Shown here one piece after another: positions 1 through 64,000 of a stretch of DNA of 64,000 nt (position 1 is the stretch's first letter; each line of letters starts with the position of its first letter). Source of the DNA: Deltaproteobacteria bacterium (GTDB taxonomy: Bacteria > Desulfobacterota > Desulfobacteria > Desulfobacterales > Desulfobacteraceae); the NCBI GenBank assembly GCA_013151635.1, contig JAADHV010000110.1, forward strand, positions 62,001 through 126,000. Reading direction: 5' to 3'. The notes under the pieces were generated by a model. It made no database searches and had not been told where the DNA came from. It worked only from the letters and a program-made list of their open reading frames with translations. Position numbers and translations under genes: made by a program.

Positions 1-173
1 TAAGTCGGGACATAGACACTGATTAAAGGCTCCTTTGATTGAGATGAAGACCGGTATGCCGCTTCTTTTCTTGCATATTTAAGCTGCCATGGTTCATAGG
101 CATTGTAATAAACAGCCTTGGCGTTGCTGATTATTTTGTCCTTTAATGTTCTTTTCCCTTTAATGAATGCCAT
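1..173 (-). CDS. Glycosyltransferase family 2, N-terminal part (runs off window)
   Basis: Reading the minus strand from the ATG at 173 gives 57 residues that start MAFIKGKRTLKDKI and end LISVYVPTY at the window edge. The ISVYVPTY stretch is the typical first beta-strand of a GT-A, family 2 glycosyltransferase, just before the nucleotide-sugar site. A GGGGA ribosome site lies about 6-10 bases upstream. It follows the radical SAM gene by 21 bases, so it is probably the next gene of the same operon and may attach a sugar of the surface or flagellar glycan. Only the N-terminus is visible, so donor and acceptor cannot be judged. Confidence 0.7.
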   Translation of the reverse strand, partial: MAFIKGKRTLKDKIISNAKAVYYNAYEPWQLKYARKEAAYRSSSQSKEPLISVYVPT

Positions 174-194
174 AAAATCCCCGATAAAAAGGTG

Positions 195-1145
195 TTAGGA
201 TGACTGAAATCTGCCTGTTTGAATTTTCCTGACCTCATCTGCAGTCAAATTGCCTTCACCAGGTGCATTATATACTGAAGACCGGTAATTCCATGGGGTC
301 CAGCCAGGGAATTTGTCAAAAGATCCCCTGTGGAGTCCGGGTTTACCATCTGCATCCTTTACATATTCAGATAACACATCCACATCTTCAATAACATAAC
401 GTTCCTGAAGTATTTTTGGAGACATGACCTTTTTCAGCCTCTCAAAATTTCCCGGAGAAACATGGTCCCGGTACTCATGGTTATTAGGAATCATCGGCAT
501 TGGAAGACACCCGCTGCAACGGGGGCAGTATCTCTGGACCTGTTCCATAAAATCAGGGTCCTCAGGCTTACGCTGCCACCAGCCCTTTTCCACTTTCCAT
601 CCACCCGGCCCGTTAAACATATGATCCTGGGCTGCCGCCACTTCACAGAAAAAAGCGCCTTTGGGTGTAATTGATGCTGACCATCTTAGCTGCACCCAGC
701 AGTTATCAATCATTTTCCACATTAATTTTTTATCCTGCACAACCTCCTCGATGGCTATCAATAACGGCTGATGCCAACCTTCCTCAGGATTAGAATGGTC
801 ATTAAATGCAATCAAATCTTTATTGAATACATCATGGATAATATCTTTATATTCATCCCATTTATACCCGGCCGTCCAGAGTTCACGCCTGTTCTTCTGA
901 GGTATCATTTCTTTAAAAATATGTAAAATTTCCACAAACCCCGGATGAATGGCCGGCTCTCCGCCCATTAACCCGATATGGCCTTTAAAGCCTTCCAGGG
1001 ATTCAATCCCTTTTTTAACCTGGTCCAAGTCCATGACAAACGGCTTTTTATGGTGCCCTACCTGCCTTGTGCAATGGGCACAGCTTAAATGGCACCGGTT
1101 TGTGGCCTCAATCTGAATAACGGCCATTTCTGAAATAGGTCTCAT
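195..1145 (-). CDS. Radical SAM protein with SPASM-like C-terminal cysteines
   Basis: 316 residues. The N-terminus carries the radical SAM CxxxCxxC signature (Cys18, Cys22, Cys25, in NRCHLSCAHC), followed by the GGEP motif (residues 62-65) that contacts S-adenosylmethionine. A second cysteine cluster, CPRCSGC near residue 210, suggests an auxiliary iron-sulfur site as in SPASM or twitch proteins. It sits 17 bases downstream of the acetamidino-transferase-like gene in the nonulosonic acid operon, so its substrate is probably a sugar or the glycan acceptor; no known pathway enzyme is recognised. The fold and cofactor class are clear, the reaction is unknown. Confidence 0.75.
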   Translation of the reverse strand: MRPISEMAVIQIEATNRCHLSCAHCTRQVGHHKKPFVMDLDQVKKGIESLEGFKGHIGLMGGEPAIHPGFVEILHIFKEMIPQKNRRELWTAGYKWDEYKDIIHDVFNKDLIAFNDHSNPEEGWHQPLLIAIEEVVQDKKLMWKMIDNCWVQLRWSASITPKGAFFCEVAAAQDHMFNGPGGWKVEKGWWQRKPEDPDFMEQVQRYCPRCSGCLPMPMIPNNHEYRDHVSPGNFERLKKVMSPKILQERYVIEDVDVLSEYVKDADGKPGLHRGSFDKFPGWTPWNYRSSVYNAPGEGNLTADEVRKIQTGRFQSS

Positions 1146-1162
1146 GATACCTTTCCTTTTAT

Positions 1163-2380
1163 TTACTTTACTTTATGCTTTAAAATCCATTTGCCGTCTT
1201 TCTTTTCCCACAAATGGGGTGTCCTGATACTGTCGGTAATTTCCCGGAACCTCTCTTCGTTAAGGCCAAGGTATTGGAGGAATTGCTGGAAATACTTTTT
1301 AGGAAATTCGCCGTCATACCTGTTGACAAGAGCAATGGCTTCTTCCCGGCTGATATGATTGCTTCTAACTTCCATGGATGCGTCCCTGGTTGTCCTGCCC
1401 ATACCGAACTTTAAATATCCAAGCCAGAAATGGAAGCCGTCTGTTTTATCGTCTATACTAGAATACTTGGTATAAGTTCCTTCGGATCTTTCCGGGTTTG
1501 TTTCAAAGTCTGTATTTTCCACTGCATAATAATAATTTTCCTGGGGGATCCATTTTTTGTAAAAAGAAAACCAGTGCATCTGGATTCCTGATTTATCAAT
1601 TAAATCCATATCAGGGATTTTATAAATATCAAAGGCATTGTTTTTTATCTCATCATCTGAAAACACATTATGGTCATGTCCTATCACCGCAAGCTCTTCA
1701 ACGCCGTTGCCCCGGAAATAAATATCCTTGAAATCATTGACATCCTCATAGGGCTTGTTTTCATATTTTAAAGTCCCGCCATATTCCAGCTCACCATTTT
1801 CCCCGTAAAAGATAAGGGGTATCTTAAATTTCAAGGCCATTTGAAATGCAAACCCCTTCTGGCCCCATGCAAAGGGATCCCACGCATCCCCATTACATTC
1901 AAAGGCAACCCTTGAAAGTTTCCTGTGAATGATCCCGTTTGGATAAAAAAAGATATTATCAAAACCGGATTGAACAAAATTATCATAATTCTTCCTGCCG
2001 ATATCCGTGTACAGGAACGGAGCCCATGTTACTGTCAAAGGGTGCATCCCAAATTCTTCTTTTAATTGATGGGCAACATATCCGCTGTCCTTTCCACCGC
2101 TTGACGGAACAATCACATCATAACTGCCGTCTTTTGAACGATGCCGGTCCAGCAGGTCTTTCAGCATCCTTGCCCGTTCATCCCAGTCAAACGACGTTTC
2201 CTTTTTTGCCGCATAGCCACAGGCACTGCATACACCTTGATCGTCAAAACCGATTCTCGGCCTCTGGTTCGAGGTGACACAGCGTTTACAGAAAATAACT
2301 TTTTGAGGCAGGTCAGGAAGCTGACCGTCAATGAGCGGCATCTTGGATGGCTGCTTTTCAAATAAGTTTTTCATTCCCAT
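1163..2380 (-). CDS. N-acetyl sugar amidotransferase (WbpG/PseA/LpsG type)
   Basis: About 405 residues from the ATG at 2380. That start has AAGGA four bases before it; the longer frame from 2404 begins with TTG, lacks a ribosome site and would overlap the upstream gene. The protein has two zinc-ribbon pairs (Cys31/34 and Cys51/54) and then a PP-loop ATP pyrophosphatase motif, SGGKDS, at about 94-99. In the WbpG/PseA family this architecture activates an acetamido group of a sugar with ATP and replaces the oxygen with ammonia to give an acetamidino group. The ammonia comes from HisH/HisF-like partners, and exactly such a partner is fused and encoded directly upstream. It probably makes an acetamidino form of legionaminic acid or a precursor. 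Confidence 0.82.
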   Translation of the reverse strand: MGMKNLFEKQPSKMPLIDGQLPDLPQKVIFCKRCVTSNQRPRIGFDDQGVCSACGYAAKKETSFDWDERARMLKDLLDRHRSKDGSYDVIVPSSGGKDSGYVAHQLKEEFGMHPLTVTWAPFLYTDIGRKNYDNFVQSGFDNIFFYPNGIIHRKLSRVAFECNGDAWDPFAWGQKGFAFQMALKFKIPLIFYGENGELEYGGTLKYENKPYEDVNDFKDIYFRGNGVEELAVIGHDHNVFSDDEIKNNAFDIYKIPDMDLIDKSGIQMHWFSFYKKWIPQENYYYAVENTDFETNPERSEGTYTKYSSIDDKTDGFHFWLGYLKFGMGRTTRDASMEVRSNHISREEAIALVNRYDGEFPKKYFQQFLQYLGLNEERFREITDSIRTPHLWEKKDGKWILKHKVK

Positions 2381-2393
2381 ATAATCCTTGTTA

Positions 2394-3962
2394 TTAAATT
2401 TCAAGAAACTGCATTAAAATTTTCAGGCCTGTGGCACCACTTAATTCAGGATGGAACTGGCAACCTGCAACATTCCCTTTTTGAACGGCTGAACAGAATC
2501 GTTCACCCCCATACTCCGTCATGGACAATAAGGCTTTATCATTCATGTCCTTTATGGCATATGAATGGACAAAATATGCAAAATTACCAGGTTCAACATA
2601 TTCAAAAATTGTGTTCTTCCAGGCCGCTATTTTCTCTTTTGTCTCACGGGTCTTTAATTTATTCCACCCTATATGCGGCAGTTTCGGATGATGCCCCGGC
2701 ATCCCTTTAAAAAGAAGTGATACATTTCCCTGAAGAATGCCAAGGCCCTTGGACAAGACCCTTTCTTCACTTTGTGAAAAAAGAAGCTGCATCCCAAGGC
2801 AGATGCCTAAAAGCGGCTTTCCCCTTTCTGCGTGACGTATAACAGCTTTAGCAAGTTGTTTTTTATTAAGGTTTTTAATTGCCTCAGGAAAGGCTCCAAC
2901 ACCTGGTAAAACCAGGAAATCCGCATCTGATACGATCTTTGGATCGCCCGTCACAACAACTTTTGCACCGGCTTTCTTAAGTGCCCTGCAAAGGCTGAAT
3001 ATATTACCCATTTTATAGTCAACAACAACAACCTGCGGGTTTTGTCTTTTTTTAAGGCCTTTTAGACATTTGTCATCCAGTCTTTCCATTTTACAGGGCT
3101 GACCTGATAAAAGCATATCACGCTTTACTGCATCAATTCTTACAGGCCTTATTTTTTCTTTAAGAAAACACGTGTGGCTGGACCTTTTATGTTCAATATA
3201 AGCTGTATTGCCTTCTGTTTCCCTTGGAGAAGTTTCTTTGAGCCTGCCAAGTGCATGGTAATGAAAAATCGATGCTGCGCTGACAGCATCAGCACCCTGC
3301 TCAATTACCTCAAGGATCTGCTCGTTTTTTCCAAATCCCCCGTTGACAATAACAGGAATGGAAACTTCAGGAATCAATTGTCTTAAAAAATCACAATCAA
3401 CTCCTTCTCCTGTCCCCTCAGTGTCCACAAAGGTTAAAAATATTTCTCCAGCCCCTTTTTGTTCTATTGTTTTTACCCAGTCAAGGACTTTTATCCCGCT
3501 GTTTTCCCTTGCATTGGTATGCATGCATTCATAAATGCCAAGTGGATTTTTCTTAGCTTCCACATAAACCACCATACATTGTGAACCATATCTCAAGGCT
3601 CCTTTTTCAAGCAAATCAATATTGTCGAAAAGAGCCGTATTGATGGCAATTTTATCGGCCCCGGCACGAAGCAGCCTGTGCATATCATCCAGGTTACGCA
3701 CCCCGCCACCCACGGTCAGGGGAATAAAAATCCGATTGGCAATACGCTGCACGATTTCAATGAGGTTGCTTCTTCCATACAAACTTGCCACAAGGTCAAT
3801 ATAAATCAGCTCATCTGCACCATCTTCGTAATATTTTCGGGCAAAATCTTCAGGCTTGCCTAAAACCCTTAAGCCTTCCAGGTGAATCCCCTTGACAAGG
3901 TTGGGTCCCTTGATATCAAGTTTGGGAATAACGCGGATAAATTTATTTTTGGCAAAATTCAT
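2394..3962 (-). CDS. HisF-HisH fusion: ammonia-supplying glutaminase for the sugar amidotransferase
   Basis: 522 residues from the ATG at 3962; a TTG at 3983 is the alternative start. Residues 1-245 are a HisF-like beta/alpha barrel (RVIPKLDIKG with Asp16, GGGVR, VDTEGTGEG with Asp180). A linker of about 60 residues follows. Residues 309-522 are a class-I glutaminase like HisH, with GVGAF, the nucleophile Cys388 in GICLGM, and the His504/Glu506 pair in QFHPEL. The glutaminase should release ammonia that passes through the barrel to the neighbouring WbpG-type enzyme. In the eukaryotic HIS7 fusion the order is glutaminase first; here it is reversed. The second catalytic Asp of histidine-pathway HisF is a Glu (VEAK, residue 135), so a role in histidine synthesis is unlikely. 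Confidence 0.85.
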   Translation of the reverse strand: MNFAKNKFIRVIPKLDIKGPNLVKGIHLEGLRVLGKPEDFARKYYEDGADELIYIDLVASLYGRSNLIEIVQRIANRIFIPLTVGGGVRNLDDMHRLLRAGADKIAINTALFDNIDLLEKGALRYGSQCMVVYVEAKKNPLGIYECMHTNARENSGIKVLDWVKTIEQKGAGEIFLTFVDTEGTGEGVDCDFLRQLIPEVSIPVIVNGGFGKNEQILEVIEQGADAVSAASIFHYHALGRLKETSPRETEGNTAYIEHKRSSHTCFLKEKIRPVRIDAVKRDMLLSGQPCKMERLDDKCLKGLKKRQNPQVVVVDYKMGNIFSLCRALKKAGAKVVVTGDPKIVSDADFLVLPGVGAFPEAIKNLNKKQLAKAVIRHAERGKPLLGICLGMQLLFSQSEERVLSKGLGILQGNVSLLFKGMPGHHPKLPHIGWNKLKTRETKEKIAAWKNTIFEYVEPGNFAYFVHSYAIKDMNDKALLSMTEYGGERFCSAVQKGNVAGCQFHPELSGATGLKILMQFLEI

Positions 3963-4938
3963 ATTTTTTTTCAATGCTGTCAATTAAATCAATGACCACT
4001 TGATCATGCTCATATCTATAAACAGGAAGGTGACCCGGGCCGTCAATCAGTTTAAAAAATGTTTCGACTTCTTTTTCATAAGGTTCCTCGATGATAAAGT
4101 CTGCATAATCGTGGCTCTTCTCTATATCTTTGTAAAGGTTCACATGTTCTGTCTTATTTTCACCGCGGTGATATTTTTTTAATGTTCCGGGTGTTCCCCC
4201 CCATTCAAAAAAACAAGTGCTGTTGTAGATTTCAAGTCTCCTGGTTGCTTTAGCAGAAACACAATCAAAAGAAAGGGCTCCACTGCTGCCGTTTTCATGT
4301 TCCAGGATCAGGTGAATCAAATCAGGGTATTCAAGGTTGAGCTTTGATAAGTTACATGTCATGCATTTATAATCGACAACAGGCCCGAATGCCTTAAAAA
4401 TCCAGGGAAATTCTATGGCCATGATCTCTCTTAACGCGTTTGTTTCTTTTCTAGATATAAAAAAACTGCTGATATCTTCCCAGGGGTGCCAGTCCGCAAG
4501 ATACTGGCCTGTGTGGTACCTGTAGGATACATAACTTTCCTTTCGGGTTTGCTCTATGATCCAGTTGATCTCTTTATTATATAAAAATGTTGAAGATAGA
4601 AATGCAAGTTTATTATTGCGGGACGCAAGCTTGATAATTTCATCATACCCATTGCTTGTCAAATTGATTTCTGAAAAAGTATGGACACCGTTTTTAAGGG
4701 AAAAAAGAACAATTTCAGAATTGGTAAGCGGTGGTGAACACACAAAAACAACATCAGGATGAAAACTTTTAAACGCTTTAAAAAAATCCGTGTCTGTCCT
4801 TGAGACCAAATCCCTTACAGACTCTTGCCTTTCTTTTTTCAGGTCAACACCACAAATCAGAAAATCAGGGAACCTTTCACGCATTATTCTAATTCTTCTT
4901 TTCCCCATGGAACCAAGCCCGCATACTAATGCCTTCAT
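3943..4938 (-). CDS. Gfo/Idh/MocA-family oxidoreductase (first copy)
   Basis: 331 residues starting MKALVCGLGSMGKRR, a Rossmann NAD(P)-binding loop of the GxGxxG type. The rest fits the family: a nucleotide-binding half to about residue 120, then an alpha/beta substrate half. The usual EKP motif is replaced by SEINL near residue 95, so the catalytic lysine may be missing or shifted. It starts immediately after the LegG stop codon (TAG at 4939-4941) and overlaps the fused glutaminase gene by 20 bases, which marks it as part of the nonulosonic acid operon. It could oxidise or reduce a sugar intermediate; the substrate is not deducible. Confidence 0.75.
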   Translation of the reverse strand: MKALVCGLGSMGKRRIRIMRERFPDFLICGVDLKKERQESVRDLVSRTDTDFFKAFKSFHPDVVFVCSPPLTNSEIVLFSLKNGVHTFSEINLTSNGYDEIIKLASRNNKLAFLSSTFLYNKEINWIIEQTRKESYVSYRYHTGQYLADWHPWEDISSFFISRKETNALREIMAIEFPWIFKAFGPVVDYKCMTCNLSKLNLEYPDLIHLILEHENGSSGALSFDCVSAKATRRLEIYNSTCFFEWGGTPGTLKKYHRGENKTEHVNLYKDIEKSHDYADFIIEEPYEKEVETFFKLIDGPGHLPVYRYEHDQVVIDLIDSIEKKYEFCQK

Positions 4939-6126
4939 CTATTCACTGTCCTTTAAAGGCTGTGGGATATCAAAAAATTCTTTCATAACCGGGCCTGCAA
5001 AATCATAGTTCTTAATAATATCTTTTATTCTAAGGGCAGTTGAGTCTTTTTGAAAAGGGTTACCCATATTTACCAGAGTGTTTTTAAAAGAACAGCTTAA
5101 TCCTTTTTTAATTGCTTTGATAATCTCATTTTTATCCGGGCAGCAATCAATAACATTTTTTGCCCTGATTCTTCCCTTTTGCCTGCTCCCGATATTGATC
5201 ACCGGTATTTCAAAACAAGGGGCTTCTATAATACCGCTTGAAGAATTACCCACCATTGCCAGAGCATGCTTCATTGCACTTAGATAATTGACCTGCCCCA
5301 TGGCATCAAATGCTATTGATCTTTGCGGATTATCTTTCACATATTGATCAATCTTAGAATTGATTTTCATGCCAAAACTGTCTGAATTTGATTTCGTAAA
5401 AACAAGCTTCAGCCTTTTAAACTGTTTATCTGAAACTGCTTCAAGCAGTGACTGGAAATATATTTCATTTTTTTTGCCCTCAAGGGTTGCAGGATGGAAT
5501 GTAATGAGTAAAAATACGTCTTCATTGTTAAAATCTAAAAACTTGTATAATTCTTTTTTTAAAAGCAATGTTTTTTTTCTGATGTTATCAACACCAAGAG
5601 ACCCGACATTAAAAACCCGGCCGGGAGCCTCACCAAGTTGAATCACCCTTCTTTCATACTCCCCGGCACAGGTGAAATGAAGAAGGCTCATTTTTGTTAT
5701 GCTGTGACGGAACATATCATCCCATGCACCATAGGTTAATTCACCCCCATGAATATGTGCTATCGGGATATTTTGAAGAACCGCGGCAACTGCCATGGAA
5801 AATGTCTCGTAACGGTCGCCTAAAAGTATAACCACTTCGGGTTTAAGCCGCTCAAGTGCTTCAGAGTATCCGATAAGCCCCAGACCCATGGATTTCCCAA
5901 CACCTGTAGGAGAATCCGAGCTTAAAATATTCTCTATCTTTTCATCTATATTGAAACCGTCTTCTTCGATCTGCCTGCAAGTCAGGCCGAACTTAGGAGA
6001 CAAGTGCATGCCGCTTACGACAAGCACCAGTTCAAGACCCCTGTCCTGCTTAATCCTTTCCATTAAAGGCTGCAGCAACCCATATTCTGAACGGGCCCCG
6101 GTAAAAACGCATGTTCTTTTTTTCAT
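4939..6126 (-). CDS. legG: Hydrolysing 2-epimerase for legionaminic acid precursor
   Basis: 395 residues, full length for the NeuC/LegG branch of UDP-N-acetylglucosamine 2-epimerases (GT-B fold). The N-terminus KRTCVFTGARSEYGLL is characteristic. Conserved segments include GDRYETF (around 103-109), HIHGGE (about 125) and GNSSSGIIEAP (about 290). The expected reaction removes the nucleotide from the 2,4-diacetamido-2,4,6-trideoxy sugar donor and inverts C2, giving the free 6-deoxy-mannose derivative used by LegI. The gene is 67 bases downstream of legI. NeuC of the sialic acid route is the alternative, but the legB/legC/legH set in the window argues for legionaminic acid. Confidence 0.88.
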   Translation of the reverse strand: MKKRTCVFTGARSEYGLLQPLMERIKQDRGLELVLVVSGMHLSPKFGLTCRQIEEDGFNIDEKIENILSSDSPTGVGKSMGLGLIGYSEALERLKPEVVILLGDRYETFSMAVAAVLQNIPIAHIHGGELTYGAWDDMFRHSITKMSLLHFTCAGEYERRVIQLGEAPGRVFNVGSLGVDNIRKKTLLLKKELYKFLDFNNEDVFLLITFHPATLEGKKNEIYFQSLLEAVSDKQFKRLKLVFTKSNSDSFGMKINSKIDQYVKDNPQRSIAFDAMGQVNYLSAMKHALAMVGNSSSGIIEAPCFEIPVINIGSRQKGRIRAKNVIDCCPDKNEIIKAIKKGLSCSFKNTLVNMGNPFQKDSTALRIKDIIKNYDFAGPVMKEFFDIPQPLKDSE

Positions 6127-6193
6127 TTGTTATATTTTCCCCGGCGTATAAACAAGCTTTCAACAAATCGGGTGATTCTCTTTTCTTTAAAGC

Positions 6194-7201
6194 CTACAAA
6201 GTGATCAGGTCATCAGGTTTAAAATCCCGTATAGCTTTTTTCCCCATTAGATTGTGCCATTCAACAGGAGAAATACCCGTGCCCGGTCTTTTAGTTGTTA
6301 TGTTAAATTGGGAAAATTTTTCCCCTTTTTTTATGTTTTTTAATGCCACTATGCTTTTCCTTACAATCTTTTTATTCTTTATTTCCGCAGGACCCGGCCC
6401 TTTTTTCCCATTGCCTAATGCTTTTTCAATATTACGTATTGCACAAACCATGCCTTTTAATTCATCCGGGTCAAGGCTTGCTTTATGGTCCGGTCCTTTC
6501 ATTGACTTATCCAGCGTGAAATGTTTTTCAATAATTTCTGCCCCCAGGGTAACGGCTGCGATTACTGCCTCTATTCCGACAGTATGGTCGGAATAACCGA
6601 TTTTAATACCGGGAAATTTTTTTTTAAGGGTCGTGATGGCCCTCAGGTTCACATATTCAGGTATGGCAGGATAATCTGTGCAGCAATGCAGCAACGCGAT
6701 ATTACGGCTGTTACTTCCGGCATTTTCAAAAACATTCAATGCGAATTGAATTTCTTTAATATCCGCCATTCCCGTTGACATGATAATCTTTTTCCCAAGA
6801 CTGCCTATCTTTTCAAGGTAAGGTAAATTGGTGATTTCTCCTGAAGGTATTTTAAACGTATCAACTCCCAGAGAGTCCAGCAGTTCAACACTTTTTAAAT
6901 CAAAAGGGCTTGACATGAATTTGATATTCTTCCGGGCTGCATGGCTCATTAAATATTCATGCGCTGTTTTATCAAGTTCCAGTTCTTCAAGCATTTTAAG
7001 CTGGGACTCGTCCCTGTCCGTATATTTATTTTGATACTCTGCTTTGGGTGCAGTTTTAGAACAGATATTTTCTGCACGGAACGTCTGGAATTTGACGGCA
7101 TTGACACCTGCTTTGGCAGCAGCATCTATCAAACCCTCTGCAATTTTCAGACTCCCGTTATGGTTAACACCGGCTTCGGCTATGATAAACGTTTCACTCA
7201 T
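6194..7201 (-). CDS. legI: Legionaminic acid synthase (NeuB family)
   Basis: 335 residues. The N-terminal barrel opens with FIIAEAGVNHNGSL and has VKFQTF, KIPSGEITN and STGMA, all hallmarks of NeuB-family synthases. The last 60 residues form an antifreeze-like SAF domain (RKSIVALKNIKKGEKF and RPGTGISP). These enzymes condense phosphoenolpyruvate with a 2,4-diacetamido hexose to make the nine-carbon sugar acid in the cytoplasm. The gene stands between legH and legG with short gaps. PseI and NeuB are the alternatives; neighbours favour LegI. Confidence 0.88.
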   Translation of the reverse strand: MSETFIIAEAGVNHNGSLKIAEGLIDAAAKAGVNAVKFQTFRAENICSKTAPKAEYQNKYTDRDESQLKMLEELELDKTAHEYLMSHAARKNIKFMSSPFDLKSVELLDSLGVDTFKIPSGEITNLPYLEKIGSLGKKIIMSTGMADIKEIQFALNVFENAGSNSRNIALLHCCTDYPAIPEYVNLRAITTLKKKFPGIKIGYSDHTVGIEAVIAAVTLGAEIIEKHFTLDKSMKGPDHKASLDPDELKGMVCAIRNIEKALGNGKKGPGPAEIKNKKIVRKSIVALKNIKKGEKFSQFNITTKRPGTGISPVEWHNLMGKKAIRDFKPDDLITL

Positions 7202-7216
7202 TGGATATTAAAATCC

Positions 7217-7840
7217 TCATTGCGTCAACAGGGTTTCAGCCTCAACATTTTTCATCACCCTGACCCCTGCGCCGATGACACTTTTTTCACCTATGCTGAT
7301 TCCCTGCCTGATAATTGCACCACTTCCAATAAAGCAGCCCTCTTTAACATCGGCTCCCCCATTTACAATTGCACCGGTTGAAATATGACAATGGTCACCA
7401 ATCACGGCTCCGTGTTCAACCAGGGCTTTTGAATTAATAATACAATTGTTCCCTATTGCAGCCCCGGCATTTACAAGGGCATGGTGCATGATAATTGTAC
7501 CCTTTTTTATCCGGGAATTTCTGGATACCCATGCATGGGGGGAAATCAAAACCGGCATGCTCACTTTTAACTTTTCAAGCATTAAAAAAAATTTTACCCT
7601 TTTTTCCGGAGTTTTAATCTGCCCCAGTGTAATTAAAAAATTATCAAATTTTTGAGCAAGCTGCGGGATTTCATTATCATGTGAAATAATTTTATAACCC
7701 AGGACGGGTCTGCCCGCTTTCTCCTTTTTATCCACAATACCTTTAATACTATAAATTCCCAAGGTCTCAATCACATCAATGCAGGCCATGCAATGGCCAC
7801 CGCCACCAATGAGGACCAGGGGAACTGGCATCTTTTTCAA
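7217..7840 (-). CDS. legH: Sugar O/N-acetyltransferase (LegH/PglD/NeuD type)
   Basis: 207 residues. An N-terminal PglD-like half ([16 protein letters not shown]) is followed from about residue 95 by a left-handed beta-helix of hexapeptide repeats ([27 protein letters not shown] and further). This architecture is that of PglD, LegH and NeuD. LegH acetylates the 4-amino group made by LegC, using acetyl-CoA. The stop overlaps the start of the next gene region by four bases (shared ATGA with the SDR gene end at 7837). Assignment to LegH rather than NeuD rests on the presence of LegB and LegC in the same locus. Confidence 0.8.
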
Positions 7841-8775
7841 CCTATTACTCTTTTAAAATATTCAATTGTTTTTTCAAGCCCTTTCTCAAACTTTACCTTG
7901 GGCTGCCATCCAAGTGCATTTTCTGCAAGAGTAATATCAGGTTTCCGCTGCAAAGGGTCATCTAAAGGCAGGTCTTTGAATATGATCTTTGAATTCGATC
8001 CTGTCATCTGAATTATTTTTTGAGCGATTTCCAAGATAGATGTCTCATCAGGATTGCCTAAATTAACAGGCCCGGTAAAGGATTCGCCTGAATCCATAAG
8101 TTTGATAAAACCGTTTATCATATCACTGACATAGCAGAACGATCTTGTCTGGCTCCCATCCCCGTAAACCGTAACCGGGTCATTTTTCAATGCCTGTATG
8201 ATAAAATTGGAGACGACCCTTCCGTCATTTTGGGCCATTCTTTCTCCATAGGTATTAAATATCCTGGCGATTTTAATACCAAGCCCGTGTTTGCGATAAT
8301 AATCATGGAAAAGGGTCTCAGCGCATCTTTTTCCTTCATCATAGCAGGATCTTATCCCGATTGGATTGACATTTCCCCAGTAGGATTCATTTTGAGGGCT
8401 GAAAGACGGGTTTCCATAGACTTCCGATGTTGATGCCTGGAAAATTTTGATATTCAGCCGTTTTGCAAGCCCCAGCATGTTAATGGCACCGTGGACACAG
8501 GTCTTTAATGTCTGGACCGGATCATGCTGATAATGGACAGGGGAAGCGGGGCAGGCAAGATTATATATTTCGTCCGCCTCAAGATAAAGCGGGAAAGTAA
8601 TATCATGCCGGATAAATTCAAACCCTGGGTTCTCCGTGAGATGATGTATATTCTTTTTAGATCCGGTAAAGCAATTGTCAACACATAACACTTCATGGCC
8701 CGAATCAAGAAGTTTCTCGCACAGGTGTGAGCCAAGAAAACCTGATCCACCGGTCACAATAATTCTTTTTCCCAT
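7837..8775 (-). CDS. UDP-glucuronate decarboxylase / UDP-xylose synthase-like SDR
   Basis: 312 residues of an extended short-chain dehydrogenase. It has the [13 protein letters not shown] loop and the UXS signatures [13 protein letters not shown], the catalytic SCYDEGKR (Tyr/Lys pair) and GRVVSNF, plus [13 protein letters not shown]. These strongly match enzymes converting UDP-glucuronate to UDP-xylose. It overlaps legF by 22 bases and legH by 4, so it is translationally embedded in the legionaminic operon, although xylose is not part of that pathway. It may supply a second sugar of the flagellin glycan. No UDP-glucose dehydrogenase gene is in the window. One signature deviation is GERM where GPRM is usual. 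Confidence 0.82.
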
Positions 8776-9500
8776 TTTTTTGACTCCTTTTTTAGTCGGT
8801 CATTTATTATCAGATCCGCCACTTTCAGATCAAACTCAGTATCAATGTCAAGGGATCTTTCTCCTGGTATTACAACCGCTTTAATTTTTCCGGCAAACAA
8901 GGACGGGGCCGATAATATAAATCCCGGGCGTGCGGCATAAGCAACTGTTGTTATATCATACATAGATGGAACATCCTGCCGCCTTGAAAAACAAAATTTA
9001 TCAGGCACTGCAATGGTGGCAAATCCATTATCATCCATAACCACCATATTAAAGGAAGGATGTCTTTGCGCCCTGCATACCGTTATTGCTCCATCGGCAT
9101 CATTGTTTTCAATCAGAACCTTTATACACATATCAATATCTTCAGCAGTTCTTAAAGGCGAAGTCGCAGGGATTGAAACAAAAATATCAAACTCTTCTCC
9201 GGCTTTCTTTAATGTTTTAACGGCATGCTGCCACGAAAGCCATTCCGGGCTTGCGTCCGAAGCAAGATCACGGGGCCGCAGAAACGGAACCTCTGCCCCG
9301 GCTTCCAATGCTGCCTTTTCTATGTCTTTATTGTCTGTTGAAACGATAATCCTGTTGATGAAACAGCTTCTTTTAGCAGCTTCAACAGAATAATGGATCA
9401 ATGGTCTGCCTGCAACAAGCCGTATATTTTTATTTTTTACTCCTTTTGACCCACCCCGCGCAAAAACAAATCCGTAAACTTTTAACTCCTTTTTATCCAT
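8754..9500 (-). CDS. legF: CMP-legionaminic acid synthetase
   Basis: 248 residues of the CMP-NeuAc synthetase family (GT-A-like cytidylyltransferase). The signature [15 protein letters not shown] near the N-terminus binds CTP, and [15 protein letters not shown] and RSLDID follow as in the family. The enzyme would activate the nine-carbon acid with CMP, the last step before transfer to flagellin. The gene overlaps the oxidoreductase upstream by 19 bases and the SDR downstream by 22. In Campylobacter the equivalent is PtmB. NeuA or PseF are possible alternatives from the sequence alone. Confidence 0.85.
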
Positions 9501-10399
9501 ACATCCCCTTCTGAGGCCTTTTGAGCCGCTTCAATCAAACTTAAAACCTCAAGTCCTTCGTCGTATGTACATGCAAATCCGGTTCCACTGGATAAAATAT
9601 CTTCATGTTCATCAATATAAGTGGCATCTTTTTCAAGTTTATAAACTTTTTTCACCCCGTTGATATCAAGAGTGCCGCTGATAAGATCCCCTTTAATAGA
9701 AAGATCTTCACCATTTATGATAATTTCACGTTTGGCATTAAGATCAAAGTAATTTATCTGCAAAGAGACCATAGGGCATGTTTTTGTTTCCAGTAGCAGG
9801 CAGAATAAATCATCACTGTCAATTTCAAGATCACTTACCCTTCCTCCTTTTGCTGCAACCTTTTCCCATTGACCTGTAAGCCAGCAGATATAATCAAGCT
9901 CATGGCTGAGATCCTTTAAAACGCCTCCGCCTGCTTGCCGGGATGCGGAATAAGTTGTTCTATAGTCTCTTTTTCCCCTCCACAAGGAAAGGTGCTGGCC
10001 GCAATAAACGTGCATGGAGTACAAGCTTACCCCCTGAATCGTCTGATATATTTTTTTTAAAACCGGGTGAAACCGGAGGTTGTATCCGGCAAATATATTT
10101 AAGGCTTTTAATGAAGGATATCCTTTTTTTTCAAACAATGGTTTCTCGATTAAAAGGCTGCCTTCAAATCCATAATTTTTAAGCTTCAAGGCTGCCTTAA
10201 AATGATCTGAAGTCGGCCTGCAAATGACTGCATGATGATATTTCAAAGATCTCAGTGCCTGTTTAATATTTAAAAAAGAATTATAGTCCTTGACTTTCCT
10301 TTTGCTGACCACGTTGACATTAAAGCCCATATTCTCAAGCACTCTTGCGTGGCGAATGCCGATTGAACCAAATCCGATTACAAGGCAGTTTTTTTTCAT
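9482..10399 (-). CDS. Gfo/Idh/MocA-family oxidoreductase (second copy)
   Basis: 305 residues. MKKNCLVIGFGSIGIRHARVL is an NAD(P)-binding Rossmann start, and LLIEKPLF (about residue 87) carries the catalytic EKP motif that the first copy lacks. GYNLRFHP and a later SHELDYICWL helix also fit the family. It leads the minus-strand legF-legG group after a 120-base gap from ptmE and overlaps legF by 19 bases. Campylobacter legionaminic loci also carry dehydrogenases next to legF, so a role in precursor supply or modification is reasonable. The exact substrate is unknown. Confidence 0.75.
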   Translation of the reverse strand: MKKNCLVIGFGSIGIRHARVLENMGFNVNVVSKRKVKDYNSFLNIKQALRSLKYHHAVICRPTSDHFKAALKLKNYGFEGSLLIEKPLFEKKGYPSLKALNIFAGYNLRFHPVLKKIYQTIQGVSLYSMHVYCGQHLSLWRGKRDYRTTYSASRQAGGGVLKDLSHELDYICWLTGQWEKVAAKGGRVSDLEIDSDDLFCLLLETKTCPMVSLQINYFDLNAKREIIINGEDLSIKGDLISGTLDINGVKKVYKLEKDATYIDEHEDILSSGTGFACTYDEGLEVLSLIEAAQKASEGDVWIKRS

Positions 10400-10409
10400 A
10401 ACTTTTTAT

Positions 10410-10486
10410 ATGAAAGTCTTTGCAATCCAAATCAGGACTTTCATGTTTTGTTGTGGGCAAACTCTGGTGAAATACCAGGTCTGCCC
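10410..10486. other. Two tandem hairpins between ptmE and the second oxidoreductase
   Basis: The 120-base gap holds two inverted repeats. ATGAAAGTC (10410-10418) pairs with GACTTTCAT (10436-10444). Next to it GGGCA (10455-10459) pairs with TGCCC (10482-10486) around an inner CTGGT/ACCAG pair. Neither is followed by a clear T-run on the minus strand, so they are not standard terminators. They may stabilise mRNA ends or attenuate transcription between ptmE and the downstream genes. Confidence 0.4.
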
Positions 10487-10519
10487 GTGGCAGTAGTTTA
10501 TTGAAAATACATTACGGCA

Positions 10520-11578
10520 TTAAGTAAATTGTTTAACAGCTTTCCTGTATTCATCCCATTGGCCGATATCAATATAGTCATCCTCGTTAACAGGATATGT
10601 ACATACTTTTTTGCCTTTACTCATCAGTACATCAATAAGATCGGTCATGTGAAACATTTGATCACCGGGGATATGGTGCAGGCACTCCAGGTTCAATACA
10701 TAGACACCAGTATTTATCACCACTGTTTTTTCCGGTTTTTCATGAATTCTTGTCACAACCCCGTCTTGCTTGAACTCGATCACTCCATAGGGTATCCTAT
10801 GCCGCTGGAAAGCTGACAGCATGGTAAGATCAGCGTGGTTGGACTTATGGAACTTTAAGACCTTTGAATAATCAACATTGACCAGGATGTCACAATTGGA
10901 CACTATAAAAATCTGCGGCATCCGGTCCTCTAAGAGTTTGAGGCTTCCTGCTGTTCCAAAATAATCCTTCTCAAACACGTAATAAAGCTTATTCTTTTTA
11001 TCAACACTGTTTAAATAGGCTTTAATCATCTCACCAAGGTAATTGAGTGTAAAATAAAACTCATCCACTCCATTAGTTATAAAGCGCTCCATAATATGTT
11101 CGACAATGGTTTTGGTGCCGACCGGAATCAGAGGCTTCGGGATAATTGTAGTAAGCGGCTCAAGCCTTGTTCCCTTTCCCCCTGCCATAATTACAACCGG
11201 CAGGTCAATTCTGCCTAATGGCTTTGCACTAAGGTTTTGCTCGGAAAATGCCATGCTCCAGGAGATATAATCAATCACTTCACGATTTTTATTGACTATT
11301 GGGAGCAGATCAATTTTATGCTGTAAAAATTTACTTTTTGCTATTTCAAGATCAAATTCGGATTCAAGAAGATAAGTTGGTTCCCTGTTAAAAACTCCTG
11401 TGATGGTATCATCTATTGAAGAACCTGAAAGCACTGCCCTTCTGATATCTCCATCAGTAATAACACCTTTTAATTTCCTGCCTGACGTTACCAGAAGTAC
11501 TTTTTCTCCTGAACTGTTAAACTGCTTCAGTGTATCAGAGATACTGATGGAAGGGCTTATCAACAATTTTTCAAGCAT
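10520..11578 (-). CDS. ptmE: Sugar-1-phosphate guanylyltransferase with CBS pair (PtmE type)
   Basis: About 352 residues. The first 115 hold two CBS repeats (GVITDGDIRRAV; KIDLLPIVN). From about residue 125 there is a nucleotidyltransferase domain with MAGGKGTRLEPLT and PKPLIPVG, plus FIVSNCDILVN for metal binding. In Campylobacter the PtmE enzyme of this architecture makes the GDP-linked glucosamine that starts the legionaminic route. Three ATG codons stand in a row; the third, at 11578, is six bases from AGGGGG and is the best start, while the first at 11584 touches it. The gene is divergent from legB and has its own candidate promoter. Confidence 0.82.
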   Translation of the reverse strand: MLEKLLISPSISISDTLKQFNSSGEKVLLVTSGRKLKGVITDGDIRRAVLSGSSIDDTITGVFNREPTYLLESEFDLEIAKSKFLQHKIDLLPIVNKNREVIDYISWSMAFSEQNLSAKPLGRIDLPVVIMAGGKGTRLEPLTTIIPKPLIPVGTKTIVEHIMERFITNGVDEFYFTLNYLGEMIKAYLNSVDKKNKLYYVFEKDYFGTAGSLKLLEDRMPQIFIVSNCDILVNVDYSKVLKFHKSNHADLTMLSAFQRHRIPYGVIEFKQDGVVTRIHEKPEKTVVINTGVYVLNLECLHHIPGDQMFHMTDLIDVLMSKGKKVCTYPVNEDDYIDIGQWDEYRKAVKQFT

Positions 11579-11597
11579 CATCATCCCCCTTAAATGA

Positions 11598-11627
11598 TTG
11601 ACAAGACATGGGTTTGCCTTTTATAGT
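11598..11627 (+). promoter_or_regulatory. Sigma-70 promoter for legB-legC and the glycosyltransferases
   Basis: TTGACA (11598-11603) is followed after 18 bases by TATAGT (11622-11627), a near-consensus housekeeping promoter. Transcription would start near 11634. It faces the ptmE promoter, so the two arms of the glycan locus share one short regulatory zone. Its position within the upstream part of the legB frame argues against a legB start at 11608. Confidence 0.65.
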
Positions 11628-11646
11628 ACGCCAATGGATAATTAAC

Positions 11647-11674
11647 GTTATAGCATATATTATCGAGTTCTCAA
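11647..11674 (-). promoter_or_regulatory. Candidate sigma-70 promoter for ptmE
   Basis: On the minus strand TTGAGA (11674-11669) and TATAAC (11652-11647) are separated by 16 bases. Transcription would start near 11640 and give a leader of about 60 bases before ptmE. It lies within the first codons of an overlong legB reading frame, consistent with legB starting further right. Confidence 0.45.
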
Positions 11675-11703
11675 CCCTTAAACTTAAAGGAATGCAACAC
11701 AAA

Positions 11704-12711
11704 ATGGGCAGTAACGGAAAAATCTTAGTGACAGGTGCTGGTGGATTTATCGGATCACACCTGGCAGAAGAGCTTGTCAGACAGAATTATAAGGTAAAAG
11801 CTTTTGTTTTGTACAACTCCTTTAATTCATGGGGGTGGCTGGACAATGCCGATAAAGCGGTCACCGACAACATGGAAATTATTTGTGGTGATGTCAGGGA
11901 TCCGTTCTGTGTAAATGACGCGGTAAAAGGTTGTGATGCTGTCATGCATCTGGCAGCTCTTATTGCCATTCCATATTCTTACATGGCCCCGGCCTCTTAT
12001 GTGGACACAAACATAACAGGCACCCTGAATATTCTTTCAGCGGCAAAAAAATCAGGAGTTGAAAAAGTGATCCATACTTCCACAAGTGAGGTGTACGGTT
12101 CTGCCATGTTTGTCCCCATTACCGAAGACCACCCTTTGCAGGGCCAGTCTCCTTATTCAGCCACAAAAATCGGGGCTGACCAGCTGGCCCTGTCGTATTA
12201 CCGGTCTTTTAACACCCCTGTCACCATAATAAGGCCTTTTAACACATATGGTCCAAGACAATCTGCCAGGGCTGTAATACCAACCATCATAACCCAGGTC
12301 CTTTCCGGTAAAAAAAATATCAAACTGGGGCATTTAACTCCTACCAGGGATTTTTCCTATGTTGAAGACACTGTCAATGGGTTCATTGCTGCTGCAAGAT
12401 CAGAAACCTGCAACGGGGAAGTCATAAACCTTGGCACAGGATTTGAGATTTCGATAAAAGACATTGTTGAAATGATTTTAAGGCTGATGGGATCGGATAT
12501 GAAAATTGAGACTGAAAGACAGAGAACCAGGCCTGAAAAAAGTGAAGTAAACCGCCTTTGTTCCGATAATACAAAAGCAAAGAGACTTTTAGACTGGGAG
12601 CCGGCCTTTTCAAACAGAAAAGGACTTGAAAAAGGACTTGAAAAAACCATTGAATGGTTTTCAAAAAAAAAGAATATTTCAGGTTACAAGACTGGCATAT
12701 ATAATATTTGA
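11704..12711 (+). CDS. legB: GDP-N-acetylglucosamine 4,6-dehydratase
   Basis: 335 residues from the ATG at 11704; 11692 is an alternative and 11608 would place the promoter inside the gene. MGSNGKILVTGAGGFIGSH is the NAD-binding start of an extended SDR. TSTSEVYG and the catalytic YSATK follow, with RPFNTYGPRQS and the family C-terminus. LegB removes water from the GDP-linked N-acetyl sugar to form the 4-keto-6-deoxy intermediate. legC follows seven bases later. UDP-sugar dehydratases are relatives, but pairing with a LegC-type aminotransferase and PtmE supports this call. Confidence 0.87.
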   Translation: MGSNGKILVTGAGGFIGSHLAEELVRQNYKVKAFVLYNSFNSWGWLDNADKAVTDNMEIICGDVRDPFCVNDAVKGCDAVMHLAALIAIPYSYMAPASYVDTNITGTLNILSAAKKSGVEKVIHTSTSEVYGSAMFVPITEDHPLQGQSPYSATKIGADQLALSYYRSFNTPVTIIRPFNTYGPRQSARAVIPTIITQVLSGKKNIKLGHLTPTRDFSYVEDTVNGFIAAARSETCNGEVINLGTGFEISIKDIVEMILRLMGSDMKIETERQRTRPEKSEVNRLCSDNTKAKRLLDWEPAFSNRKGLEKGLEKTIEWFSKKKNISGYKTGIYNI

Positions 12712-12718
12712 GTGTCTT

Positions 12719-13882
12719 ATGAAAAAAATAGTTGATAATATTATTGAAACATTATTAGAAATTCTCCCTTCCGGCAAACCTGTTCCTTTGCATGAACCTT
12801 TTTTCCAAGGCAATGAAAAAAAATATATAAACGACTGTATTGACTCGAGATTTGTCTCATCCATCGGGCGGTATGTTACAAAATTCGAAAATATGCTGGC
12901 AGAATTTACAGGGTCCAAGCATGCGATTGCCAGTGTTAACGGAACCTGTGCCCTTCATATCTCTTTACTTATGGGGGGGGTAAAGAATGGGGATGAGGTT
13001 CTTGTACCGGCTCTTACATTTGTTGCAACGGCAAATGCCGTAACTTATTGTAATGCGATACCGCATTTTGTTGACAGCAACCCTGTTAACCTTGGAATCG
13101 ATATTAAAAAATTAGAACGCTATCTTCAACAGGATACTGAGACAATTAACAAAACCTTAATAAACAAAAAGACTCAAAGGCCAATCAGGGCAATTGTTCC
13201 GGTTCATCTTTTCGGAACCCCCGTTGATATGGACCCGCTGGAAAAGCTGTGCCGCAGATTTAACCTGGCAATCATAGAAGATGCTGCCGAATCCCTGGGT
13301 TCTTACTATAAAGGCAGACATACAGGTAACTTTGGCCTGTGCGGCGCCCTGAGCTTTAATGGGAACAAAACCATCACAACAGGCGGTGGCGGTGCGATAC
13401 TCTGTAATAACAGCACCATTGCAAAAAAAGTGAAACATTTGACAACAACTGCGAGAGTCAATAATAAATTAAATTATTTCCATGATCAAACAGGCTTTAA
13501 TTACAGGATGCCCAATATCAATGCGGCATTAGGGTGTGCCCAGATAGAACAACTTCCTGAATTTTTAAAAAAAAAAAGAAAACTTGCCCAAAAATATATT
13601 AAAGCCTTTGACGGGATTAAAGGTGCCAGTGTTTTAAATGAACCTGATTATGCAAAAAATAATTTCTGGCTCAACACACTGGTGCTTGACAAACCCGACA
13701 GGGAATTATTACAAACCATTCTTGAACGAACTAACAATACAGGCATCCAGACAAGACCTGTCTGGACCCTGTTAAATAAATTGCCCATGTATAAAAAGTG
13801 TCCTTCAATGTCTCTAACGTGTGCAAAAGCACTTAAAGACCGGGTCATAAATATCCCAAGCAGCATTAACCTTATAGATTAA
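12719..13882 (+). CDS. legC: GDP-4-keto-sugar aminotransferase (DegT/LegC type)
   Basis: 387 residues from ATG 12719, seven bases after the legB stop; upstream in-frame ATGs lie inside legB. It is a PLP-dependent DegT/DnrJ/EryC1 aminotransferase: VNGTCALHISLL binds the phosphate, VPVHLFGTPVDMD and IEDAAESLGS hold the cofactor Asp, and SFNGNKTITTGGGG supplies the Schiff-base lysine. The N-terminal MKKIVDNIIETLLEIL extension and PLHEPFFQGNEK are typical of LegC. It would transfer an amino group from glutamate to C4 of the LegB product. Confidence 0.88.
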   Translation: MKKIVDNIIETLLEILPSGKPVPLHEPFFQGNEKKYINDCIDSRFVSSIGRYVTKFENMLAEFTGSKHAIASVNGTCALHISLLMGGVKNGDEVLVPALTFVATANAVTYCNAIPHFVDSNPVNLGIDIKKLERYLQQDTETINKTLINKKTQRPIRAIVPVHLFGTPVDMDPLEKLCRRFNLAIIEDAAESLGSYYKGRHTGNFGLCGALSFNGNKTITTGGGGAILCNNSTIAKKVKHLTTTARVNNKLNYFHDQTGFNYRMPNINAALGCAQIEQLPEFLKKKRKLAQKYIKAFDGIKGASVLNEPDYAKNNFWLNTLVLDKPDRELLQTILERTNNTGIQTRPVWTLLNKLPMYKKCPSMSLTCAKALKDRVINIPSSINLID

Positions 13883-13894
13883 AGACTTATTCTT

Positions 13895-15088
13895 ATGAAC
13901 GATCCGAACCGCAAACCAACCATTTTATGGGTAATCCAGGACAACCAGATCTCGCCTATTATCCTTGATTTTTTAAAGCTGTTAAAAAAAGGCCTGGGAA
14001 AAATCAACCTCCAGGTTCTGGTGCCGAAAGATGATGCAAACGCCCTGAAACTTGCACAGCCTCTGAATCCCCTGACCTTCAGCTCATCAAGGCGGGTATC
14101 TGAAAGGTCTTTTGAAAATTTTTGCAGAAAAAGGGACCTCATTCATGGCACCCAATTTCCAGGCGGATTAAAATACTGGCAGACCCTTATCTTAGATGAC
14201 CTGGGAGAAGGTCTTATCATGGAGACTATACTTGGATTACCTTCTTTAACCAATGTAAAAGGTATTATCCTTCAAATTCCAACACCTTTAGGTTCTGCCA
14301 CAAAAGAAGAATTTATCTTTAACGCATGGATAAGAATCGCATATGAAAACAAAGTGTTTATCGCCGGGTATGAACTTTTACCGCTTTACACCAGGTGGAC
14401 AATGATTCCTTCCATGCTTGACGGTGTGATTACAACTAATGAATTAAGTTATGATTTTTTATCCGGCCCAGACCAGAAAATAAAAGGAAGGATATGGAAA
14501 CTGCCCCGTCATGAGGGAAAAGTTTTTTCACCAGGCACAAGTGCCTTATGGCGCAACGGACTTGAAGCCCCTTACCACTACAAGATAAAACATAAAATCC
14601 CCGCAAAAAATATAATTCTGTATATCGCTCATAATGTCGCCATGAGCTATGAATACAAAAGGCTGCTTGATGGAATAAAAACTTTGGGCAACAGGATTCA
14701 CTTAATGTTCAGTATCGGGAAAGACCAGATAAGAGGAACTCATACCCATGAAGAAATTATCAGGACCATCAGCAGTAAAACCCTGGATGAGTTTTGTTCA
14801 TATTCTTTTCACGACCTGAATGCACCCTGGGAAATGATAATGGCGGACGCAGTCCTTGCGTGCTCAACCTGTTATTGCACCATTGTGGCAGAATCAAACG
14901 GCATTCCCTGCCTTGTTATGGATGAAACCGTTCCTGAAATTGAAAACGGATATTTAAAAATATTGACCAGTAATTCGAAATTGCTGGATGAACTTACAGG
15001 GATGATAGACTCAAAAGCAAGAACGACTGATATCACAAACATTATTTATGATATTGTGAACAATAAAGTTGAAAAATTAAAAATCTAA
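13895..15088 (+). CDS. Uncharacterised glycosyltransferase-like protein
   Basis: 397 residues with no signal peptide or membrane segment. There is no motif that names a family with certainty, but ADAVLACSTCYCTIVAESNG followed by IPCLVMDE resembles the donor-binding second half of GT-B enzymes, and NIILYIAHNVAMSYEYKRLL looks like the start of that half. It lies 12 bases after legC and 15 before a larger glycosyltransferase-like gene, and the unit ends just upstream of the flagellins. A role in moving the activated nonulosonic acid to flagellin is a reasonable inference, not shown by the sequence. Confidence 0.6.
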   Translation: MNDPNRKPTILWVIQDNQISPIILDFLKLLKKGLGKINLQVLVPKDDANALKLAQPLNPLTFSSSRRVSERSFENFCRKRDLIHGTQFPGGLKYWQTLILDDLGEGLIMETILGLPSLTNVKGIILQIPTPLGSATKEEFIFNAWIRIAYENKVFIAGYELLPLYTRWTMIPSMLDGVITTNELSYDFLSGPDQKIKGRIWKLPRHEGKVFSPGTSALWRNGLEAPYHYKIKHKIPAKNIILYIAHNVAMSYEYKRLLDGIKTLGNRIHLMFSIGKDQIRGTHTHEEIIRTISSKTLDEFCSYSFHDLNAPWEMIMADAVLACSTCYCTIVAESNGIPCLVMDETVPEIENGYLKILTSNSKLLDELTGMIDSKARTTDITNIIYDIVNNKVEKLKI

Positions 15089-15103
15089 CTTAGGAATCAA
15101 CCC

Positions 15104-17197
15104 ATGGATACTTTCTGGAAAGGGAAAAAAATAACCGCATACATCGCCTTGAAACATCACACAAGGTTTATTGTGCCAATAATGGAAAAGCTTGCCATGC
15201 AAGGTGCGAAAATCAATTATCTCGTAGCCCAGGCAGAGCGTTCCCAGGAAATCACAGCCATTGAAACAGAACTTGACTATAACCATATCTTTGATTTTCT
15301 AAAAAATTCCGATAAAGATGATATCCATGATATATATCTGGATTTAAGAGATACTTTCGGCCAGACCCTGGTTAAGGATATTGCTTTCAGTCTCCAGGTA
15401 CAGACCGTTCTTGACAAAACGATCTATACAACTGCCCAGGAGTACATTGCCTTTAAAAATTATTTTGAAGCAAACAGACCGGATCTCTGCCTGGCCCTCC
15501 ATGAAGTCAACCGGTGGGGTAAAATGTTTGCCTTTCATGCTAAAAAAAACGGGGTGCCTTTTATCACGCTTCAGGAGGGGCTTTTAACCACTGCATCTGC
15601 CAATTTAAATTTCCAGATGACAGGGCATGTACAATACAGTACTTTCTGCTTTGTATGGGGTGAAAATTCCAGGCAGAAACTGGTTAGTTTTGAAGCCCCG
15701 GAAGAAAGAGTCATACCTGTTGGCAACACCCACCTTTCAAACGAAATAAAAACACTTGCCATAAACAGGATCAGGGAAAAGAAAAGGAAAAACTACCAAT
15801 GCACGGGTATATTTGTCGTATTGCTGCTCTTTTCCAGTGATATGCCGCCAATAGATGAGATACTTCCCATTTTTCGTGTATTTCAAAACAACCCCCGGAT
15901 AAAACTTTTTACCAAATTCCATCCTGCAGCCACCAGGCTTAAAATCGACAACTGGATGGAATCGCTTTCTGACAATTTCAAAAAAAAGATCCACCCTGTT
16001 CACGGAGAGGAAAGCACATACGATTTAATGGCCGCAAGTGACCTGTGCGTTCTTGCCGAGGGAAGCACAACAGGCCTTGAGGCTCTCGCACTTGGAAAGC
16101 CCCTTGTCCTTTTGCAATTAAAAGCACCTGTAATTTATAAATCAAATCTTTTAGAAGAAAAAGCCGCCATAGGTATGAGCCCTCAAGTGCTTGCAGATGC
16201 ACTGAGTCAAAAAACCGATTTTAATGCAATGATGGATCACCATGGTGTTAAAAAATACATTAAAAATGAATTATTTAAATCACAAGGCAGTATTGAGTAT
16301 GCTGGTGAACTTCTAAAATCAATAATTATTGCCAGCCAGGCCCGGAATCCTGCTCCACTGATTCCAAAAAAATCCACTGAATTTGATTTTTCGATCATTC
16401 TGCCTGTTTCAGAGAATCCAAACAATTTACTTGCCCTGCTTGAAGAAATATCCATACACTCAGAAAATGAAAGTTTTGAAGTCATCCTGATCCGGCCTGA
16501 AAAAATTCCGGAACCAACCCAGACGATTTTAGACAGCCTTGAAGGTAATATTTCCATACTCGTGATGAAAAACAGGAAAACACTAACAGAAACCATGAAC
16601 CTTGCAGGTATGAATGCAAAAGGGAAATATATCATTTTTATGGGGCCTGATCTATCCCCACAACAAAATTGGCTTGAATTCCTAAAAAAAGCTTTTAAAA
16701 AATTCAGCGGCAATAAAGTTTTCGGAGCCCGAATTACAAACAAGTATAATAATATCGTACATTCAGGAATTGTGCTGGACCCGAACAATAAGCCTGTATC
16801 AGCCTATTTGCATCTTGACAAAAAATTCCCCCATACCTTAAAAACAAGATCGTTCCAAATGTTAGACTGTTTTATATGTACCAGAACTGATTTTTTTTGT
16901 TCAGCAGGAGGATTTGATACCAGGTCGGGGAGATACATGTTTCTTGATTTTTGTCTCAGATCAGTTCAGATAACATCCAATCCCCAGACAATAATGTATC
17001 TGCACAATGTAGAGTTATGCTCTTTAGATCAGGCACGGCATGGCACGGGTTATGATGATTCAATTTTTTTCTATTCAAAATGGCACAAAAGCCTTTGGGA
17101 ATCAGAAGCGCAATTACTAAAAGATGACAAAGTATCCTTTCTTCAACTTGATGCGGCCAGAATGACCCGGGCCATGGAAATTTCATCTCTCAAATAA
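15104..17197 (+). CDS. Two-domain glycosyltransferase (GT-B-like plus GT2-like)
   Basis: 697 residues. Residues 1-410 resemble a GT-B transferase of the capsule or CDP-glycerol type: KFHPAATRLK and LAEGSTTGLEALALGKPLVLL are the donor-site segments. Residues from about 425 form a second domain like GT2 (FSIILPVSENPNNLLALLEE, then KYIIFMGPDLSPQQNWLEFL, which holds the position of the usual DxD, and HSGIVLD). It is last in the leg operon and 175 bases before the first flagellin, suggesting a flagellin glycosyltransferase that adds two sugars or builds a short chain. No Maf (DUF115) gene is present in the window, so this pair may take that job. Confidence 0.65.
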   Translation: MDTFWKGKKITAYIALKHHTRFIVPIMEKLAMQGAKINYLVAQAERSQEITAIETELDYNHIFDFLKNSDKDDIHDIYLDLRDTFGQTLVKDIAFSLQVQTVLDKTIYTTAQEYIAFKNYFEANRPDLCLALHEVNRWGKMFAFHAKKNGVPFITLQEGLLTTASANLNFQMTGHVQYSTFCFVWGENSRQKLVSFEAPEERVIPVGNTHLSNEIKTLAINRIREKKRKNYQCTGIFVVLLLFSSDMPPIDEILPIFRVFQNNPRIKLFTKFHPAATRLKIDNWMESLSDNFKKKIHPVHGEESTYDLMAASDLCVLAEGSTTGLEALALGKPLVLLQLKAPVIYKSNLLEEKAAIGMSPQVLADALSQKTDFNAMMDHHGVKKYIKNELFKSQGSIEYAGELLKSIIIASQARNPAPLIPKKSTEFDFSIILPVSENPNNLLALLEEISIHSENESFEVILIRPEKIPEPTQTILDSLEGNISILVMKNRKTLTETMNLAGMNAKGKYIIFMGPDLSPQQNWLEFLKKAFKKFSGNKVFGARITNKYNNIVHSGIVLDPNNKPVSAYLHLDKKFPHTLKTRSFQMLDCFICTRTDFFCSAGGFDTRSGRYMFLDFCLRSVQITSNPQTIMYLHNVELCSLDQARHGTGYDDSIFFYSKWHKSLWESEAQLLKDDKVSFLQLDAARMTRAMEISSLK

Positions 17198-17206
17198 GAA
17201 TTAAAA

Positions 17207-17230
17207 AAATAATTTGCACTCAAATTATTT
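17207..17230 (+). terminator. Hairpin after the glycosyltransferase operon
   Basis: AAATAATTTG (17207-17216) and CAAATTATTT (17221-17230) form a perfect 10-base-pair stem with a four-base loop, nine bases after the stop codon. A short T-rich stretch follows. The stem is AT-rich, so termination may be partial. Confidence 0.5.
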
Positions 17231-17237
17231 CCTTTAT

Positions 17238-17264
17238 TAAAGTTTTTAAATTTCTTTCCGATAG
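17238..17264 (+). promoter_or_regulatory. Sigma-28 (FliA) promoter of the first flagellin
   Basis: TAAAGTTT (17238-17245), an exact match to the FliA -35 element, is followed after 11 bases by TCCGATAG (17257-17264), which matches GCCGATAA at six of eight positions. Transcription would start near 17271, giving a leader of about 100 bases. Confidence 0.85.
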
Positions 17265-17287
17265 TTTTCTTAGACTAAAATTTATAT

Positions 17288-17364
17288 GAAAGGAGGTGAA
17301 AAAAGCTTAATTAATCTTTTTTAAAAGGGCACTGACGCCCGGTTTCCAATTAATTCAAGGAGGA
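17288..17364 (+). promoter_or_regulatory. Flagellin mRNA leader with two GGA sites (probable CsrA target)
   Basis: The leader carries GAAAGGAGGTG at 17288-17298, which has no start codon at a useful distance, and AAGGAGGA at 17357-17364, the real ribosome site of the flagellin. Between them GGGC/GCCC (17327-17340) can form a small stem. Paired GGA sites in a flagellin leader are the known target pattern of CsrA in Bacillus hag, where FliW relieves the block; csrA and fliW are in this window. Binding itself is an inference. Confidence 0.55.
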
Positions 17365-17371
17365 ATTATTT

Positions 17372-20272
17372 ATGTCACTTCGTATCAACACCAATGTGGC
17401 TGCATTAAATGCCCACAGAAACATGCTCAACAATGACAATAAGCTTTCATCATCTCTTGAACGTCTTTCTACAGGCCTTCGTATCAACAAGGCTGCGGAT
17501 GATGCTTCAGGCATGTCAATTGCCGACGCGCTCAGGGCTCAACACCTTGGTATCGGACAGGCTATTCGTAATGCAAACGATGGAATCTCTATTGTGCAGA
17601 CCGCTGATGGTGCCCTGCAGGAATCCATCAACATTATCAACACTATTAAAACCAAGGCCATTCAGGCTGCATCAGATGGACAGACATCCGTTACAAGGAC
17701 TGTAATTCAAAATGACATCAACAAACTTATGGAAGAGCTTTCAACCATTGCCAAGACGACATCTTACAATGGACAGAAACTTCTTTCAGGTGCATTTACA
17801 AACAAAGCAATCCAGATTGGAGCCTTTGCCAATGAGACGGCAAACCTATCCATAGGATCGACTGAAGCCACCAAGATGGGTCATATCACCCAGGCTAACC
17901 TGTCCCTTGCCAGTGCAAGCGGAGGAGAGGTCCAGCTGACCATTACAAGCTCCATTACCGGGGAACAGCTCACGTTAAATAAGATTGATATCCAGAGCAA
18001 CAACAGCGCCACCAACGGTATGGGTGCTCTTGCCGATGAGGTCAACCGGTATTCCGCATTAACCGGTATCAAAGCGACAGCAGTGATCAATACGACTTCA
18101 ACCACTGCAATAGCTGCCGGAACAACCGGAAGTGGTTTTGCCATAAACGGCATAAATATCGGGGCCATCACCACCCAGACAAACGATTCTGATGGTGCGC
18201 TTGTCTCTGCCATTAACGGGAAAACTGCAGAACATGGCGTTACGGCTGCAATCAACAATGACGGTACATTAAAGTTGACCTCATCAGATGGACGATCAAT
18301 TGCGGTTACAGGATCCATATCAGATGTTTTCGGCTCAACTGCGTCCCAGATGTCAACCCAGGGATACCTTGCCCTTTCTCAAAAAGGCGTAAGCCAGTTC
18401 CAGATCAATGGTATCGGCGCAGGTGCAACCGGTGCCAACTTTACCATCAGTTCAGATGTAACAACTGTTGATGATTCTGTTCTTGCTTCAGGTTCAACTA
18501 TAAAAACCGGTTCAAAGCTTACAAGCGGAACCATTATCGGTGGAGATATGCTGGTGGAATCTTCCATTGCATCCACTTCACTTGATTATGACCTTAAGGC
18601 CGGAACCACACTTTATTATTCCACCCAGGTCGCTAAAGGAACAGAACTTGGCGGTTCTGTAACCGTAGGCGGTGATGTAAATACCACTGCAGGCGGTACA
18701 GCTATTGAACAGGACATGCTGGTTACTTCAGGCAGCACGCTTGAAGCAGGAAGCGTTCTTGGCCTTGGCACAGTTGTAACAACAGCGTTTTCATCTTCTG
18801 CCAGCGGCAGCGTAGTGAATTACTCTGTCGGGGACACCCTGACCTCGGCTGTGACACTGTCTGCCGACCTTACTGCGGGTTCCAATATGACCCTGAAATA
18901 CAATGCAACAAGCAGCCAGAACACGGTCATCCATTCCGGAACTATCCTTGCTTCAGGCACCCAGTTAGGAGTAGAGCTTGAAATCGGAAAAACATATGAC
19001 AGCGGCGCAGCGAACCAGCAAATCACTACTGCAGCCACAACCACATCTGATGTTTACCTGACGAGTAACCTGGTGATGGATTCAAGCGGTGCCGGTACAG
19101 TAAAGGCCGGAAGCCTACTGGTAGATAATTCAGAGCTTATTCTTGCCTCGGATGCTTCAGGAACCATGACCTGGACCGGTCCAACTCTTATTACGGATTC
19201 AGGAACCCTTGAATATGGAGATACAGTAAATCGTGGCCAGATATACACATTGAGCGGGGATCAGGTTGTCTCGGGTGATATTGAGCTCGAAATAACTGGC
19301 ACGACAGGTAGTAATACCATAGGAAGCGGTTCAATCCTTCAGGATGGCTTCACAATGTTAGGTCAGGCTTCAGGCGGAACAGGTGAGCTTGCAACACTTT
19401 CCACAGCTACTTTGTCAAATGACATGACCCTGAAAGCAGGATCTGAACTTGCAACCGGGAGCAAACTGCTTTCCGGGAGCACACTTGGGGATGCAACCTA
19501 TGTCATGGGAGGCAGCATTTCTTCTTCCGGCACTGACATCACAACCTATGCCAGAACAGAACTGAAAGCCAATTCACTGCTCCAGGCCAACAGTATTCTT
19601 GCAGAGGGCTCCACAGTAGGTGGTTCAACTACGGTTAAAACCCGTACATCCCTGGCAAGTGATATGACCTTGAGTGTCGGCTCTATCCTAACCTCAGAAA
19701 CCGTGCTTAAACAGGGTACTACCATTAACCAGAACATGACTCTTTATGATGCATCATCAGGCAATGGAACAAAGTACACCCTGAGCGCAGGTGATGTCCT
19801 GACCCAGGATATGTGGGTGAATACTGATTCAGGCAGTGCTACAATAACCCTGTCAGCTGAAATGACACTGAAAAAAGACAGCTATATCGGAACCAGCGCA
19901 ACATTGGCTATCAACACGGTAAACGCAGGTACTGTCGGGTTAAGCAGCACGACTTCCTATAGACTCTCAGACCTGAATGTTCTGACCCAGGAAGGTGCCC
20001 AGAGAGCAATTGATATTGCCGAGGCAACACTTTCAGATCTCGACAAAACCAGGAGTGGACTCGGTTCTGTCCAGAATCAGCTGGTATCAACAATCTCCAA
20101 CCTTTCTGTTACCAAAACCAATATTCAGGCATCAGAATCTGCAATCAGGGATGTTGACTTTGCCGAAGAAGCATCCACATTCTCAAAACTGCAACTTCTT
20201 GCCCAGACAGGCTCTTATGCGCTTGCCCAGGCAAATGCTGCATCCAATAACCTTCTTAGCTTGCTTAAGTAA
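17372..20272 (+). CDS. fliC: Flagellin, giant (966 aa), first copy
   Basis: 966 residues, about twice to three times the usual length. Residues 1-165 are the conserved D0/D1 helices (RINTNVAALNAHRNM; GLRINKAADDASGMSIA; IRNANDGISIVQTADGAL), and the last 85 residues form the matching C-terminal helices ending in LLSLLK. Between them is a Ser/Thr/Gly-rich region: a flagellin_IN-like part (AINGINIGAI) and then many short repeats such as DMTLKAGSELATGSKLLSGS that look like a beta-solenoid. No HExxH protease motif is present. It is expressed from a sigma-28 promoter with a perfect AAGGAGG ribosome site, exported by the type III apparatus, and is a likely target of legionaminic acid O-glycosylation. 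Confidence 0.93.
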   Translation: MSLRINTNVAALNAHRNMLNNDNKLSSSLERLSTGLRINKAADDASGMSIADALRAQHLGIGQAIRNANDGISIVQTADGALQESINIINTIKTKAIQAASDGQTSVTRTVIQNDINKLMEELSTIAKTTSYNGQKLLSGAFTNKAIQIGAFANETANLSIGSTEATKMGHITQANLSLASASGGEVQLTITSSITGEQLTLNKIDIQSNNSATNGMGALADEVNRYSALTGIKATAVINTTSTTAIAAGTTGSGFAINGINIGAITTQTNDSDGALVSAINGKTAEHGVTAAINNDGTLKLTSSDGRSIAVTGSISDVFGSTASQMSTQGYLALSQKGVSQFQINGIGAGATGANFTISSDVTTVDDSVLASGSTIKTGSKLTSGTIIGGDMLVESSIASTSLDYDLKAGTTLYYSTQVAKGTELGGSVTVGGDVNTTAGGTAIEQDMLVTSGSTLEAGSVLGLGTVVTTAFSSSASGSVVNYSVGDTLTSAVTLSADLTAGSNMTLKYNATSSQNTVIHSGTILASGTQLGVELEIGKTYDSGAANQQITTAATTTSDVYLTSNLVMDSSGAGTVKAGSLLVDNSELILASDASGTMTWTGPTLITDSGTLEYGDTVNRGQIYTLSGDQVVSGDIELEITGTTGSNTIGSGSILQDGFTMLGQASGGTGELATLSTATLSNDMTLKAGSELATGSKLLSGSTLGDATYVMGGSISSSGTDITTYARTELKANSLLQANSILAEGSTVGGSTTVKTRTSLASDMTLSVGSILTSETVLKQGTTINQNMTLYDASSGNGTKYTLSAGDVLTQDMWVNTDSGSATITLSAEMTLKKDSYIGTSATLAINTVNAGTVGLSSTTSYRLSDLNVLTQEGAQRAIDIAEATLSDLDKTRSGLGSVQNQLVSTISNLSVTKTNIQASESAIRDVDFAEEASTFSKLQLLAQTGSYALAQANAASNNLLSLLK

Positions 20273-20300
20273 CAGCTTAAGGATTTAACACTGAACCCTG

Positions 20301-20332
20301 CCCTGGGAAGAGATTCTTCCCAGGGTTTTTTT
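20301..20332 (+). terminator. Intrinsic terminator after the first flagellin
   Basis: CCCTGGGAAGA (20301-20311) pairs perfectly with TCTTCCCAGGG (20315-20325) around a three-base loop, followed by seven T residues (20326-20332). This separates transcription of the two flagellins. Confidence 0.93.
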
Positions 20333-20473
20333 ATGGGGGAAAAAATTTCCTTCTTTCCAGGAACTTACAGGAAAAAACCTCTCCTTTTACAAATTATTCC
20401 TTTTTATCCATCTCTTCTATTTAACACTATAACCAACTGAAATCACAGTGATTATGCCGCAAGTCCTCCCTTG

Positions 20474-20488
20474 TGGCACAATATTTGC
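20474..20488 (+). promoter_or_regulatory. Sigma-54 promoter of the second flagellin
   Basis: TGGCACAATATTTGC has the GG and GC doublets exactly ten bases apart and matches TGGCAC-N5-TTGC completely. Transcription would start near 20500. The upstream paralogue instead uses sigma-28. Confidence 0.88.
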
Positions 20489-20587
20489 CCCAAAACATTA
20501 CAAATAAGAATTTAAGTGCTCAAGCATTTCTTTGAGGCTTTTGGGAAACATGGAAAAAGGATTTACAATTTCAGGGAGGAAGAGGCA

Positions 20588-23488
20588 ATGACTTTAAAAA
20601 TAAACACCAACATCGCAGCATTGAATGCCCACAGGAGCATGCTTAAAAATGACAGCATATTAGGGGATTCACTGGAACGACTTTCCACAGGACTTCGAAT
20701 CAACAAGGCAGCCGATGACTCATCCGGAATGGCAATAGCTGACTCCTTAAAGGCCCAATCCCTTGGGATAGGGCAGGCAATCAGAAATGCAAATGACGGA
20801 ATCTCCATGGTACAGACTGCAGACGGTGCATTACAAGAGTCTATCAATATCATTAATACCATAAAAACAAAAGCTATCCAGGCTGGATCAGACGGACAGA
20901 CTACCGGTACAAGAAGAGCCATACAAAACGATATCGACAAGCTTTTAAAAGAGCTGGATGCCATAGCAAAAACGACTTCCTTTAACGGACAAAAGCTTTT
21001 ATCCGGCTCCTTTACCAACAAAGCCATCCAGATCGGGGCATTTGCCAACGAAACAGCCAATATCTCAATCGGATCATCCGAGGCCAATAAGGTAGGGCAT
21101 ATCTCCCAGGCGGATTTAAGCCTTGCAGGAAATAACGGGGGAGAAGTCCAGCTGACCATCACAAGTTCCATTACCGGTGAGAAATTAACATTAAACACAA
21201 TCGACATTCAATATAACAATAAAAAGGAGAACGGTATTGGTGCACTTGCAGACGAAGTAAACAGGTATACTTCCATTACAGGCATCAGCGCAAAATCCGT
21301 TACCGAAGCCACCACCATCTCTTCCATAAAGGCTGGCACAACAGGCTGGGATTTTGCGATCAACGGCATAACCATTGGTGCTATTCCCGTTGAGGCAAAT
21401 GATTACTCAGGTTCTCTTGTTAATGCAATAAACAGCAAATCCGCTGAATCAGGAGTGGAAGCCTTTCTGACTATTGATGGAAAACTGACCATGAAATCCA
21501 TTGACGGAAGGGCCATAAAGGTAACAGGGTCCATAACTGACGTAATGGGAAGCACGTCCGGCCAAATGTCTGCCCTGGGATATTTAAAACTGACCCAGAG
21601 TGGTGTCAGCCAGTTTCAGATCAATGGAATAGGGGCTGGTGCAACAGGCGGAGATATAACCATTTCAGGAGACCTGGAAACTGTAGAGGATTCTGTCATT
21701 GCTTCTGGTTCAACCATAAAGACAGGCTCCAAGTTAGCCTCGGGTTCCATTCTAGGCGGGGACATGCTTGTTGAATCAAGTATCGGATCGACCCAGATGG
21801 ATTATAGCCTTAAATCAGGTTCAACACTTTATGCTACAACCCAGATAGCCAAGGGTACGGAACTCGGCGGAGCAATCACTGTAGGAGGAGACACCATTGC
21901 CAGCAGCTCCACCGGGACAACTTCCCTTGAAGAAGATATGCTGATCACCGCAGGGACCACACTTGAAAAATTTACGACTTTAGGAAAAGGGACTGTTGTA
22001 ACAACAGCTTTTACATCATCAGCATCAGGCTCTGTAGTCACCTATAATGTAGGAAACACATTGACATCATCTGTCCTTTTAACGCGCGATGTAACTGTAA
22101 ACGCCAGTATGACGCTTAAATACAGCAGTACGGCTGCTGATAATTCAAAAATCAAGGCAGGCTCCATTCTTGCAAACGGCTCCCATCTGGGGGCAGAATT
22201 TGAAATCGGGAAAAATTATAATTCAAATGCAGCAAATGTTCAAGTGACAACCGGGGTTGCCACAACCACTGATATTTATCTTACGGCTTCATTGACAGGA
22301 AGTACAGTGGGGGGAGCCACGATAAAAGCCGGGAGCCTCCTTGCTGATAATACCGCCCTTATTCTTGCCTCTGATTCAACAGGGACCATGAGCTGGACCG
22401 GCCCCACATTAATCACGGACTCCGGCACTATTGAGTATGGGGATACTGTGCAGAGAGGCCAGGTTTATACACTGTCCGGCGACCAGGTCCTGTCCGGGGA
22501 TCTTGTTACAGAGGTCAATGGCGGTACCACTTATGATTCCTACAATATTACCAGCGGTTCTGTCCTTGTGACAGGGTTCAACGCTATTGATCTCACATCA
22601 GGCGGTACAGGTGAGACAGCCACACTGACATCTTCGACAATGGCAGATGATATGACCCTGAAAGCCGGTTCGGAGTTAGCCGCATCAAGCAAGCTTCTGG
22701 CCGGCAGTGAACTTGGAAACAACACCTATGTCATGGGCGGCTCCCTTTCTTCTTCTGCCACGGATATTACAACTTATGCCAGGACTGAACTGAAAAGCGG
22801 CTCAAAAATAGAAAGCGGGAGTATCCTGGCGGAAGGCTCTACCATTGGCGGCTCCATAACCCTGGCCTCCCTGAAACAGCTTGACTCAGACATGAGCGTA
22901 ACTGCAGGCACTTTGCTCGCAGCTAACACAATCCTTAAGGCCGGGACTGTCCTTACCCAGGACATGACCCTCAACAGTGCCACAAGTGGCGCATCTGCCA
23001 CTGAGATTGAAGTCAAAGCAGGGGACGTTTTAACTACTGATCTTTATGTTGATGCCGATACCACACTGTCCGAAGATATGATGCTTGCATCAAAAAGTAC
23101 CCTGGAAGCCGGGACCATTCTTGCTGTTAATACTTCAAATGCCGGTACTGTTGGATTGAGCGACACGACAACTTATCGACTTGCTGATGTTTCCGTGCTT
23201 GACCAGGAGCATGCCCAACGGGCGATCAGCATAGCAGATTCAGCCTTAAAGGGGCTTGATGATGTTCGAAGCAATCTTGGCTCCGTGCAGAATCAACTGG
23301 CTTCAACCATCTCAAATCTTTCTGTGACAAAAACCAATATCCAGGCCTCCGAATCTTCGATAAGGGATGTTGATTTTGCAGAGGAATCAATGATTTTCTC
23401 AAAGATGCAGCTTCTTGCCCAGACCAGTTCATATGCACTGGCCCAGGCCAATGCATCAGCTAAGAATGTCATGAACCTCTTGCAATAA
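20588..23488 (+). CDS. fliC: Flagellin, giant (966 aa), second copy
   Basis: 966 residues, the same length as the first copy. The start at 20588 follows GGGAGGAAGAGGCA and aligns with the paralogue (KINTNIAALNAHRSM); the ATG at 20516 would add 24 unrelated residues. Conserved D0/D1 helices frame a central repeat-rich region that parallels the first flagellin segment by segment (AINGITIGAI; DMTLKAGSELAASSKLLAGS), with small compensating insertions and deletions. The C-terminus ends VMNLLQ rather than LLSLLK. It is likely a minor or differently timed filament subunit because its promoter is sigma-54 type, as for hook-stage genes. Confidence 0.93.
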   Translation: MTLKINTNIAALNAHRSMLKNDSILGDSLERLSTGLRINKAADDSSGMAIADSLKAQSLGIGQAIRNANDGISMVQTADGALQESINIINTIKTKAIQAGSDGQTTGTRRAIQNDIDKLLKELDAIAKTTSFNGQKLLSGSFTNKAIQIGAFANETANISIGSSEANKVGHISQADLSLAGNNGGEVQLTITSSITGEKLTLNTIDIQYNNKKENGIGALADEVNRYTSITGISAKSVTEATTISSIKAGTTGWDFAINGITIGAIPVEANDYSGSLVNAINSKSAESGVEAFLTIDGKLTMKSIDGRAIKVTGSITDVMGSTSGQMSALGYLKLTQSGVSQFQINGIGAGATGGDITISGDLETVEDSVIASGSTIKTGSKLASGSILGGDMLVESSIGSTQMDYSLKSGSTLYATTQIAKGTELGGAITVGGDTIASSSTGTTSLEEDMLITAGTTLEKFTTLGKGTVVTTAFTSSASGSVVTYNVGNTLTSSVLLTRDVTVNASMTLKYSSTAADNSKIKAGSILANGSHLGAEFEIGKNYNSNAANVQVTTGVATTTDIYLTASLTGSTVGGATIKAGSLLADNTALILASDSTGTMSWTGPTLITDSGTIEYGDTVQRGQVYTLSGDQVLSGDLVTEVNGGTTYDSYNITSGSVLVTGFNAIDLTSGGTGETATLTSSTMADDMTLKAGSELAASSKLLAGSELGNNTYVMGGSLSSSATDITTYARTELKSGSKIESGSILAEGSTIGGSITLASLKQLDSDMSVTAGTLLAANTILKAGTVLTQDMTLNSATSGASATEIEVKAGDVLTTDLYVDADTTLSEDMMLASKSTLEAGTILAVNTSNAGTVGLSDTTTYRLADVSVLDQEHAQRAISIADSALKGLDDVRSNLGSVQNQLASTISNLSVTKTNIQASESSIRDVDFAEESMIFSKMQLLAQTSSYALAQANASAKNVMNLLQ

Positions 23489-23522
23489 TTTAAAAAGCCG
23501 GCTTAAACCATGTGTTGAATAC

Positions 23523-23558
23523 AGCGCTCCAGGGAAATGGAAAATCCCGAGGAGCGCT
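23523..23558 (+). terminator. Hairpin after the second flagellin
   Basis: AGCGCTCC (23523-23530) pairs with GGAGCGCT (23551-23558), with an inner GGGA/TCCC pair. TATTGTTTAT follows, so the T-run is interrupted; still a good terminator candidate. Confidence 0.7.
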
Positions 23559-23574
23559 TATTGTTTATATTACC

Positions 23575-23602
23575 TTAAGTTTTGAATACAGGCCGTCGAT
23601 TA
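23575..23602 (+). promoter_or_regulatory. Candidate sigma-28 promoter of fliD operon
   Basis: TTAAGTTT (23575-23582) matches the FliA -35 element at seven of eight positions and GTCGATTA (23595-23602) the -10 element at six of eight. The spacer is 12 bases instead of 11, so it may be weaker than the flagellin promoter. Confidence 0.55.
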
Positions 23603-23638
23603 GTATATTAACTTCAAGTATATGAACGGAGCAATGAA

Positions 23639-25729
23639 ATGGCAACAGGAACCATAACATCTTTAGGAATAGGATCAAGCCTTGACCTTCAGGGTATCCT
23701 TGACAGCTTGAAAAAGGCTGATGAGACTTCCATAGATTTGAAAAAAACCGACAAAACAAATCTTGAAGCAACAAAGAATGAATTCAATACCATAAACGCT
23801 AAATTTTTGTCAATGAAATCAAATGCCCTGGCACTTTCCTTAAGCTCAAATTTCCTTGACAGGTCAACATCCGTATCCTCATCTACTGTCCTGAGTGCAA
23901 CGGTTGCGGACGGTACGGATACCGGGGCTTACTCCGCAACGGTAAACCGCCTGACCACAAGCAGCTCATTTAAATCAACTGGCAAAGCTGCAACAACCTA
24001 TTCCGTTAATGTGCCGACTGTCCAGAAATCAGCCAATGGATTTGCAGATACCAATGCCGCCATTGTCCTGGCCCAGGATGAAGTCATGACCATGACTTAC
24101 GGTTATGGCACCAACAGAAAAACCATCAGCATTACCGGCGGTTCAGGCGGATCAACATTAGATGACATTGTTACACTCATTGCTAACGATTCTGAAAATG
24201 TAAATGGTGCCAGCACTTATCTAACTGCAACAACTTACCAGGACGCTGCAACAAGCGAATACCACCTTCAAATTGCCCCAACCTCAGGGGGTACTGGTGA
24301 GGACAACAGGGTTATGGTCACATATCCTCCCGCAACAACCGGATTTTCTGCTGATGCGGCGACTTTTTCCTACACAATGGGAAGTTCTGATGTTATTTCT
24401 TTATCAGTAACAGCAGATACAAGCCTTGCGGCCCTAGTCACACAAATCAATGACGATACTAACAACCCGGGTGTAACAGCTTCGATTATTAATATAGGTT
24501 CAGGCGACTCTCCCTATCAATTGCTTTTAAGTGCGGATGCAGCGGGTGAAGCATCGAGGATTACAGTCACAAGCCAATTGACCGACCTTGCCATGACAGA
24601 AGTTAATGGCTCAAGTTTTACCATGGAGAGTAATGCCACCCTGTCTTTTACCAACCCTATAATCATACGTGCGTCTGACTCCAATACTGACATTGTTTTT
24701 CAGGAAGACAACGGCAGTGGATACACTTCAGACATTACGGCGACTATTGCAGACGGCGTTTATCAAACCGGAAGCGAACTTGCAGCAGCCGTTGCAGCAG
24801 CCCTTGAAGCAGCATCAGCTTCAAACGGCAACAGTAAGGATTATATTGTTTCATTTAACTCAAACACCAGCAAACTTGAAATCCAGGAAGCAGGAACACT
24901 TACCAATCTTAAAATCAGATGGGACCAGGCAGCTTCAAGTGCAAGAGATGTCCTGGGATTTACAGATAACAAAGAAACCATCATCACCCCGGCTTCATCC
25001 TCTTTAAATGCTTCCATTACTATTGACGGAGTGGAATATCAACGCACAAAAAACACAGGGATAACAGATATCATCTCAGGTGCCACTATTTCACTTATAG
25101 GAGCCGGAACAGCAACCATTAATATAACCGAAGACACCTCTGCCATTAAGAATTATATAACATCACTTATTACCACCTTTAACGATATCATAACAGAAAT
25201 TGATGCCAATGATGACTATGATAAAGACACAGATACCTGGGGGACTCTTGCCAAGACACCATCCATCAGGAGCGCAAAAGATATTCTTCTCACACTTCTT
25301 GGAACTAAAATTAATGCAAACGATAATATTACAACATATTATGATCTTGGATTTGAAGCCAAAAAAGATGGCAGCGTGAGCCTTGACGAGTCAGTACTTG
25401 ACAGTAAAATCACATCCAATTTCTCGGATATTAAAACATTTTTCATAGGAACAACTGCAGGAACAGGGGTTACCGGTATGGGAGATCTTCTGAATGATCA
25501 GATCAAAGAAGATACCCAGTCCAACGGTTTGATGGACAGTGAGACAGATGCAATTGATGACAGAATCAAGCGGCTGGAAGATCAGATAAATGAAGAGAGC
25601 GACCGGCTTGACAAACGTTATGAAACAATGGCGCAGCAATTTGTTCAACTGGATTCTTATATGAGGCAAATGGAATCGCAGCAAAATTATGTCACCCAGA
25701 TTTTCAGTGCAACTGAAAAGAAAAAATAA
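23639..25729 (+). CDS. fliD: Flagellar filament cap protein (HAP2)
   Basis: 696 residues, larger than the usual 450-500. The N-terminus (ITSLGIGSSLDLQGILDSL) and the C-terminal part (TTYYDLGFEAKKDGSVSLDE, then a coiled-coil ending before MRQMESQQNYVTQIF) are typical FliD. The excess is in the outer domains; residues about 341-450 (DIVFQEDNGSGY to DVLGF) form a module that is also present three times in FlgL here. The cap sits at the filament tip and folds incoming flagellin. fliS follows after 12 bases. A GGAG ribosome site precedes the start. Confidence 0.92.
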   Translation: MATGTITSLGIGSSLDLQGILDSLKKADETSIDLKKTDKTNLEATKNEFNTINAKFLSMKSNALALSLSSNFLDRSTSVSSSTVLSATVADGTDTGAYSATVNRLTTSSSFKSTGKAATTYSVNVPTVQKSANGFADTNAAIVLAQDEVMTMTYGYGTNRKTISITGGSGGSTLDDIVTLIANDSENVNGASTYLTATTYQDAATSEYHLQIAPTSGGTGEDNRVMVTYPPATTGFSADAATFSYTMGSSDVISLSVTADTSLAALVTQINDDTNNPGVTASIINIGSGDSPYQLLLSADAAGEASRITVTSQLTDLAMTEVNGSSFTMESNATLSFTNPIIIRASDSNTDIVFQEDNGSGYTSDITATIADGVYQTGSELAAAVAAALEAASASNGNSKDYIVSFNSNTSKLEIQEAGTLTNLKIRWDQAASSARDVLGFTDNKETIITPASSSLNASITIDGVEYQRTKNTGITDIISGATISLIGAGTATINITEDTSAIKNYITSLITTFNDIITEIDANDDYDKDTDTWGTLAKTPSIRSAKDILLTLLGTKINANDNITTYYDLGFEAKKDGSVSLDESVLDSKITSNFSDIKTFFIGTTAGTGVTGMGDLLNDQIKEDTQSNGLMDSETDAIDDRIKRLEDQINEESDRLDKRYETMAQQFVQLDSYMRQMESQQNYVTQIFSATEKKK

Positions 25730-25741
25730 AGGATTTTTTTT

Positions 25742-26230
25742 ATGGTTCACGGCAACGCTTTTAATTCATACCAGAAAGCACAAGTATATGATGAAATGGA
25801 TCCTAAGAAAATTATTCTTCTGCTTTATGAAGGAGCTATCAAACGAATTGTCCTTGCCAGGGAGGGAATTAAAAATAAAAATGTAAAACAAAGAGGAGAA
25901 AATCTTGGCAAGGCCATTGCAATTATTGCCGAATTAAATGCCAGTCTTGACGAAAACATTAAAACCGAAGAAATTAATTTTTTAAAAGGCCTTTATGTGG
26001 CAATGCTGACAGAATTACCAAAAGTTTCTGTAACTGAGGATATTAAGACGCTTGACCGAGCCGAAAAATATTTAGTTGAACTTAAACGGATATGGGTTAC
26101 AACCGTAATAAATAATTCACATGGTAATCAGCAAAATAGGCCGGGTAATCAAAGTACACTTACAAATAAAAGTCAGAATAAATACATGAAAATCCGGCAG
26201 ACCTATCAAAGTGGCTCTATTGCAATTTAA
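25742..26230 (+). CDS. fliS: Flagellin export chaperone
   Basis: 162 residues. The first 125 match FliS: NAFNSYQKAQVYDEMDPKKI, LLLYEGAIKRI and a four-helix body; the last 35 residues are an Asn/Gln/Ser-rich tail beyond the normal length. FliS binds the C-terminal helix of flagellin in the cytoplasm to prevent early polymerisation and can interact with FliW and CsrA control. The gene follows fliD by 12 bases and overlaps the longest form of the next frame. Confidence 0.9.
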   Translation: MVHGNAFNSYQKAQVYDEMDPKKIILLLYEGAIKRIVLAREGIKNKNVKQRGENLGKAIAIIAELNASLDENIKTEEINFLKGLYVAMLTELPKVSVTEDIKTLDRAEKYLVELKRIWVTTVINNSHGNQQNRPGNQSTLTNKSQNKYMKIRQTYQSGSIAI

Positions 26231-26246
26231 TAATTTAAGGATCACT

Positions 26247-26654
26247 ATGGCAACCAAACAAAATATATCAAACCTAGAAACCTGCTTTAGCAGTTATGAA
26301 AAAATTCAGACCCAGCACCTTGGGATAATGAAATCAGCAAATTTGCCGGATCTGAATCTAATGACAGAAGAAAGGACAAATGCCTTTCAAATGCTAAAAA
26401 CAGCCCTTGAATCTTTTATGGAAAATGCAGGCATGCACTGCGGAACAGGCAGCATTCCCGAAATAAGCAGATATGAAGGCCGGCTTGAATCAATAATGGA
26501 ACTTGACGAAAAGATAAGAATTGAGATAACAAGACATAGTAATTGTCTTAAAACAAGTCTCAATCGCATGAAAAAGGGCAAAGTGGCTATGAACGGATAC
26601 AGGAATATCCGAATCAATTCTCAAAGCCCGCGAGTACTGAGCATGACTAGGTAA
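26247..26654 (+). CDS. FliT/FlgN-like export chaperone
   Basis: 135 residues from ATG 26247, which has AAGGA seven bases upstream; an earlier ATG at 26211 lies inside fliS. The protein is mostly helical. The ending RMKKGKVAMNGYR resembles the conserved tail of FlgN/FliT-type chaperones, and its place after fliD-fliS is the classic fliT position. It would escort FliD to the export gate. Sequence similarity is weak, so the call leans on position and helix pattern. Confidence 0.6.
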   Translation: MATKQNISNLETCFSSYEKIQTQHLGIMKSANLPDLNLMTEERTNAFQMLKTALESFMENAGMHCGTGSIPEISRYEGRLESIMELDEKIRIEITRHSNCLKTSLNRMKKGKVAMNGYRNIRINSQSPRVLSMTR

Positions 26655-26681
26655 AAAAACTGTTACAAGGAGGTAATAGCA

Positions 26682-27047
26682 ATGACCGTTTTAGGAAATA
26701 CACAAGCAAACATGGATGTGATGGGTGTAAGCAAGGCTCCTGTTTTAGGGAAAGCAGCAGGTGTGCCAAAAGAAGGGCCTCAAAGGCCTGATCTTTCAAA
26801 AGAGATCAAACCATCTGAAGTTTCGAGAAAAGATGTGGAAGGAATGGTTGAAACGCTTAAGGATTTAACAAAGACAATTCAGACCAAATTGGATTTCAGT
26901 GTTGATGAAAGTACCAATGATTTTGTTGTAAAAGTGATAGACAAGGACACAAATGAGGTAATAAAGCAGATTCCACCGGAGTCCTTACTGAAACTTCAGG
27001 AAAAAATGCAGGAATTGACAGGATTCCTGTTAAGCGACATTATTTAA
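26682..27047 (+). CDS. flaG: FlaG-family protein
   Basis: 121 residues. The C-terminal half has the FlaG signature: LDFSVDESTNDFVVKVIDKDTNEVIKQIPPE is represented by FSVDESTNDFVVKVID and then KQIPPESLLKLQEKM. The N-terminus is flexible. FlaG proteins influence filament length in several polar flagellates. The gene follows the fliT-like gene by 27 bases with AAGGAGG before its start and converges on fliW. Confidence 0.88.
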   Translation: MTVLGNTQANMDVMGVSKAPVLGKAAGVPKEGPQRPDLSKEIKPSEVSRKDVEGMVETLKDLTKTIQTKLDFSVDESTNDFVVKVIDKDTNEVIKQIPPESLLKLQEKMQELTGFLLSDII

Positions 27048-27083
27048 TTTGTGCTTACCTTTTTATTGCCTGATCTTAAATTA

Positions 27084-27506
27084 TTATAGAAGCTGGTATT
27101 GATGGGAATATGAGCTGTTCTGCAGGATAAGCTGCAGGCCTTCTTTTTTCTGGTTATTTATTACCAGGGGAGCCATGAAATTAGCCGTCATCCTTTCAGG
27201 GTTTCCATTCGGTATGGTGACAATGACAAAACAGGAAATTTCATCCCTCCCAAGATCCCAGGGCACTATTTTTTCAAGATCTTTTTTATCAATTGTATAT
27301 TCGGGTAAAATTTTAACGGGGTCTAAAACCACAAAAGACAAATCTGAGTCGTCCATGCATTGGAATAATAAAAATGGCATGGTTTCCTTTTTCTGTAAAA
27401 GAACATAACGTTTTCTATCCCTGAATCCGGGAATACCCAAAGGCATATTGATTATTTTTTCTTCATCAATTTCAATTTCCCCGAATTGCTTAGTATTGAG
27501 TTTCAT
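27084..27506 (-). CDS. fliW: Flagellar assembly factor, CsrA antagonist
   Basis: 140 residues, the usual length. FGEIEIDEEKIINMPLGIPGF at the start and the later ANFMAPLVIN are family hallmarks. FliW binds either flagellin or CsrA; when flagellin is exported, free FliW sequesters CsrA and releases flagellin mRNA for translation. It overlaps csrA by one base (TAATG), so the two are translationally coupled. Confidence 0.93.
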   Translation of the reverse strand: MKLNTKQFGEIEIDEEKIINMPLGIPGFRDRKRYVLLQKKETMPFLLFQCMDDSDLSFVVLDPVKILPEYTIDKKDLEKIVPWDLGRDEISCFVIVTIPNGNPERMTANFMAPLVINNQKKEGLQLILQNSSYSHQYQLL

Positions 27507-27751
27507 TACTTCTTTTTTAGCTCCTTGCTTCCAAACAGTTTTGCAGCTTTTGCAATATCTGATTTATCACCCTTTGATGAAAGGATATTTTCCCTTTGAA
27601 TAGATTCAAATACTTCCTGTCTTAAGACCGTTATCTCCCTTGGTGCATCTATCCCTATCCTGATATAATTTTTCCCTGTTTCAACCACTTTGATAACAAT
27701 ATCATCACCAATGACTATACTCTCACCGATCTTCCTTGTTAAAATAAGCAT
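27506..27751 (-). CDS. csrA: Carbon storage regulator / translational repressor
   Basis: 81 residues. MLILTRKIGESIVIGDDIVI and the RNA-contacting APREITVLRQEVF (with the key Arg) are standard. The C-terminus (to GSKELKKK) is about 20 residues longer than enteric CsrA, as in species where FliW binds that tail. It is cotranscribed with flgL and fliW and probably acts on the flagellin leaders. Confidence 0.94.
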   Translation of the reverse strand: MLILTRKIGESIVIGDDIVIKVVETGKNYIRIGIDAPREITVLRQEVFESIQRENILSSKGDKSDIAKAAKLFGSKELKKK

Positions 27752-27757
27752 AATATT

Positions 27758-30076
27758 TTATAAAAAATCCACCAGGCTTAAATTAATAATCTTTGCTGTT
27801 GCTTTCAAAGATGCCTCATAGGCCGTCTGAATGGATTTAAGCTCCATCACCGACTCAACGATATCGGCGTCTTCTATCATAGACTTTCTTTCGGTAATAG
27901 TAAGTTTAGTTTCTGCACTCACCTGTTTTCTAACCTCAAGCCTGTTATATTTAATTCCAGTATCGGAAAGAGTCGATGTAATACTGCTGTAATGCGTATC
28001 CAGCCGGGTCATTGTTCTGCTGATACCATCCACGTCATCCTTTGAAAGATATTCCTTTAATTTAAATAATGTTTCAAAAAGTCCCCAGGTCACTTCATCG
28101 CTTTCTGCAGGAGTTGATGTCACATCTTCCTGATCAAAACCAAGGAGTGAAGCGGCATTTTCGGAGACATTGCTCCCGGTCCCCCATAAAAGCTGAAAAT
28201 CTTCAAGTTTCCTTCCAAGTTCACCATCTTCCTTAATTGTAAACTTATGACTTATATAGCTGTATGACACCTCATAGTCAACCCTGTTTCCTTTCTGCTC
28301 TGAAACATCTTCCATTGCATCTTCAATTGCTCTTGCAAGCGTATCAGGGTTTGAATATGTTCCTGCCGGAATCCGGGCGGTCAGCTCACTTGTTTCATCT
28401 TTACTGCTCCCAGGCAGTATCTCTTTAAAGTTAATATAATCATTGGTCCCGCTTGTAATGGTGAAAAGAGTAACTGCATTGTCACCAGTGTAAGATGTGG
28501 CTCCTGTATCATCTGCCGTGTTATCATAACCAAGTTCGGTGGCAGCGCCGATAGCATTGTTAGTACCGGAATTCCATAAAAGACGAAGATCCGTAACAAC
28601 TGCCCCATTGTCCTTGATGGTAAATTTTTTTGTCAGCTGGCTGTATTCCACTTTATAATCAATACTATTTACAGACGCACTTTCCATTGCTGTTTCAATA
28701 GCACCGGCAAGCGTATCCATGTCGGAATATGTCCCCACTGGAACAGCAGCACTTAACTGGCTTGAAAGCCCGGCCCCGATATTCTCCTGAAAATCAATAA
28801 CATTATTTGTATGATCAAAAGTTTTCAAGGTAACATTGGAATCACTGACCGGCGGTTTATAAGAGATATCGCCTCCTGAAAACCCCAGGTCGGGACCAAT
28901 GCTATGATCATCTGATGCGGCAAAAATATCAAATTCTATAAATCCGCCACTGGATGCCGCAGATTCAAGGGAGATGTTGATATCAGAGGCCCCGTTCCCG
29001 GTTAAATCCAATTCAACATGAGTGTCGCTTCCGGATATCTCAAGCGGAAGTCCGTACCCGGGATCATTTAATACTTTCCATTTGCCTGCCCCATCCCAGG
29101 TCAGTCGCAAAGGTGCCTGGCCTGATGGTACCGGGGTTTCATAAATCAGCGCATCATCATTTACCACATTTATATTAACCCCTTCCTTGATAACACCATC
29201 AGTATTCAATTCCCCGATTCGAGGAGTTTCACCGGATTCCCACAAAAGATCAAACCCCATATAGCCGTCATACCGCCCGTCGTTTACAATGGTAAATTTT
29301 TTAGTTCCGGAATCATATGACACATCATAATTAATTTCATACCCCTTTTCTTTGGATGCTGCATCCATTACATTTTCAACCACAACAGCAAGTTTCTCCG
29401 GTGTATAAGTACCATCCGGGATTGTTCCATCCAATACTCTTTTTGAATTTTCACCAATACCCGGGTCTTCCCTGAAAAATATTTTATTATTGGTTCCATC
29501 AACTTTAATTTCATCTTCCGAAAGGACTTTTTTGCCATTCCGTCCGACTTCAAGTTTCGCTGTCTGTCCCGTCTTTATTGAAAAAGGCGTACTATTCCCG
29601 TTATAAACAACCTTGGAAGGATTAGCATCATCATCATAGGTAAAGGTTCTGATATTTGTTTTTGTCCCGGAAAAAATATAACTGCCGTTAACCTGGGAAT
29701 TACCAAGTGACAGAACCTGGCCAATAATCCCGTCAACTGTTTCAACAGCAGCAGCTCTTTCAGAAGCGCTCATGGATGCATTCACCATTTTGCTGCTTAA
29801 AAGCTTGGCCTCTATGATCTGATCGGATATTGAACGCAGCGCTGTTTCAGTACCGTTAAGCCATGTTTTCCCCATGTCAATATTTTTTCCAAGTTGGCTT
29901 AAATTTTTTACAGACAGTCTTAAATTCAGGACCTGGGACAGCCCAATGGGGTCATCAGATATATTATTGATTCTTTTTTGTGTACTGACAACCTCGTTGG
30001 CATCTCTTAAATTATTGGTAAGCGTATTGAGTTGATATTCTGAGGTGCCATATAGTGAAATATTGGGAACCCTCAT
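27758..30076 (-). CDS. flgL: Hook-filament junction protein 2 (HAP3), enlarged
   Basis: 772 residues, about twice the normal size. The N-terminal helix region (RVPNISLYGTSEYQLNTLTN; SDDPIGLSQVLNLRLSV) and the C-terminal one (SMIEDADIVESVMELKSIQT; KIINLSLVDFL) are FlgL. The centre holds three copies of a module of roughly 100 residues at about 190-290, 415-518 and 535-648; each has IPxGTY, a helix such as LARAIEDAMED, KKFTI and LLWxSG. A different module at about 309-400 (WDGAGKWKVLNDPG) recurs in FlgK and FlgE. The gene lies between flgK and csrA. Confidence 0.92.
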   Translation of the reverse strand: MRVPNISLYGTSEYQLNTLTNNLRDANEVVSTQKRINNISDDPIGLSQVLNLRLSVKNLSQLGKNIDMGKTWLNGTETALRSISDQIIEAKLLSSKMVNASMSASERAAAVETVDGIIGQVLSLGNSQVNGSYIFSGTKTNIRTFTYDDDANPSKVVYNGNSTPFSIKTGQTAKLEVGRNGKKVLSEDEIKVDGTNNKIFFREDPGIGENSKRVLDGTIPDGTYTPEKLAVVVENVMDAASKEKGYEINYDVSYDSGTKKFTIVNDGRYDGYMGFDLLWESGETPRIGELNTDGVIKEGVNINVVNDDALIYETPVPSGQAPLRLTWDGAGKWKVLNDPGYGLPLEISGSDTHVELDLTGNGASDINISLESAASSGGFIEFDIFAASDDHSIGPDLGFSGGDISYKPPVSDSNVTLKTFDHTNNVIDFQENIGAGLSSQLSAAVPVGTYSDMDTLAGAIETAMESASVNSIDYKVEYSQLTKKFTIKDNGAVVTDLRLLWNSGTNNAIGAATELGYDNTADDTGATSYTGDNAVTLFTITSGTNDYINFKEILPGSSKDETSELTARIPAGTYSNPDTLARAIEDAMEDVSEQKGNRVDYEVSYSYISHKFTIKEDGELGRKLEDFQLLWGTGSNVSENAASLLGFDQEDVTSTPAESDEVTWGLFETLFKLKEYLSKDDVDGISRTMTRLDTHYSSITSTLSDTGIKYNRLEVRKQVSAETKLTITERKSMIEDADIVESVMELKSIQTAYEASLKATAKIINLSLVDFL

Positions 30077-30092
30077 ATTCGCCCTCCTTTTT

Positions 30093-33000
30093 TTATCTTG
30101 CTGATATCAATGTTGTCAGCATTTCATCTGCAATGGTCAATAGTTTGGAAGCTGCTGAAAACGCATGCTGGTATTTCATAAGTTTTATCATTTCCTCGTC
30201 AAGGGATACCGCTGATACGGCATCCCTCTGCTCTGTCATCTGATTGGCCATAATATCTGCAAATTCCCTGGAGGTTTTAATGCTTCTGGCTTTGACACCT
30301 AATGTTCCGACCATATTATTATAATAATCATCCAAACTGGATTCAATGATGCTTGACTGGGCTTTTGTTCCTCTGTTAAACTCCCATTGCTTCATTGTTC
30401 TGGTCTGGTACTGGATATCTGCCATTGCCAGGGCATTTTCATTATCACCCTGGGTAATGAGCCCTGTGGTATGATCTATTTTCCCTGCAGCAATGTATTT
30501 TGTATCACTTAATTTTTCATTTATTTTCATATTTGACGCTGCTGTCCCCTTGAAAAGAGTGTTAATCCCTGCCACTGCCATGATGCCTGCGGATGCTGTT
30601 GATGAATCATCCCCGAATGCATAACCAATATCCTTGGCATCATGTTTAAGCAAATCAAACCGGACATAACCGTCTCCGGTAACCTTTTTTGCAAAATTGA
30701 TTTCAATGTCCCCGACACCGTCACCATTCAAATCAACTTTAAACCCGTTATCATCACCGCCTTGGGGCATTATACTTGCAATACCGCCTGTGGTGTCATT
30801 CAATATCCCCCAATTGCCGGATGTCCTGGTAAATTGAAAATCAAGGCCTTTAAAATTCAAAGCGGTCCAGTCCAAAACCGTTATGCTTGTATTTTCTTTG
30901 CTGAAACCATTTTCACCTGAATACTCAATATTTTCCATATTAAAATAATTGTCGGAACTTTGAAGTTTTAATTGTTTATCAGGGGTAATGGTGGCCTTCA
31001 TTCCCCCGGCCTTTTTATTGAATTGATCTTTAAAAGAATCAAGGGTCCAGTGCCAGTCGGACATAAGCTCACCCGTAGAATTCCCGGCTGCTGTGGTTGA
31101 AGCAGGGATGCCGGATTCATCCGTGGTAACGGTAAACACATCACCATCAAACAGGGTCCCGTCATAAAAATCAAAAATCATCCCGTCCACTTCAACTTCA
31201 ACAGGAGCATCAGGTGTGTAAGGCGGGGTATGGCCTTTTATCTCAAATGTGCCTGAAGACACGGATGAATTCCATTCAATTGTAAGATTATCCACACCAG
31301 TTGCCGGCTCATGCCCTATTTTACCCCCATGGGTTACCTTGAAATGGTAAATATCATTAATACTTTTTGCCTGCCTGAAAATCCTTAAATCCATTGGGTC
31401 AGGCGCGCCTGAGGTATCAGTATTAACGATCAGGGTATTTCCCGCCACCAGATCTCCTTTGGAAATATCAAAAGAAACAGTTTGGGATCCGTTTTCCGTA
31501 ATGGCCACCGTGCCTTTATCTTCAATGGTGAGAAGTCCTGAAGAGCCTGTAGAATCACCATTTTTGTCAAACCGTTCCCATTTTATAACTGCCTCGCCCG
31601 TATACAAGGACGATGTTGAAAAATCCCTGTATGTATTTCCAGACTCTAAAAGATCATTTTCAGGATCACTTGCACCATCCCCTGTTCCGGTTGAAACAGC
31701 AAGTTTGGCATCATTGCCCACACTGTCGGCAAAATTGGTAATCTTTATGGGATCTTCAAGTGATGCTTTCTTGAGAATAGAAACCGATTTACCATTGCGG
31801 ATAAAAGTATAATCTGTGCTTGAAATATCTGCATTCAACTCATTATAAAGCTGCTGTGCAAGCCCGGCTTCCGTTGTTCCTGCCCCTGTTGATACGACAA
31901 AGCTTACAGTGTTGCCGTCCACGTCAAAAGAGATTGTATCACCGGCATCAAAATTGGTAAACCCATCCTCACCGCCCAGTGTGATGATTGAACTTCCTGT
32001 GGTTGCTGTACCAGCCGTACCGAATAGCCCGGTACTGGCCTTTGTGTCAGACTGGATTGACATGCCTGAATCTAAAAGAGCTGTAATAGTCCCCGTGATA
32101 ACAGCCGAAGTTGTCGCACCTGCCCCTGTAAAGGTACCTTCTGTGATAATTGCTGATGTTCCTGCTACAGCAGTCGTTATTGTTGCAGGCATCCCGAAAG
32201 TGACGGTGTCCCCGCTTGTTGTAAGAGAGTTGAATGTCTCTATATCATTGGCCGCAGCCGTAAATTCAAGGCTGGTATTACCCGCTGCCGATGAGCTGCC
32301 GGAAAGGGAAGTCAGGTTAATGGTGGCATCATCTCCAGTATCATTTCCGGCATCCTTTAAAGTTACATTTGACCCGTCAGTGGTCCTGATGAGAATTGAA
32401 TTTGCAGTAGTACCCCACTTAACCGTAAAAGGTTTGCCGGAAAGGGCTGTTGTGAATGCATTATAAAAAACCGCTGAAACTTCTGCCTGGTCTGTGACGT
32501 CTGCCACACCTGTCAGATCAACAGAAACGGTCGTGCTCGTTGTTGGCACCCCGTCCGATGCAATCTTAAAACTGACCGTATCCGTATTATTAAAATTAGA
32601 AAAAGTATCCAGCTGGACACCTGCATTATCTAGAATTTCAAAATCCTGAACACCCAGTGTGGCACCCTTGTCACTTGAAAATTTCAAACCGTCTGCATAG
32701 AGATCGGTATCGGAATTTACATCATTGACAGCATTGACAGCCTCTACAAGTGAATCCTCAAATTGAACGGCAAGGGTTGCCGAACTTGAGTCCACAATAA
32801 AACTTTTTGCATAAACATACCCGTCCACATAAAGGGAATATTTTACCTCGTCCCCGTCCTGGGCATTGGATATTCCTGAAATATCAAATTCAGCTTCTGT
32901 TTTTGAAGCATATGCTGTAACCCCGTCAACAGTATTCAATGCCTCGGCTATGGATGCAGCAGACCTTTTTGCATCACCGCCGGAATCCTTGATATCTATT

Positions 33001-34340
33001 TTATGTGTTCCTGTTGAACTGCCGTAAACCGTAAGGATCTGGTCTGACATTACATTATCAAGAGCAGTTGAAGCACCGCCTGCTGAAGTTCCCCATATTT
33101 CCGCAAGCTTGTCTCCATTTGTCTGTGTGACAATTTTATCCCCTATATTTCCCTCATCAACCACCGTAAGTTTATACCGTGACTGATTTGCTCCGGGTGC
33201 CATGCCCTGCCAATTGGAGAGTTTAGCATCAGAAACCCCCATGTCCATTAAAATTTTGCGGTATTGGGTTTCTGTTGTGGAACTGTCCTTTGTCCACATG
33301 GTAAAATCTTTTGTATAATCAATCTTATCGCCAAATGCATAGCTTGAAAGCCAGCCGCTTTCATCAACGCTATAGCTTCCGGTCACAGGCCCTGTGTAAT
33401 ATTCCTGGCCTGCTCCCTGAGAATTCTGATAATTCATTGCCCATATCATTTCCCGTGACAGCTCATCCACCTGGGATTGATATTTTGGTATGACTTCATC
33501 TCTTATTTCAAGCCATCCGCCAAGTTTTCCTCCACTGATTTCATCTGTTATATCAAATGTGGCACCAAAAGACCCCTGCCACATGATCTGCTTGCCCTTC
33601 ATTGAAAGCTTGTAACTATTTGTCCCGTTTAAAAGGGTTGATCCGTTTGCACCATTGATTATCAGAGAACCGTTCCCTTGTGTAATCACATCAACATTGA
33701 TTAATTCCCCCAATTGATCGACAAGGCTGTTTCTTTGATCTCTCAAATCATTTGCAGTCCTGTTTGCCTCAAGACCCAGTATTTCACGGTTCAGATCGGC
33801 AATCTGGCCGGATAATGAATTAATCTGGGTTAAGGCGGAATTGATCTCGGATGTGACATCAGAAGAGGTTTTGTCAAGATCTGAATTTAATGAATTAAAC
33901 CTTTCTGCCAGTTTAACGCCTTTTTCATAGATCTGGACTCTTTCCGAAACCCCCAGAGGATTATCACTTAAATCATGCCATGCATTCCAGTAATCACTAA
34001 GTATGCTGTTCATACTGGCGTCAGAATTCTCGTCAAAAAAGCCTTCAAGGACTTTCATATAGGACTCTGCCTCTTCAAACATGGACTGGGTGGATTTTTC
34101 ATCTGTCAGCCTGTTTTCAAGCAGTTGATTTACAGATTGCTGGATCTGTGAGACATTGACACCGGTTCCGAAAAGAAACCCTGCATAAAGCGCAGGTTTA
34201 TTACTTATATGATTGGCATTCTGCCTTGAATAATCAGGGTTGTTTACATTGGCGATATTATGCCCTGTAACATTCAGCCCGTACTGCTGGGCTGCAATGG
34301 CTGTTTTTGCAATATTCAGGGTAGAGGAAAGACCGCTCAT
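30093..34340 (-). CDS. flgK: Hook-filament junction protein 1 (HAP1), giant
   Basis: 1415 residues, more than twice typical FlgK. Residues 1-300 are the conserved N-terminal part (LSSTLNIAKTAIAAQQYGL; VTGHNIANVNNPDYSRQ), and the last 160 are the C-terminal helices (SLDEEMIKLMKYQHAFSAAS; ADEMLTTLISAR). About 900 residues of Ser/Thr/Asp-rich insert separate them, including a flagellin_IN-like piece and, at 1160-1251, a module also found in FlgL and FlgE (GNWGILNDTTGG and VDLNGDGVGDIEI). It joins hook to filament. It starts three bases after flgN. Confidence 0.93.
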   Translation of the reverse strand: MSGLSSTLNIAKTAIAAQQYGLNVTGHNIANVNNPDYSRQNANHISNKPALYAGFLFGTGVNVSQIQQSVNQLLENRLTDEKSTQSMFEEAESYMKVLEGFFDENSDASMNSILSDYWNAWHDLSDNPLGVSERVQIYEKGVKLAERFNSLNSDLDKTSSDVTSEINSALTQINSLSGQIADLNREILGLEANRTANDLRDQRNSLVDQLGELINVDVITQGNGSLIINGANGSTLLNGTNSYKLSMKGKQIMWQGSFGATFDITDEISGGKLGGWLEIRDEVIPKYQSQVDELSREMIWAMNYQNSQGAGQEYYTGPVTGSYSVDESGWLSSYAFGDKIDYTKDFTMWTKDSSTTETQYRKILMDMGVSDAKLSNWQGMAPGANQSRYKLTVVDEGNIGDKIVTQTNGDKLAEIWGTSAGGASTALDNVMSDQILTVYGSSTGTHKIDIKDSGGDAKRSAASIAEALNTVDGVTAYASKTEAEFDISGISNAQDGDEVKYSLYVDGYVYAKSFIVDSSSATLAVQFEDSLVEAVNAVNDVNSDTDLYADGLKFSSDKGATLGVQDFEILDNAGVQLDTFSNFNNTDTVSFKIASDGVPTTSTTVSVDLTGVADVTDQAEVSAVFYNAFTTALSGKPFTVKWGTTANSILIRTTDGSNVTLKDAGNDTGDDATINLTSLSGSSSAAGNTSLEFTAAANDIETFNSLTTSGDTVTFGMPATITTAVAGTSAIITEGTFTGAGATTSAVITGTITALLDSGMSIQSDTKASTGLFGTAGTATTGSSIITLGGEDGFTNFDAGDTISFDVDGNTVSFVVSTGAGTTEAGLAQQLYNELNADISSTDYTFIRNGKSVSILKKASLEDPIKITNFADSVGNDAKLAVSTGTGDGASDPENDLLESGNTYRDFSTSSLYTGEAVIKWERFDKNGDSTGSSGLLTIEDKGTVAITENGSQTVSFDISKGDLVAGNTLIVNTDTSGAPDPMDLRIFRQAKSINDIYHFKVTHGGKIGHEPATGVDNLTIEWNSSVSSGTFEIKGHTPPYTPDAPVEVEVDGMIFDFYDGTLFDGDVFTVTTDESGIPASTTAAGNSTGELMSDWHWTLDSFKDQFNKKAGGMKATITPDKQLKLQSSDNYFNMENIEYSGENGFSKENTSITVLDWTALNFKGLDFQFTRTSGNWGILNDTTGGIASIMPQGGDDNGFKVDLNGDGVGDIEINFAKKVTGDGYVRFDLLKHDAKDIGYAFGDDSSTASAGIMAVAGINTLFKGTAASNMKINEKLSDTKYIAAGKIDHTTGLITQGDNENALAMADIQYQTRTMKQWEFNRGTKAQSSIIESSLDDYYNNMVGTLGVKARSIKTSREFADIMANQMTEQRDAVSAVSLDEEMIKLMKYQHAFSAASKLLTIADEMLTTLISAR

Positions 34341-34343
34341 TTT

Positions 34344-34847
34344 TTACACCTTTGCATGTATCAGGCAATTTGTGCTTTTGGTTCCAGGCAGTGTCCCTGA
34401 AAGATCATACTGGGCCTGTTTGGAATTATCCACTGCAACGGACATGATATCGTCAATAACCATAAGATATTGGGTTACATATTTTTTATTATCAATTGCC
34501 ACCTGGGCAAGCTCATCTTTTTCATTGGCTATGGCAAGTTTTATTTTAGCAAATTTTATTTTCAATTCTTTTGGCACCGGTATGGTTCTTATAAGGTATG
34601 AGATTGAAAAAGACCTGATATCCATATCATTGGTCCCGAACCTGTCTTCAATATGATATAATATTTTTTCCCTGAGTTTTTGAATTTTTTTTGTGATTTC
34701 CTTTTTTTTCTCCGAACTTTTCCACAATGAAGGAACATCAATATTGACAATAAATTCACGTTCTTCTTTTAAAAGGACATTCAGCTTCCTGTACAGGCTA
34801 AGTTTTTCATCCAGCATATCTTCAATACCAGGGGTAAAATTTTCCAT
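34344..34847 (-). CDS. flgN: FlgK/FlgL export chaperone
   Basis: 167 residues, almost wholly helical, with heptad-like repeats (LYRKLNVLLKEEREFIVNID; KKKEITKKIQKLREKIL). Length, helix content and position directly before flgK fit FlgN, which delivers FlgK and FlgL to the export gate. AGGAGG lies eight bases upstream of the ATG. It is first in the flgN-flgK-flgL-csrA-fliW operon. Confidence 0.8.
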   Translation of the reverse strand: MENFTPGIEDMLDEKLSLYRKLNVLLKEEREFIVNIDVPSLWKSSEKKKEITKKIQKLREKILYHIEDRFGTNDMDIRSFSISYLIRTIPVPKELKIKFAKIKLAIANEKDELAQVAIDNKKYVTQYLMVIDDIMSVAVDNSKQAQYDLSGTLPGTKSTNCLIHAKV

Positions 34848-34919
34848 GTTGATTCCTCCTGTGTTTTTGCACGTCCTTTTAAAGAATATGCTTTAAATCA
34901 AATAACTTGGATTATCCAT

Positions 34920-34938
34920 CAGGGAATTATTTTCCCTG
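34920..34938 (-). other. Hairpin in the flgN leader
   Basis: CAGGGAA and TTCCCTG form a perfect seven-base-pair stem with a five-base loop inside the transcribed leader, between the sigma-54 start and flgN. It may protect the mRNA end or affect translation; no T-run follows. Confidence 0.4.
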
Positions 34939-34971
34939 TTGTAATTATTTTCTTCTCTGAATAATAAAAAT

Positions 34972-34987
34972 AGCAACAACTATGCCA
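34972..34987 (-). promoter_or_regulatory. Sigma-54 promoter of flgN-flgK-flgL-csrA-fliW
   Basis: On the minus strand TGGCATAGTTGTTGCT has GG and GC ten bases apart. Transcription would start near 34960, about 110 bases before flgN. It makes csrA and fliW part of the hook-stage transcription class. Confidence 0.85.
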
Positions 34988-35049
34988 TATCAGGGAAAGA
35001 CAATTGATTAAAAAAAAAATTTACAAAGATATGAAGATATTGAAGTTTA

Positions 35050-35307
35050 CCCCAATGTTGCAAAAGCCATGAAGATCCCAGCTTCAAGGCACTCAAGGCT
35101 GTAGCTGTAGTCGTCTACCGCAAAGCCTTGATAACGCCGGAGATGGGGTCTTCATGGCTTTCCCGAAGGGTAAAAATTTTAGAAGAGAAAAGATGACGTC
35201 TGGATGCCATTTTTGGTGAAGTCCAGGTTTGGAATCCAAGTTTAGCGGATTGGCTTTAAATTTAGTCAACTTCATCTTTTTTATAAAATTTTTATGCAAC
35301 ATTGGGG
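35050..35307. mobile_element. MITE-like element with terminal inverted repeats and TTTA target duplication
   Basis: 258 bases bounded by perfect 13-base inverted repeats, CCCCAATGTTGCA (35050-35062) and TGCAACATTGGGG (35295-35307). Both are flanked directly by TTTA (35046-35049 and 35308-35311), the expected target duplication. Inside, AAAGCCATGAAGATCCC (35063-35079) pairs with GGGGTCTTCATGGCTTT (35145-35161) in a 17-base-pair stem with one G-U pair. There is no transposase, so it is non-autonomous. The right TTTA contains the stop codon of flgJ (TAA read on the minus strand), so insertion spared the gene. Confidence 0.75.
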
Positions 35308-35308
35308 T

Positions 35309-35629
35309 TTATATTGATCCTTTTAACTGCCGGTATAAAAAATCTTTAACACCTATAGAAGTATTGGTTTTTGACAATTCATCTGCAAGGCTCTGATCAT
35401 ACATGGACTTATAGATATTCATTCCATTGGATTCATCAAAAAGCGCATTCCCGGGCAAGGATTTGCGCATGGATTTTATCATTGAATTCAAAAAAATTGC
35501 TTCAAACCCGGCACAGGCTTCCTTTAATTCTTTTTCCTTGAGCTTATCTCCGGCAATGCCGGAGGTTTGTTTTTTCACCTTGGTTAAATTTGCTTTGGCA
35601 AGATTCTGGTTGACTATATCAATATCCAT
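35309..35629 (-). CDS. flgJ: Rod-binding protein, FlgJ N-terminal type
   Basis: 106 residues, only the rod-binding half of FlgJ; the muramidase domain of enteric FlgJ is absent, as is common outside gamma-proteobacteria. Conserved stretch: KEACAGFEAIFLNSMIKSMRK, then YKSMYDQSLADELSK and GVKDFLYRQL. It would help the rod cross the peptidoglycan. It is last of the flgF-G-A-H-I-J operon, and its stop codon lies in the target duplication of the adjacent MITE-like element. Confidence 0.88.
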   Translation of the reverse strand: MDIDIVNQNLAKANLTKVKKQTSGIAGDKLKEKELKEACAGFEAIFLNSMIKSMRKSLPGNALFDESNGMNIYKSMYDQSLADELSKTNTSIGVKDFLYRQLKGSI

Positions 35630-35648
35630 GGATCCTTACTCCGTTTTT

Positions 35649-36680
35649 TTATAAAATTACAAGTTCTGCCTGAAGCGCTCCGGCAGCCTTGATGCTTTGC
35701 AGGATACTTATTAAATCCTGAGGTTTTACTCCCAGGAAATTCAAGCCCCGGACAAGCTCGCCAATGGTTGAAGTACCGGGCAGGTTCATGACATTTTCTT
35801 TTTTTTCATTTCCTGATCCTTTATTTATGGTCACGGAAAGATCCCCGTGGGCAATTGCCACGCTTGAGATGGTCACATCACTCCCTATTACGACAGTGCC
35901 GGTCTTTTCATTTATCACAACCCTGGCAATGGTGTCGGGAATAACGGAAAGCGTTTCAATATCTGCTATAAATTCCGCCACATTGTGTTGCCACATATTG
36001 TCCGGGACCCTTAAGAGCAATGCGCTGGCATCAATTGTTTTGGCAACTCCTTCCCCGATTGATGCATTAATGGTATCTGTCATCCTTTTTGCCGTTGTGA
36101 AATCAGGCTGGAACAAAGAAAGGATCAGCTTTTTTTTTCCATCCAGTTTAAAGGGTATTTCCTGTTCCACGGATGCGCCGTTGGCAATACGCGCCACCTG
36201 GAGATGACTGTTCCTGGCACCTGCGCTGCTTGGCATGGCAAGGGCGACAGGTCCGCTTGCCAGGGCATATGTCCTGCCATTCACTCCTTTTAACGGGGTC
36301 ACAAGCAATGTACCCCCCTTAAGGCTTTTGGCATCTCCCATGGATGAAACCAAAACATCAATTTTATCGCCTATTCTTGCAAATGGAGGGATATTTGCGG
36401 TTACCATAACAGCTGCAACATTTTTAACCTTCAAGCTGCTTTTATCAACAAAGATATTCATCTTTTCCATCATGTTGGCAAGGGCCTGCTTTGTAAAGCT
36501 GACCCCGTCTTTATCACCTGTGCCATCCAGGCCGACAATAAGGCCATACCCGGTAAGCTGGTTTGCCCGGATACCTTCTATGGCAGCCATGTCCTTTATT
36601 CTGGCGGCTTGTGTCATTGAACAGAAAACAATCCCTGTAAAAACCAGGATCAAAAATTTCATTGTAATTTTATAAAACAT
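35649..36680 (-). CDS. flgI: Flagellar P-ring protein
   Basis: 343 residues with a signal peptide ending near SMTQA; MKFLIL at residue 7 is an alternative start. Hallmarks are RIKDMAAIEGIRANQLTGYG, LIVGLDGTGDKD, ASSMGD-like VLVSSMGDAKSLKGGTLL and, near the end, GVKPQDLISILQSIKAAGAL. FlgI forms the periplasmic ring around the rod and requires the chaperone FlgA, encoded nearby. A P-ring and L-ring imply a Gram-negative envelope. Confidence 0.95.
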   Translation of the reverse strand: MFYKITMKFLILVFTGIVFCSMTQAARIKDMAAIEGIRANQLTGYGLIVGLDGTGDKDGVSFTKQALANMMEKMNIFVDKSSLKVKNVAAVMVTANIPPFARIGDKIDVLVSSMGDAKSLKGGTLLVTPLKGVNGRTYALASGPVALAMPSSAGARNSHLQVARIANGASVEQEIPFKLDGKKKLILSLFQPDFTTAKRMTDTINASIGEGVAKTIDASALLLRVPDNMWQHNVAEFIADIETLSVIPDTIARVVINEKTGTVVIGSDVTISSVAIAHGDLSVTINKGSGNEKKENVMNLPGTSTIGELVRGLNFLGVKPQDLISILQSIKAAGALQAELVIL

Positions 36681-36695
36681 TAAACCGCTTCCTTT

Positions 36696-37421
36696 TTACC
36701 AGGGCCATATGTTATCGAGAATCCTTGTTCCCCAGCCTGGTTTCTGCTTATCTGCAAGTGCGCCCTTGCCATAATACTCAATCCTTGAATCTGCAAGGTA
36801 ACTTGATTTCACCCTGTTTGAAGCTGAAATATCCTGGGGCCTTACAACACCTGCTACAGTGATATACTGGACTTCATTATTGACTTTTACAGCCCTTCTT
36901 CCGAAAAGGCTTAAGTTCCCGTTTGGCAAAACTTCAGTGACCCGGGCTGCGATGGAAGCTGTTACCTGGCCTGACCGGTCACTTTTAGCTTGCCCTTTAA
37001 ACGTATTTGAAAAATCTGTTCCTAAAAGTTTTGTTGCCCCCGGAGGCGCGCCGAATATCTTTTTATCCCCCAGTAAATTGATGGTTGGAAGCCCTATATC
37101 CATGCCAGTTTTTCTTGAGGATTCCGTGTTCACATTCATGCTGGATGTTGAATTTTCAATGATATCCACAATAACCGTGTCTCCCACATGGGCGGCTTTC
37201 GAATCTTCAAACATTGATCCTGTTTTATTTATCCATAAAGACCCTTCTGAGGGACGTGGTAAAGAAAACCGGGGCTGGAGACCGGGTTCTGTTGAAACGC
37301 CATCAGGGACCACAAGTCCTGCAGTGTTTTTGGGAGAATTAAGATTACAACCCCAAAGCCCCAGAAAAAAAACAAAGGTGACCAGCACATTGATAATTTG
37401 AAAAATACGTTTCTCAGTCAT
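36696..37421 (-). CDS. flgH: Flagellar L-ring lipoprotein
   Basis: 241 residues from the ATG at 37421; a TTG at 37436 would overlap flgA. The first 25 residues are a lipoprotein signal with lipobox LWGC (Cys25). SLWINKTGSMFEDSKAAHVGD, VIVDIIENSTSS and LPNGNLSLFGRRAVKVNNE are conserved. FlgH is the outer-membrane bushing of the rod. GGAGG is present about 15 bases upstream, inside the flgA end. Confidence 0.93.
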   Translation of the reverse strand: MTEKRIFQIINVLVTFVFFLGLWGCNLNSPKNTAGLVVPDGVSTEPGLQPRFSLPRPSEGSLWINKTGSMFEDSKAAHVGDTVIVDIIENSTSSMNVNTESSRKTGMDIGLPTINLLGDKKIFGAPPGATKLLGTDFSNTFKGQAKSDRSGQVTASIAARVTEVLPNGNLSLFGRRAVKVNNEVQYITVAGVVRPQDISASNRVKSSYLADSRIEYYGKGALADKQKPGWGTRILDNIWPW

Positions 37422-37425
37422 TTTT

Positions 37426-38436
37426 CTAAAACACAACCTCCACTTTTGATTTTCCTTTTACAATCCCCCTGACAAGCTTGCCGGAATTTAAGTTTTCAAC
37501 CTTGATCATCTCGTTTTTCGCCCCGTCTTCTTTAGAAATTGCAGATGTTGTAATTAACAGGGTGTCACTTTTTGCCACAAGGGTTACGATATCTCCTTTA
37601 TGCACCATGGGAGGGTCTGTAAAATTACGTAATTTTAAATAATCCCCTTTTCTTACACCTGATTTTAAAATTTTCCCGTCTATTTCTCCAAACGCCTTTA
37701 TAAAATTATCACCAAGCGTAAGAACATTGTCTTTTTCATAGTATACATTTTCTTTGGATATTGTTTCCCCTTTTGCATAAGCCTTTGTTGTATGAATTAC
37801 ATTTTCATATACTGCCATGGCTCCTGAAACACTCACTCTGTCAACCTTTGCCCCGTCTATAATCACATCTAAAAGAAAGGACAGCCTTCCATTTTTATCA
37901 ACCATATGATTTGGATCCGACCATAGCCTGATTTTTCCGGGAGGATATGGTTCAAGCCCATGGACATTGAATCGGGTTAATTGGTATTCCTTATCCCTGA
38001 AAATATAAAGAAGAGAATTTTCTACAAATTGCCTGATGTCTTTTTTTGTTATCACCTGGCTTTGACGTTTCACATAAATACGATCCGGGGATTCTATGAT
38101 TATATTTTCAGGCAGGTATCTTTGAGCACGAAGGGCAGAAAGTAATTTTCTTTTATCAAATGATTTTATCTTTCCGGGTTTGGGGGAAGAGCCAAGTTCT
38201 ATTTTCCCCAGTGCTTCTTTTAAAAACCCGTTTGCACTGATCCTGGCTATATCTTTTAAAAAAACATGGGAATTTTTTATAAGACTTGTTTCTTTTACGC
38301 TTATTTTTATATCAGGTTCAAGTATCTTGCCATCGCCGGCAAAAAGACCGTTTAGCCATACCTGTTGAACCAGTATGATCCCGATCACTGAAAACAGGAT
38401 CGGTTTAATATTTAATTTAAAAAAAGACATGTCCAT
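37426..38436 (-). CDS. flgA: P-ring assembly chaperone
   Basis: 336 residues, longer than the usual 220-240. A membrane or signal segment (residues 10-33) is followed by an extra N-terminal domain, and the C-terminal 150 residues are the SAF-like FlgA domain (AYAKGETISKENVYYE; LKSGVRKGDYLKLRNF; KGDIVTLVAKSDTLLI). It acts in the periplasm to assemble FlgI. The gene is four bases from flgG and four from flgH. Confidence 0.9.
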   Translation of the reverse strand: MDMSFFKLNIKPILFSVIGIILVQQVWLNGLFAGDGKILEPDIKISVKETSLIKNSHVFLKDIARISANGFLKEALGKIELGSSPKPGKIKSFDKRKLLSALRAQRYLPENIIIESPDRIYVKRQSQVITKKDIRQFVENSLLYIFRDKEYQLTRFNVHGLEPYPPGKIRLWSDPNHMVDKNGRLSFLLDVIIDGAKVDRVSVSGAMAVYENVIHTTKAYAKGETISKENVYYEKDNVLTLGDNFIKAFGEIDGKILKSGVRKGDYLKLRNFTDPPMVHKGDIVTLVAKSDTLLITTSAISKEDGAKNEMIKVENLNSGKLVRGIVKGKSKVEVVF

Positions 38437-38439
38437 TAT

Positions 38440-39222
38440 TTATCTTTTCAAACCATTGGCAGTGGAAAGCATGCTGTCCGCTGTCTGGATTGATTTGGAA
38501 TTGGCTTCATAAGTTCTCTGGCCTGAAATCATGGATACCATTTCTTCAATCACACTTACATTTGAGCCTTCAAGAAAATTATTGACCACGGTTCCGGCCC
38601 CGTTTTCACCGGGTGTTCTTTCAGTTGCATCACCAGACCCTTGTGTCTGCCTGAAAAGATTATTCCCGGCAGCAAAAAGACCGGCAGGATTGATAAATGT
38701 GCTGATTAAAACATTTTCCGTTGCAAGGATCGATTCATCTGCGCCATGGGCGGTTAAAGTACCATTATCCTGCAGGGTCACTGTTACAGTGGTCACAGGG
38801 AGTGATATCTCGGGCTGCAGGCGGTCGCCGGAAGGCGTTGTTAAAAAGCCTTCACTGTCCAGGGTAAAATTGCCGGCACGGGTATATAAATCCTCATCCC
38901 CGTGGCGCACCTTAAAAAAGCCGTTTCCCTGGATTGCCATATCCAGCTGGTTATCAGTCTGGATATAATCCCCTTGAGTAAACAGCTTTTGCACACTGGT
39001 CGGTTTCACACCCATGCCGACCTGTATTCCTGTCGGGACCTGGCCGCCGCCCGGTGTGGTCTGGCCTGCCACCTGCATGGTTTTATACATAAGATCTTCA
39101 AAATTCGCCCTGGATTTTTTAAATCCGGTGGTATTCGCATTCGCAAGATTATTGGCAACAACATCTGTCTGCATCTGCTGCGCATACATGCCTGTTGCTG
39201 CTGTCCAGAGTGAGCGTATCAT
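38440..39222 (-). CDS. flgG: Distal rod protein
   Basis: 260 residues, normal length. MIRSLWTAATGMYAQQMQTD, VVANNLANANTTGFKKSRA and the LTTPSGDRL and GSNVSVIEEMVSMI motifs identify FlgG, the distal rod subunit. CAGGAGA is placed eight bases before the ATG. It follows flgF by 18 bases. Confidence 0.96.
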   Translation of the reverse strand: MIRSLWTAATGMYAQQMQTDVVANNLANANTTGFKKSRANFEDLMYKTMQVAGQTTPGGGQVPTGIQVGMGVKPTSVQKLFTQGDYIQTDNQLDMAIQGNGFFKVRHGDEDLYTRAGNFTLDSEGFLTTPSGDRLQPEISLPVTTVTVTLQDNGTLTAHGADESILATENVLISTFINPAGLFAAGNNLFRQTQGSGDATERTPGENGAGTVVNNFLEGSNVSVIEEMVSMISGQRTYEANSKSIQTADSMLSTANGLKR

Positions 39223-39240
39223 AAATTATCTCCTGTTATT

Positions 39241-39933
39241 TTATCTGAGCTTCCCAACATTATTGATTGCCATTGAGTCGATTTCATCAAATGTCATCAT
39301 GGATTTTGTAAATGTTTCAAACATCCTGTTGTAATCAATCATCCGAACCATTGCATCCACAACTCTGACATTTGATTTCTCAAGGGCTTTATGCTCTACA
39401 GCCATTTTTTCAGCCTGGATCTCATCTGTGGTTTCACCTTTATATGACAGGATATTCTGCCCGTCCCTTTCCAGCTTATTCAAATTCTTAAAGGTCACGA
39501 TATCAAGTGTGCCAATAATTTGCCCTGAAAGCATTATGTCACCGTTCCGGTTGATGGATAAATCCTGTTCAAGGTTTTTATCATCAAGTGCAATGGCTCC
39601 GCCCTGGCCCATAACAGGGTTCCCATTCTGATCAACTAGAATACCATTCATATCAACAGAAAAATTCCCGTTCCTGGTATATTTTATGCCCTCACGTGTA
39701 TCAATCTTAAAAAAACCTTCCCCTGAAATAGCAATATCAAGTGGATTTCCGGTTGTCAGTATATCCCCTTGTGAAAAATCTTTATTAACCTGGGCTTTAA
39801 ATTTCTCATCAAAGCTGACAATATCCTTCTTGAACCCGTTTGTGTCTGCGTTGGCAAGATTATTCGATACGGTTTCCAATTTTCTTTCCTGCCTTAGTCC
39901 ACCCTGAACAGGCCGGGTCATTTCAAGAATCAT
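39241..39933 (-). CDS. flgF: Proximal rod protein
   Basis: 230 residues. RQERKLETVSNNLANADTNG is the basal-body rod signature, and KALEKSNVRVVDAMVRMIDY the C-terminal one. It is slightly shorter than FlgG and lacks the FlgG-specific segments, fitting FlgF. It is first in the flgF-G-A-H-I-J operon, with a sigma-54 promoter 46 bases upstream and AGGAGA before the start. Confidence 0.92.
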   Translation of the reverse strand: MILEMTRPVQGGLRQERKLETVSNNLANADTNGFKKDIVSFDEKFKAQVNKDFSQGDILTTGNPLDIAISGEGFFKIDTREGIKYTRNGNFSVDMNGILVDQNGNPVMGQGGAIALDDKNLEQDLSINRNGDIMLSGQIIGTLDIVTFKNLNKLERDGQNILSYKGETTDEIQAEKMAVEHKALEKSNVRVVDAMVRMIDYNRMFETFTKSMMTFDEIDSMAINNVGKLR

Positions 39934-39978
39934 GTCTTATGGGCTCTCCTTTTAAATATTTTTACTGAAAAAAGAACC

Positions 39979-39994
39979 TGCAATTAGGATGCCA
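39979..39994 (-). promoter_or_regulatory. Sigma-54 promoter of flgF-G-A-H-I-J
   Basis: Minus-strand TGGCATCCTAATTGCA has GG and GC ten bases apart. Start of transcription is expected near 39968, giving a leader of about 35 bases before flgF. Confidence 0.87.
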
Positions 39995-40365
39995 TCCGGC
40001 TTCAGTCTGAAACTATCCAAAAAAGAACATTTTCCCTTTGTGTCCCCTGTTAAAACTGATGGTCTTAAAAACGCTTACCTTCAAAGCATTAAAGGATAAT
40101 CAAAAGCAAGACAGGATTCGTATATTTCCAAACTTTGCTTTTTGATTTATTGTCTCTTTTGTTTTCGCCAAAAATCCAACAGGGTAAAAGCATAATAATT
40201 GACAGGATACAGAAAATTTTTCCTATCAGGATACAGGATTCCGAAACTCGAAAAATTCAAATTTATCTTGCATAAAACCAACTTTAACGGTAAAGACTAT
40301 TTGCTCTTCTCTGATTTTCAAAAAATGAGAGGCCAATAAAAAAACAAGTATGGGATATTAAATAT
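39995..40365. other. Upstream region of the zinc-ribbon gene
   Basis: 371 bases without a gene. A long stem pairs 40098-40109 (AATCAAAAGCAA) with 40135-40147 (one bulged base). A direct repeat CAGGATACAG occurs at 40203-40212 and 40227-40236, 24 bases apart, next to a TTGACA at 40199-40204 that lacks a convincing -10 partner. These may be binding sites for a regulator of the small gene. Confidence 0.4.
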
Positions 40366-40572
40366 ATGACATCAGGTAACATAAAGCCTGCCAACGGACA
40401 TCCTGATATTGATTTCAAAGCCAATGCCGGTCTTATAGATCATTATTGCCCTTTTTGCGATAAGAAGCTTTTTAAAGGCAATGTTGCAAGTTTTAATATG
40501 GTATGTTCAAATTGCAACAAGCTTGTAAGAAGCCAAAAAGATTATCACAAGGAAAATAAAACCCCGCTTTGA
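40366..40572 (+). CDS. Small zinc-ribbon protein, unknown function
   Basis: 68 residues, with two CxxC knuckles (Cys28/31 in YCPFCDKK; Cys47/50 in VCSNCNK) 15 residues apart, a standard zinc-ribbon layout. The rest is polar and basic. It is alone on the plus strand inside the flagellar cluster, convergent with fhlB and divergent from flgF. No strong ribosome site is seen. The motif spacing supports a real gene; the family is not recognised. Nucleic-acid or protein contact are both possible. Confidence 0.6.
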   Translation: MTSGNIKPANGHPDIDFKANAGLIDHYCPFCDKKLFKGNVASFNMVCSNCNKLVRSQKDYHKENKTPL

Positions 40573-40596
40573 CCCTTCCTTTACAAATTATTTTCA

Positions 40597-40863
40597 TCAC
40601 TGTCTGGAATTCATTGAATATACAAAGGCCAGAAGCTCTGCCACTGCCACGTAAATTTGTGAAGGAATTTCTTCATCAATTTCAAGGGACGAGAGTACCT
40701 CAATAAGGTCAGGGTCATCTTTTATCGGGATATCATGTTTCCTGGCAAGTTCAATAATTTTCTGGGCCACTTTGCCCTTGCCTTTTGCTGTTATCTTGGG
40801 CGCATTTTGAGTTTTTCTGTCATATTTTAATGCAACGGCTTTTTTCTTAAATTTTTTATCCAT
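40597..40863 (-). CDS. Free-standing FlhB C-terminal domain protein (FhlB/YlqH type)
   Basis: 88 residues matching the cytoplasmic domain of FlhB after its cleavage site: KKAVALKYDRKTQNAPKI, AQKIIELARKHDIPIKDDPDL, and PSQIYVAVAELLAFVYSMN. No membrane segments and no NPTH motif. Such proteins can replace the FlhB C-terminal fragment in export switching. It lies six bases after a FliK-like gene, the same pairing as ylqG-ylqH in Bacillus. It is last in the long fliL operon. Confidence 0.85.
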   Translation of the reverse strand: MDKKFKKKAVALKYDRKTQNAPKITAKGKGKVAQKIIELARKHDIPIKDDPDLIEVLSSLEIDEEIPSQIYVAVAELLAFVYSMNSRQ

Positions 40864-40869
40864 CTTATT

Positions 40870-41931
40870 TTAAATCACGATATTTAACACTTGGTCATCC
40901 CTTGCTGTTACCAGGGATTCAATAAAACTGCTTTGCTGGGTTTCTGCTTTTTTTGCTGTCTTGCATTCTACATTGTGAACCTGGTATCCAACATTTTTAA
41001 GCCTGGTTTTCAATTCAAAAATCATTGACTTAACATATTTGCAGGTATCATCATCCTTGAGTAAAAATCTGCCTGAAATTTGCTTTTTCAATATTGAAAA
41101 ATCTGCCCTCAAGGGGCCAAGACGGCTCATGTCCAGCAAAAAAGAGATGTTAATGAGTTTATCGCCATCCTTGTTACTGCTTTTATTTTTATCTCCTGTG
41201 TCTATTAACAGCTGACCGAAACTGAATGCCTGGTCATTAAAAACAGGGAAAGGCAGCAAGAACCGCCCTGAATCAGAACTCTGGTGATTCAGCAATTGAA
41301 AATTTTCTATGGTTGTCAAAAAGGAAGAGGCTGTTTTCAAAATTTCAGACTGCTTCGGGTCAGCCGCCAGCATCTCTTTGAGGATGCTGCCTTTAATATC
41401 CTGCTTTAATAGATTATCAAGGCTGAATTCCAGGGCTGATGATGACTTATTGCCAAGTAAAATCCCGGCAATCTTATTTTCCCATGTCATACCGCTGTTT
41501 TTAATTAATTTCGGTAAAAATGCCTTGTCTGCTTTTCCTGACTTTAAGGCCATACCATGTAACAGGTCTTTTATATTTGCGATCTTTGCCCCGGTGATAT
41601 CAGGTATGGATTCATTTTTCGAAAAAAAACCGATAAGAGATGATATCTGCCTGGTTGTCATTTTTTGAACCGGGCTGATAAGCTTTAGAATGACAGCATC
41701 CTTTTCCTGGATGACTCTTAGCTGGACATCCTCCCCGGGCTTTAGCAGCAGTCCTGTCTTTGCAAGCACTTTTTGACCGTTTACCAGAAGCCTGGCATTA
41801 CCATCCGGTAATAATTTTATTACCTTTGCACGGATAATTTGATTTTTTTTAAAGATCGGGAGACTTTGTTTTTTAGCATCATCCTTATTTATGACCACCT
41901 CAGAAGATGAAATATGGATACCACTGATCAT
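40870..41931 (-). CDS. Second FliK-like protein (YlqG type)
   Basis: 353 residues. An N-terminal part (IIRAKVIKLLPDGNARLLVN; LKPGEDVQLRVIQ) resembles a small OB-like barrel seen in FliK-related proteins. The C-terminus has LLDMSRLGPLRADFSI and then a helix with LKTRLKNVGYQVHNVEC, matching the hook-length control domain. It overlaps the DUF2802 gene by four bases and precedes the free-standing FlhB domain. A true fliK is at 58,922, so this copy may work with the small FlhB-like partner. Similarity is modest. Confidence 0.6.
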   Translation of the reverse strand: MISGIHISSSEVVINKDDAKKQSLPIFKKNQIIRAKVIKLLPDGNARLLVNGQKVLAKTGLLLKPGEDVQLRVIQEKDAVILKLISPVQKMTTRQISSLIGFFSKNESIPDITGAKIANIKDLLHGMALKSGKADKAFLPKLIKNSGMTWENKIAGILLGNKSSSALEFSLDNLLKQDIKGSILKEMLAADPKQSEILKTASSFLTTIENFQLLNHQSSDSGRFLLPFPVFNDQAFSFGQLLIDTGDKNKSSNKDGDKLINISFLLDMSRLGPLRADFSILKKQISGRFLLKDDDTCKYVKSMIFELKTRLKNVGYQVHNVECKTAKKAETQQSSFIESLVTARDDQVLNIVI

Positions 41932-42482
41932 CTGTCATTTTTCTCCATTGCAACAAACTTTTTTTTAAGGTCAATCACCAATTTTACTTCTCCTTTTGGG
42001 ATTGATAATCTTTGGGCAATGGAGTTGATATCAAAATTTTGATTATACATCTCGATAATCTGGTTTTGCTGGTCAAGCACAGCGTTTGAAGATGGGGGGA
42101 AAACGGTTATATTCCTTGTTTCTTCCAATTTCTTCTGCAATGCATTTGCTCTTGATAAAAGAAGATTAATACTTATGACCCTGGAATCCAGAGCATCGTT
42201 CAACTTATTTATTAATCTCTTTTTCTCCTTTATCTGCTCGTCAAAACTGATGGCGGCTTTTTGGGATTCCTTAACTAAAGGCGCAAGCATTTCAATAATA
42301 TCCCTTGCAGATCCTGATACAAATTCTGCATTTTCAGGTCCATCATCCTGATGATTTCGATCCTGTTCCATGAATTTGAGGTGATTGACCTTTTTGACAA
42401 ATAAAAACAAAAAAACAACCAGAATAAAATTAATAATAAAAAGAACCACAATCCAAAATTCAAGTGAGAATAATTCTATCAT
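41928..42482 (-). CDS. Membrane-anchored DUF2802-type flagellar accessory protein
   Basis: 184 residues: one N-terminal membrane helix (residues 8-30, FWIVVLFIINFILVVFLFLF), a coiled-coil middle, and a C-terminal helix-turn-helix-like end (IEMYNQNFDINSIAQRLSIP, KGEVKLVIDL) typical of DUF2802 proteins in flagellar loci. The function is unknown. It overlaps both neighbours by four bases, so it is translationally coupled in the operon. Confidence 0.65.
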   Translation of the reverse strand: MIELFSLEFWIVVLFIINFILVVFLFLFVKKVNHLKFMEQDRNHQDDGPENAEFVSGSARDIIEMLAPLVKESQKAAISFDEQIKEKKRLINKLNDALDSRVISINLLLSRANALQKKLEETRNITVFPPSSNAVLDQQNQIIEMYNQNFDINSIAQRLSIPKGEVKLVIDLKKKFVAMEKNDR

Positions 42483-42790
42483 GCCGTTGTATCCAGCAAC
42501 CTGCCCGGGGCATCAGGATCCGGATCCATTTTTTCTTGTTTTTTCTTTTCTCTCTTTTTTTTCTTTTCTTTTAATTTCTGCCTTCTTATAAGAGCCTCTT
42601 TCTCTTTTTTAGTTTTTAGTTTTTCAGCTTCATCAAACTCCTGAACCGTAGTGTTTGTCACAATTTCACTGACTTCCTGTTGCGCCACAGCCTGTTCCGG
42701 GGAAGGTTTAGGCGTGTTGGCCTGATGTGTCAACTCCTGTGCAACCCCGGACTGTTGTATAACAATATTATGTCCAGGTATGGCTGTCAT
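42479..42790 (-). CDS. Small charged protein of unknown function
   Basis: 103 residues. Residues 1-50 are Gln/Ser/Thr-rich and probably disordered; residues 55-90 form a strongly basic helix (KLKTKKEKEALIRRQKLKEK and more). There is no signal or membrane segment. It overlaps the DUF2802 gene by four bases and follows the multi-motif FliL-like gene by 13. I do not recognise a family. Coupling by overlap argues that it is translated. Confidence 0.55.
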   Translation of the reverse strand: MTAIPGHNIVIQQSGVAQELTHQANTPKPSPEQAVAQQEVSEIVTNTTVQEFDEAEKLKTKKEKEALIRRQKLKEKKKKREKKKQEKMDPDPDAPGRLLDTTA

Positions 42791-42803
42791 TTTAAACCCC
42801 TTT

Positions 42804-44447
42804 CTAACTTGCTTTAAAAGACTTAAAACTGACCCGGTTAATATAATGTCCGGGCAATACTTTTTTTAAAGTTGTTTCAACTATCCGCAGAATATCTGCT
42901 TCTGTGATATCTTCTCTTTTTCCGGAAGCAAGACCTTTATTTATGGAATCATAAATTAAATCCCGGTAAAAAGATAAATTGTTCAGGATTTCATGATATG
43001 CTCTTTGGTCTGAATAATCAATGGAGAGATCAGCCGTGATATAGGTCATATCTTTTGACAAGTCAGGTGCCAGTATGACAAAATCCTTTAAAAGCATGGT
43101 GCCCGGCTTTTTAATATCAGGTTGTGTTTTCACATTGATATCAACCGTCTCGACCTCAATCTCTCTTTGTGTATCAGAAGCAAGGTTTGCAACAGGGGTG
43201 GCAAGCCGTGGTTCCTGGCCTGGCGGTTTACCTGAAAAAAAGATAAAATAGGTTGACGGGACTGCTATTCCCAGAACAATGAGTGCAGACATGCAGGCGA
43301 CCACAAGTTTTGACTTATACCATCCAGATCTTACTTTTGAAGATTTTTTTACAGGTTTTAGAGACTGTTCATCATCATCTCCCTGCAAGACGACCTGATC
43401 CTCATCACCTTCATCGTATTCATCAAAGTTTTCATTTTCCAGTATATCTTCATCATCGACAGCATCATCCATGGTGCTGTCAAATTCATCATCCATTAAA
43501 TCACCAAGGACATCTTCATCCTCCTGGTCAGCAGCCATTAACAGCGTGTCAATATCATCCTGGGATATGAGGACATCATCATCCTCTTCGTCATTGTCAG
43601 GCTCAAGCAGAAGCGAGTCAATATCTTCCTGGGTAACATCTCCATCTTCATCTTCAAAATCAAGCACTTTAACATCTGACTCAGGCTTTAAAAATTCTTC
43701 TGTATCATCTGGTGTCTTTTCTTCTGGAACATCCGATTCCGGTTCCGGTTTCACTTCAAGCTCCGGTTCAGGTACAGGCTCCGGTTCTTCATCCAGGATT
43801 ACAGGTTCGGATGCAGGTTCGTTATCAAAATTTTTAATTAAATTATCTATCGTATCCTGGGAAATCAGGCTGTCCTGAACTTCCACAGCTTGAGATTCAT
43901 CAATTATATAATCATCTTCCTGGTTTTTGTTTTCAAGAACAGGTTCAGCAGGTTTTTCAATTTCTGTTTCATTGATTTTTTCAACAACTTCTTCTTCAAC
44001 AGGCAGGATGTCCTGCTCATTATTGTCTTCCATATCACCCGGGATTTCACTTTCACTCTCTTTATCTTCCGCCTGCCCGCCGCCCATAAGGTTGTTGATA
44101 TCATCCTGGGAAATCGTTTCAAGGTCATCTTCATCAAGATCTTCACCCGATGAAGAAACTTTCCCTCCGGACGATGCATTCATTAACTGGTCAATATCGT
44201 CCTGGGAAATGAGTTCCATTTCATCATCTTCGGAATCATCTTCATCCAAAGGGTCTTCTTTATCTGGTAAATTTGAATTCATCAACTGGTCAATATCATC
44301 CTGGGAAAGCTCTCCTAACTCATCAACCACATCAGCATCATCGTTTGCAATATTTTCTTCTGCTTCTTCAATGGAAGTGGAGTCTAAAAGTTTATCAATA
44401 TCATCCTGGGATATTAAACTGTCTTCTTCTAAAATTGGATCAGACAT
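42804..44447 (-). CDS. FliL-like membrane protein with seven FliM-type SQDDID motifs
   Basis: 547 residues. The acidic N-terminal 370 residues hold seven copies of a ten-residue motif close to ISQDDIDxLL, at 12-21, 47-56, 80-89, 112-121, 195-204, 271-280 and 294-303. FliM in this window starts with [14 protein letters not shown], the element that binds CheY-P and FliN in FliM. A single membrane helix (about 380-404) follows, and residues 445-547 (TMLLKDFVILAPDLSKDMTY; ILNNLSFYRDLIYDSINK; DILRIVETTLKKVLPG) resemble the periplasmic FliL domain. The cytoplasmic part could bind several switch or chemotaxis partners. It follows fliA by 17 bases. Confidence 0.7.
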   Translation of the reverse strand: MSDPILEEDSLISQDDIDKLLDSTSIEEAEENIANDDADVVDELGELSQDDIDQLMNSNLPDKEDPLDEDDSEDDEMELISQDDIDQLMNASSGGKVSSSGEDLDEDDLETISQDDINNLMGGGQAEDKESESEIPGDMEDNNEQDILPVEEEVVEKINETEIEKPAEPVLENKNQEDDYIIDESQAVEVQDSLISQDTIDNLIKNFDNEPASEPVILDEEPEPVPEPELEVKPEPESDVPEEKTPDDTEEFLKPESDVKVLDFEDEDGDVTQEDIDSLLLEPDNDEEDDDVLISQDDIDTLLMAADQEDEDVLGDLMDDEFDSTMDDAVDDEDILENENFDEYDEGDEDQVVLQGDDDEQSLKPVKKSSKVRSGWYKSKLVVACMSALIVLGIAVPSTYFIFFSGKPPGQEPRLATPVANLASDTQREIEVETVDINVKTQPDIKKPGTMLLKDFVILAPDLSKDMTYITADLSIDYSDQRAYHEILNNLSFYRDLIYDSINKGLASGKREDITEADILRIVETTLKKVLPGHYINRVSFKSFKAS

Positions 44448-44464
44448 TTGATGGCCTCTTTTTC

Positions 44465-45211
44465 TTAATTAACGTAATTCTGAAGCCTGGCCTTCAGTTT
44501 TACCAGGATCGCTGTATGGATCTGGCATATCCGCGACTCGGTCAATGTAAGGACTTCACCGATTTCTTTTAACGTCAATTCGTCATAATAATACAGCGAT
44601 ACAACAATCTGTTCTTTTTTAGTTAAAGTTTTAATGGTTCTGGCCAGAACAAATTTAAGTTCCTCCCTGTCAAAACAATCGGCAGGAGTATCATTCCCTT
44701 TAATGCCGGATTGAAACCTTGTTTTCGAATATGTATCATTTTTCTTTGTTTTGATGAATTCATCAAGGCTTAACACAGATGCCCCGTGAATATTTGTGAG
44801 CATATCATAATATGCTTCAAGCGTGACACCTAACTCTCCACAGATTTCTTCATCTGTTGCAGATGAACCTTTCTGGTCTTCAATGGTTTTAACGGCCTTG
44901 GTAATATCCTGGATTTTTTTTCTCATGGACCTTGAATAGGGATCCATGCTTCTTAATTCATCAAGAATTGCCCCTTTAATACGGTATTGTGCATAAGTCT
45001 TTAAACTGACGTGTTTGGAAACATCAAACTTGTCGACCGCATCAATCAGTCCCAGTGATCCTGCAGAAACCAATTCATCAAAGAAAACACTGGAAGGAAG
45101 GCGCATGGCAAACCTTGCGGCAATATGCTTCACAAGATATGAATACTCAATAATGCTTTTTTCACGCCATGAGTCTTCATGCCTTTTATTCTCCGGGTAC
45201 TGCTTTTTCAT
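44465..45211 (-). CDS. fliA: Flagellar sigma factor sigma-28
   Basis: 248 residues. Region 2 (EYSYLVKHIAARFAMRLPSS; FDVSKHVSLKTYAQYRIKGA), region 3 (LDELRSMDPYSRSMRKKIQD) and region 4 (LVVSLYYYDELTLKEIG-like stretch ending in RICQIHTAILVKLKARL) are all present. FliA should drive the flagellin promoter at 17,238 and probably fliD. The gene follows flhG in the long operon. Its antagonist FlgM is not in the window. Confidence 0.95.
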   Translation of the reverse strand: MKKQYPENKRHEDSWREKSIIEYSYLVKHIAARFAMRLPSSVFFDELVSAGSLGLIDAVDKFDVSKHVSLKTYAQYRIKGAILDELRSMDPYSRSMRKKIQDITKAVKTIEDQKGSSATDEEICGELGVTLEAYYDMLTNIHGASVLSLDEFIKTKKNDTYSKTRFQSGIKGNDTPADCFDREELKFVLARTIKTLTKKEQIVVSLYYYDELTLKEIGEVLTLTESRICQIHTAILVKLKARLQNYVN

Positions 45212-45231
45212 AAGATGTTAAAGTATCCCTC

Positions 45232-46125
45232 TTAGTTTACAGCCTGAAATACCCTGTTCATAAAAAATGTTAAATTCCCGTTTGAATTATCCCTTAAAGG
45301 ACGGTTCCCCAAACTATCTGCTATATCCCTTATGGCGGTTGCCGATATTGAATCCGGGGCACTGTCCATAACCAGTCCCCTTTTCTGTACTGCCTTTTGA
45401 AGCTGCCTGTCAAAAGGAATGTGGCCTGCATACTCCAGCACAACATTTTTTAAAAATTTATCCAGCGCGGAACTTAACGAACCATATACTTTTTTTGCTT
45501 CAAGAGCTGAATCGACCATATTAACAATCAATTTAAAATGTTTCGTCCCGTATTCCCGGGACATGACCTTCATCATGGCATAGGCGTCTGTAATTGAAGT
45601 CGGCTCTCTTGTTGCAATTACAATACATTCATCACATGCGCTGTTAAAATATAATACATTTGATGAAATACCGGCACCTGTATCAACCAGAATAATATCT
45701 GCCTTATCTGACAAGGTTTCAAACTCGCTTAAAAGATTAAGTTTTTCACCTTCATTGAGTTGGGTCAAATCAGCAAAACCAGACCCTCCGGAAAGTATTT
45801 TAATACCATGAATAGATTCCACCATTACCTGGTTCAAGGACTTTTCTGAACTTATAACATGGCGGATATTATACTCAGGCCTTAAATTAAAAATAATATC
45901 AATATTTGCAAGCCCGACATCAGCATCAATAATGACCACTCTTTTACCCATCCTGGCAAGGGAAACCGCCATATTCCCGACAATATTGGTTTTGCCCACT
46001 CCGCCTTTACCGCTGGTAACTGCGATGACCCTTGGAAGTTTTTTTCTCTTTGATGCCATATTGGCCTCTCTTGTCGAAACCGCTTGAGTTTTAACGATAG
46101 TCCTAAGTCCTTTTGCCTGGTCCAA
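45232..46125 (-). CDS. flhG: Flagellar number regulator, MinD-like ATPase
   Basis: 297 residues from a TTG start; AAGGAG lies ten bases upstream, and this start keeps MDQAKGLR, the DQAxxLR motif that stimulates FlhF GTPase. The deviant Walker A is GKGGVGKT (39-46), followed by the DADVGLAN switch. FlhG (FleN) limits flagellar number with FlhF. It lies 16 bases after flhF. A plain MinD is the alternative but the N-terminal motif and neighbours exclude it. Confidence 0.93.
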   Translation of the reverse strand: MDQAKGLRTIVKTQAVSTREANMASKRKKLPRVIAVTSGKGGVGKTNIVGNMAVSLARMGKRVVIIDADVGLANIDIIFNLRPEYNIRHVISSEKSLNQVMVESIHGIKILSGGSGFADLTQLNEGEKLNLLSEFETLSDKADIILVDTGAGISSNVLYFNSACDECIVIATREPTSITDAYAMMKVMSREYGTKHFKLIVNMVDSALEAKKVYGSLSSALDKFLKNVVLEYAGHIPFDRQLQKAVQKRGLVMDSAPDSISATAIRDIADSLGNRPLRDNSNGNLTFFMNRVFQAVN

Positions 46126-46141
46126 GTTAAATTTACTCCTT

Positions 46142-47227
46142 TTATCCCTTTCCTAAAATAATTTTCACAAGTTCTCTTTTATCAGGGATAATCAAATCCT
46201 CAGGAACCCTTTGTCCGTTTGCAATCAATGAAACAGGCAACCTAAGATCATTTATCTGATCCAATATTTTACCGCATCTTTTTGTTTCATCTATCTTTGT
46301 AAACACAACCGTATCAGGATTAAATACTGAAAAAGCTGATGCCGCATCTTTCATAATAATAGATTCAGATGTAACACTCAAGACCAAATGAGCAGAAATC
46401 CTGAAATCAGCCTTAATCAATTGCAATATCTCATCTATTTTAGGTTTATCAAAATGGCTGTGGCCGGCAGTATCTATTAACACCATGTCCATTGATTTCA
46501 TTCTATCAAGGGCGCACGACAGGTCCTGGGAGCTGAAGGCAGGAACACATAACAATCCCATGATCGAAGCATATGCTTTGAGTTGCTCAAACGCGCCCAC
46601 CCTGTAATTATCTATTGAAATCAGGCCAACTTTCATTTTTCTTTGAAAACTTAAAACTGCCGCAAGTTTTGCAATGGTTGTTGTCTTGCCGACACCTGTA
46701 GGTCCCACAAAAGCCGCCACATGTGGAACCCCGGAAGAATTATCCCTGTTGAAAAAATCTTTGACCATAACCTGGCTCAGGCACTGGCGCATAACATAAT
46801 TTTTTAAGGATTTAATTTTGCAGCCCTGTTCGGCATTTTCATCCATGAAAAGACTTGCCTTCTGTATGACAGCACTTGCTAAAACTTCACTGACCCCGGC
46901 CCGTAAAAGTGAGGCAAGAATCCCCACTGACTCGAAATGGTTACAGACCATATCCTGCATCCCATTTCCAAACCCTGCAATGGAAATCATATCTTTTATA
47001 TCAACAATATCCTCTTTTATTGATTTAATCAAATGGTCTGGTACCGGTTTTTTATCCTGGGGCAGATCAACTGCCGCTTCCACCTCAAACATTTCTTCTG
47101 CATAGGGATCAAGGGGTTTTTTAGGAATTTTCCGGGTATTTAAAATCATTGCATCCGGTCCAAGTTCTTGTTTTATATCTGCAATGGCTTGCTGAATATT
47201 TCTAGCTTTAAAAACTTTCCTATTCAT
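46142..47227 (-). CDS. flhF: Flagellar placement GTPase, SRP type
   Basis: 361 residues. An N-terminal basic region and B domain precede the NG GTPase: GPTGVGKTTTIAK at 175-187, then VGLISIDNYRVGAFEQLKAY, LIDTAGHSHFDK and VVFTKIDET. FlhF marks the cell pole for flagellar assembly, indicating polar flagella. It overlaps flhA by eight bases. Confidence 0.94.
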   Translation of the reverse strand: MNRKVFKARNIQQAIADIKQELGPDAMILNTRKIPKKPLDPYAEEMFEVEAAVDLPQDKKPVPDHLIKSIKEDIVDIKDMISIAGFGNGMQDMVCNHFESVGILASLLRAGVSEVLASAVIQKASLFMDENAEQGCKIKSLKNYVMRQCLSQVMVKDFFNRDNSSGVPHVAAFVGPTGVGKTTTIAKLAAVLSFQRKMKVGLISIDNYRVGAFEQLKAYASIMGLLCVPAFSSQDLSCALDRMKSMDMVLIDTAGHSHFDKPKIDEILQLIKADFRISAHLVLSVTSESIIMKDAASAFSVFNPDTVVFTKIDETKRCGKILDQINDLRLPVSLIANGQRVPEDLIIPDKRELVKIILGKG

Positions 47228-49322
47228 CCTTCAAACTCACCTTTCCACTTGCCTGTAAATTAATATCATCCACTATTTCTGCATGGGACACAACAAAAAC
47301 TGTGGGTAAAGAAGGTTCAATCAATTTCCTTAAATGCCTGCGAAGATTCGGGGAGGTCATGATAACAGGCTGGGTATTCAGCGCCACCTGCTGTTCCACT
47401 TCCTTTGTCACAGCCTGAACGATTTCTTCTACCAGGCGTGGATCAAGTGCAAGATATGACCCATGTTCCGTATGCTTGATATTTTTGGATAAAATTTCCT
47501 CAAGCTTTCTGTCAAGGGTAATCACCTGCAGCATCTTGCCCTCCTGAAGATAAGGGGCAAGCATCCCTTTTGCAACTCTTTGCCGGACATATTCGGTCAG
47601 AAGGTCAGGATCTTTTCCCATGGGTGCAAAGTCTGCCAGGGTTTCTACTATAGTGAGCAAATCCCTGATAGAAATTCTTTCCCGCAACAGGTTCTGGAGT
47701 ACCTTTTGCACCACGCCAAGACTTAAAAGGCTGGGAATCAATTCTTCCACGGCCTTGGGGCTTGTCTTGGCAAGATTATCTATAAGGTGCTGGACATCCT
47801 GCCTTCCAAGAAGGTCATGGGCGTTATTACGGACAATTTCAGTAAGGTGGGTTGCAATGACAGTTGAATTATCCACCACTGTATATCCTGCAAATTTTGC
47901 TTCTTCCTCCCGGTCAACCGGGATCCATTTTGCCGGCAGATTAAATGCAGGTTCAATGGTGTCTATTCCCTCAATTTCCTGGGCGGTCCCCCCGGGATCC
48001 ATGGCAAGAAAATGATTCACCATAAGCTCGGTCCCGGCGGCTTCTACCCCTTTTATCATCAACCGGTACTGTGCAGGGCTCAAGTTCAGGTTATCACGGA
48101 TGTGTATTGGGGGTATGATAATTCCCATTTCTGTTGCAAACTGCCTTCTGATTGCCCTGATCCTTCCAAGCAAAGTGCCATCCTGCTGTTTATCCACAAG
48201 TGGTATCAATCCATACCCAACCTCAAGTTCAATGGTGTCAAGGTTTAAAAGATGGTCCACATCCTCGGGAGCACCTGCGGCTTCTTCTGCGGCTTCTGCC
48301 TTTGCATCTGCGCGCTCTTCCTCTTTTGTCGCCTCTTCTTCCCTTAAAAAATACCAGGCAAAACTTCCCAGGATCAATCCCAGGGCCATAAACGGGATAG
48401 AAGGCAAGCCCGGTATAAGACCCATGCAGAAAACAATCACTGATCCGATAAAAACCGGGGTAGAGCTTGAAAGAAGGTGTTTTGCAAACTCTTTGCCCAT
48501 TTTCATCTCAGAACCTGATCTTGAAACCAGGAGGCCTGCAGCGGCTGACACCAAAAGGGCGGGGATTTGGGAAACCAAGCCGTCACCAACGGTTAAAAGC
48601 GTATAATTTGTCAAGGCATCTTTCATTCCCATACCCTGCTGGAGAACCCCTATAACAAACCCGCCAATAATATTAATCAGGGTAATTACAATGCCTGCAA
48701 TCGCATCTCCCCTGACAAACTTTGAAGCACCATCCATGGCGCCATGGAATTGAGATTCCCTTGCAATGGCCTGCCGTCTTTGTCCTGCTTCTATTTCATC
48801 AATCATTCCTGCATTCAGATCCGCATCAATGGCCATCTGCTTTCCGGGCATGGCATCCAGGGTAAACCTTGCGGCAACTTCCGCAATCCTGCCCGCACCC
48901 TTGGTAATAACCAGGAAATTGATTAAAACAAGGATAACAAAAACAACCAGGCCAACCACATAATTACCCCCGACAACAAAACTGCCGAAAGATTTAATAA
49001 TAGCACCTGCCGCAAGCGGGCCCTCACTGCCGTGTAAAAGGATCAGCCTGGTAGACGCCACATTTAAAGAAAGGCGGAACAATGTTAAAACAAGGAGAAG
49101 GGAAGGGAAAATAGCAAACTCCAGCGGTTCTGTCGTATACATTGTTGTAATCAACACTACAATGGCAAAGGAAATGTTCAATGCAAGAAAAAAATCAAGG
49201 ACCATGGGATGCAATGGTAAAATCATGGCCATGAGAATACCGATAAAGGCCACAACCATCAGGATATCTGAAGATTCTCTTTTTACTACTGAAATAATTC
49301 TGTTTTCACTTGCTGCTGCCAT
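47220..49322 (-). CDS. flhA: Export gate protein
   Basis: 700 residues with about eight membrane segments in the first 330. The FHIPEP-type segment between them (RVAARFTLDAMPGKQMAIDA as VAARFTLDAMPGKQMAIDAD) is clear, and the cytoplasmic C-terminus includes GVVQKVLQNLLRERISIRDL. FlhA forms the nonameric ring of the flagellar type III gate. GGAG sits five bases before ATG. It follows flhB by 53 bases. Confidence 0.96.
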   Translation of the reverse strand: MAAASENRIISVVKRESSDILMVVAFIGILMAMILPLHPMVLDFFLALNISFAIVVLITTMYTTEPLEFAIFPSLLLVLTLFRLSLNVASTRLILLHGSEGPLAAGAIIKSFGSFVVGGNYVVGLVVFVILVLINFLVITKGAGRIAEVAARFTLDAMPGKQMAIDADLNAGMIDEIEAGQRRQAIARESQFHGAMDGASKFVRGDAIAGIVITLINIIGGFVIGVLQQGMGMKDALTNYTLLTVGDGLVSQIPALLVSAAAGLLVSRSGSEMKMGKEFAKHLLSSSTPVFIGSVIVFCMGLIPGLPSIPFMALGLILGSFAWYFLREEEATKEEERADAKAEAAEEAAGAPEDVDHLLNLDTIELEVGYGLIPLVDKQQDGTLLGRIRAIRRQFATEMGIIIPPIHIRDNLNLSPAQYRLMIKGVEAAGTELMVNHFLAMDPGGTAQEIEGIDTIEPAFNLPAKWIPVDREEEAKFAGYTVVDNSTVIATHLTEIVRNNAHDLLGRQDVQHLIDNLAKTSPKAVEELIPSLLSLGVVQKVLQNLLRERISIRDLLTIVETLADFAPMGKDPDLLTEYVRQRVAKGMLAPYLQEGKMLQVITLDRKLEEILSKNIKHTEHGSYLALDPRLVEEIVQAVTKEVEQQVALNTQPVIMTSPNLRRHLRKLIEPSLPTVFVVSHAEIVDDINLQASGKVSLKDE

Positions 49323-49375
49323 TCACACTCCAAATATAAAACTTTGACACATAACGCCAAATTCCTGCCGTATTC

Positions 49376-50449
49376 TTAAAATTTCCTTCCCTTTAATTTG
49401 TATACATAAGCCAGTAATTCCGCCACTGCCTGATATAGCTCCATTGGAACCTGCTGACCTATATCTACACTACTATACAAATTCCGGGCCAATAGTTTGT
49501 CTTCAACCAGGGGAACATCATTTTCCATTGCAATCTTTCTTATATTTTGTGCAATCGGCCCTGCTCCCTTTGCGACAACTTCCGGCGCATCCATCTTACT
49601 GCCGTCATATTTTATCGCGACCGCAAGACGGGTGGGGTTGGTGACAACCACATCAGCCTCCGGCACCTCGGCCATCATTCTTTTTCTTGCCGCCTCATGC
49701 TGGAGCTGCCTGATCCTTGATTTTACCTGGGGGTCACCCTCAGTCTGTTTGGTTTCATCCTTGACCTCTTTCTGGGTCATTTTCTGATCTTCTAAAAATT
49801 TCCACTTCTGATAAACATAATCCAAAACAGCCACAATGATCATTATCAGGCAGACCTTGATAAAAATCCAGAATGAGACCTTGAGGGCAAATAAAAGGAT
49901 ATGCCCTACACTATGATCATACAGGCGTGATATTTCAACAAGCTCCCCTTTGATTGAATAATAAGCCACCATGGAAATCACCCCTACCTTTATCAGGGTT
50001 TTTACAAATTCCACCACAGCTCTTGAAGAAAACTTTTGTTTAAATCCGTTAATGGGGTCAAGCCTGGAAAGTTTAGGTTCAAGCGATTCCCAGGACACAG
50101 TAAACCCGACCTGGGCGAAATTTGAAATAAGGGCAATCAATACTATGGCAAGCATGACAGGGGCACATGCAAAAATAATTTTCTGGGTATGATAGGCAAG
50201 AAGCCTCACTGCCTCAAGCTTGTTCAACAAAGGAATTTTTGTAAAATTGTAATTAAAAAGAAACACTGCAACAAGGTTTTTATAAACATAAAAAGCTGAT
50301 GCATACAAGGATATAACACCTGCGAGAAGAACAAATACGGACGGGATCTCAATACTTTTTGCAACCTGCCCTTCTTCCCTGGCCTTGGAAAGTTTCCGCG
50401 ACGTAGGATCTTCTGTTTTCTCTCCTCCGCTTTCAGGATCTTCTGCCAT
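49376..50449 (-). CDS. flhB: Export switch protein, with NPTR at the cleavage site
   Basis: 357 residues: EKTEDPTSRKLSKAREEGQV at the N-terminus, four membrane helices and a cytoplasmic domain (AVAELLAYVYKLKGRKF at the end). The autocleavage motif, normally NPTH, reads NPTR here (Asn271-Arg274, codon CGT). FlhB switches substrate class from hook to filament after cleavage between Asn and Pro. Since the Asn-Pro bond is retained cleavage may still happen. A second, free FlhB C-domain is encoded at 40,597. Confidence 0.94.
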   Translation of the reverse strand: MAEDPESGGEKTEDPTSRKLSKAREEGQVAKSIEIPSVFVLLAGVISLYASAFYVYKNLVAVFLFNYNFTKIPLLNKLEAVRLLAYHTQKIIFACAPVMLAIVLIALISNFAQVGFTVSWESLEPKLSRLDPINGFKQKFSSRAVVEFVKTLIKVGVISMVAYYSIKGELVEISRLYDHSVGHILLFALKVSFWIFIKVCLIMIIVAVLDYVYQKWKFLEDQKMTQKEVKDETKQTEGDPQVKSRIRQLQHEAARKRMMAEVPEADVVVTNPTRLAVAIKYDGSKMDAPEVVAKGAGPIAQNIRKIAMENDVPLVEDKLLARNLYSSVDIGQQVPMELYQAVAELLAYVYKLKGRKF

Positions 50450-50455
50450 ATTCCC

Positions 50456-51244
50456 TTATCCTCCACCTGCAAAAAAAAGAAAATACATTAATAATTCCTT
50501 AAATCCTGCAACATAGTTCCGGGTTACTATAACAATAATTTGGAGGGTAAGGCCAAATAGAAGCAGCCCGCCGATTATTTTCAACGGGAAAGCCACAATC
50601 ATGACATTCATCTGGGGTGAAAATTTTGCCACAAGACCGAACCCCACACTTACAAACAGCAAGGATGCAATAACCGGGGCACCGATTTTTATGGCCAGCA
50701 AAAAAAGCTGGGCTCCAAGATCTATAATTTTTGTCATCATGGCCTTCTGCATCATGAAAAAACCGATGGGAACCAGCTTAAAGCTGTCAATTATGGCAAG
50801 GAACATGATGTGATGGCCGTTTAAAAGAAGAAAAACAATAACGCAGACCCAGTACCCTAGCTGGTCCATGATTGACACATTTGACCCTGTCTGGGGGTCA
50901 ACAACATTAATCATGGCAAATCCCATCTGGAAACCTATAATTTGCCCTGCAAGCTGGACAGAACCAAAAAACATCCGCAGGCACAGCCCAAGTGTAAGCC
51001 CGATCAAGGCCTCTGCCAGGACCAGCAGGCCTGTCGCAATAACAGTCATGGGAAATCTTGACAGGTCCACATCCACCACAGAATAAAAAGCCAGGGATAC
51101 AACAAGGGCAAACCCCATTTTAAGCCTGTTGGGAAAGACATTTGAAGAAAAAACAGGGAGCATGAAAAGAAGAATGCTGACCCTCAGCAAAACAAGCATA
51201 TATGTCCTGAATTCCAAAGGATCAATGACATTGAGGATATCCAT
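50456..51244 (-). CDS. fliR: Export gate membrane protein
   Basis: 262 residues with about six membrane helices. LEFRTYMLVLLRVSILLFML at the start, LTLGLCLRMFFGSVQLAGQI and GFQMGFAMINVVDPQTGSN mark FliR. It forms the export channel with FliP and FliQ. The stop of fliR is six bases from flhB, the start 12 bases from fliQ. Confidence 0.94.
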   Translation of the reverse strand: MDILNVIDPLEFRTYMLVLLRVSILLFMLPVFSSNVFPNRLKMGFALVVSLAFYSVVDVDLSRFPMTVIATGLLVLAEALIGLTLGLCLRMFFGSVQLAGQIIGFQMGFAMINVVDPQTGSNVSIMDQLGYWVCVIVFLLLNGHHIMFLAIIDSFKLVPIGFFMMQKAMMTKIIDLGAQLFLLAIKIGAPVIASLLFVSVGFGLVAKFSPQMNVMIVAFPLKIIGGLLLFGLTLQIIVIVTRNYVAGFKELLMYFLFFAGGG

Positions 51245-51256
51245 GTGAAACTCTGC

Positions 51257-51526
51257 CTACCTGATATACATGGGAATATTTTCAAACACATGCATGGTAA
51301 AAGTAGTAAGTTGATCCAGCATCCAGGGGGCTGCAAATAAAAGCCCCAAAAATACCGCTATAATTTTAGGGACAAAGGTCAATGTCATCTCCTGGATCTG
51401 GGTGACAGCCTGGAAAACACTGACAATCAGCCCTGCTACCAACCCTAGCCCAAGCATGGGCATTGAAAGATAAATGGTCAATGTAATGGCTTGCTTTGCA
51501 AATTCAACAACAAATTCAGGGGTCAT
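51257..51526 (-). CDS. fliQ: Export gate membrane protein
   Basis: 89 residues from ATG 51526, the standard FliQ length, with GGAG nine bases upstream; the longer frame from 51574 would overlap fliP. Two membrane helices (AITLTIYLSMPMLGLGLVAG; IIAVFLGLLFAAPWM) and the intervening VSVFQAVTQIQEMTLTFVPK are conserved. Part of the FliPQR channel. Confidence 0.94.
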   Translation of the reverse strand: MTPEFVVEFAKQAITLTIYLSMPMLGLGLVAGLIVSVFQAVTQIQEMTLTFVPKIIAVFLGLLFAAPWMLDQLTTFTMHVFENIPMYIR

Positions 51527-51528
51527 GG

Positions 51529-52281
51529 CTATACTCCAAAACTTTTTAACAAGGAAGCTGAAATCAGATGCCATCCATCCACAAGAACAAACAGCATGAG
51601 CTTAAAAGGCAACGAAATCATGACCGGGGGAAGCATCATCATACCCATTGCAAGAAGTACGGAAGCCACCACCATGTCAATCACAAGAAAAGGTATATAA
51701 AGAACAAATCCAATTATAAAAGCTGTTTTAAGCTCACTTATCACATAGGCCGGGATAAGCACCAGCAAAGATACATCATTTCTTGTTTCAGGTTTTTTCA
51801 TATCTGCTCCTTTAACAAAAAGAGCCACATCACTTTCCCTGGTATTGGCAAGCAGAAACTTTCGAATAGGTGATTGAGCCTTTTCAAATGCCAGATCAAA
51901 GGGGATCTGCCGTTCAAGATAAGGATTCAGGGACTTCTGATAAATTTCCTGGGCCACAGGCTTGATGATAAAAAACGTCATAAATAAAGCCAGGCCGACA
52001 ATCACCTGGTTTGGAGGGCTTGACTGGGTCCCCATGGCCTGGCGTAAAAAATGGAATACAACGATCAGCCGTGTAAAAGGTGTCATAAGAATCAAAATAG
52101 CCGGTGCCAGGGCAAGAATGGTGAGCAATGCAATGATTTCAAGGACAACGGCCACTTCTTCCGGGGTTTTGGCAGTTTGAACATTCAGCTGCAAAGAAGG
52201 GATGGGAAACGTCACGGCAAGAGAGTTTGAACCGGCACATAACAATAAGAGGGAAACAAGAAAAATAACTTTAAGTTTCAT
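51529..52281 (-). CDS. fliP: Export gate membrane protein
   Basis: 250 residues with a cleavable signal peptide (to about residue 22), then four membrane helices. LILMTPFTRLIVVFHFLRQA and IPAYVISELKTAFIIGF are FliP signatures, as is the Met-rich LAMGMMMLPPVMISLPFKLM. It overlaps fliO by 11 bases. Confidence 0.95.
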   Translation of the reverse strand: MKLKVIFLVSLLLLCAGSNSLAVTFPIPSLQLNVQTAKTPEEVAVVLEIIALLTILALAPAILILMTPFTRLIVVFHFLRQAMGTQSSPPNQVIVGLALFMTFFIIKPVAQEIYQKSLNPYLERQIPFDLAFEKAQSPIRKFLLANTRESDVALFVKGADMKKPETRNDVSLLVLIPAYVISELKTAFIIGFVLYIPFLVIDMVVASVLLAMGMMMLPPVMISLPFKLMLFVLVDGWHLISASLLKSFGV

Positions 52282-52648
52282 TTTCTTTCCTCTTATTTTT
52301 AATCGAAGTTCCTAATTTCTGAGCTAAAAAATCAGAAAAATTAAAAGACGCTTCATTTCCATCGCCTGAAAAATCAATTTTCTTTTCAAGAGAAGATATT
52401 TTTGAAATATTTGTGGGCGTGACACCTATTAGAATCGTATCTCCCATAACATCCAGCAGCACCAGTTTTTCTTTTGGAGAAAGATGATGGACACAAACCA
52501 CTTTTATAAATTCCTTATTACCTTTAACTCCTTTTGTTATTGAAAATTTCTTGATCATGTAAAATGCAAGCAAAGCCACGGCCAGAACCAGGAGCAGCAT
52601 GGAAAAGGTTCTTGCAAAACCAAGCCAGATATCTGAAGACGTATTCAT
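52271..52648 (-). CDS. fliO: Export gate assembly protein
   Basis: 125 residues, one membrane helix (residues 13-33, [19 protein letters not shown]) and a small cytoplasmic domain ([20 protein letters not shown]) typical of FliO. It stabilises FliP during gate assembly. It overlaps fliN by four bases. Confidence 0.88.
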
Positions 52649-52989
52649 TCTTCTGATGCCAGGGACTTTACCCGGTCAATAGGGGTAATGACATCTGTAA
52701 GCCTGACACCGAATTTTTCATTCACCACGACCACCTCCCCCCTGGCAATCAATTTTCTATTGATATAGACTTCCAGGGGTTCTCCTGCGAGTTTATTTAA
52801 CTCGATAATGGAACCCTGCCCCAGTTGAAGAAGATCATTTACAAGCATTTTTGTCTTTCCAAGTTCCACAGAAAGCTCCAAAGGGATATCAAGGATAAAA
52901 TCCAGTTCCCTTTCCCCCTGGTCCATGGTTTCTTCAACACCTTCTTCAACCCCTTTTTCAACTTCCGGGTTATCGTTTTCTTCGGCCAT
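52645..52989 (-). CDS. fliN: Flagellar switch protein
   Basis: 114 residues: an acidic tail, then one SpoA domain ([60 protein letters not shown]). FliN forms the lower C-ring with FliM. It begins two bases after the fliM stop. Confidence 0.96.
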
Positions 52990-52991
52990 GA

Positions 52992-53984
52992 TTAACTCTC
53001 ACAATCTGTTGTTAATTTATCTTTTATTTTAAACGCCTGGAACCCTCTTTGTACCCCTACATACCCTGTTAGTTTTTCCAACCCGTCCACATAACATTTC
53101 AGAGGCTCGCTTGCATCATTATCCAGCTGGATAACGTCGCCCTTCTGCATATATATCAGCCTCTCCCCGGTAATTTCAGTCCGGCCCAACTGAATTTTAA
53201 CAACGACCTCTGATTCCAAAATGACTTCTCTGATCATCCTGCGCCAGTTTGTATCTATCTCTTCAGCCTCGGTCTGGACACCGGAGGACAATTTATTTCT
53301 CATGGGCTCAATCATGGAATAAGGATAACAAACCACAAGGTTCCCGGCTGACTGCTCAAGCTCAATTTCAAACCTTGTTACAAGAACAAGGTCTGTCGGC
53401 AGAACAATGGCGGTAAACTGCGGGTTCATTTCCGAGCGGATAAGAGATGCTTTGACAGGCTCAATAGGCGCCCAGGAAGCTTCAATGTTCTTAAGGACCG
53501 CCACCACGGCCTTTTTAATCATCACTTCTTCAATAGTTGTAAACTCACGCCCCTCAACTCTTGCTTTCCCCAGGGCCTCACCGCCAAAAAAAGTATCAAT
53601 AAGATTATAAACAAGCTGGCTTTCAAAAACAACAAGGCCATGCCCTCTCAAAGGCTCAAGCCGAAAAACATGAAGGCTTGTCGGGACAGGCAGGCTTCTT
53701 ACGAATTCAGAAAATTTCAATGTATCAAAAGGATTGGCACTGACATCCACATTGGTTTGAAGCAAAGATGACAACGTGGCCCGAACTTCCCTTGAAAGCC
53801 TTTCATTTATAACATCAAAAGTGGGCATCCTTGCCCGTACAACCTTATCCTGGCTGGTAAAATCATAGGCAATGATACCATCAACTGGCTCGGGCGTGAC
53901 AACATCTGCTTCAGTTTCTACTTCACCGGAATCCAATCCGTCTAGTAGACTGTCAACTTCATCCTGTGATAAAATTTCACTCAT
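52992..53984 (-). CDS. fliM: Flagellar switch protein binding CheY-P
   Basis: 330 residues. [18 protein letters not shown] at the N-terminus is the CheY-P binding element; the CheC-like middle domain and a C-terminal SpoA domain ([20 protein letters not shown]) follow. The N-terminal element is the one repeated seven times in the FliL-like protein at 42,804. It starts seven bases after fliL. Confidence 0.96.
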
Positions 53985-53991
53985 AATCTGT

Positions 53992-54612
53992 TCACTGCAT
54001 TATAAAATTGGTAAAATAAATATTCCTGACCGTGGGTTTAGGAAAAATAGAATTAATCCGTTTAAGCAAATTATATTTGAGCAAGATTTTGCCTTCAGGA
54101 TTCCTCAACACAAGCCAGGTCATCTCTCCAAGCTGTCCTGTGATGATTTTCCTTATCCGGTCCTCCATTGTATAAACTTGTTTTCTATATCTATGGTCTG
54201 TTAATTCCAAAGACAAATCCATGCTGATAAGGCCCATTGTTGAGCTTGTCTTAAGCTTGATGCGCTCAAACGGCTCAAGTTCAACAATGTCTTTAAAGAT
54301 AATTTCTTCCTTGCCGGGCAATTTTTTTTTGATATCTTTATTTGCCGTAATTTTGTTTTTTACTTCCTCACCTTTCCGGGGGCCTGGTTTAAAGAAAAAG
54401 AACCAGGCTCCTGTGACAAGACTTATTAACAGGAAACAAGATATGGCAATGATAATGACTGCTTTTTTTGACCTGAAAACTTTTTTAACCAGTTTTTTAA
54501 ATAAGGACTCTTTTTTTATATCCTCAATTTCACCTGAAGAATCATCCAAAATATCTTTCATGGACTCATCATTAAAATCATCATTCATTTTATCTAAAAT
54601 ATCTTCAGTCAA
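53992..54612 (-). CDS. fliL: Flagellar basal body-associated protein
   Basis: 206 residues from a TTG start supported by AGGAG six bases upstream. A short acidic cytoplasmic part, one membrane helix (about 52-73, AVIIIAISCFLLISLVTGAW) and a periplasmic domain with FKDIVELEPFERIKLKTSST match FliL, which surrounds the stator near the rod. It is the first gene of the long fliL-to-fhlB operon, which has a sigma-54 promoter. Confidence 0.88.
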   Translation of the reverse strand: MTEDILDKMNDDFNDESMKDILDDSSGEIEDIKKESLFKKLVKKVFRSKKAVIIIAISCFLLISLVTGAWFFFFKPGPRKGEEVKNKITANKDIKKKLPGKEEIIFKDIVELEPFERIKLKTSSTMGLISMDLSLELTDHRYRKQVYTMEDRIRKIITGQLGEMTWLVLRNPEGKILLKYNLLKRINSIFPKPTVRNIYFTNFIMQ

Positions 54613-54663
54613 AACAACTCCTGATAATAATCAGTTAAATATTATTTCTGTATATTATGGAAA

Positions 54664-54679
54664 AGCAATCCTTATGCCA
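54664..54679 (-). promoter_or_regulatory. Sigma-54 promoter of the long fliL-to-fhlB operon
   Basis: Minus-strand TGGCATAAGGATTGCT has GG and GC ten bases apart. Transcription would start near 54652, about 40 bases before the fliL TTG codon. No other promoter is apparent before 40,597, so this one may drive some 20 genes including fliA. Confidence 0.85.
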
Positions 54680-54871
54680 GAACTGCCACATTTTTCATGT
54701 TTCCCTGTGCGAGTATGAAGAAGAACTCTTTAAAGACAAGTATAAATATACTGCTCGGATTTTGCAAAGTATTTTATTTCATGGATGGATTTTAAAAAAG
54801 ATGGAAAGACCTACAAGGCAGTTAAAATCAAAAAGGATTTGTATGTCAAGCAGCATGACAAAACGTCATAA

Positions 54872-54910
54872 ACCTGACAGCAAAAATTATTTTACTTCCT
54901 GCTGTCAGGT
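54872..54910. terminator. Strong hairpin downstream of flgE / small frame
   Basis: ACCTGACAGCA (54872-54882) pairs perfectly with TGCTGTCAGGT (54900-54910), with a 17-base AT-rich loop. It lies 20 bases after the flgE stop on the minus strand. No clean T-run follows on either strand, so it is either a factor-assisted terminator or an mRNA 3-prime stabiliser. Confidence 0.55.
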
Positions 54911-54930
54911 CTGGCCGGAAATGCTTTAAT

Positions 54931-57729
54931 TTAACGTTTCATTTGAATAACGGTCTGCATCATATCATCAATTGTTGTAACGGTCTTTGAATTTGCCTGG
55001 AAGCCTCTCTGGTTGGTTATCAATGAGACAAATTCCTCTGAAATATCCACATTAGACATCTCGAGTGAATTCGGTGCAAGGGTTCCAAGGCCGTTTTCCC
55101 CGGGTTTGTTGGTAATAGCGCCACCGCTTTCTCTTGTTTCCCTGAAAAGGTTCCCGCCCTCATTGGAAAGGCCGAAATTATTTAAAAATTTTGCAAGGCC
55201 TACGCGGAAAAGCGGGATTAATTGCCCGTTGGAATAAACCCCTGTAAGGATACCGTCTGATGCGACGTCCACTCCCTGTAAATCTCCTGCCGCATACCCG
55301 TCGGCATCCTGGAAAACAGTTGAAGACGATTTGGAGTATTGAGTGGTTGACAATGAATCATTTACAAAATTTGTGCCGTCATACTTTGTGCCTATATTCA
55401 ATTTGATATCGGTTTTTGTGGTACCGAATTCCCCGCCTAAAAAATCTGTTGTAAACTCAAAATAGCCTGTTTTCTTAATATCATCCTTGGCAATCTCCGT
55501 CCATGCAGTGGAGCCCTTGATATCAAAATTAATTTCACTGCGGTCATTATAAGGATGGGTGCTTGTTCCGTATTTTAACGAATCAGTAAAAGAAAATACA
55601 ATATCTTCCTTGTCGGTTTCATTTCCAGAGCCATCCAGATCAATCACAGCCCTGGTCTGATCACCTTTTAAAGTGGCTTTTGCATACTCTTTCGGGACTT
55701 TGTTGGGATTGGTAGTGAACCTGAAGCTGTTTGTATGGGCAAGGGTACCTCCGCCGGCTGTAACATTGAATTCAATATCATTGGTCAAATCAGCATCAAA
55801 ATCCAGTGTGATACCGGTTGTATATGACCCGTTTGTTGCAACAACAGCACTGGGATATTCCAGGGGTGGCGCAGGGTCTATCTTAAAGGCAATGCTCTGG
55901 CTGCCAACAGTTGTCAGGGTTGACCCGAAAGTGTATCTTATAACACTGGAATTTGCCGTATTGGTTGTTTCCCATACCTGGAGCTGGACCTGGGTATTGG
56001 AGCTGGAAGAGGTCACAATTGACAACCCGGTACTGCCGCCACCGGCACTGGCACCCCATGCAGAGCCGTTCCAGTCAAGAGTTATGGTGGTTGCAACCCC
56101 TGCAGTGGTGGCCGATTCCATGGCACCCTGTCCCTCACCGGTGGGCGCGGAAATAATGCTTAAAACAGGGTCATTGGTTGGAGAAAACGTAAATGTTTCA
56201 TTTGTGAAATCAGCATCTTTTAAAGGCATATTCCAGTCCCAGGCCCCGAGTCTTGTGTCATAAATAAGGCTTATATCAGAAGATACCATGGTCATATCAG
56301 CAACATTAGAGTAATTAAAATTTGTACTTGTCGTATCAACGCTGCCGGTACTGTTTGTGGACACACTTGAAACAAGGGTTCCTGCCGAATAAGCAGAAGA
56401 CGGGTTGCTCCAATACCATTTTTCTGCGTTAGGGTTCCAGATAATTCCTAAATTTGTCGCATCTTCATCCATGACACCCGGTGCATTGATTTCAAGGGTT
56501 GTATTGTCATTGGCTGTATCTCCCGAATAAGTCAGGCCTTCTATCCCCTGTGTATGAAGATCATTTTTATTATTCACATCAAACCCTATGGAGTCCGTTG
56601 CAACAGCAGGTTGATCCAATTTAATTTTCAAATCAGGATCGACATCAGCCGAATCATCCGGGGTTAGCGTCAAGTAAATATTCTGATTATCAGAGTAGAC
56701 AATTTTGGCATTGCCATAATTATCCGGCAGATCAACAGCCGTAATCAGTCCGTCATTATTAACATCTGTAAAAGCCCATGCACTCCCGTCAAATTCCAAC
56801 TTGAAACCATACCCGTCAAGAGCCATGGCATCATAGTCAACAATTTCATATTCAACGTCTTTAACCGTGTTTACACCATTGGCGGTAAAATTTCCTATGC
56901 GTCCTGTAAATTTACTCATGGTAAAATCAAGGATATCACCCGAACTTTGGGAAAACTTAATGGTTCCCCTTGCAAGAAGGCCCTTGGAATTTGTATTCTG
57001 GACAAGATTTCTATTATCTTCTTCCGGGTTCATGGTCACAATATATTCCCATTCCGTTCCTGCTTTCTTATCATAGAATATGGATATATCATGGGTACTG
57101 CCCAGAGCGTCATAGGCCTTAACCACCGTCTGGTATTCATAACTCCCGGAGCCAATATAGGTAGTTTCCCCTGAATCCCACACATTTGAAAGGACAACCG
57201 CTTTTGAAGTTGAATCTGCATCAAGGTTTGTAATGGCTGTTATCTTCTCGCTCTTTTTAGGCGGGCTTGTAAACTCTGCAAGGACTAAATCCGTGATTGA
57301 TCCGACATCCTCTCCTGTTGTATCATCCAGATTCCATCCCTGAACGATATATCCTTCAGGGTTTACCAATTGTCCGGCCTTATCAAAAAAGAAATTGCCT
57401 GCCCTGGTATAAAATGTATTTTCAGAATTTGACTGGCGCATTATAAAAAAACCGTCACCGCCAATGGAGAGATCTGTTGTATTACCGGTAGACTCAAACG
57501 ACCCCTGGTCAAAGTTCTGGGCTACGTCCCCGACAGCCATACCACGGCCCATCTGGGCTGTGCCGGCCTGGGTGGCTACACTTTCATACAGGGTATCTGC
57601 AAAGGTTGTTCTTCCCTTTTTAAATCCAACGGTATTTAAATTGGCAATATTATTACCCACAACCTGCAGGGCATTTCCCATATTTTTCAACCCACTGGTG
57701 CCTGTAAAAAGTGAACTTGATAATGACAT
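54931..57729 (-). CDS. flgE: Flagellar hook protein, enlarged
   Basis: 932 residues, about twice the usual hook protein. The N-terminal rod-like part (LFTGTSGLKNMGNALQVVGN; NLNTVGFKKGRTTFADTLYE) and the C-terminus (LEMSNVDISEEFVSLITNQR; GFQANSKTVTTIDDMMQTVI) are FlgE. The extra mass is in the outer domains; residues about 305-385 (KLEFDGSAWAFTDVN to DSIGFDV) share a module with FlgK and FlgL. Hook length is set by the FliK encoded upstream. It follows flgD by 67 bases. Confidence 0.94.
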   Translation of the reverse strand: MSLSSSLFTGTSGLKNMGNALQVVGNNIANLNTVGFKKGRTTFADTLYESVATQAGTAQMGRGMAVGDVAQNFDQGSFESTGNTTDLSIGGDGFFIMRQSNSENTFYTRAGNFFFDKAGQLVNPEGYIVQGWNLDDTTGEDVGSITDLVLAEFTSPPKKSEKITAITNLDADSTSKAVVLSNVWDSGETTYIGSGSYEYQTVVKAYDALGSTHDISIFYDKKAGTEWEYIVTMNPEEDNRNLVQNTNSKGLLARGTIKFSQSSGDILDFTMSKFTGRIGNFTANGVNTVKDVEYEIVDYDAMALDGYGFKLEFDGSAWAFTDVNNDGLITAVDLPDNYGNAKIVYSDNQNIYLTLTPDDSADVDPDLKIKLDQPAVATDSIGFDVNNKNDLHTQGIEGLTYSGDTANDNTTLEINAPGVMDEDATNLGIIWNPNAEKWYWSNPSSAYSAGTLVSSVSTNSTGSVDTTSTNFNYSNVADMTMVSSDISLIYDTRLGAWDWNMPLKDADFTNETFTFSPTNDPVLSIISAPTGEGQGAMESATTAGVATTITLDWNGSAWGASAGGGSTGLSIVTSSSSNTQVQLQVWETTNTANSSVIRYTFGSTLTTVGSQSIAFKIDPAPPLEYPSAVVATNGSYTTGITLDFDADLTNDIEFNVTAGGGTLAHTNSFRFTTNPNKVPKEYAKATLKGDQTRAVIDLDGSGNETDKEDIVFSFTDSLKYGTSTHPYNDRSEINFDIKGSTAWTEIAKDDIKKTGYFEFTTDFLGGEFGTTKTDIKLNIGTKYDGTNFVNDSLSTTQYSKSSSTVFQDADGYAAGDLQGVDVASDGILTGVYSNGQLIPLFRVGLAKFLNNFGLSNEGGNLFRETRESGGAITNKPGENGLGTLAPNSLEMSNVDISEEFVSLITNQRGFQANSKTVTTIDDMMQTVIQMKR

Positions 57730-57796
57730 AATCCCTCTCCTATTTATTTAAACTCAACATTGTTGATTATTATGCTTTAACCTGATCCGGGCTTTT

Positions 57797-58909
57797 TTAA
57801 TTAACCTGTGTAACAGATGATAATGCAACCAGCCTTCCCGTGTCCTTGAGTACAAGATACTGGGTGCTGTTCATGTATTTAATGCCTGAAACCTCTTCTG
57901 ACACCGGTGTTTTTGCAAACCCGCCATCTGTTTTTACCGTATAATAATATAAGCCGTCAGATGCCTGGTAACCTGAATCCGTAAGCCCATCCCATTTAAC
58001 CTTGTTTTCTCCGCCCGAAGTGTCCGTGGAAGGCAATGGAATTGTCCTGACAAGTTTATCATATGCATCATATATCTTTATTGTAACATCCTTTTCAGAC
58101 TCAAGGTTGAAACCAAGCTCAGTACCGGAAACCGCCCCGTCTTCAACCATAACAATCGGAGAATCGGAACTTATGGTTTTGCCAAGATAACTTAAGGCAG
58201 AGTCAACAGAACCTGGCCCGTTATTATCTTTGACATCCACAACAGCGGTCAAGGAACCAGGGTCAAGAAGAACCCCCTGAACCACCAGGTAGGCTTTGCC
58301 TTTATTGTATGTAATCCCTTCAACATTTCCTGTAACAGTTGAAGGAAGGTTTGCATATCCTGAGCCTGTATTGGCCATAACACTATATTTATAGGACCCG
58401 TCTTCAACAGCCTTGCTGTCATTATCAGTTCCATCCCATGAAATAATGTGAGAACCTGATTTTTGCTGTCCTTCGTACAGGGTTTTAATTGTTTTGCCGT
58501 CCTCACCCGTGATGGTAATCATGATATCAGCCGGCTGGGAAAGATTATAGAACCCGCCCGAAACTGTTCCTCCATCCACATTCATGACATCCACATTACC
58601 CGTGACCTGTTTGCCTATATATCCCATGACATCGCCTTCGGAAGTCTTGCTGTATGCCTTGGCAAGGCTTCCCATGGAATCATTAAGATTGATCAATTGT
58701 TCAAGCTGGGAAAACTGTGCAAGCTGGGCTGAAAAATCAGTGCCGTCCATCGGGTTTAAAGGATCCTGGTTCTGAAGCTGGGCCACGAGCATTTTTAAAA
58801 AAGCATCCTGCCCAAGAGCATTTGCTTTTTTGGTTTTTTCCTGTTCGCCTGATTTATAGGAACTTGTAATCTGGTCAAGTGAACTGTTTCCCGTGGATGC
58901 AACTGACAT
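57797..58909 (-). CDS. flgD: Hook cap protein with duplicated C-terminal module
   Basis: 370 residues against the usual 220-240. Residues 1-85 are the FlgD head (LGQDAFLKMLVAQLQNQDPL; DFSAQLAQFSQLEQL). Residues 92-226 and 236-370 are two copies of the tail module: YIGKQV/YLGKTI, VSGGFYNL/VSGTELGFNL, a tudor/Ig part with SWDGTDNDSKAVEDGSYKY/KWDGLTDSGYQASDGLYYY, and a VEGITYNKGKAYLVVQ/VSGIKYMNSTQYLVLK ending. FlgD caps the growing hook. It follows fliK by 12 bases. Confidence 0.93.
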   Translation of the reverse strand: MSVASTGNSSLDQITSSYKSGEQEKTKKANALGQDAFLKMLVAQLQNQDPLNPMDGTDFSAQLAQFSQLEQLINLNDSMGSLAKAYSKTSEGDVMGYIGKQVTGNVDVMNVDGGTVSGGFYNLSQPADIMITITGEDGKTIKTLYEGQQKSGSHIISWDGTDNDSKAVEDGSYKYSVMANTGSGYANLPSTVTGNVEGITYNKGKAYLVVQGVLLDPGSLTAVVDVKDNNGPGSVDSALSYLGKTISSDSPIVMVEDGAVSGTELGFNLESEKDVTIKIYDAYDKLVRTIPLPSTDTSGGENKVKWDGLTDSGYQASDGLYYYTVKTDGGFAKTPVSEEVSGIKYMNSTQYLVLKDTGRLVALSSVTQVN

Positions 58910-58921
58910 GATTATCTCCTT

Positions 58922-60667
58922 TTATGCAACAAAATGAAGCGCCCCGTCCCGGTTTAAAGCATTAAGAAGGCTCATGGGATCATTCATCCTTTCTGCATTT
59001 ACAGGGTCAAACAAGCGTTTCCCCTTGTTTTTATTCCGCTTGCCAAAATTTCCGGCCTGGTTCCTGGCATCAGTCATGGATTGCCTGAAATTACTGTTCA
59101 TATCAACATCAAACCGTTCAAGGTTCACGCCTGAATTTGAAAGCACAGTTCGAAGCTCATGTACATTTGAAGCAAGGATTTCCTTTGCAGCATGATTTTC
59201 TGTCATAATATTGATCTTTATATTGTTTCCGGTGTTATCGATCGTAATCATAAGCCTTCCAAGCTCCGGGGGCTTTAATTGAATCCTTAAAGTATTTTCA
59301 CCCTGGTTAACAGCCCTTACAAGGCTTTTGCTCACCTGTTGGGTAACATAGGCAGGTAAATTTTTAAAAGCTGGTTTTGTCTTTAATATATTTAAACCGG
59401 ATTGGGCCTGGCCTGTTTTTCCACCATGGCCTGCAACCGGGCTCTGGTCGGAAAGCTTGTCACTCCCGGATTTGCCCTGGGTTAAGAAATCCTTAATTCC
59501 TTTTTTCTGGTTATTTACTGAAAAATCACCTTTTTTCCCCCTTGAAAGAAGGGACTCCATTTCTTTAAAACTGTCCTTTAATTTAGCATCTGCTGCATGT
59601 TGTGATTTTTTTCCAGATGAAAACAAATCTTTTTTACCGGTTTTCACCCTGCCCGGCACCAGCAATTCATTTTTAAATTGATCTTTTACCTGGTCATAGG
59701 AAAATTCAAATGTCTGTGTACCAGGCGTTTTTTCCTTAATCTCCAGCCCCTTGAACAAGGCATTAAGAAGATCTGATGAATCCCCAGTTTTATATGGATT
59801 TTTCCCTTTATTAATTAAAGCCTCACCAGGGGTCTTGGACTGTAATAAATTTTTACGCAGCTTTTCAAGGGAGCCAATCAGTTCATCCAGGGTAAGCGGT
59901 GAGGTTTGCCTGCCTCCCTGGTCAAGGTTCAGGTGTTTTAACACCAGGGTAAAATTATCATCACCCTGCTTTGTTTCATAATGGTCCCCTCTATAAAAGG
60001 ATTCTTTCTGAAGGGCCTGGAGCTTTTCAATAAGCTCGTTAAGACTTAATCCTTTTTCACCTTTGTCTGCTTTGGCCAGCATGTCCTGGATTTTCTCCAC
60101 CGGGATACCTAAGGAGGTCAGGATGGAATGGAAAAACGGTATGGCCGAGGTATCAAAAAAAGTATCCTGTCTGGTCCTGGTTTTTGCTTCAAAAGGAAGG
60201 TCAACCAACTTGCCAAAAAGCTTATCCAGGGTAAGGTCCTTGTTTGCCAGCTCTTCTGAAAACCCGGCAATGAGGTCATTTATATCATTTTCCTTGAACC
60301 CGGCCTTTAACAGCATTTTTTTCAGTGCTTCAAGGCCGCCTTCATCTATTGACACATTTTTCAAGTCACCCTTTGACAACTTCAAAAAAATACTTTTTAA
60401 TGCAGAAATAAAATCGGTTCCCTTTTCCCTGGTTAATTTTTCCAACAAAGAACCTGTTATATCCTTTGAATCTTTTGCCGCAGGGTCAAGTTTTGTTTGA
60501 AACATTGTTCCTGAAGGCTCATCTTTTTCAAGTGTTTTGTCTAACTTTTCAGCAAACAACGGCTTTCTAAAACCGGCATTACCCGTATCAAACATTACTT
60601 CCCTTGGAAGATCCTGCCGGACCATGCTTACAAAAGAACTGCTGATATCTGTAAAAGTAAAATCCAT
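58922..60667 (-). CDS. fliK: Hook-length control protein
   Basis: 581 residues from ATG 60667 (AGGTG seven bases upstream); the frame from 60718 would contain the sigma-54 promoter. The N-terminal 450 residues are Lys/Gly/Ser-rich ruler-like sequence with several coiled segments. The C-terminal domain (LRIQLKPPELGRLMITIDNT; AKEILASNVHELRTVLSNSG) is the conserved switch domain that contacts FlhB. It is first in the fliK-flgD-flgE operon. Confidence 0.92.
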   Translation of the reverse strand: MDFTFTDISSSFVSMVRQDLPREVMFDTGNAGFRKPLFAEKLDKTLEKDEPSGTMFQTKLDPAAKDSKDITGSLLEKLTREKGTDFISALKSIFLKLSKGDLKNVSIDEGGLEALKKMLLKAGFKENDINDLIAGFSEELANKDLTLDKLFGKLVDLPFEAKTRTRQDTFFDTSAIPFFHSILTSLGIPVEKIQDMLAKADKGEKGLSLNELIEKLQALQKESFYRGDHYETKQGDDNFTLVLKHLNLDQGGRQTSPLTLDELIGSLEKLRKNLLQSKTPGEALINKGKNPYKTGDSSDLLNALFKGLEIKEKTPGTQTFEFSYDQVKDQFKNELLVPGRVKTGKKDLFSSGKKSQHAADAKLKDSFKEMESLLSRGKKGDFSVNNQKKGIKDFLTQGKSGSDKLSDQSPVAGHGGKTGQAQSGLNILKTKPAFKNLPAYVTQQVSKSLVRAVNQGENTLRIQLKPPELGRLMITIDNTGNNIKINIMTENHAAKEILASNVHELRTVLSNSGVNLERFDVDMNSNFRQSMTDARNQAGNFGKRNKNKGKRLFDPVNAERMNDPMSLLNALNRDGALHFVA

Positions 60668-60706
60668 AAAAACACCTGTAAATAGTTTTCTTTTGCAAAA
60701 TATAAC

Positions 60707-60722
60707 AGCAATGATCATGCCA
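60707..60722 (-). promoter_or_regulatory. Sigma-54 promoter of fliK-flgD-flgE
   Basis: Minus-strand TGGCATGATCATTGCT has GG and GC ten bases apart. Transcription would begin near 60695, about 28 bases before the fliK start, which helps fix that start at 60667. Confidence 0.87.
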
Positions 60723-60784
60723 TTTGTCCTAAAATAGCCGGATGTTATTTATGTTCAATATGTTACAGGATTTTCGTATTGGAT

Positions 60785-60860
60785 TATCAGGTGATTTTAT
60801 GATTCTTACTGGAATATATTTCCCAACAAAATAAAACTCATGGGAAAATATTACCTGATG
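60785..60860 (-). terminator. Nested hairpin after motE
   Basis: ATCAGGT (60786-60792) pairs with ACCTGAT (60853-60859), and inside it ATATTTCCCA (60816-60825) pairs with TGGGAAAATAT (60841-60851, one bulge). It lies between the motE stop and the fliK promoter, the right place to end the fliH-I-J-motE transcript, but no T-run follows. Confidence 0.4.
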
Positions 60861-60896
60861 ATGGGGAAGGGGGGAAAAACTTACCTGGAATTCTTA

Positions 60897-61520
60897 CTAT
60901 TTTCTTTTAAAGGCAAGGCGTTCACTGATTTTAGCTGCTTTTTCACTGTCCACAAAGGAAAGAATCGGGGAAGCGGATGTTTCGCGCATTCTTAAAAATA
61001 TTTCCTGGGCGACTTCAAGGTTCATTTTATCAACAATCCGGGCCGCATTTTTCGGTTTCATTCCTGCATACATTTTTACAAGCCTCCCTATCTTGGCCTC
61101 GTATGCAGCATCTTTTTCCTGTTGTTTCCGGGTTTTCTTTTTTGTAAGAAGAGCCATATCCTCTTTGATTTGTTTTTTTAAATTTTTAAGGCTTTCAAGC
61201 TTATCATCAATCTGCCCTTCAAATACCTCAAGTTCTTTTTTTTCCTGCAAAAGAGCCTTATGCTGCTTTTCGATCATTGTTTTTTTATCTTCAAGGCCCC
61301 GCAATACTACCTTGGCAGGATCAGGACACTCAGGACATTTCGGGCACGGATTTTCTTTGACTGCTTTGCCATCTTTTTTGACATTCTTTTTCACATCCCC
61401 GGCAAAAACATTTGACCCATTAAACAACAAAAAATTATTCCTGGTATAGAAACCATCTAAAAATACCGACACCATAATACAAGCGGTAAGAAAAACCATA
61501 ACCTTTTTATATTGTTTCAT
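60897..61520 (-). CDS. motE: MotE-like flagellar chaperone with MgtE-type domain
   Basis: 207 residues. A membrane or signal segment (8-24), then CPKCPECPD with Cys59, Cys62 and Cys65, a coiled coil (about 75-150) and a C-terminal helical MgtE-N-like domain (KMYAGMKPKNAARIVDKMNL; VAQEIFLRMRETSASPILSF). MotE of this kind stabilises MotC in rhizobia and its homologues lie after fliJ in many bacteria. It overlaps fliJ by 14 bases. The CPxCPxCP stretch is unusual and may bind metal or form disulfides. Confidence 0.78.
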   Translation of the reverse strand: MKQYKKVMVFLTACIMVSVFLDGFYTRNNFLLFNGSNVFAGDVKKNVKKDGKAVKENPCPKCPECPDPAKVVLRGLEDKKTMIEKQHKALLQEKKELEVFEGQIDDKLESLKNLKKQIKEDMALLTKKKTRKQQEKDAAYEAKIGRLVKMYAGMKPKNAARIVDKMNLEVAQEIFLRMRETSASPILSFVDSEKAAKISERLAFKRK

Positions 61521-61965
61521 AGGATTTTGTCCTTGCGGTTTTCAGGGATGAAATCTCATCTAATTCCTTTTGTTCAATTTTTATAACTTCCTGTGTGTAA
61601 GCAGTTTTTAATTTTTCACGATAAAGCTCCATGGCTTTTTTATCAACGCTTTTTTTCTTCAACTCCAGCAATTTTTCTTTTAATAATTTCTTTAGTTCTA
61701 TTTTCCTTGATTTTTCATATTTCATACTGGTTTTAACAGCATCAAGATAACTATGGTACCGCCTGAATTCAGGGGCACTGACACCTTCTGCCACAATATC
61801 TTCCATTTTGTCAGCATTCTGGTCACAGGTCCTTTTTAAACCCAAAATCAGCTCTTCGCAATTTTTCACATCCATGTGCGCCTTAGCTGCATTCTGCCGG
61901 GCTATTTGTTCCAGGTACTGCCTGTAATTCAGTAACGGCTGTAATTTGAATTCAAATCGCTTCAT
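61507..61965 (-). CDS. fliJ: Flagellar export stalk protein
   Basis: 152 residues, an antiparallel coiled coil: FKLQPLLNYRQYLEQIARQN at the start, KAHMDVKNCEELILGLKRTC, and ELYREKLKTAYTQEVIKIEQ near the end. FliJ is the gamma-like stalk in the FliI ATPase ring. It is nine bases after fliI. Confidence 0.9.
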   Translation of the reverse strand: MKRFEFKLQPLLNYRQYLEQIARQNAAKAHMDVKNCEELILGLKRTCDQNADKMEDIVAEGVSAPEFRRYHSYLDAVKTSMKYEKSRKIELKKLLKEKLLELKKKSVDKKAMELYREKLKTAYTQEVIKIEQKELDEISSLKTARTKSYETI

Positions 61966-61974
61966 TAATATTTC

Positions 61975-63318
61975 TTATTTTTTAAATTTTATTCCCAAAA
62001 CTTTTTTTAACCCCTCGACACTGGATGCCATATCCATTTTTCTATTCATGTCCTGCCTTAAGAATTGAATGATTCCCGGCATAAGCTTTTTTGCTTCATC
62101 AACCTCAGGGTCTGATCCATCTATATATGCACCAATGGTAATCATGTCTTCCGCACTTGTGTAAGCTGATAAAACACTGATTGCCTTATCCCTTAATACT
62201 ACATGGTCTTTTTGGCTCACATCCCGCATCACCCTTGAAATACTGGCCAGGATATCAATTGCAGGATAATGGCCCCTGTTGGCAAGGTTCCTTGATAATA
62301 CGATATGACCGTCAACAATGGATCTGACCGTATCCCCGACAGGATCATTTAAATCATCCCCCTCAACCAGGACCGTATAAATCCCAGTAATTGATCCCCC
62401 GTTCTCCATATTCCCGGCCCGCTCAAGCAGGATAGGGATCTGAACGAAAAATGAAGGGGTATACCCCCTGGATGTCGGCGGCTCACCGGCAGCAAGCCCG
62501 ACATCTCTTGATGACATGGCAAAACGGGTGATTGAATCTACCATCAATAATACATTTTTTCCCTGGTCCCTGAAATATTCGGCAATGGTGGTGGCAAGGT
62601 AAGCACCCCTTATCCTTACAAGAGGAGGAGAATCAGAAGTTGCTGCAACAACGACAGCTCTCTTGAGTCCTTCTTCGCCCAAAGTATCATTAATAAAATC
62701 TTTGACTTCGCGGCCTCTTTCCCCTATAAGGCCTATGACCACCACATCCGCGCCGGTATGCTTTGTCATCATTCCCATCAGGACACTTTTGCCGACCCCT
62801 GAACCTGCCATAATGGCAATCCGCTGGCCTTTGCCAAGTGTTATCATGCTGTTTATGGCAGCCACACCGACATCCAGGGGTTCTTTAATGGGTTTTCTTT
62901 CCATGGGGCCTATGGGTTTTCCATATAAATCATACTCTTTGGTGCAGTGAATTTCTCCCTTACCGTCTATGGGGAATCCCATGCCGTCTATCACCCTTCC
63001 TAAGAGTTGATCTGAAACACCTACCTTCTGGGATGATGCAACAGGGATAATCCTGGCTCCAAGGCTGATACCACGGATATCCCCATAGGGCATGAACAGG
63101 GCTTTCTCCTTTTTAAACCCCACGACTTCAGCTTTAATTTCCCTGCCATGGTCATTAATGATACTGCAAAGGCTGCCAATACCAAGGCCTAAGCTATCTC
63201 CCTGCGCAATCAAACCTACGACCTGGGAAATCCTTCCCTCTGGCTGTATTGTAACGCACTGGTCCACGGCTTTGAAATATTTATGAAAGTCAATCTTATT
63301 TAAGTGTTCCAAGGTCAT
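61975..63318 (-). CDS. fliI: Flagellum-specific ATPase
   Basis: 447 residues. The Walker A AGSGVGKS (171-178), GLIGERGREVKDF, LLMVDSITRFAMSSRDVGLA and SLEGDDLNDPVGD-like VEGDDLNDPVGDTVRSI are all family signatures. FliI hydrolyses ATP at the base of the export gate with FliH and FliJ. Its start abuts fliH without a gap. Confidence 0.97.
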   Translation of the reverse strand: MTLEHLNKIDFHKYFKAVDQCVTIQPEGRISQVVGLIAQGDSLGLGIGSLCSIINDHGREIKAEVVGFKKEKALFMPYGDIRGISLGARIIPVASSQKVGVSDQLLGRVIDGMGFPIDGKGEIHCTKEYDLYGKPIGPMERKPIKEPLDVGVAAINSMITLGKGQRIAIMAGSGVGKSVLMGMMTKHTGADVVVIGLIGERGREVKDFINDTLGEEGLKRAVVVAATSDSPPLVRIRGAYLATTIAEYFRDQGKNVLLMVDSITRFAMSSRDVGLAAGEPPTSRGYTPSFFVQIPILLERAGNMENGGSITGIYTVLVEGDDLNDPVGDTVRSIVDGHIVLSRNLANRGHYPAIDILASISRVMRDVSQKDHVVLRDKAISVLSAYTSAEDMITIGAYIDGSDPEVDEAKKLMPGIIQFLRQDMNRKMDMASSVEGLKKVLGIKFKK

Positions 63319-64000
63319 TTAAGCCCCTGCATTTTTAATGGCCTCAAAAATGCTTTCAAGCCTTGATTCAGGATCGGCCGAGACTAAAGCCGTTATGGTT
63401 TCGATTTTACATCCTCCCCTTTTAACAGAAGGATCTGATCTTACCGATACACTTGTCAAAGAGTCTATTTTATCAAAAAACTCTTCCTTGACCATCTCGA
63501 TATATTCATAATCATCCAAAGATACGCTTAATACCACTTCTTCCGGCTGGACAAGAGTTTTTAAGGCGTCCAGAACCATATCTTTTACAATTTCCTGGTT
63601 AATTTCAATCTCGGCCTTTACAGCTTTATAGGCAATCTTTTGGATAAGAGAAATAATCCTTTCTTCATACTTTTCAACCAGGAAGTCCAAAGTTTTATCT
63701 GCTGTCTTTAATGATTCTTCAAGAGAATTTAAAATTTTTCCAGCTTTTTCACGGGTTTCTTTTTCCCCTTTTTCTTTTCCAATTTCCAGACCCTGCTCAA
63801 GCCCCTTTTTTTCTCCTTGTTCAAACCCTTTTGCTTCACCTTGCTCAAACCCCCTTGCCTCACCTTTCTTAAACCCTTTTTCAAACCCCTGGTCCTGCCC
63901 CTTTTTTATACCCTGTTCCTGTCCTTTTTCAAAACCCTGCCTATAGCCTTTTTCTTCAGGAGTTTCCTCAGGTTCTTCCTGTTCTTCCTTTTCAGGCAAT
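63319..64000 (-). CDS. fliH: FliI regulator FliH (5-prime part outside the window)
   Basis: At least 226 residues; the frame is open at the window edge, where the apparent first codon is a TTG without a visible ribosome site, so the N-terminus is probably missing. Residues 17-75 are a run of about 14 GxxxG-type units (GFEKGQEQGIKKGQDQGFEK and on), the helix-packing repeat known from FliH. The C-terminal half (KILNSLEESLKTADKTLDFL; LIQKIAYKAVKAEIEINQEI; VRSDPSVKRGGCKIET) is the V-ATPase E-like domain. Confidence 0.9.
   Translation of the reverse strand, partial: LPEKEEQEEPEETPEEKGYRQGFEKGQEQGIKKGQDQGFEKGFKKGEARGFEQGEAKGFEQGEKKGLEQGLEIGKEKGEKETREKAGKILNSLEESLKTADKTLDFLVEKYEERIISLIQKIAYKAVKAEIEINQEIVKDMVLDALKTLVQPEEVVLSVSLDDYEYIEMVKEEFFDKIDSLTSVSVRSDPSVKRGGCKIETITALVSADPESRLESIFEAIKNAGA

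Follow-up and report, generated by a model that had tools for sequence, protein, structure and literature searches.

Current models have the flagellar motor switch when CheY-P meets the N-termini of its roughly 34 FliM copies; E. coli FliM begins with a peptide of the SQAEIDALL type.

In FliM and FliY a conserved EIDALL motif is the binding site of CheY-P (PMC9126983), and the N-terminal segment of FliM (FliM-N) can be a flexible tether that hands CheY on to second sites (PMC7355467). CheZ owes most of its affinity for CheY-P to a short C-terminal helix, which is likewise flexibly tethered (PMC1447658). Reported contacts of FliL are MotA, MotB, FliG and FliF (PMC10127578). It forms decameric rings proposed to enclose the stators (PMC6426602), and FliL rings are described at stators (PMC11870540). 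The window (the whole stretch of DNA analysed, 64,000 nucleotides) contains a gene, here called the array gene, whose product joins motifs of the CheY-docking type to a FliL-like domain.

The array gene and its surroundings

The coordinates of the gene, its motifs and related genes are collected in Table 1. Starting at the N-terminus the protein forms an acidic tail of ~376 residues, of which 39% are Asp or Glu (counted on aa 1-365). The tail carries the seven motifs, with a conserved MAADxEDEDVLGDL stretch directly after motif 7. A Lys/Arg-rich stretch then leads into a single transmembrane helix, after which a linker connects to the folded C-terminal domain. From the position of the Lys/Arg-rich stretch before the helix the tail is expected to be cytoplasmic, and it is presumably disordered. 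An earlier note on this DNA had described seven SQDDIDxLL-type motifs in an acidic tail before one membrane helix, and this is borne out in the 547-aa open reading frame. Its wording 'near-identical' needs correction, the copies being similar and not identical.

Table 1. Positions of the array gene, its parts and related genes within the window
Feature	Residues (aa)	Position	Strand	Basis
Array gene: FliL-domain protein with N-terminal array of CheY-docking-type motifs	1-547	42804..44447	minus	ORF, 547 aa, ATG start
Motif 1, ISQDDIDKLL	12-21	44385..44414	minus	motif scan and FliM-trained matrix
Motif 2, LSQDDIDQLM	47-56	44280..44309	minus	motif scan and FliM-trained matrix
Motif 3, ISQDDIDQLM	80-89	44181..44210	minus	motif scan and FliM-trained matrix
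Motif 4, ISQDDINNLM	112-121	44085..44114	minus	motif scan and FliM-trained matrix
Motif 5, ISQDTIDNLI	195-204	43836..43865	minus	motif scan and FliM-trained matrix
Motif 6, VTQEDIDSLL	271-280	43608..43637	minus	motif scan and FliM-trained matrix
Motif 7, ISQDDIDTLL	294-303	43539..43568	minus	motif scan and FliM-trained matrix
Single transmembrane helix	377-405	43233..43319	minus	hydropathy and helix in predicted structure
FliL/SPFH-like domain, predicted periplasmic	449-546	42810..43103	minus	profile comparison, PDB profile search, predicted fold
FliM-type motif at FliM N-terminus	5-14	53943..53972	minus	motif scan; fliM gene 52992-53984
Canonical FliL adjoining fliM, a separate protein		53992..54612	minus	Pfam FliL E 3.2e-14; tree
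fliA-like sigma factor gene, conserved upstream neighbour of array gene		44465..45211	minus	sequence and context
DUF6115 protein, conserved downstream neighbour of array gene		41928..42482	minus	Pfam; neighbourhood conservation
103-aa Lys-rich protein, directly downstream of array gene		42479-42790	minus	ORF list

The genes on the minus strand run in the order flhA, flhF, flhG, fliA, array gene, 103-aa Lys-rich protein, DUF6115, FliK-like and a stand-alone FlhB C-terminal domain, the names being partly assigned from sequence and context. The 103-aa protein is matched beside the array gene in 22 of 23 family loci and has no significant Pfam family; it is conceivable that it is a basic partner for the acidic tail. 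The stand-alone FlhB domain (40597-40863, minus strand; 88 aa, Pfam Bac_export_2 E 4e-22) is present besides a full-length FlhB (49376-50449). Elsewhere in the window the plus strand encodes two adjacent giant proteins that resemble flagellin (17372-20272, 966 aa; 20516-23488, 990 aa), both with long Ser/Thr/Gly-rich middle regions. The minus strand encodes unusually long FlgK-like (30093-34340; 1415 aa) and FlgE-like (54931-57729; 932 aa) proteins.

The docking-type motifs of the tail

Composition shuffles of the first 365 residues (n = 20,000) contained one motif in 4 cases and none in 19,996. A scoring matrix trained on FliM alone, using 30 distinct N-termini from the 56 found, picks exactly the seven sites at a score of at least 8. 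Their scores lie between 8.7 and 19.7; the runner-up site reaches 3.1. At the same threshold 2000 shuffled tails gave a mean of 0.16 sites, with at most 3. The best single site per shuffled tail scored 4.2 on average and 21.9 at the largest; a single high score can thus arise by chance, and it is the number of sites that is the evidence. The shuffles rule out chance and composition as the source of the motifs. Recent slippage within the window gene is ruled out by Tandem Repeats Finder, which reports no array in the gene, and by codon differences among the copies, where 50 of 210 codon pairs differ synonymously and a further 69 change the residue.

The motif positions are 79-90% identical to those of eight relatives, compared with 41-57% for the spacers. 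Since the motif columns are conserved well above the spacers, the motifs are under selection, and this motif-specific conservation makes it unlikely that they are a generic acidic repeat, the reading that the earlier note had set against its own. Of 372 sites in 53 family rows, 363 keep Gln at position 4, 349 keep Ile at position 7 and 343 keep Asp at position 8; the sites were picked with the FliM matrix, which itself favours these letters.

A degenerate motif pattern matches three proteins of the window's own genome: the array ORF (four of the seven copies), FliM and a radical-SAM protein, which looks like a chance match. The motif is not a common genomic word; in this genome and 12 others clustered matches occur at the array locus alone (that of G043 is cut by a contig end). 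With a looser pattern the 12 genomes gave 21 isolated matches away from the locus besides FliM, versus 1 for a reversed control pattern. Twelve of the 21 were inspected, and each is a single copy in an apparently unrelated protein, for example a dimethylamine methyltransferase (PF09505). Coevolution of the motifs with FliM of the same genome is not seen; in G035, for example, the array carries SQSDLDALL and FliM differs. A PDB sequence search with the motif segment returned nothing useful.

The motif is the element that opens FliM, as the earlier note had held: the FliM-trained matrix recovers all seven copies, which are of the SQxx[IV]DxLL type seen in proteins with a CheY-docking motif. The tail of CheZ strengthens this identity. 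E. coli CheZ (1kmi_Z) ends SQDQVDDLLDSLGF and scores 22.2 with the FliM-trained matrix. CheZ was found in 10 of 56 genomes of the order (L252-L261), and all ten tails were inspected: two end SQDEVDALLKEFGF, two end in SQENIDALL plus a few residues, and six are looser relatives. Seven of the ten reach at least 8, two of them 30.5, and L254, L256 and L257 lie below the threshold.

That CheZ ends in a FliM-type motif is new here and, as a sequence comparison, favours CheY over FliN as the partner, because the unrelated FliM and CheZ share both the motif and CheY. Nothing found supports FliN, which the earlier note had also considered; the cited passages of PMC9126983 and PMC7355467 give CheY as the partner, and the FliN contact there is made by a CheY-FliM-N fusion. 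A CheY-type partner is probably available in the window's own genome, which has 13 CheW matches and, near one of them, CheY-like receiver proteins (named by eye).

While the motif occupies conserved positions in all of these proteins, its setting differs. FliM, a rotor protein, begins with a single copy; array proteins have a median of ~7 copies in a membrane protein that by homology does not belong to the rotor. CheZ is a cytoplasmic phosphatase with one motif, of the SQDxVDxLL type, at the end of its flexible tether, whereas the window protein has no Pfam match to CheZ, including its catalytic domain. Among 22 distinct array proteins compared with Pfam, L112 alone matched CheZ, at E 0.0013 and below the cut-off. 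The match covers positions 169-200 of 203, which is the docking end and not the catalytic part; it carries little weight, as the same repeats match SHS2_FTSA better (E 2e-5).

In other Desulfobacterota a second C-ring protein, FliN, has the motif (L178, L186, L189 and L190; the set of such FliN-like loci also includes L037, L209 and L215). The motif stands there once or twice in strict form at the N-terminus, and, unlike in the array protein, no membrane helix is expected. The FliN proteins inspected within the order gave no strict motif match. Looser motif-like peptides begin the FliN of G046, G136 and G183, genomes in which no array was seen. In the small genome G030 (L061) FliN is extended at its N-terminus by a long Lys-rich segment, where this extension is usually acidic.

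The FliL-like domain and the distribution of the array

The C-terminal homology to FliL proposed in the earlier note is supported by comparison of profiles, by a profile search of the PDB and by the predicted fold. Comparison by hhalign with 20 FliL rows of the same order gave a probability of 98.3% (single-target statistics). With E values up to 1 admitted, Pfam FliL is matched by 8 of 24 C-terminal relatives, the lowest value being 7.1e-8, and the relative L101 passes the curated cut-off with 27.4 bits; the window protein alone has no Pfam FliL match at E up to 1 and no NCBIfam FliL match. A profile of ten divergent members finds the FliL of the window's own genome at 2.1e-8 and solved FliL structures in the PDB at 3.2e-5 and 1.6e-4. 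The predicted structure has a mean pLDDT of 80.7, with most of the C-terminal domain above 90. Its best Foldseek matches are the FliL of H. pylori (7sgn; TM by target length 0.69-0.75) and of C. jejuni (9hmf_O; 0.75), followed by stomatin SPFH domains.

The array protein is a FliL-domain paralogue and not FliL itself. It shares with FliL (PF03748; H. pylori 7sgn, 6ahp; C. jejuni 9hmf) the single membrane helix and the C-terminal FliL/SPFH-like periplasmic domain and lies likewise in a flagellar gene cluster, and some of its relatives score against FliL models. The cytoplasmic N-terminus of FliL, however, comprises 2-28 residues (PMC10127578), far fewer than the acidic tail, and is without a motif array. 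Canonical fliL precedes fliM, whereas the array gene follows fliA, and the two proteins coexist in the same genome and fall into separate groups of the tree (100/100). A further Pfam FliL match in the window's own genome (L070, G000:C83:182-469) lies beside an LptF-like gene and is cut by the contig start. In agreement with the earlier note, which knew of no named family for such a protein, Pfam and NCBIfam give the window protein no relevant match. The array protein is real and conserved, and neither a described family nor, in the open-access literature on FliL, CheY and Desulfobacter, any such protein was found in the collections and literature searched.

The full protein occurs in 26 of 58 genomes searched (own included) and FliM in 31. 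Seven FliM-bearing genomes are without a match to the full protein (G010, G019, G036, G042, G046, G048 and G050), and in G036 a divergent copy of the orthologue was recovered with a profile. The full protein is present in G013 and G017, which have no FliM match. At the class level 123 of 289 genomes match the profile, many of the matches being ordinary FliL, and at the phylum level 42 of 296 genomes match, with 43 matches listed. Among the 28 new phylum loci given, none of the 27 outside the order has three or more strict motifs in one ORF.

Forty order-level regions were compared. A FliA match stands beside the gene in 36 of them and a DUF6115 match in 37. Of the four regions that lack fliA, three end early at a contig boundary and one is G163. 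The open frame at the match lacks any FliM-matrix site in 18 of the 40, which include ordinary FliL beside fliM (G163, L139) and a broken-looking frame in the array lineage (G285, L140). The strict pattern misses the single, doubtful site of G202, and the remaining frames have 1 to 18 sites each.

A tree of 88 rows was built, leaving out eight array-side rows that were incomplete or no orthologues and three FliL frames that read as nonsense; it rests on few columns and its bootstrap is not settled. Canonical FliL forms one group (100/100), as do the array proteins (98/98; 41 array rows and the motif-less G285). The motif-less orthologues and G202 branch outside the array group, and the simplest reading of these sequences is that the array was gained once.

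Possible roles of the array

We think it somewhat better than an even chance that the array protein, as a paralogue of FliL, offers CheY-P a multivalent array of docking sites at the inner membrane, close to the stators. Its one helix would anchor it in that membrane, and the periplasmic FliL/SPFH fold, which in FliL builds rings around stator units, would place it there; that rings form and touch the stators is established for FliL and carried over to the paralogue by analogy. The tail, displaying several copies of the peptide carried by the FliM N-terminus and the CheZ C-terminus, would bind activated CheY multivalently and may keep CheY-P pooled locally, next to the switch ring. Such a pool would change the speed and strength of the motor response, and we lean slightly towards its feeding FliM rather than competing with it. 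Collection of CheY-P by the protein is plausible from its sequence. The position next to the stator that the earlier note assigned to the protein holds as a functional inference but not in gene order, as no motA/motB-like ORF was noticed by eye among the ORFs listed.

A more tentative extension, to which we give rather less than an even chance, is that rings of the paralogue act as an antenna, gathering and timing the chemotactic signal at the stator side and not at the rotor alone. Ten subunits per ring, up to 17 rings and seven motifs would give ~1,200 docking sites, an upper bound with ring figures taken from other species (PMC6426602, PMC11870540), for comparison with about 34 FliM per motor (PMC1447658).

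The relation of the array to chemotaxis genes was followed through CheW, which is present in 48 of 50 family genomes that bear the orthologue and in 11 of the 20 that do not. It is missing from 7 of 76 genomes, four of which (G001, G030, G036 and G177) have FliM and the orthologue; G177 belongs to the motif-less lineage. Eight of the 53 family rows were set aside, as truncated or split genes or for want of a CheW count, which left 45 complete genes. The shortest (378 aa, 1 site) is that of G030, which is flagellate by its locus, and the second-shortest (413 aa, 4 sites) that of G001. The 43 complete genes with CheW have a median of 600 aa and 7 sites, and all are at least 484 aa. The flagellate G036 has 336 aa and 2 sites. 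Rank tests on the complete genes gave P about 0.01, with kinship ignored and G001 counted.

G030 (an 80%-complete genome) and G036 keep the flagellar export genes that G001 lacks. G001, of the same genus as the window, has a compact block of fliL, fliM, fliN, flhF, flhG, array gene and DUF6115 (L332, G001:C124:1-20000; also L151). Its locus is without fliOPQR, flhB, fliA and flgE, and flhA is a 39-residue trace. The flagellum of G001 is probably being lost, the alternative being a retained subset with another use, so this genome says nothing about chemotaxis alone; with most flagellar genes missing from the locus, it was withdrawn as evidence for motif loss with chemotaxis. The two clean flagellate genomes that remain, G030 and G036, are too few to prove anything, and it counts against the link that FliM retains its motif in both of them and in G001. 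Few sites occur also despite CheW, in G196 (1), four g107 genomes (3-4) and G029 (3), and motif-less orthologues occur in chemotactic genomes; the array is therefore dispensable.

The array could instead be a sink for CheY-P that competes with FliM and shortens signals, buffering in lineages without CheZ. We regard this as unlikely, although CheZ grips CheY through a motif of this type and its distribution fits in part. Among the 11 genomes with a motif-less orthologue, 6 have a strong CheZ match (E 3e-20 to 3e-46); of the 39 array genomes, 4 have a weaker one (E 2e-6 to 2e-8, still above the cut-off of the family), and six other genomes have none. The six strong cases, however, form one tree group (98/91) and may be a single event, while the other five motif-less genomes are also without CheZ and the four array genomes do have a CheZ-like protein. 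Moreover, no phosphatase domain is seen in the array protein.

It is distinctly improbable that the direct partner of the motifs is a component of the C-ring or stator (FliN, the FliM middle domain, FliG or MotA), the tail being a mechanical tether of FliL rings or stators to the rotor. The contacts reported for FliL (PMC10127578) would suit such a tether, and the motif of FliM is kept in G001, G030 and G036, all without CheW, which hints at a CheY-independent role. Against this, the same kind of motif is borne by CheZ, which is not a motor part, and the published partner is CheY.

That the tail serves as an acidic spacer of low specificity, in which motifs lacking a partner multiplied by duplication, is already disfavoured and very improbable: its acidity, the site number of 1 to 18 across array proteins and the recently duplicated look of some relatives' copies (for example L023, at ~33-residue spacing) are set against motifs conserved far above the spacers, synonymous changes separating the copies in the window gene, and sites kept in 41 of the 42 tree rows of the array group.

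If the preferred reading of a CheY-P array near the stators is true, the stator ring would hold several-fold more CheY-docking sites and with them an added control point, for which no test was found in the open-access literature searched. It could serve for local buffering, a faster search, or as a sink where CheZ is missing. With the orthologue present in 50 of 70 family genomes, and cultured Desulfobacter and Desulfospira species among the carriers, the proposal is open to direct test.
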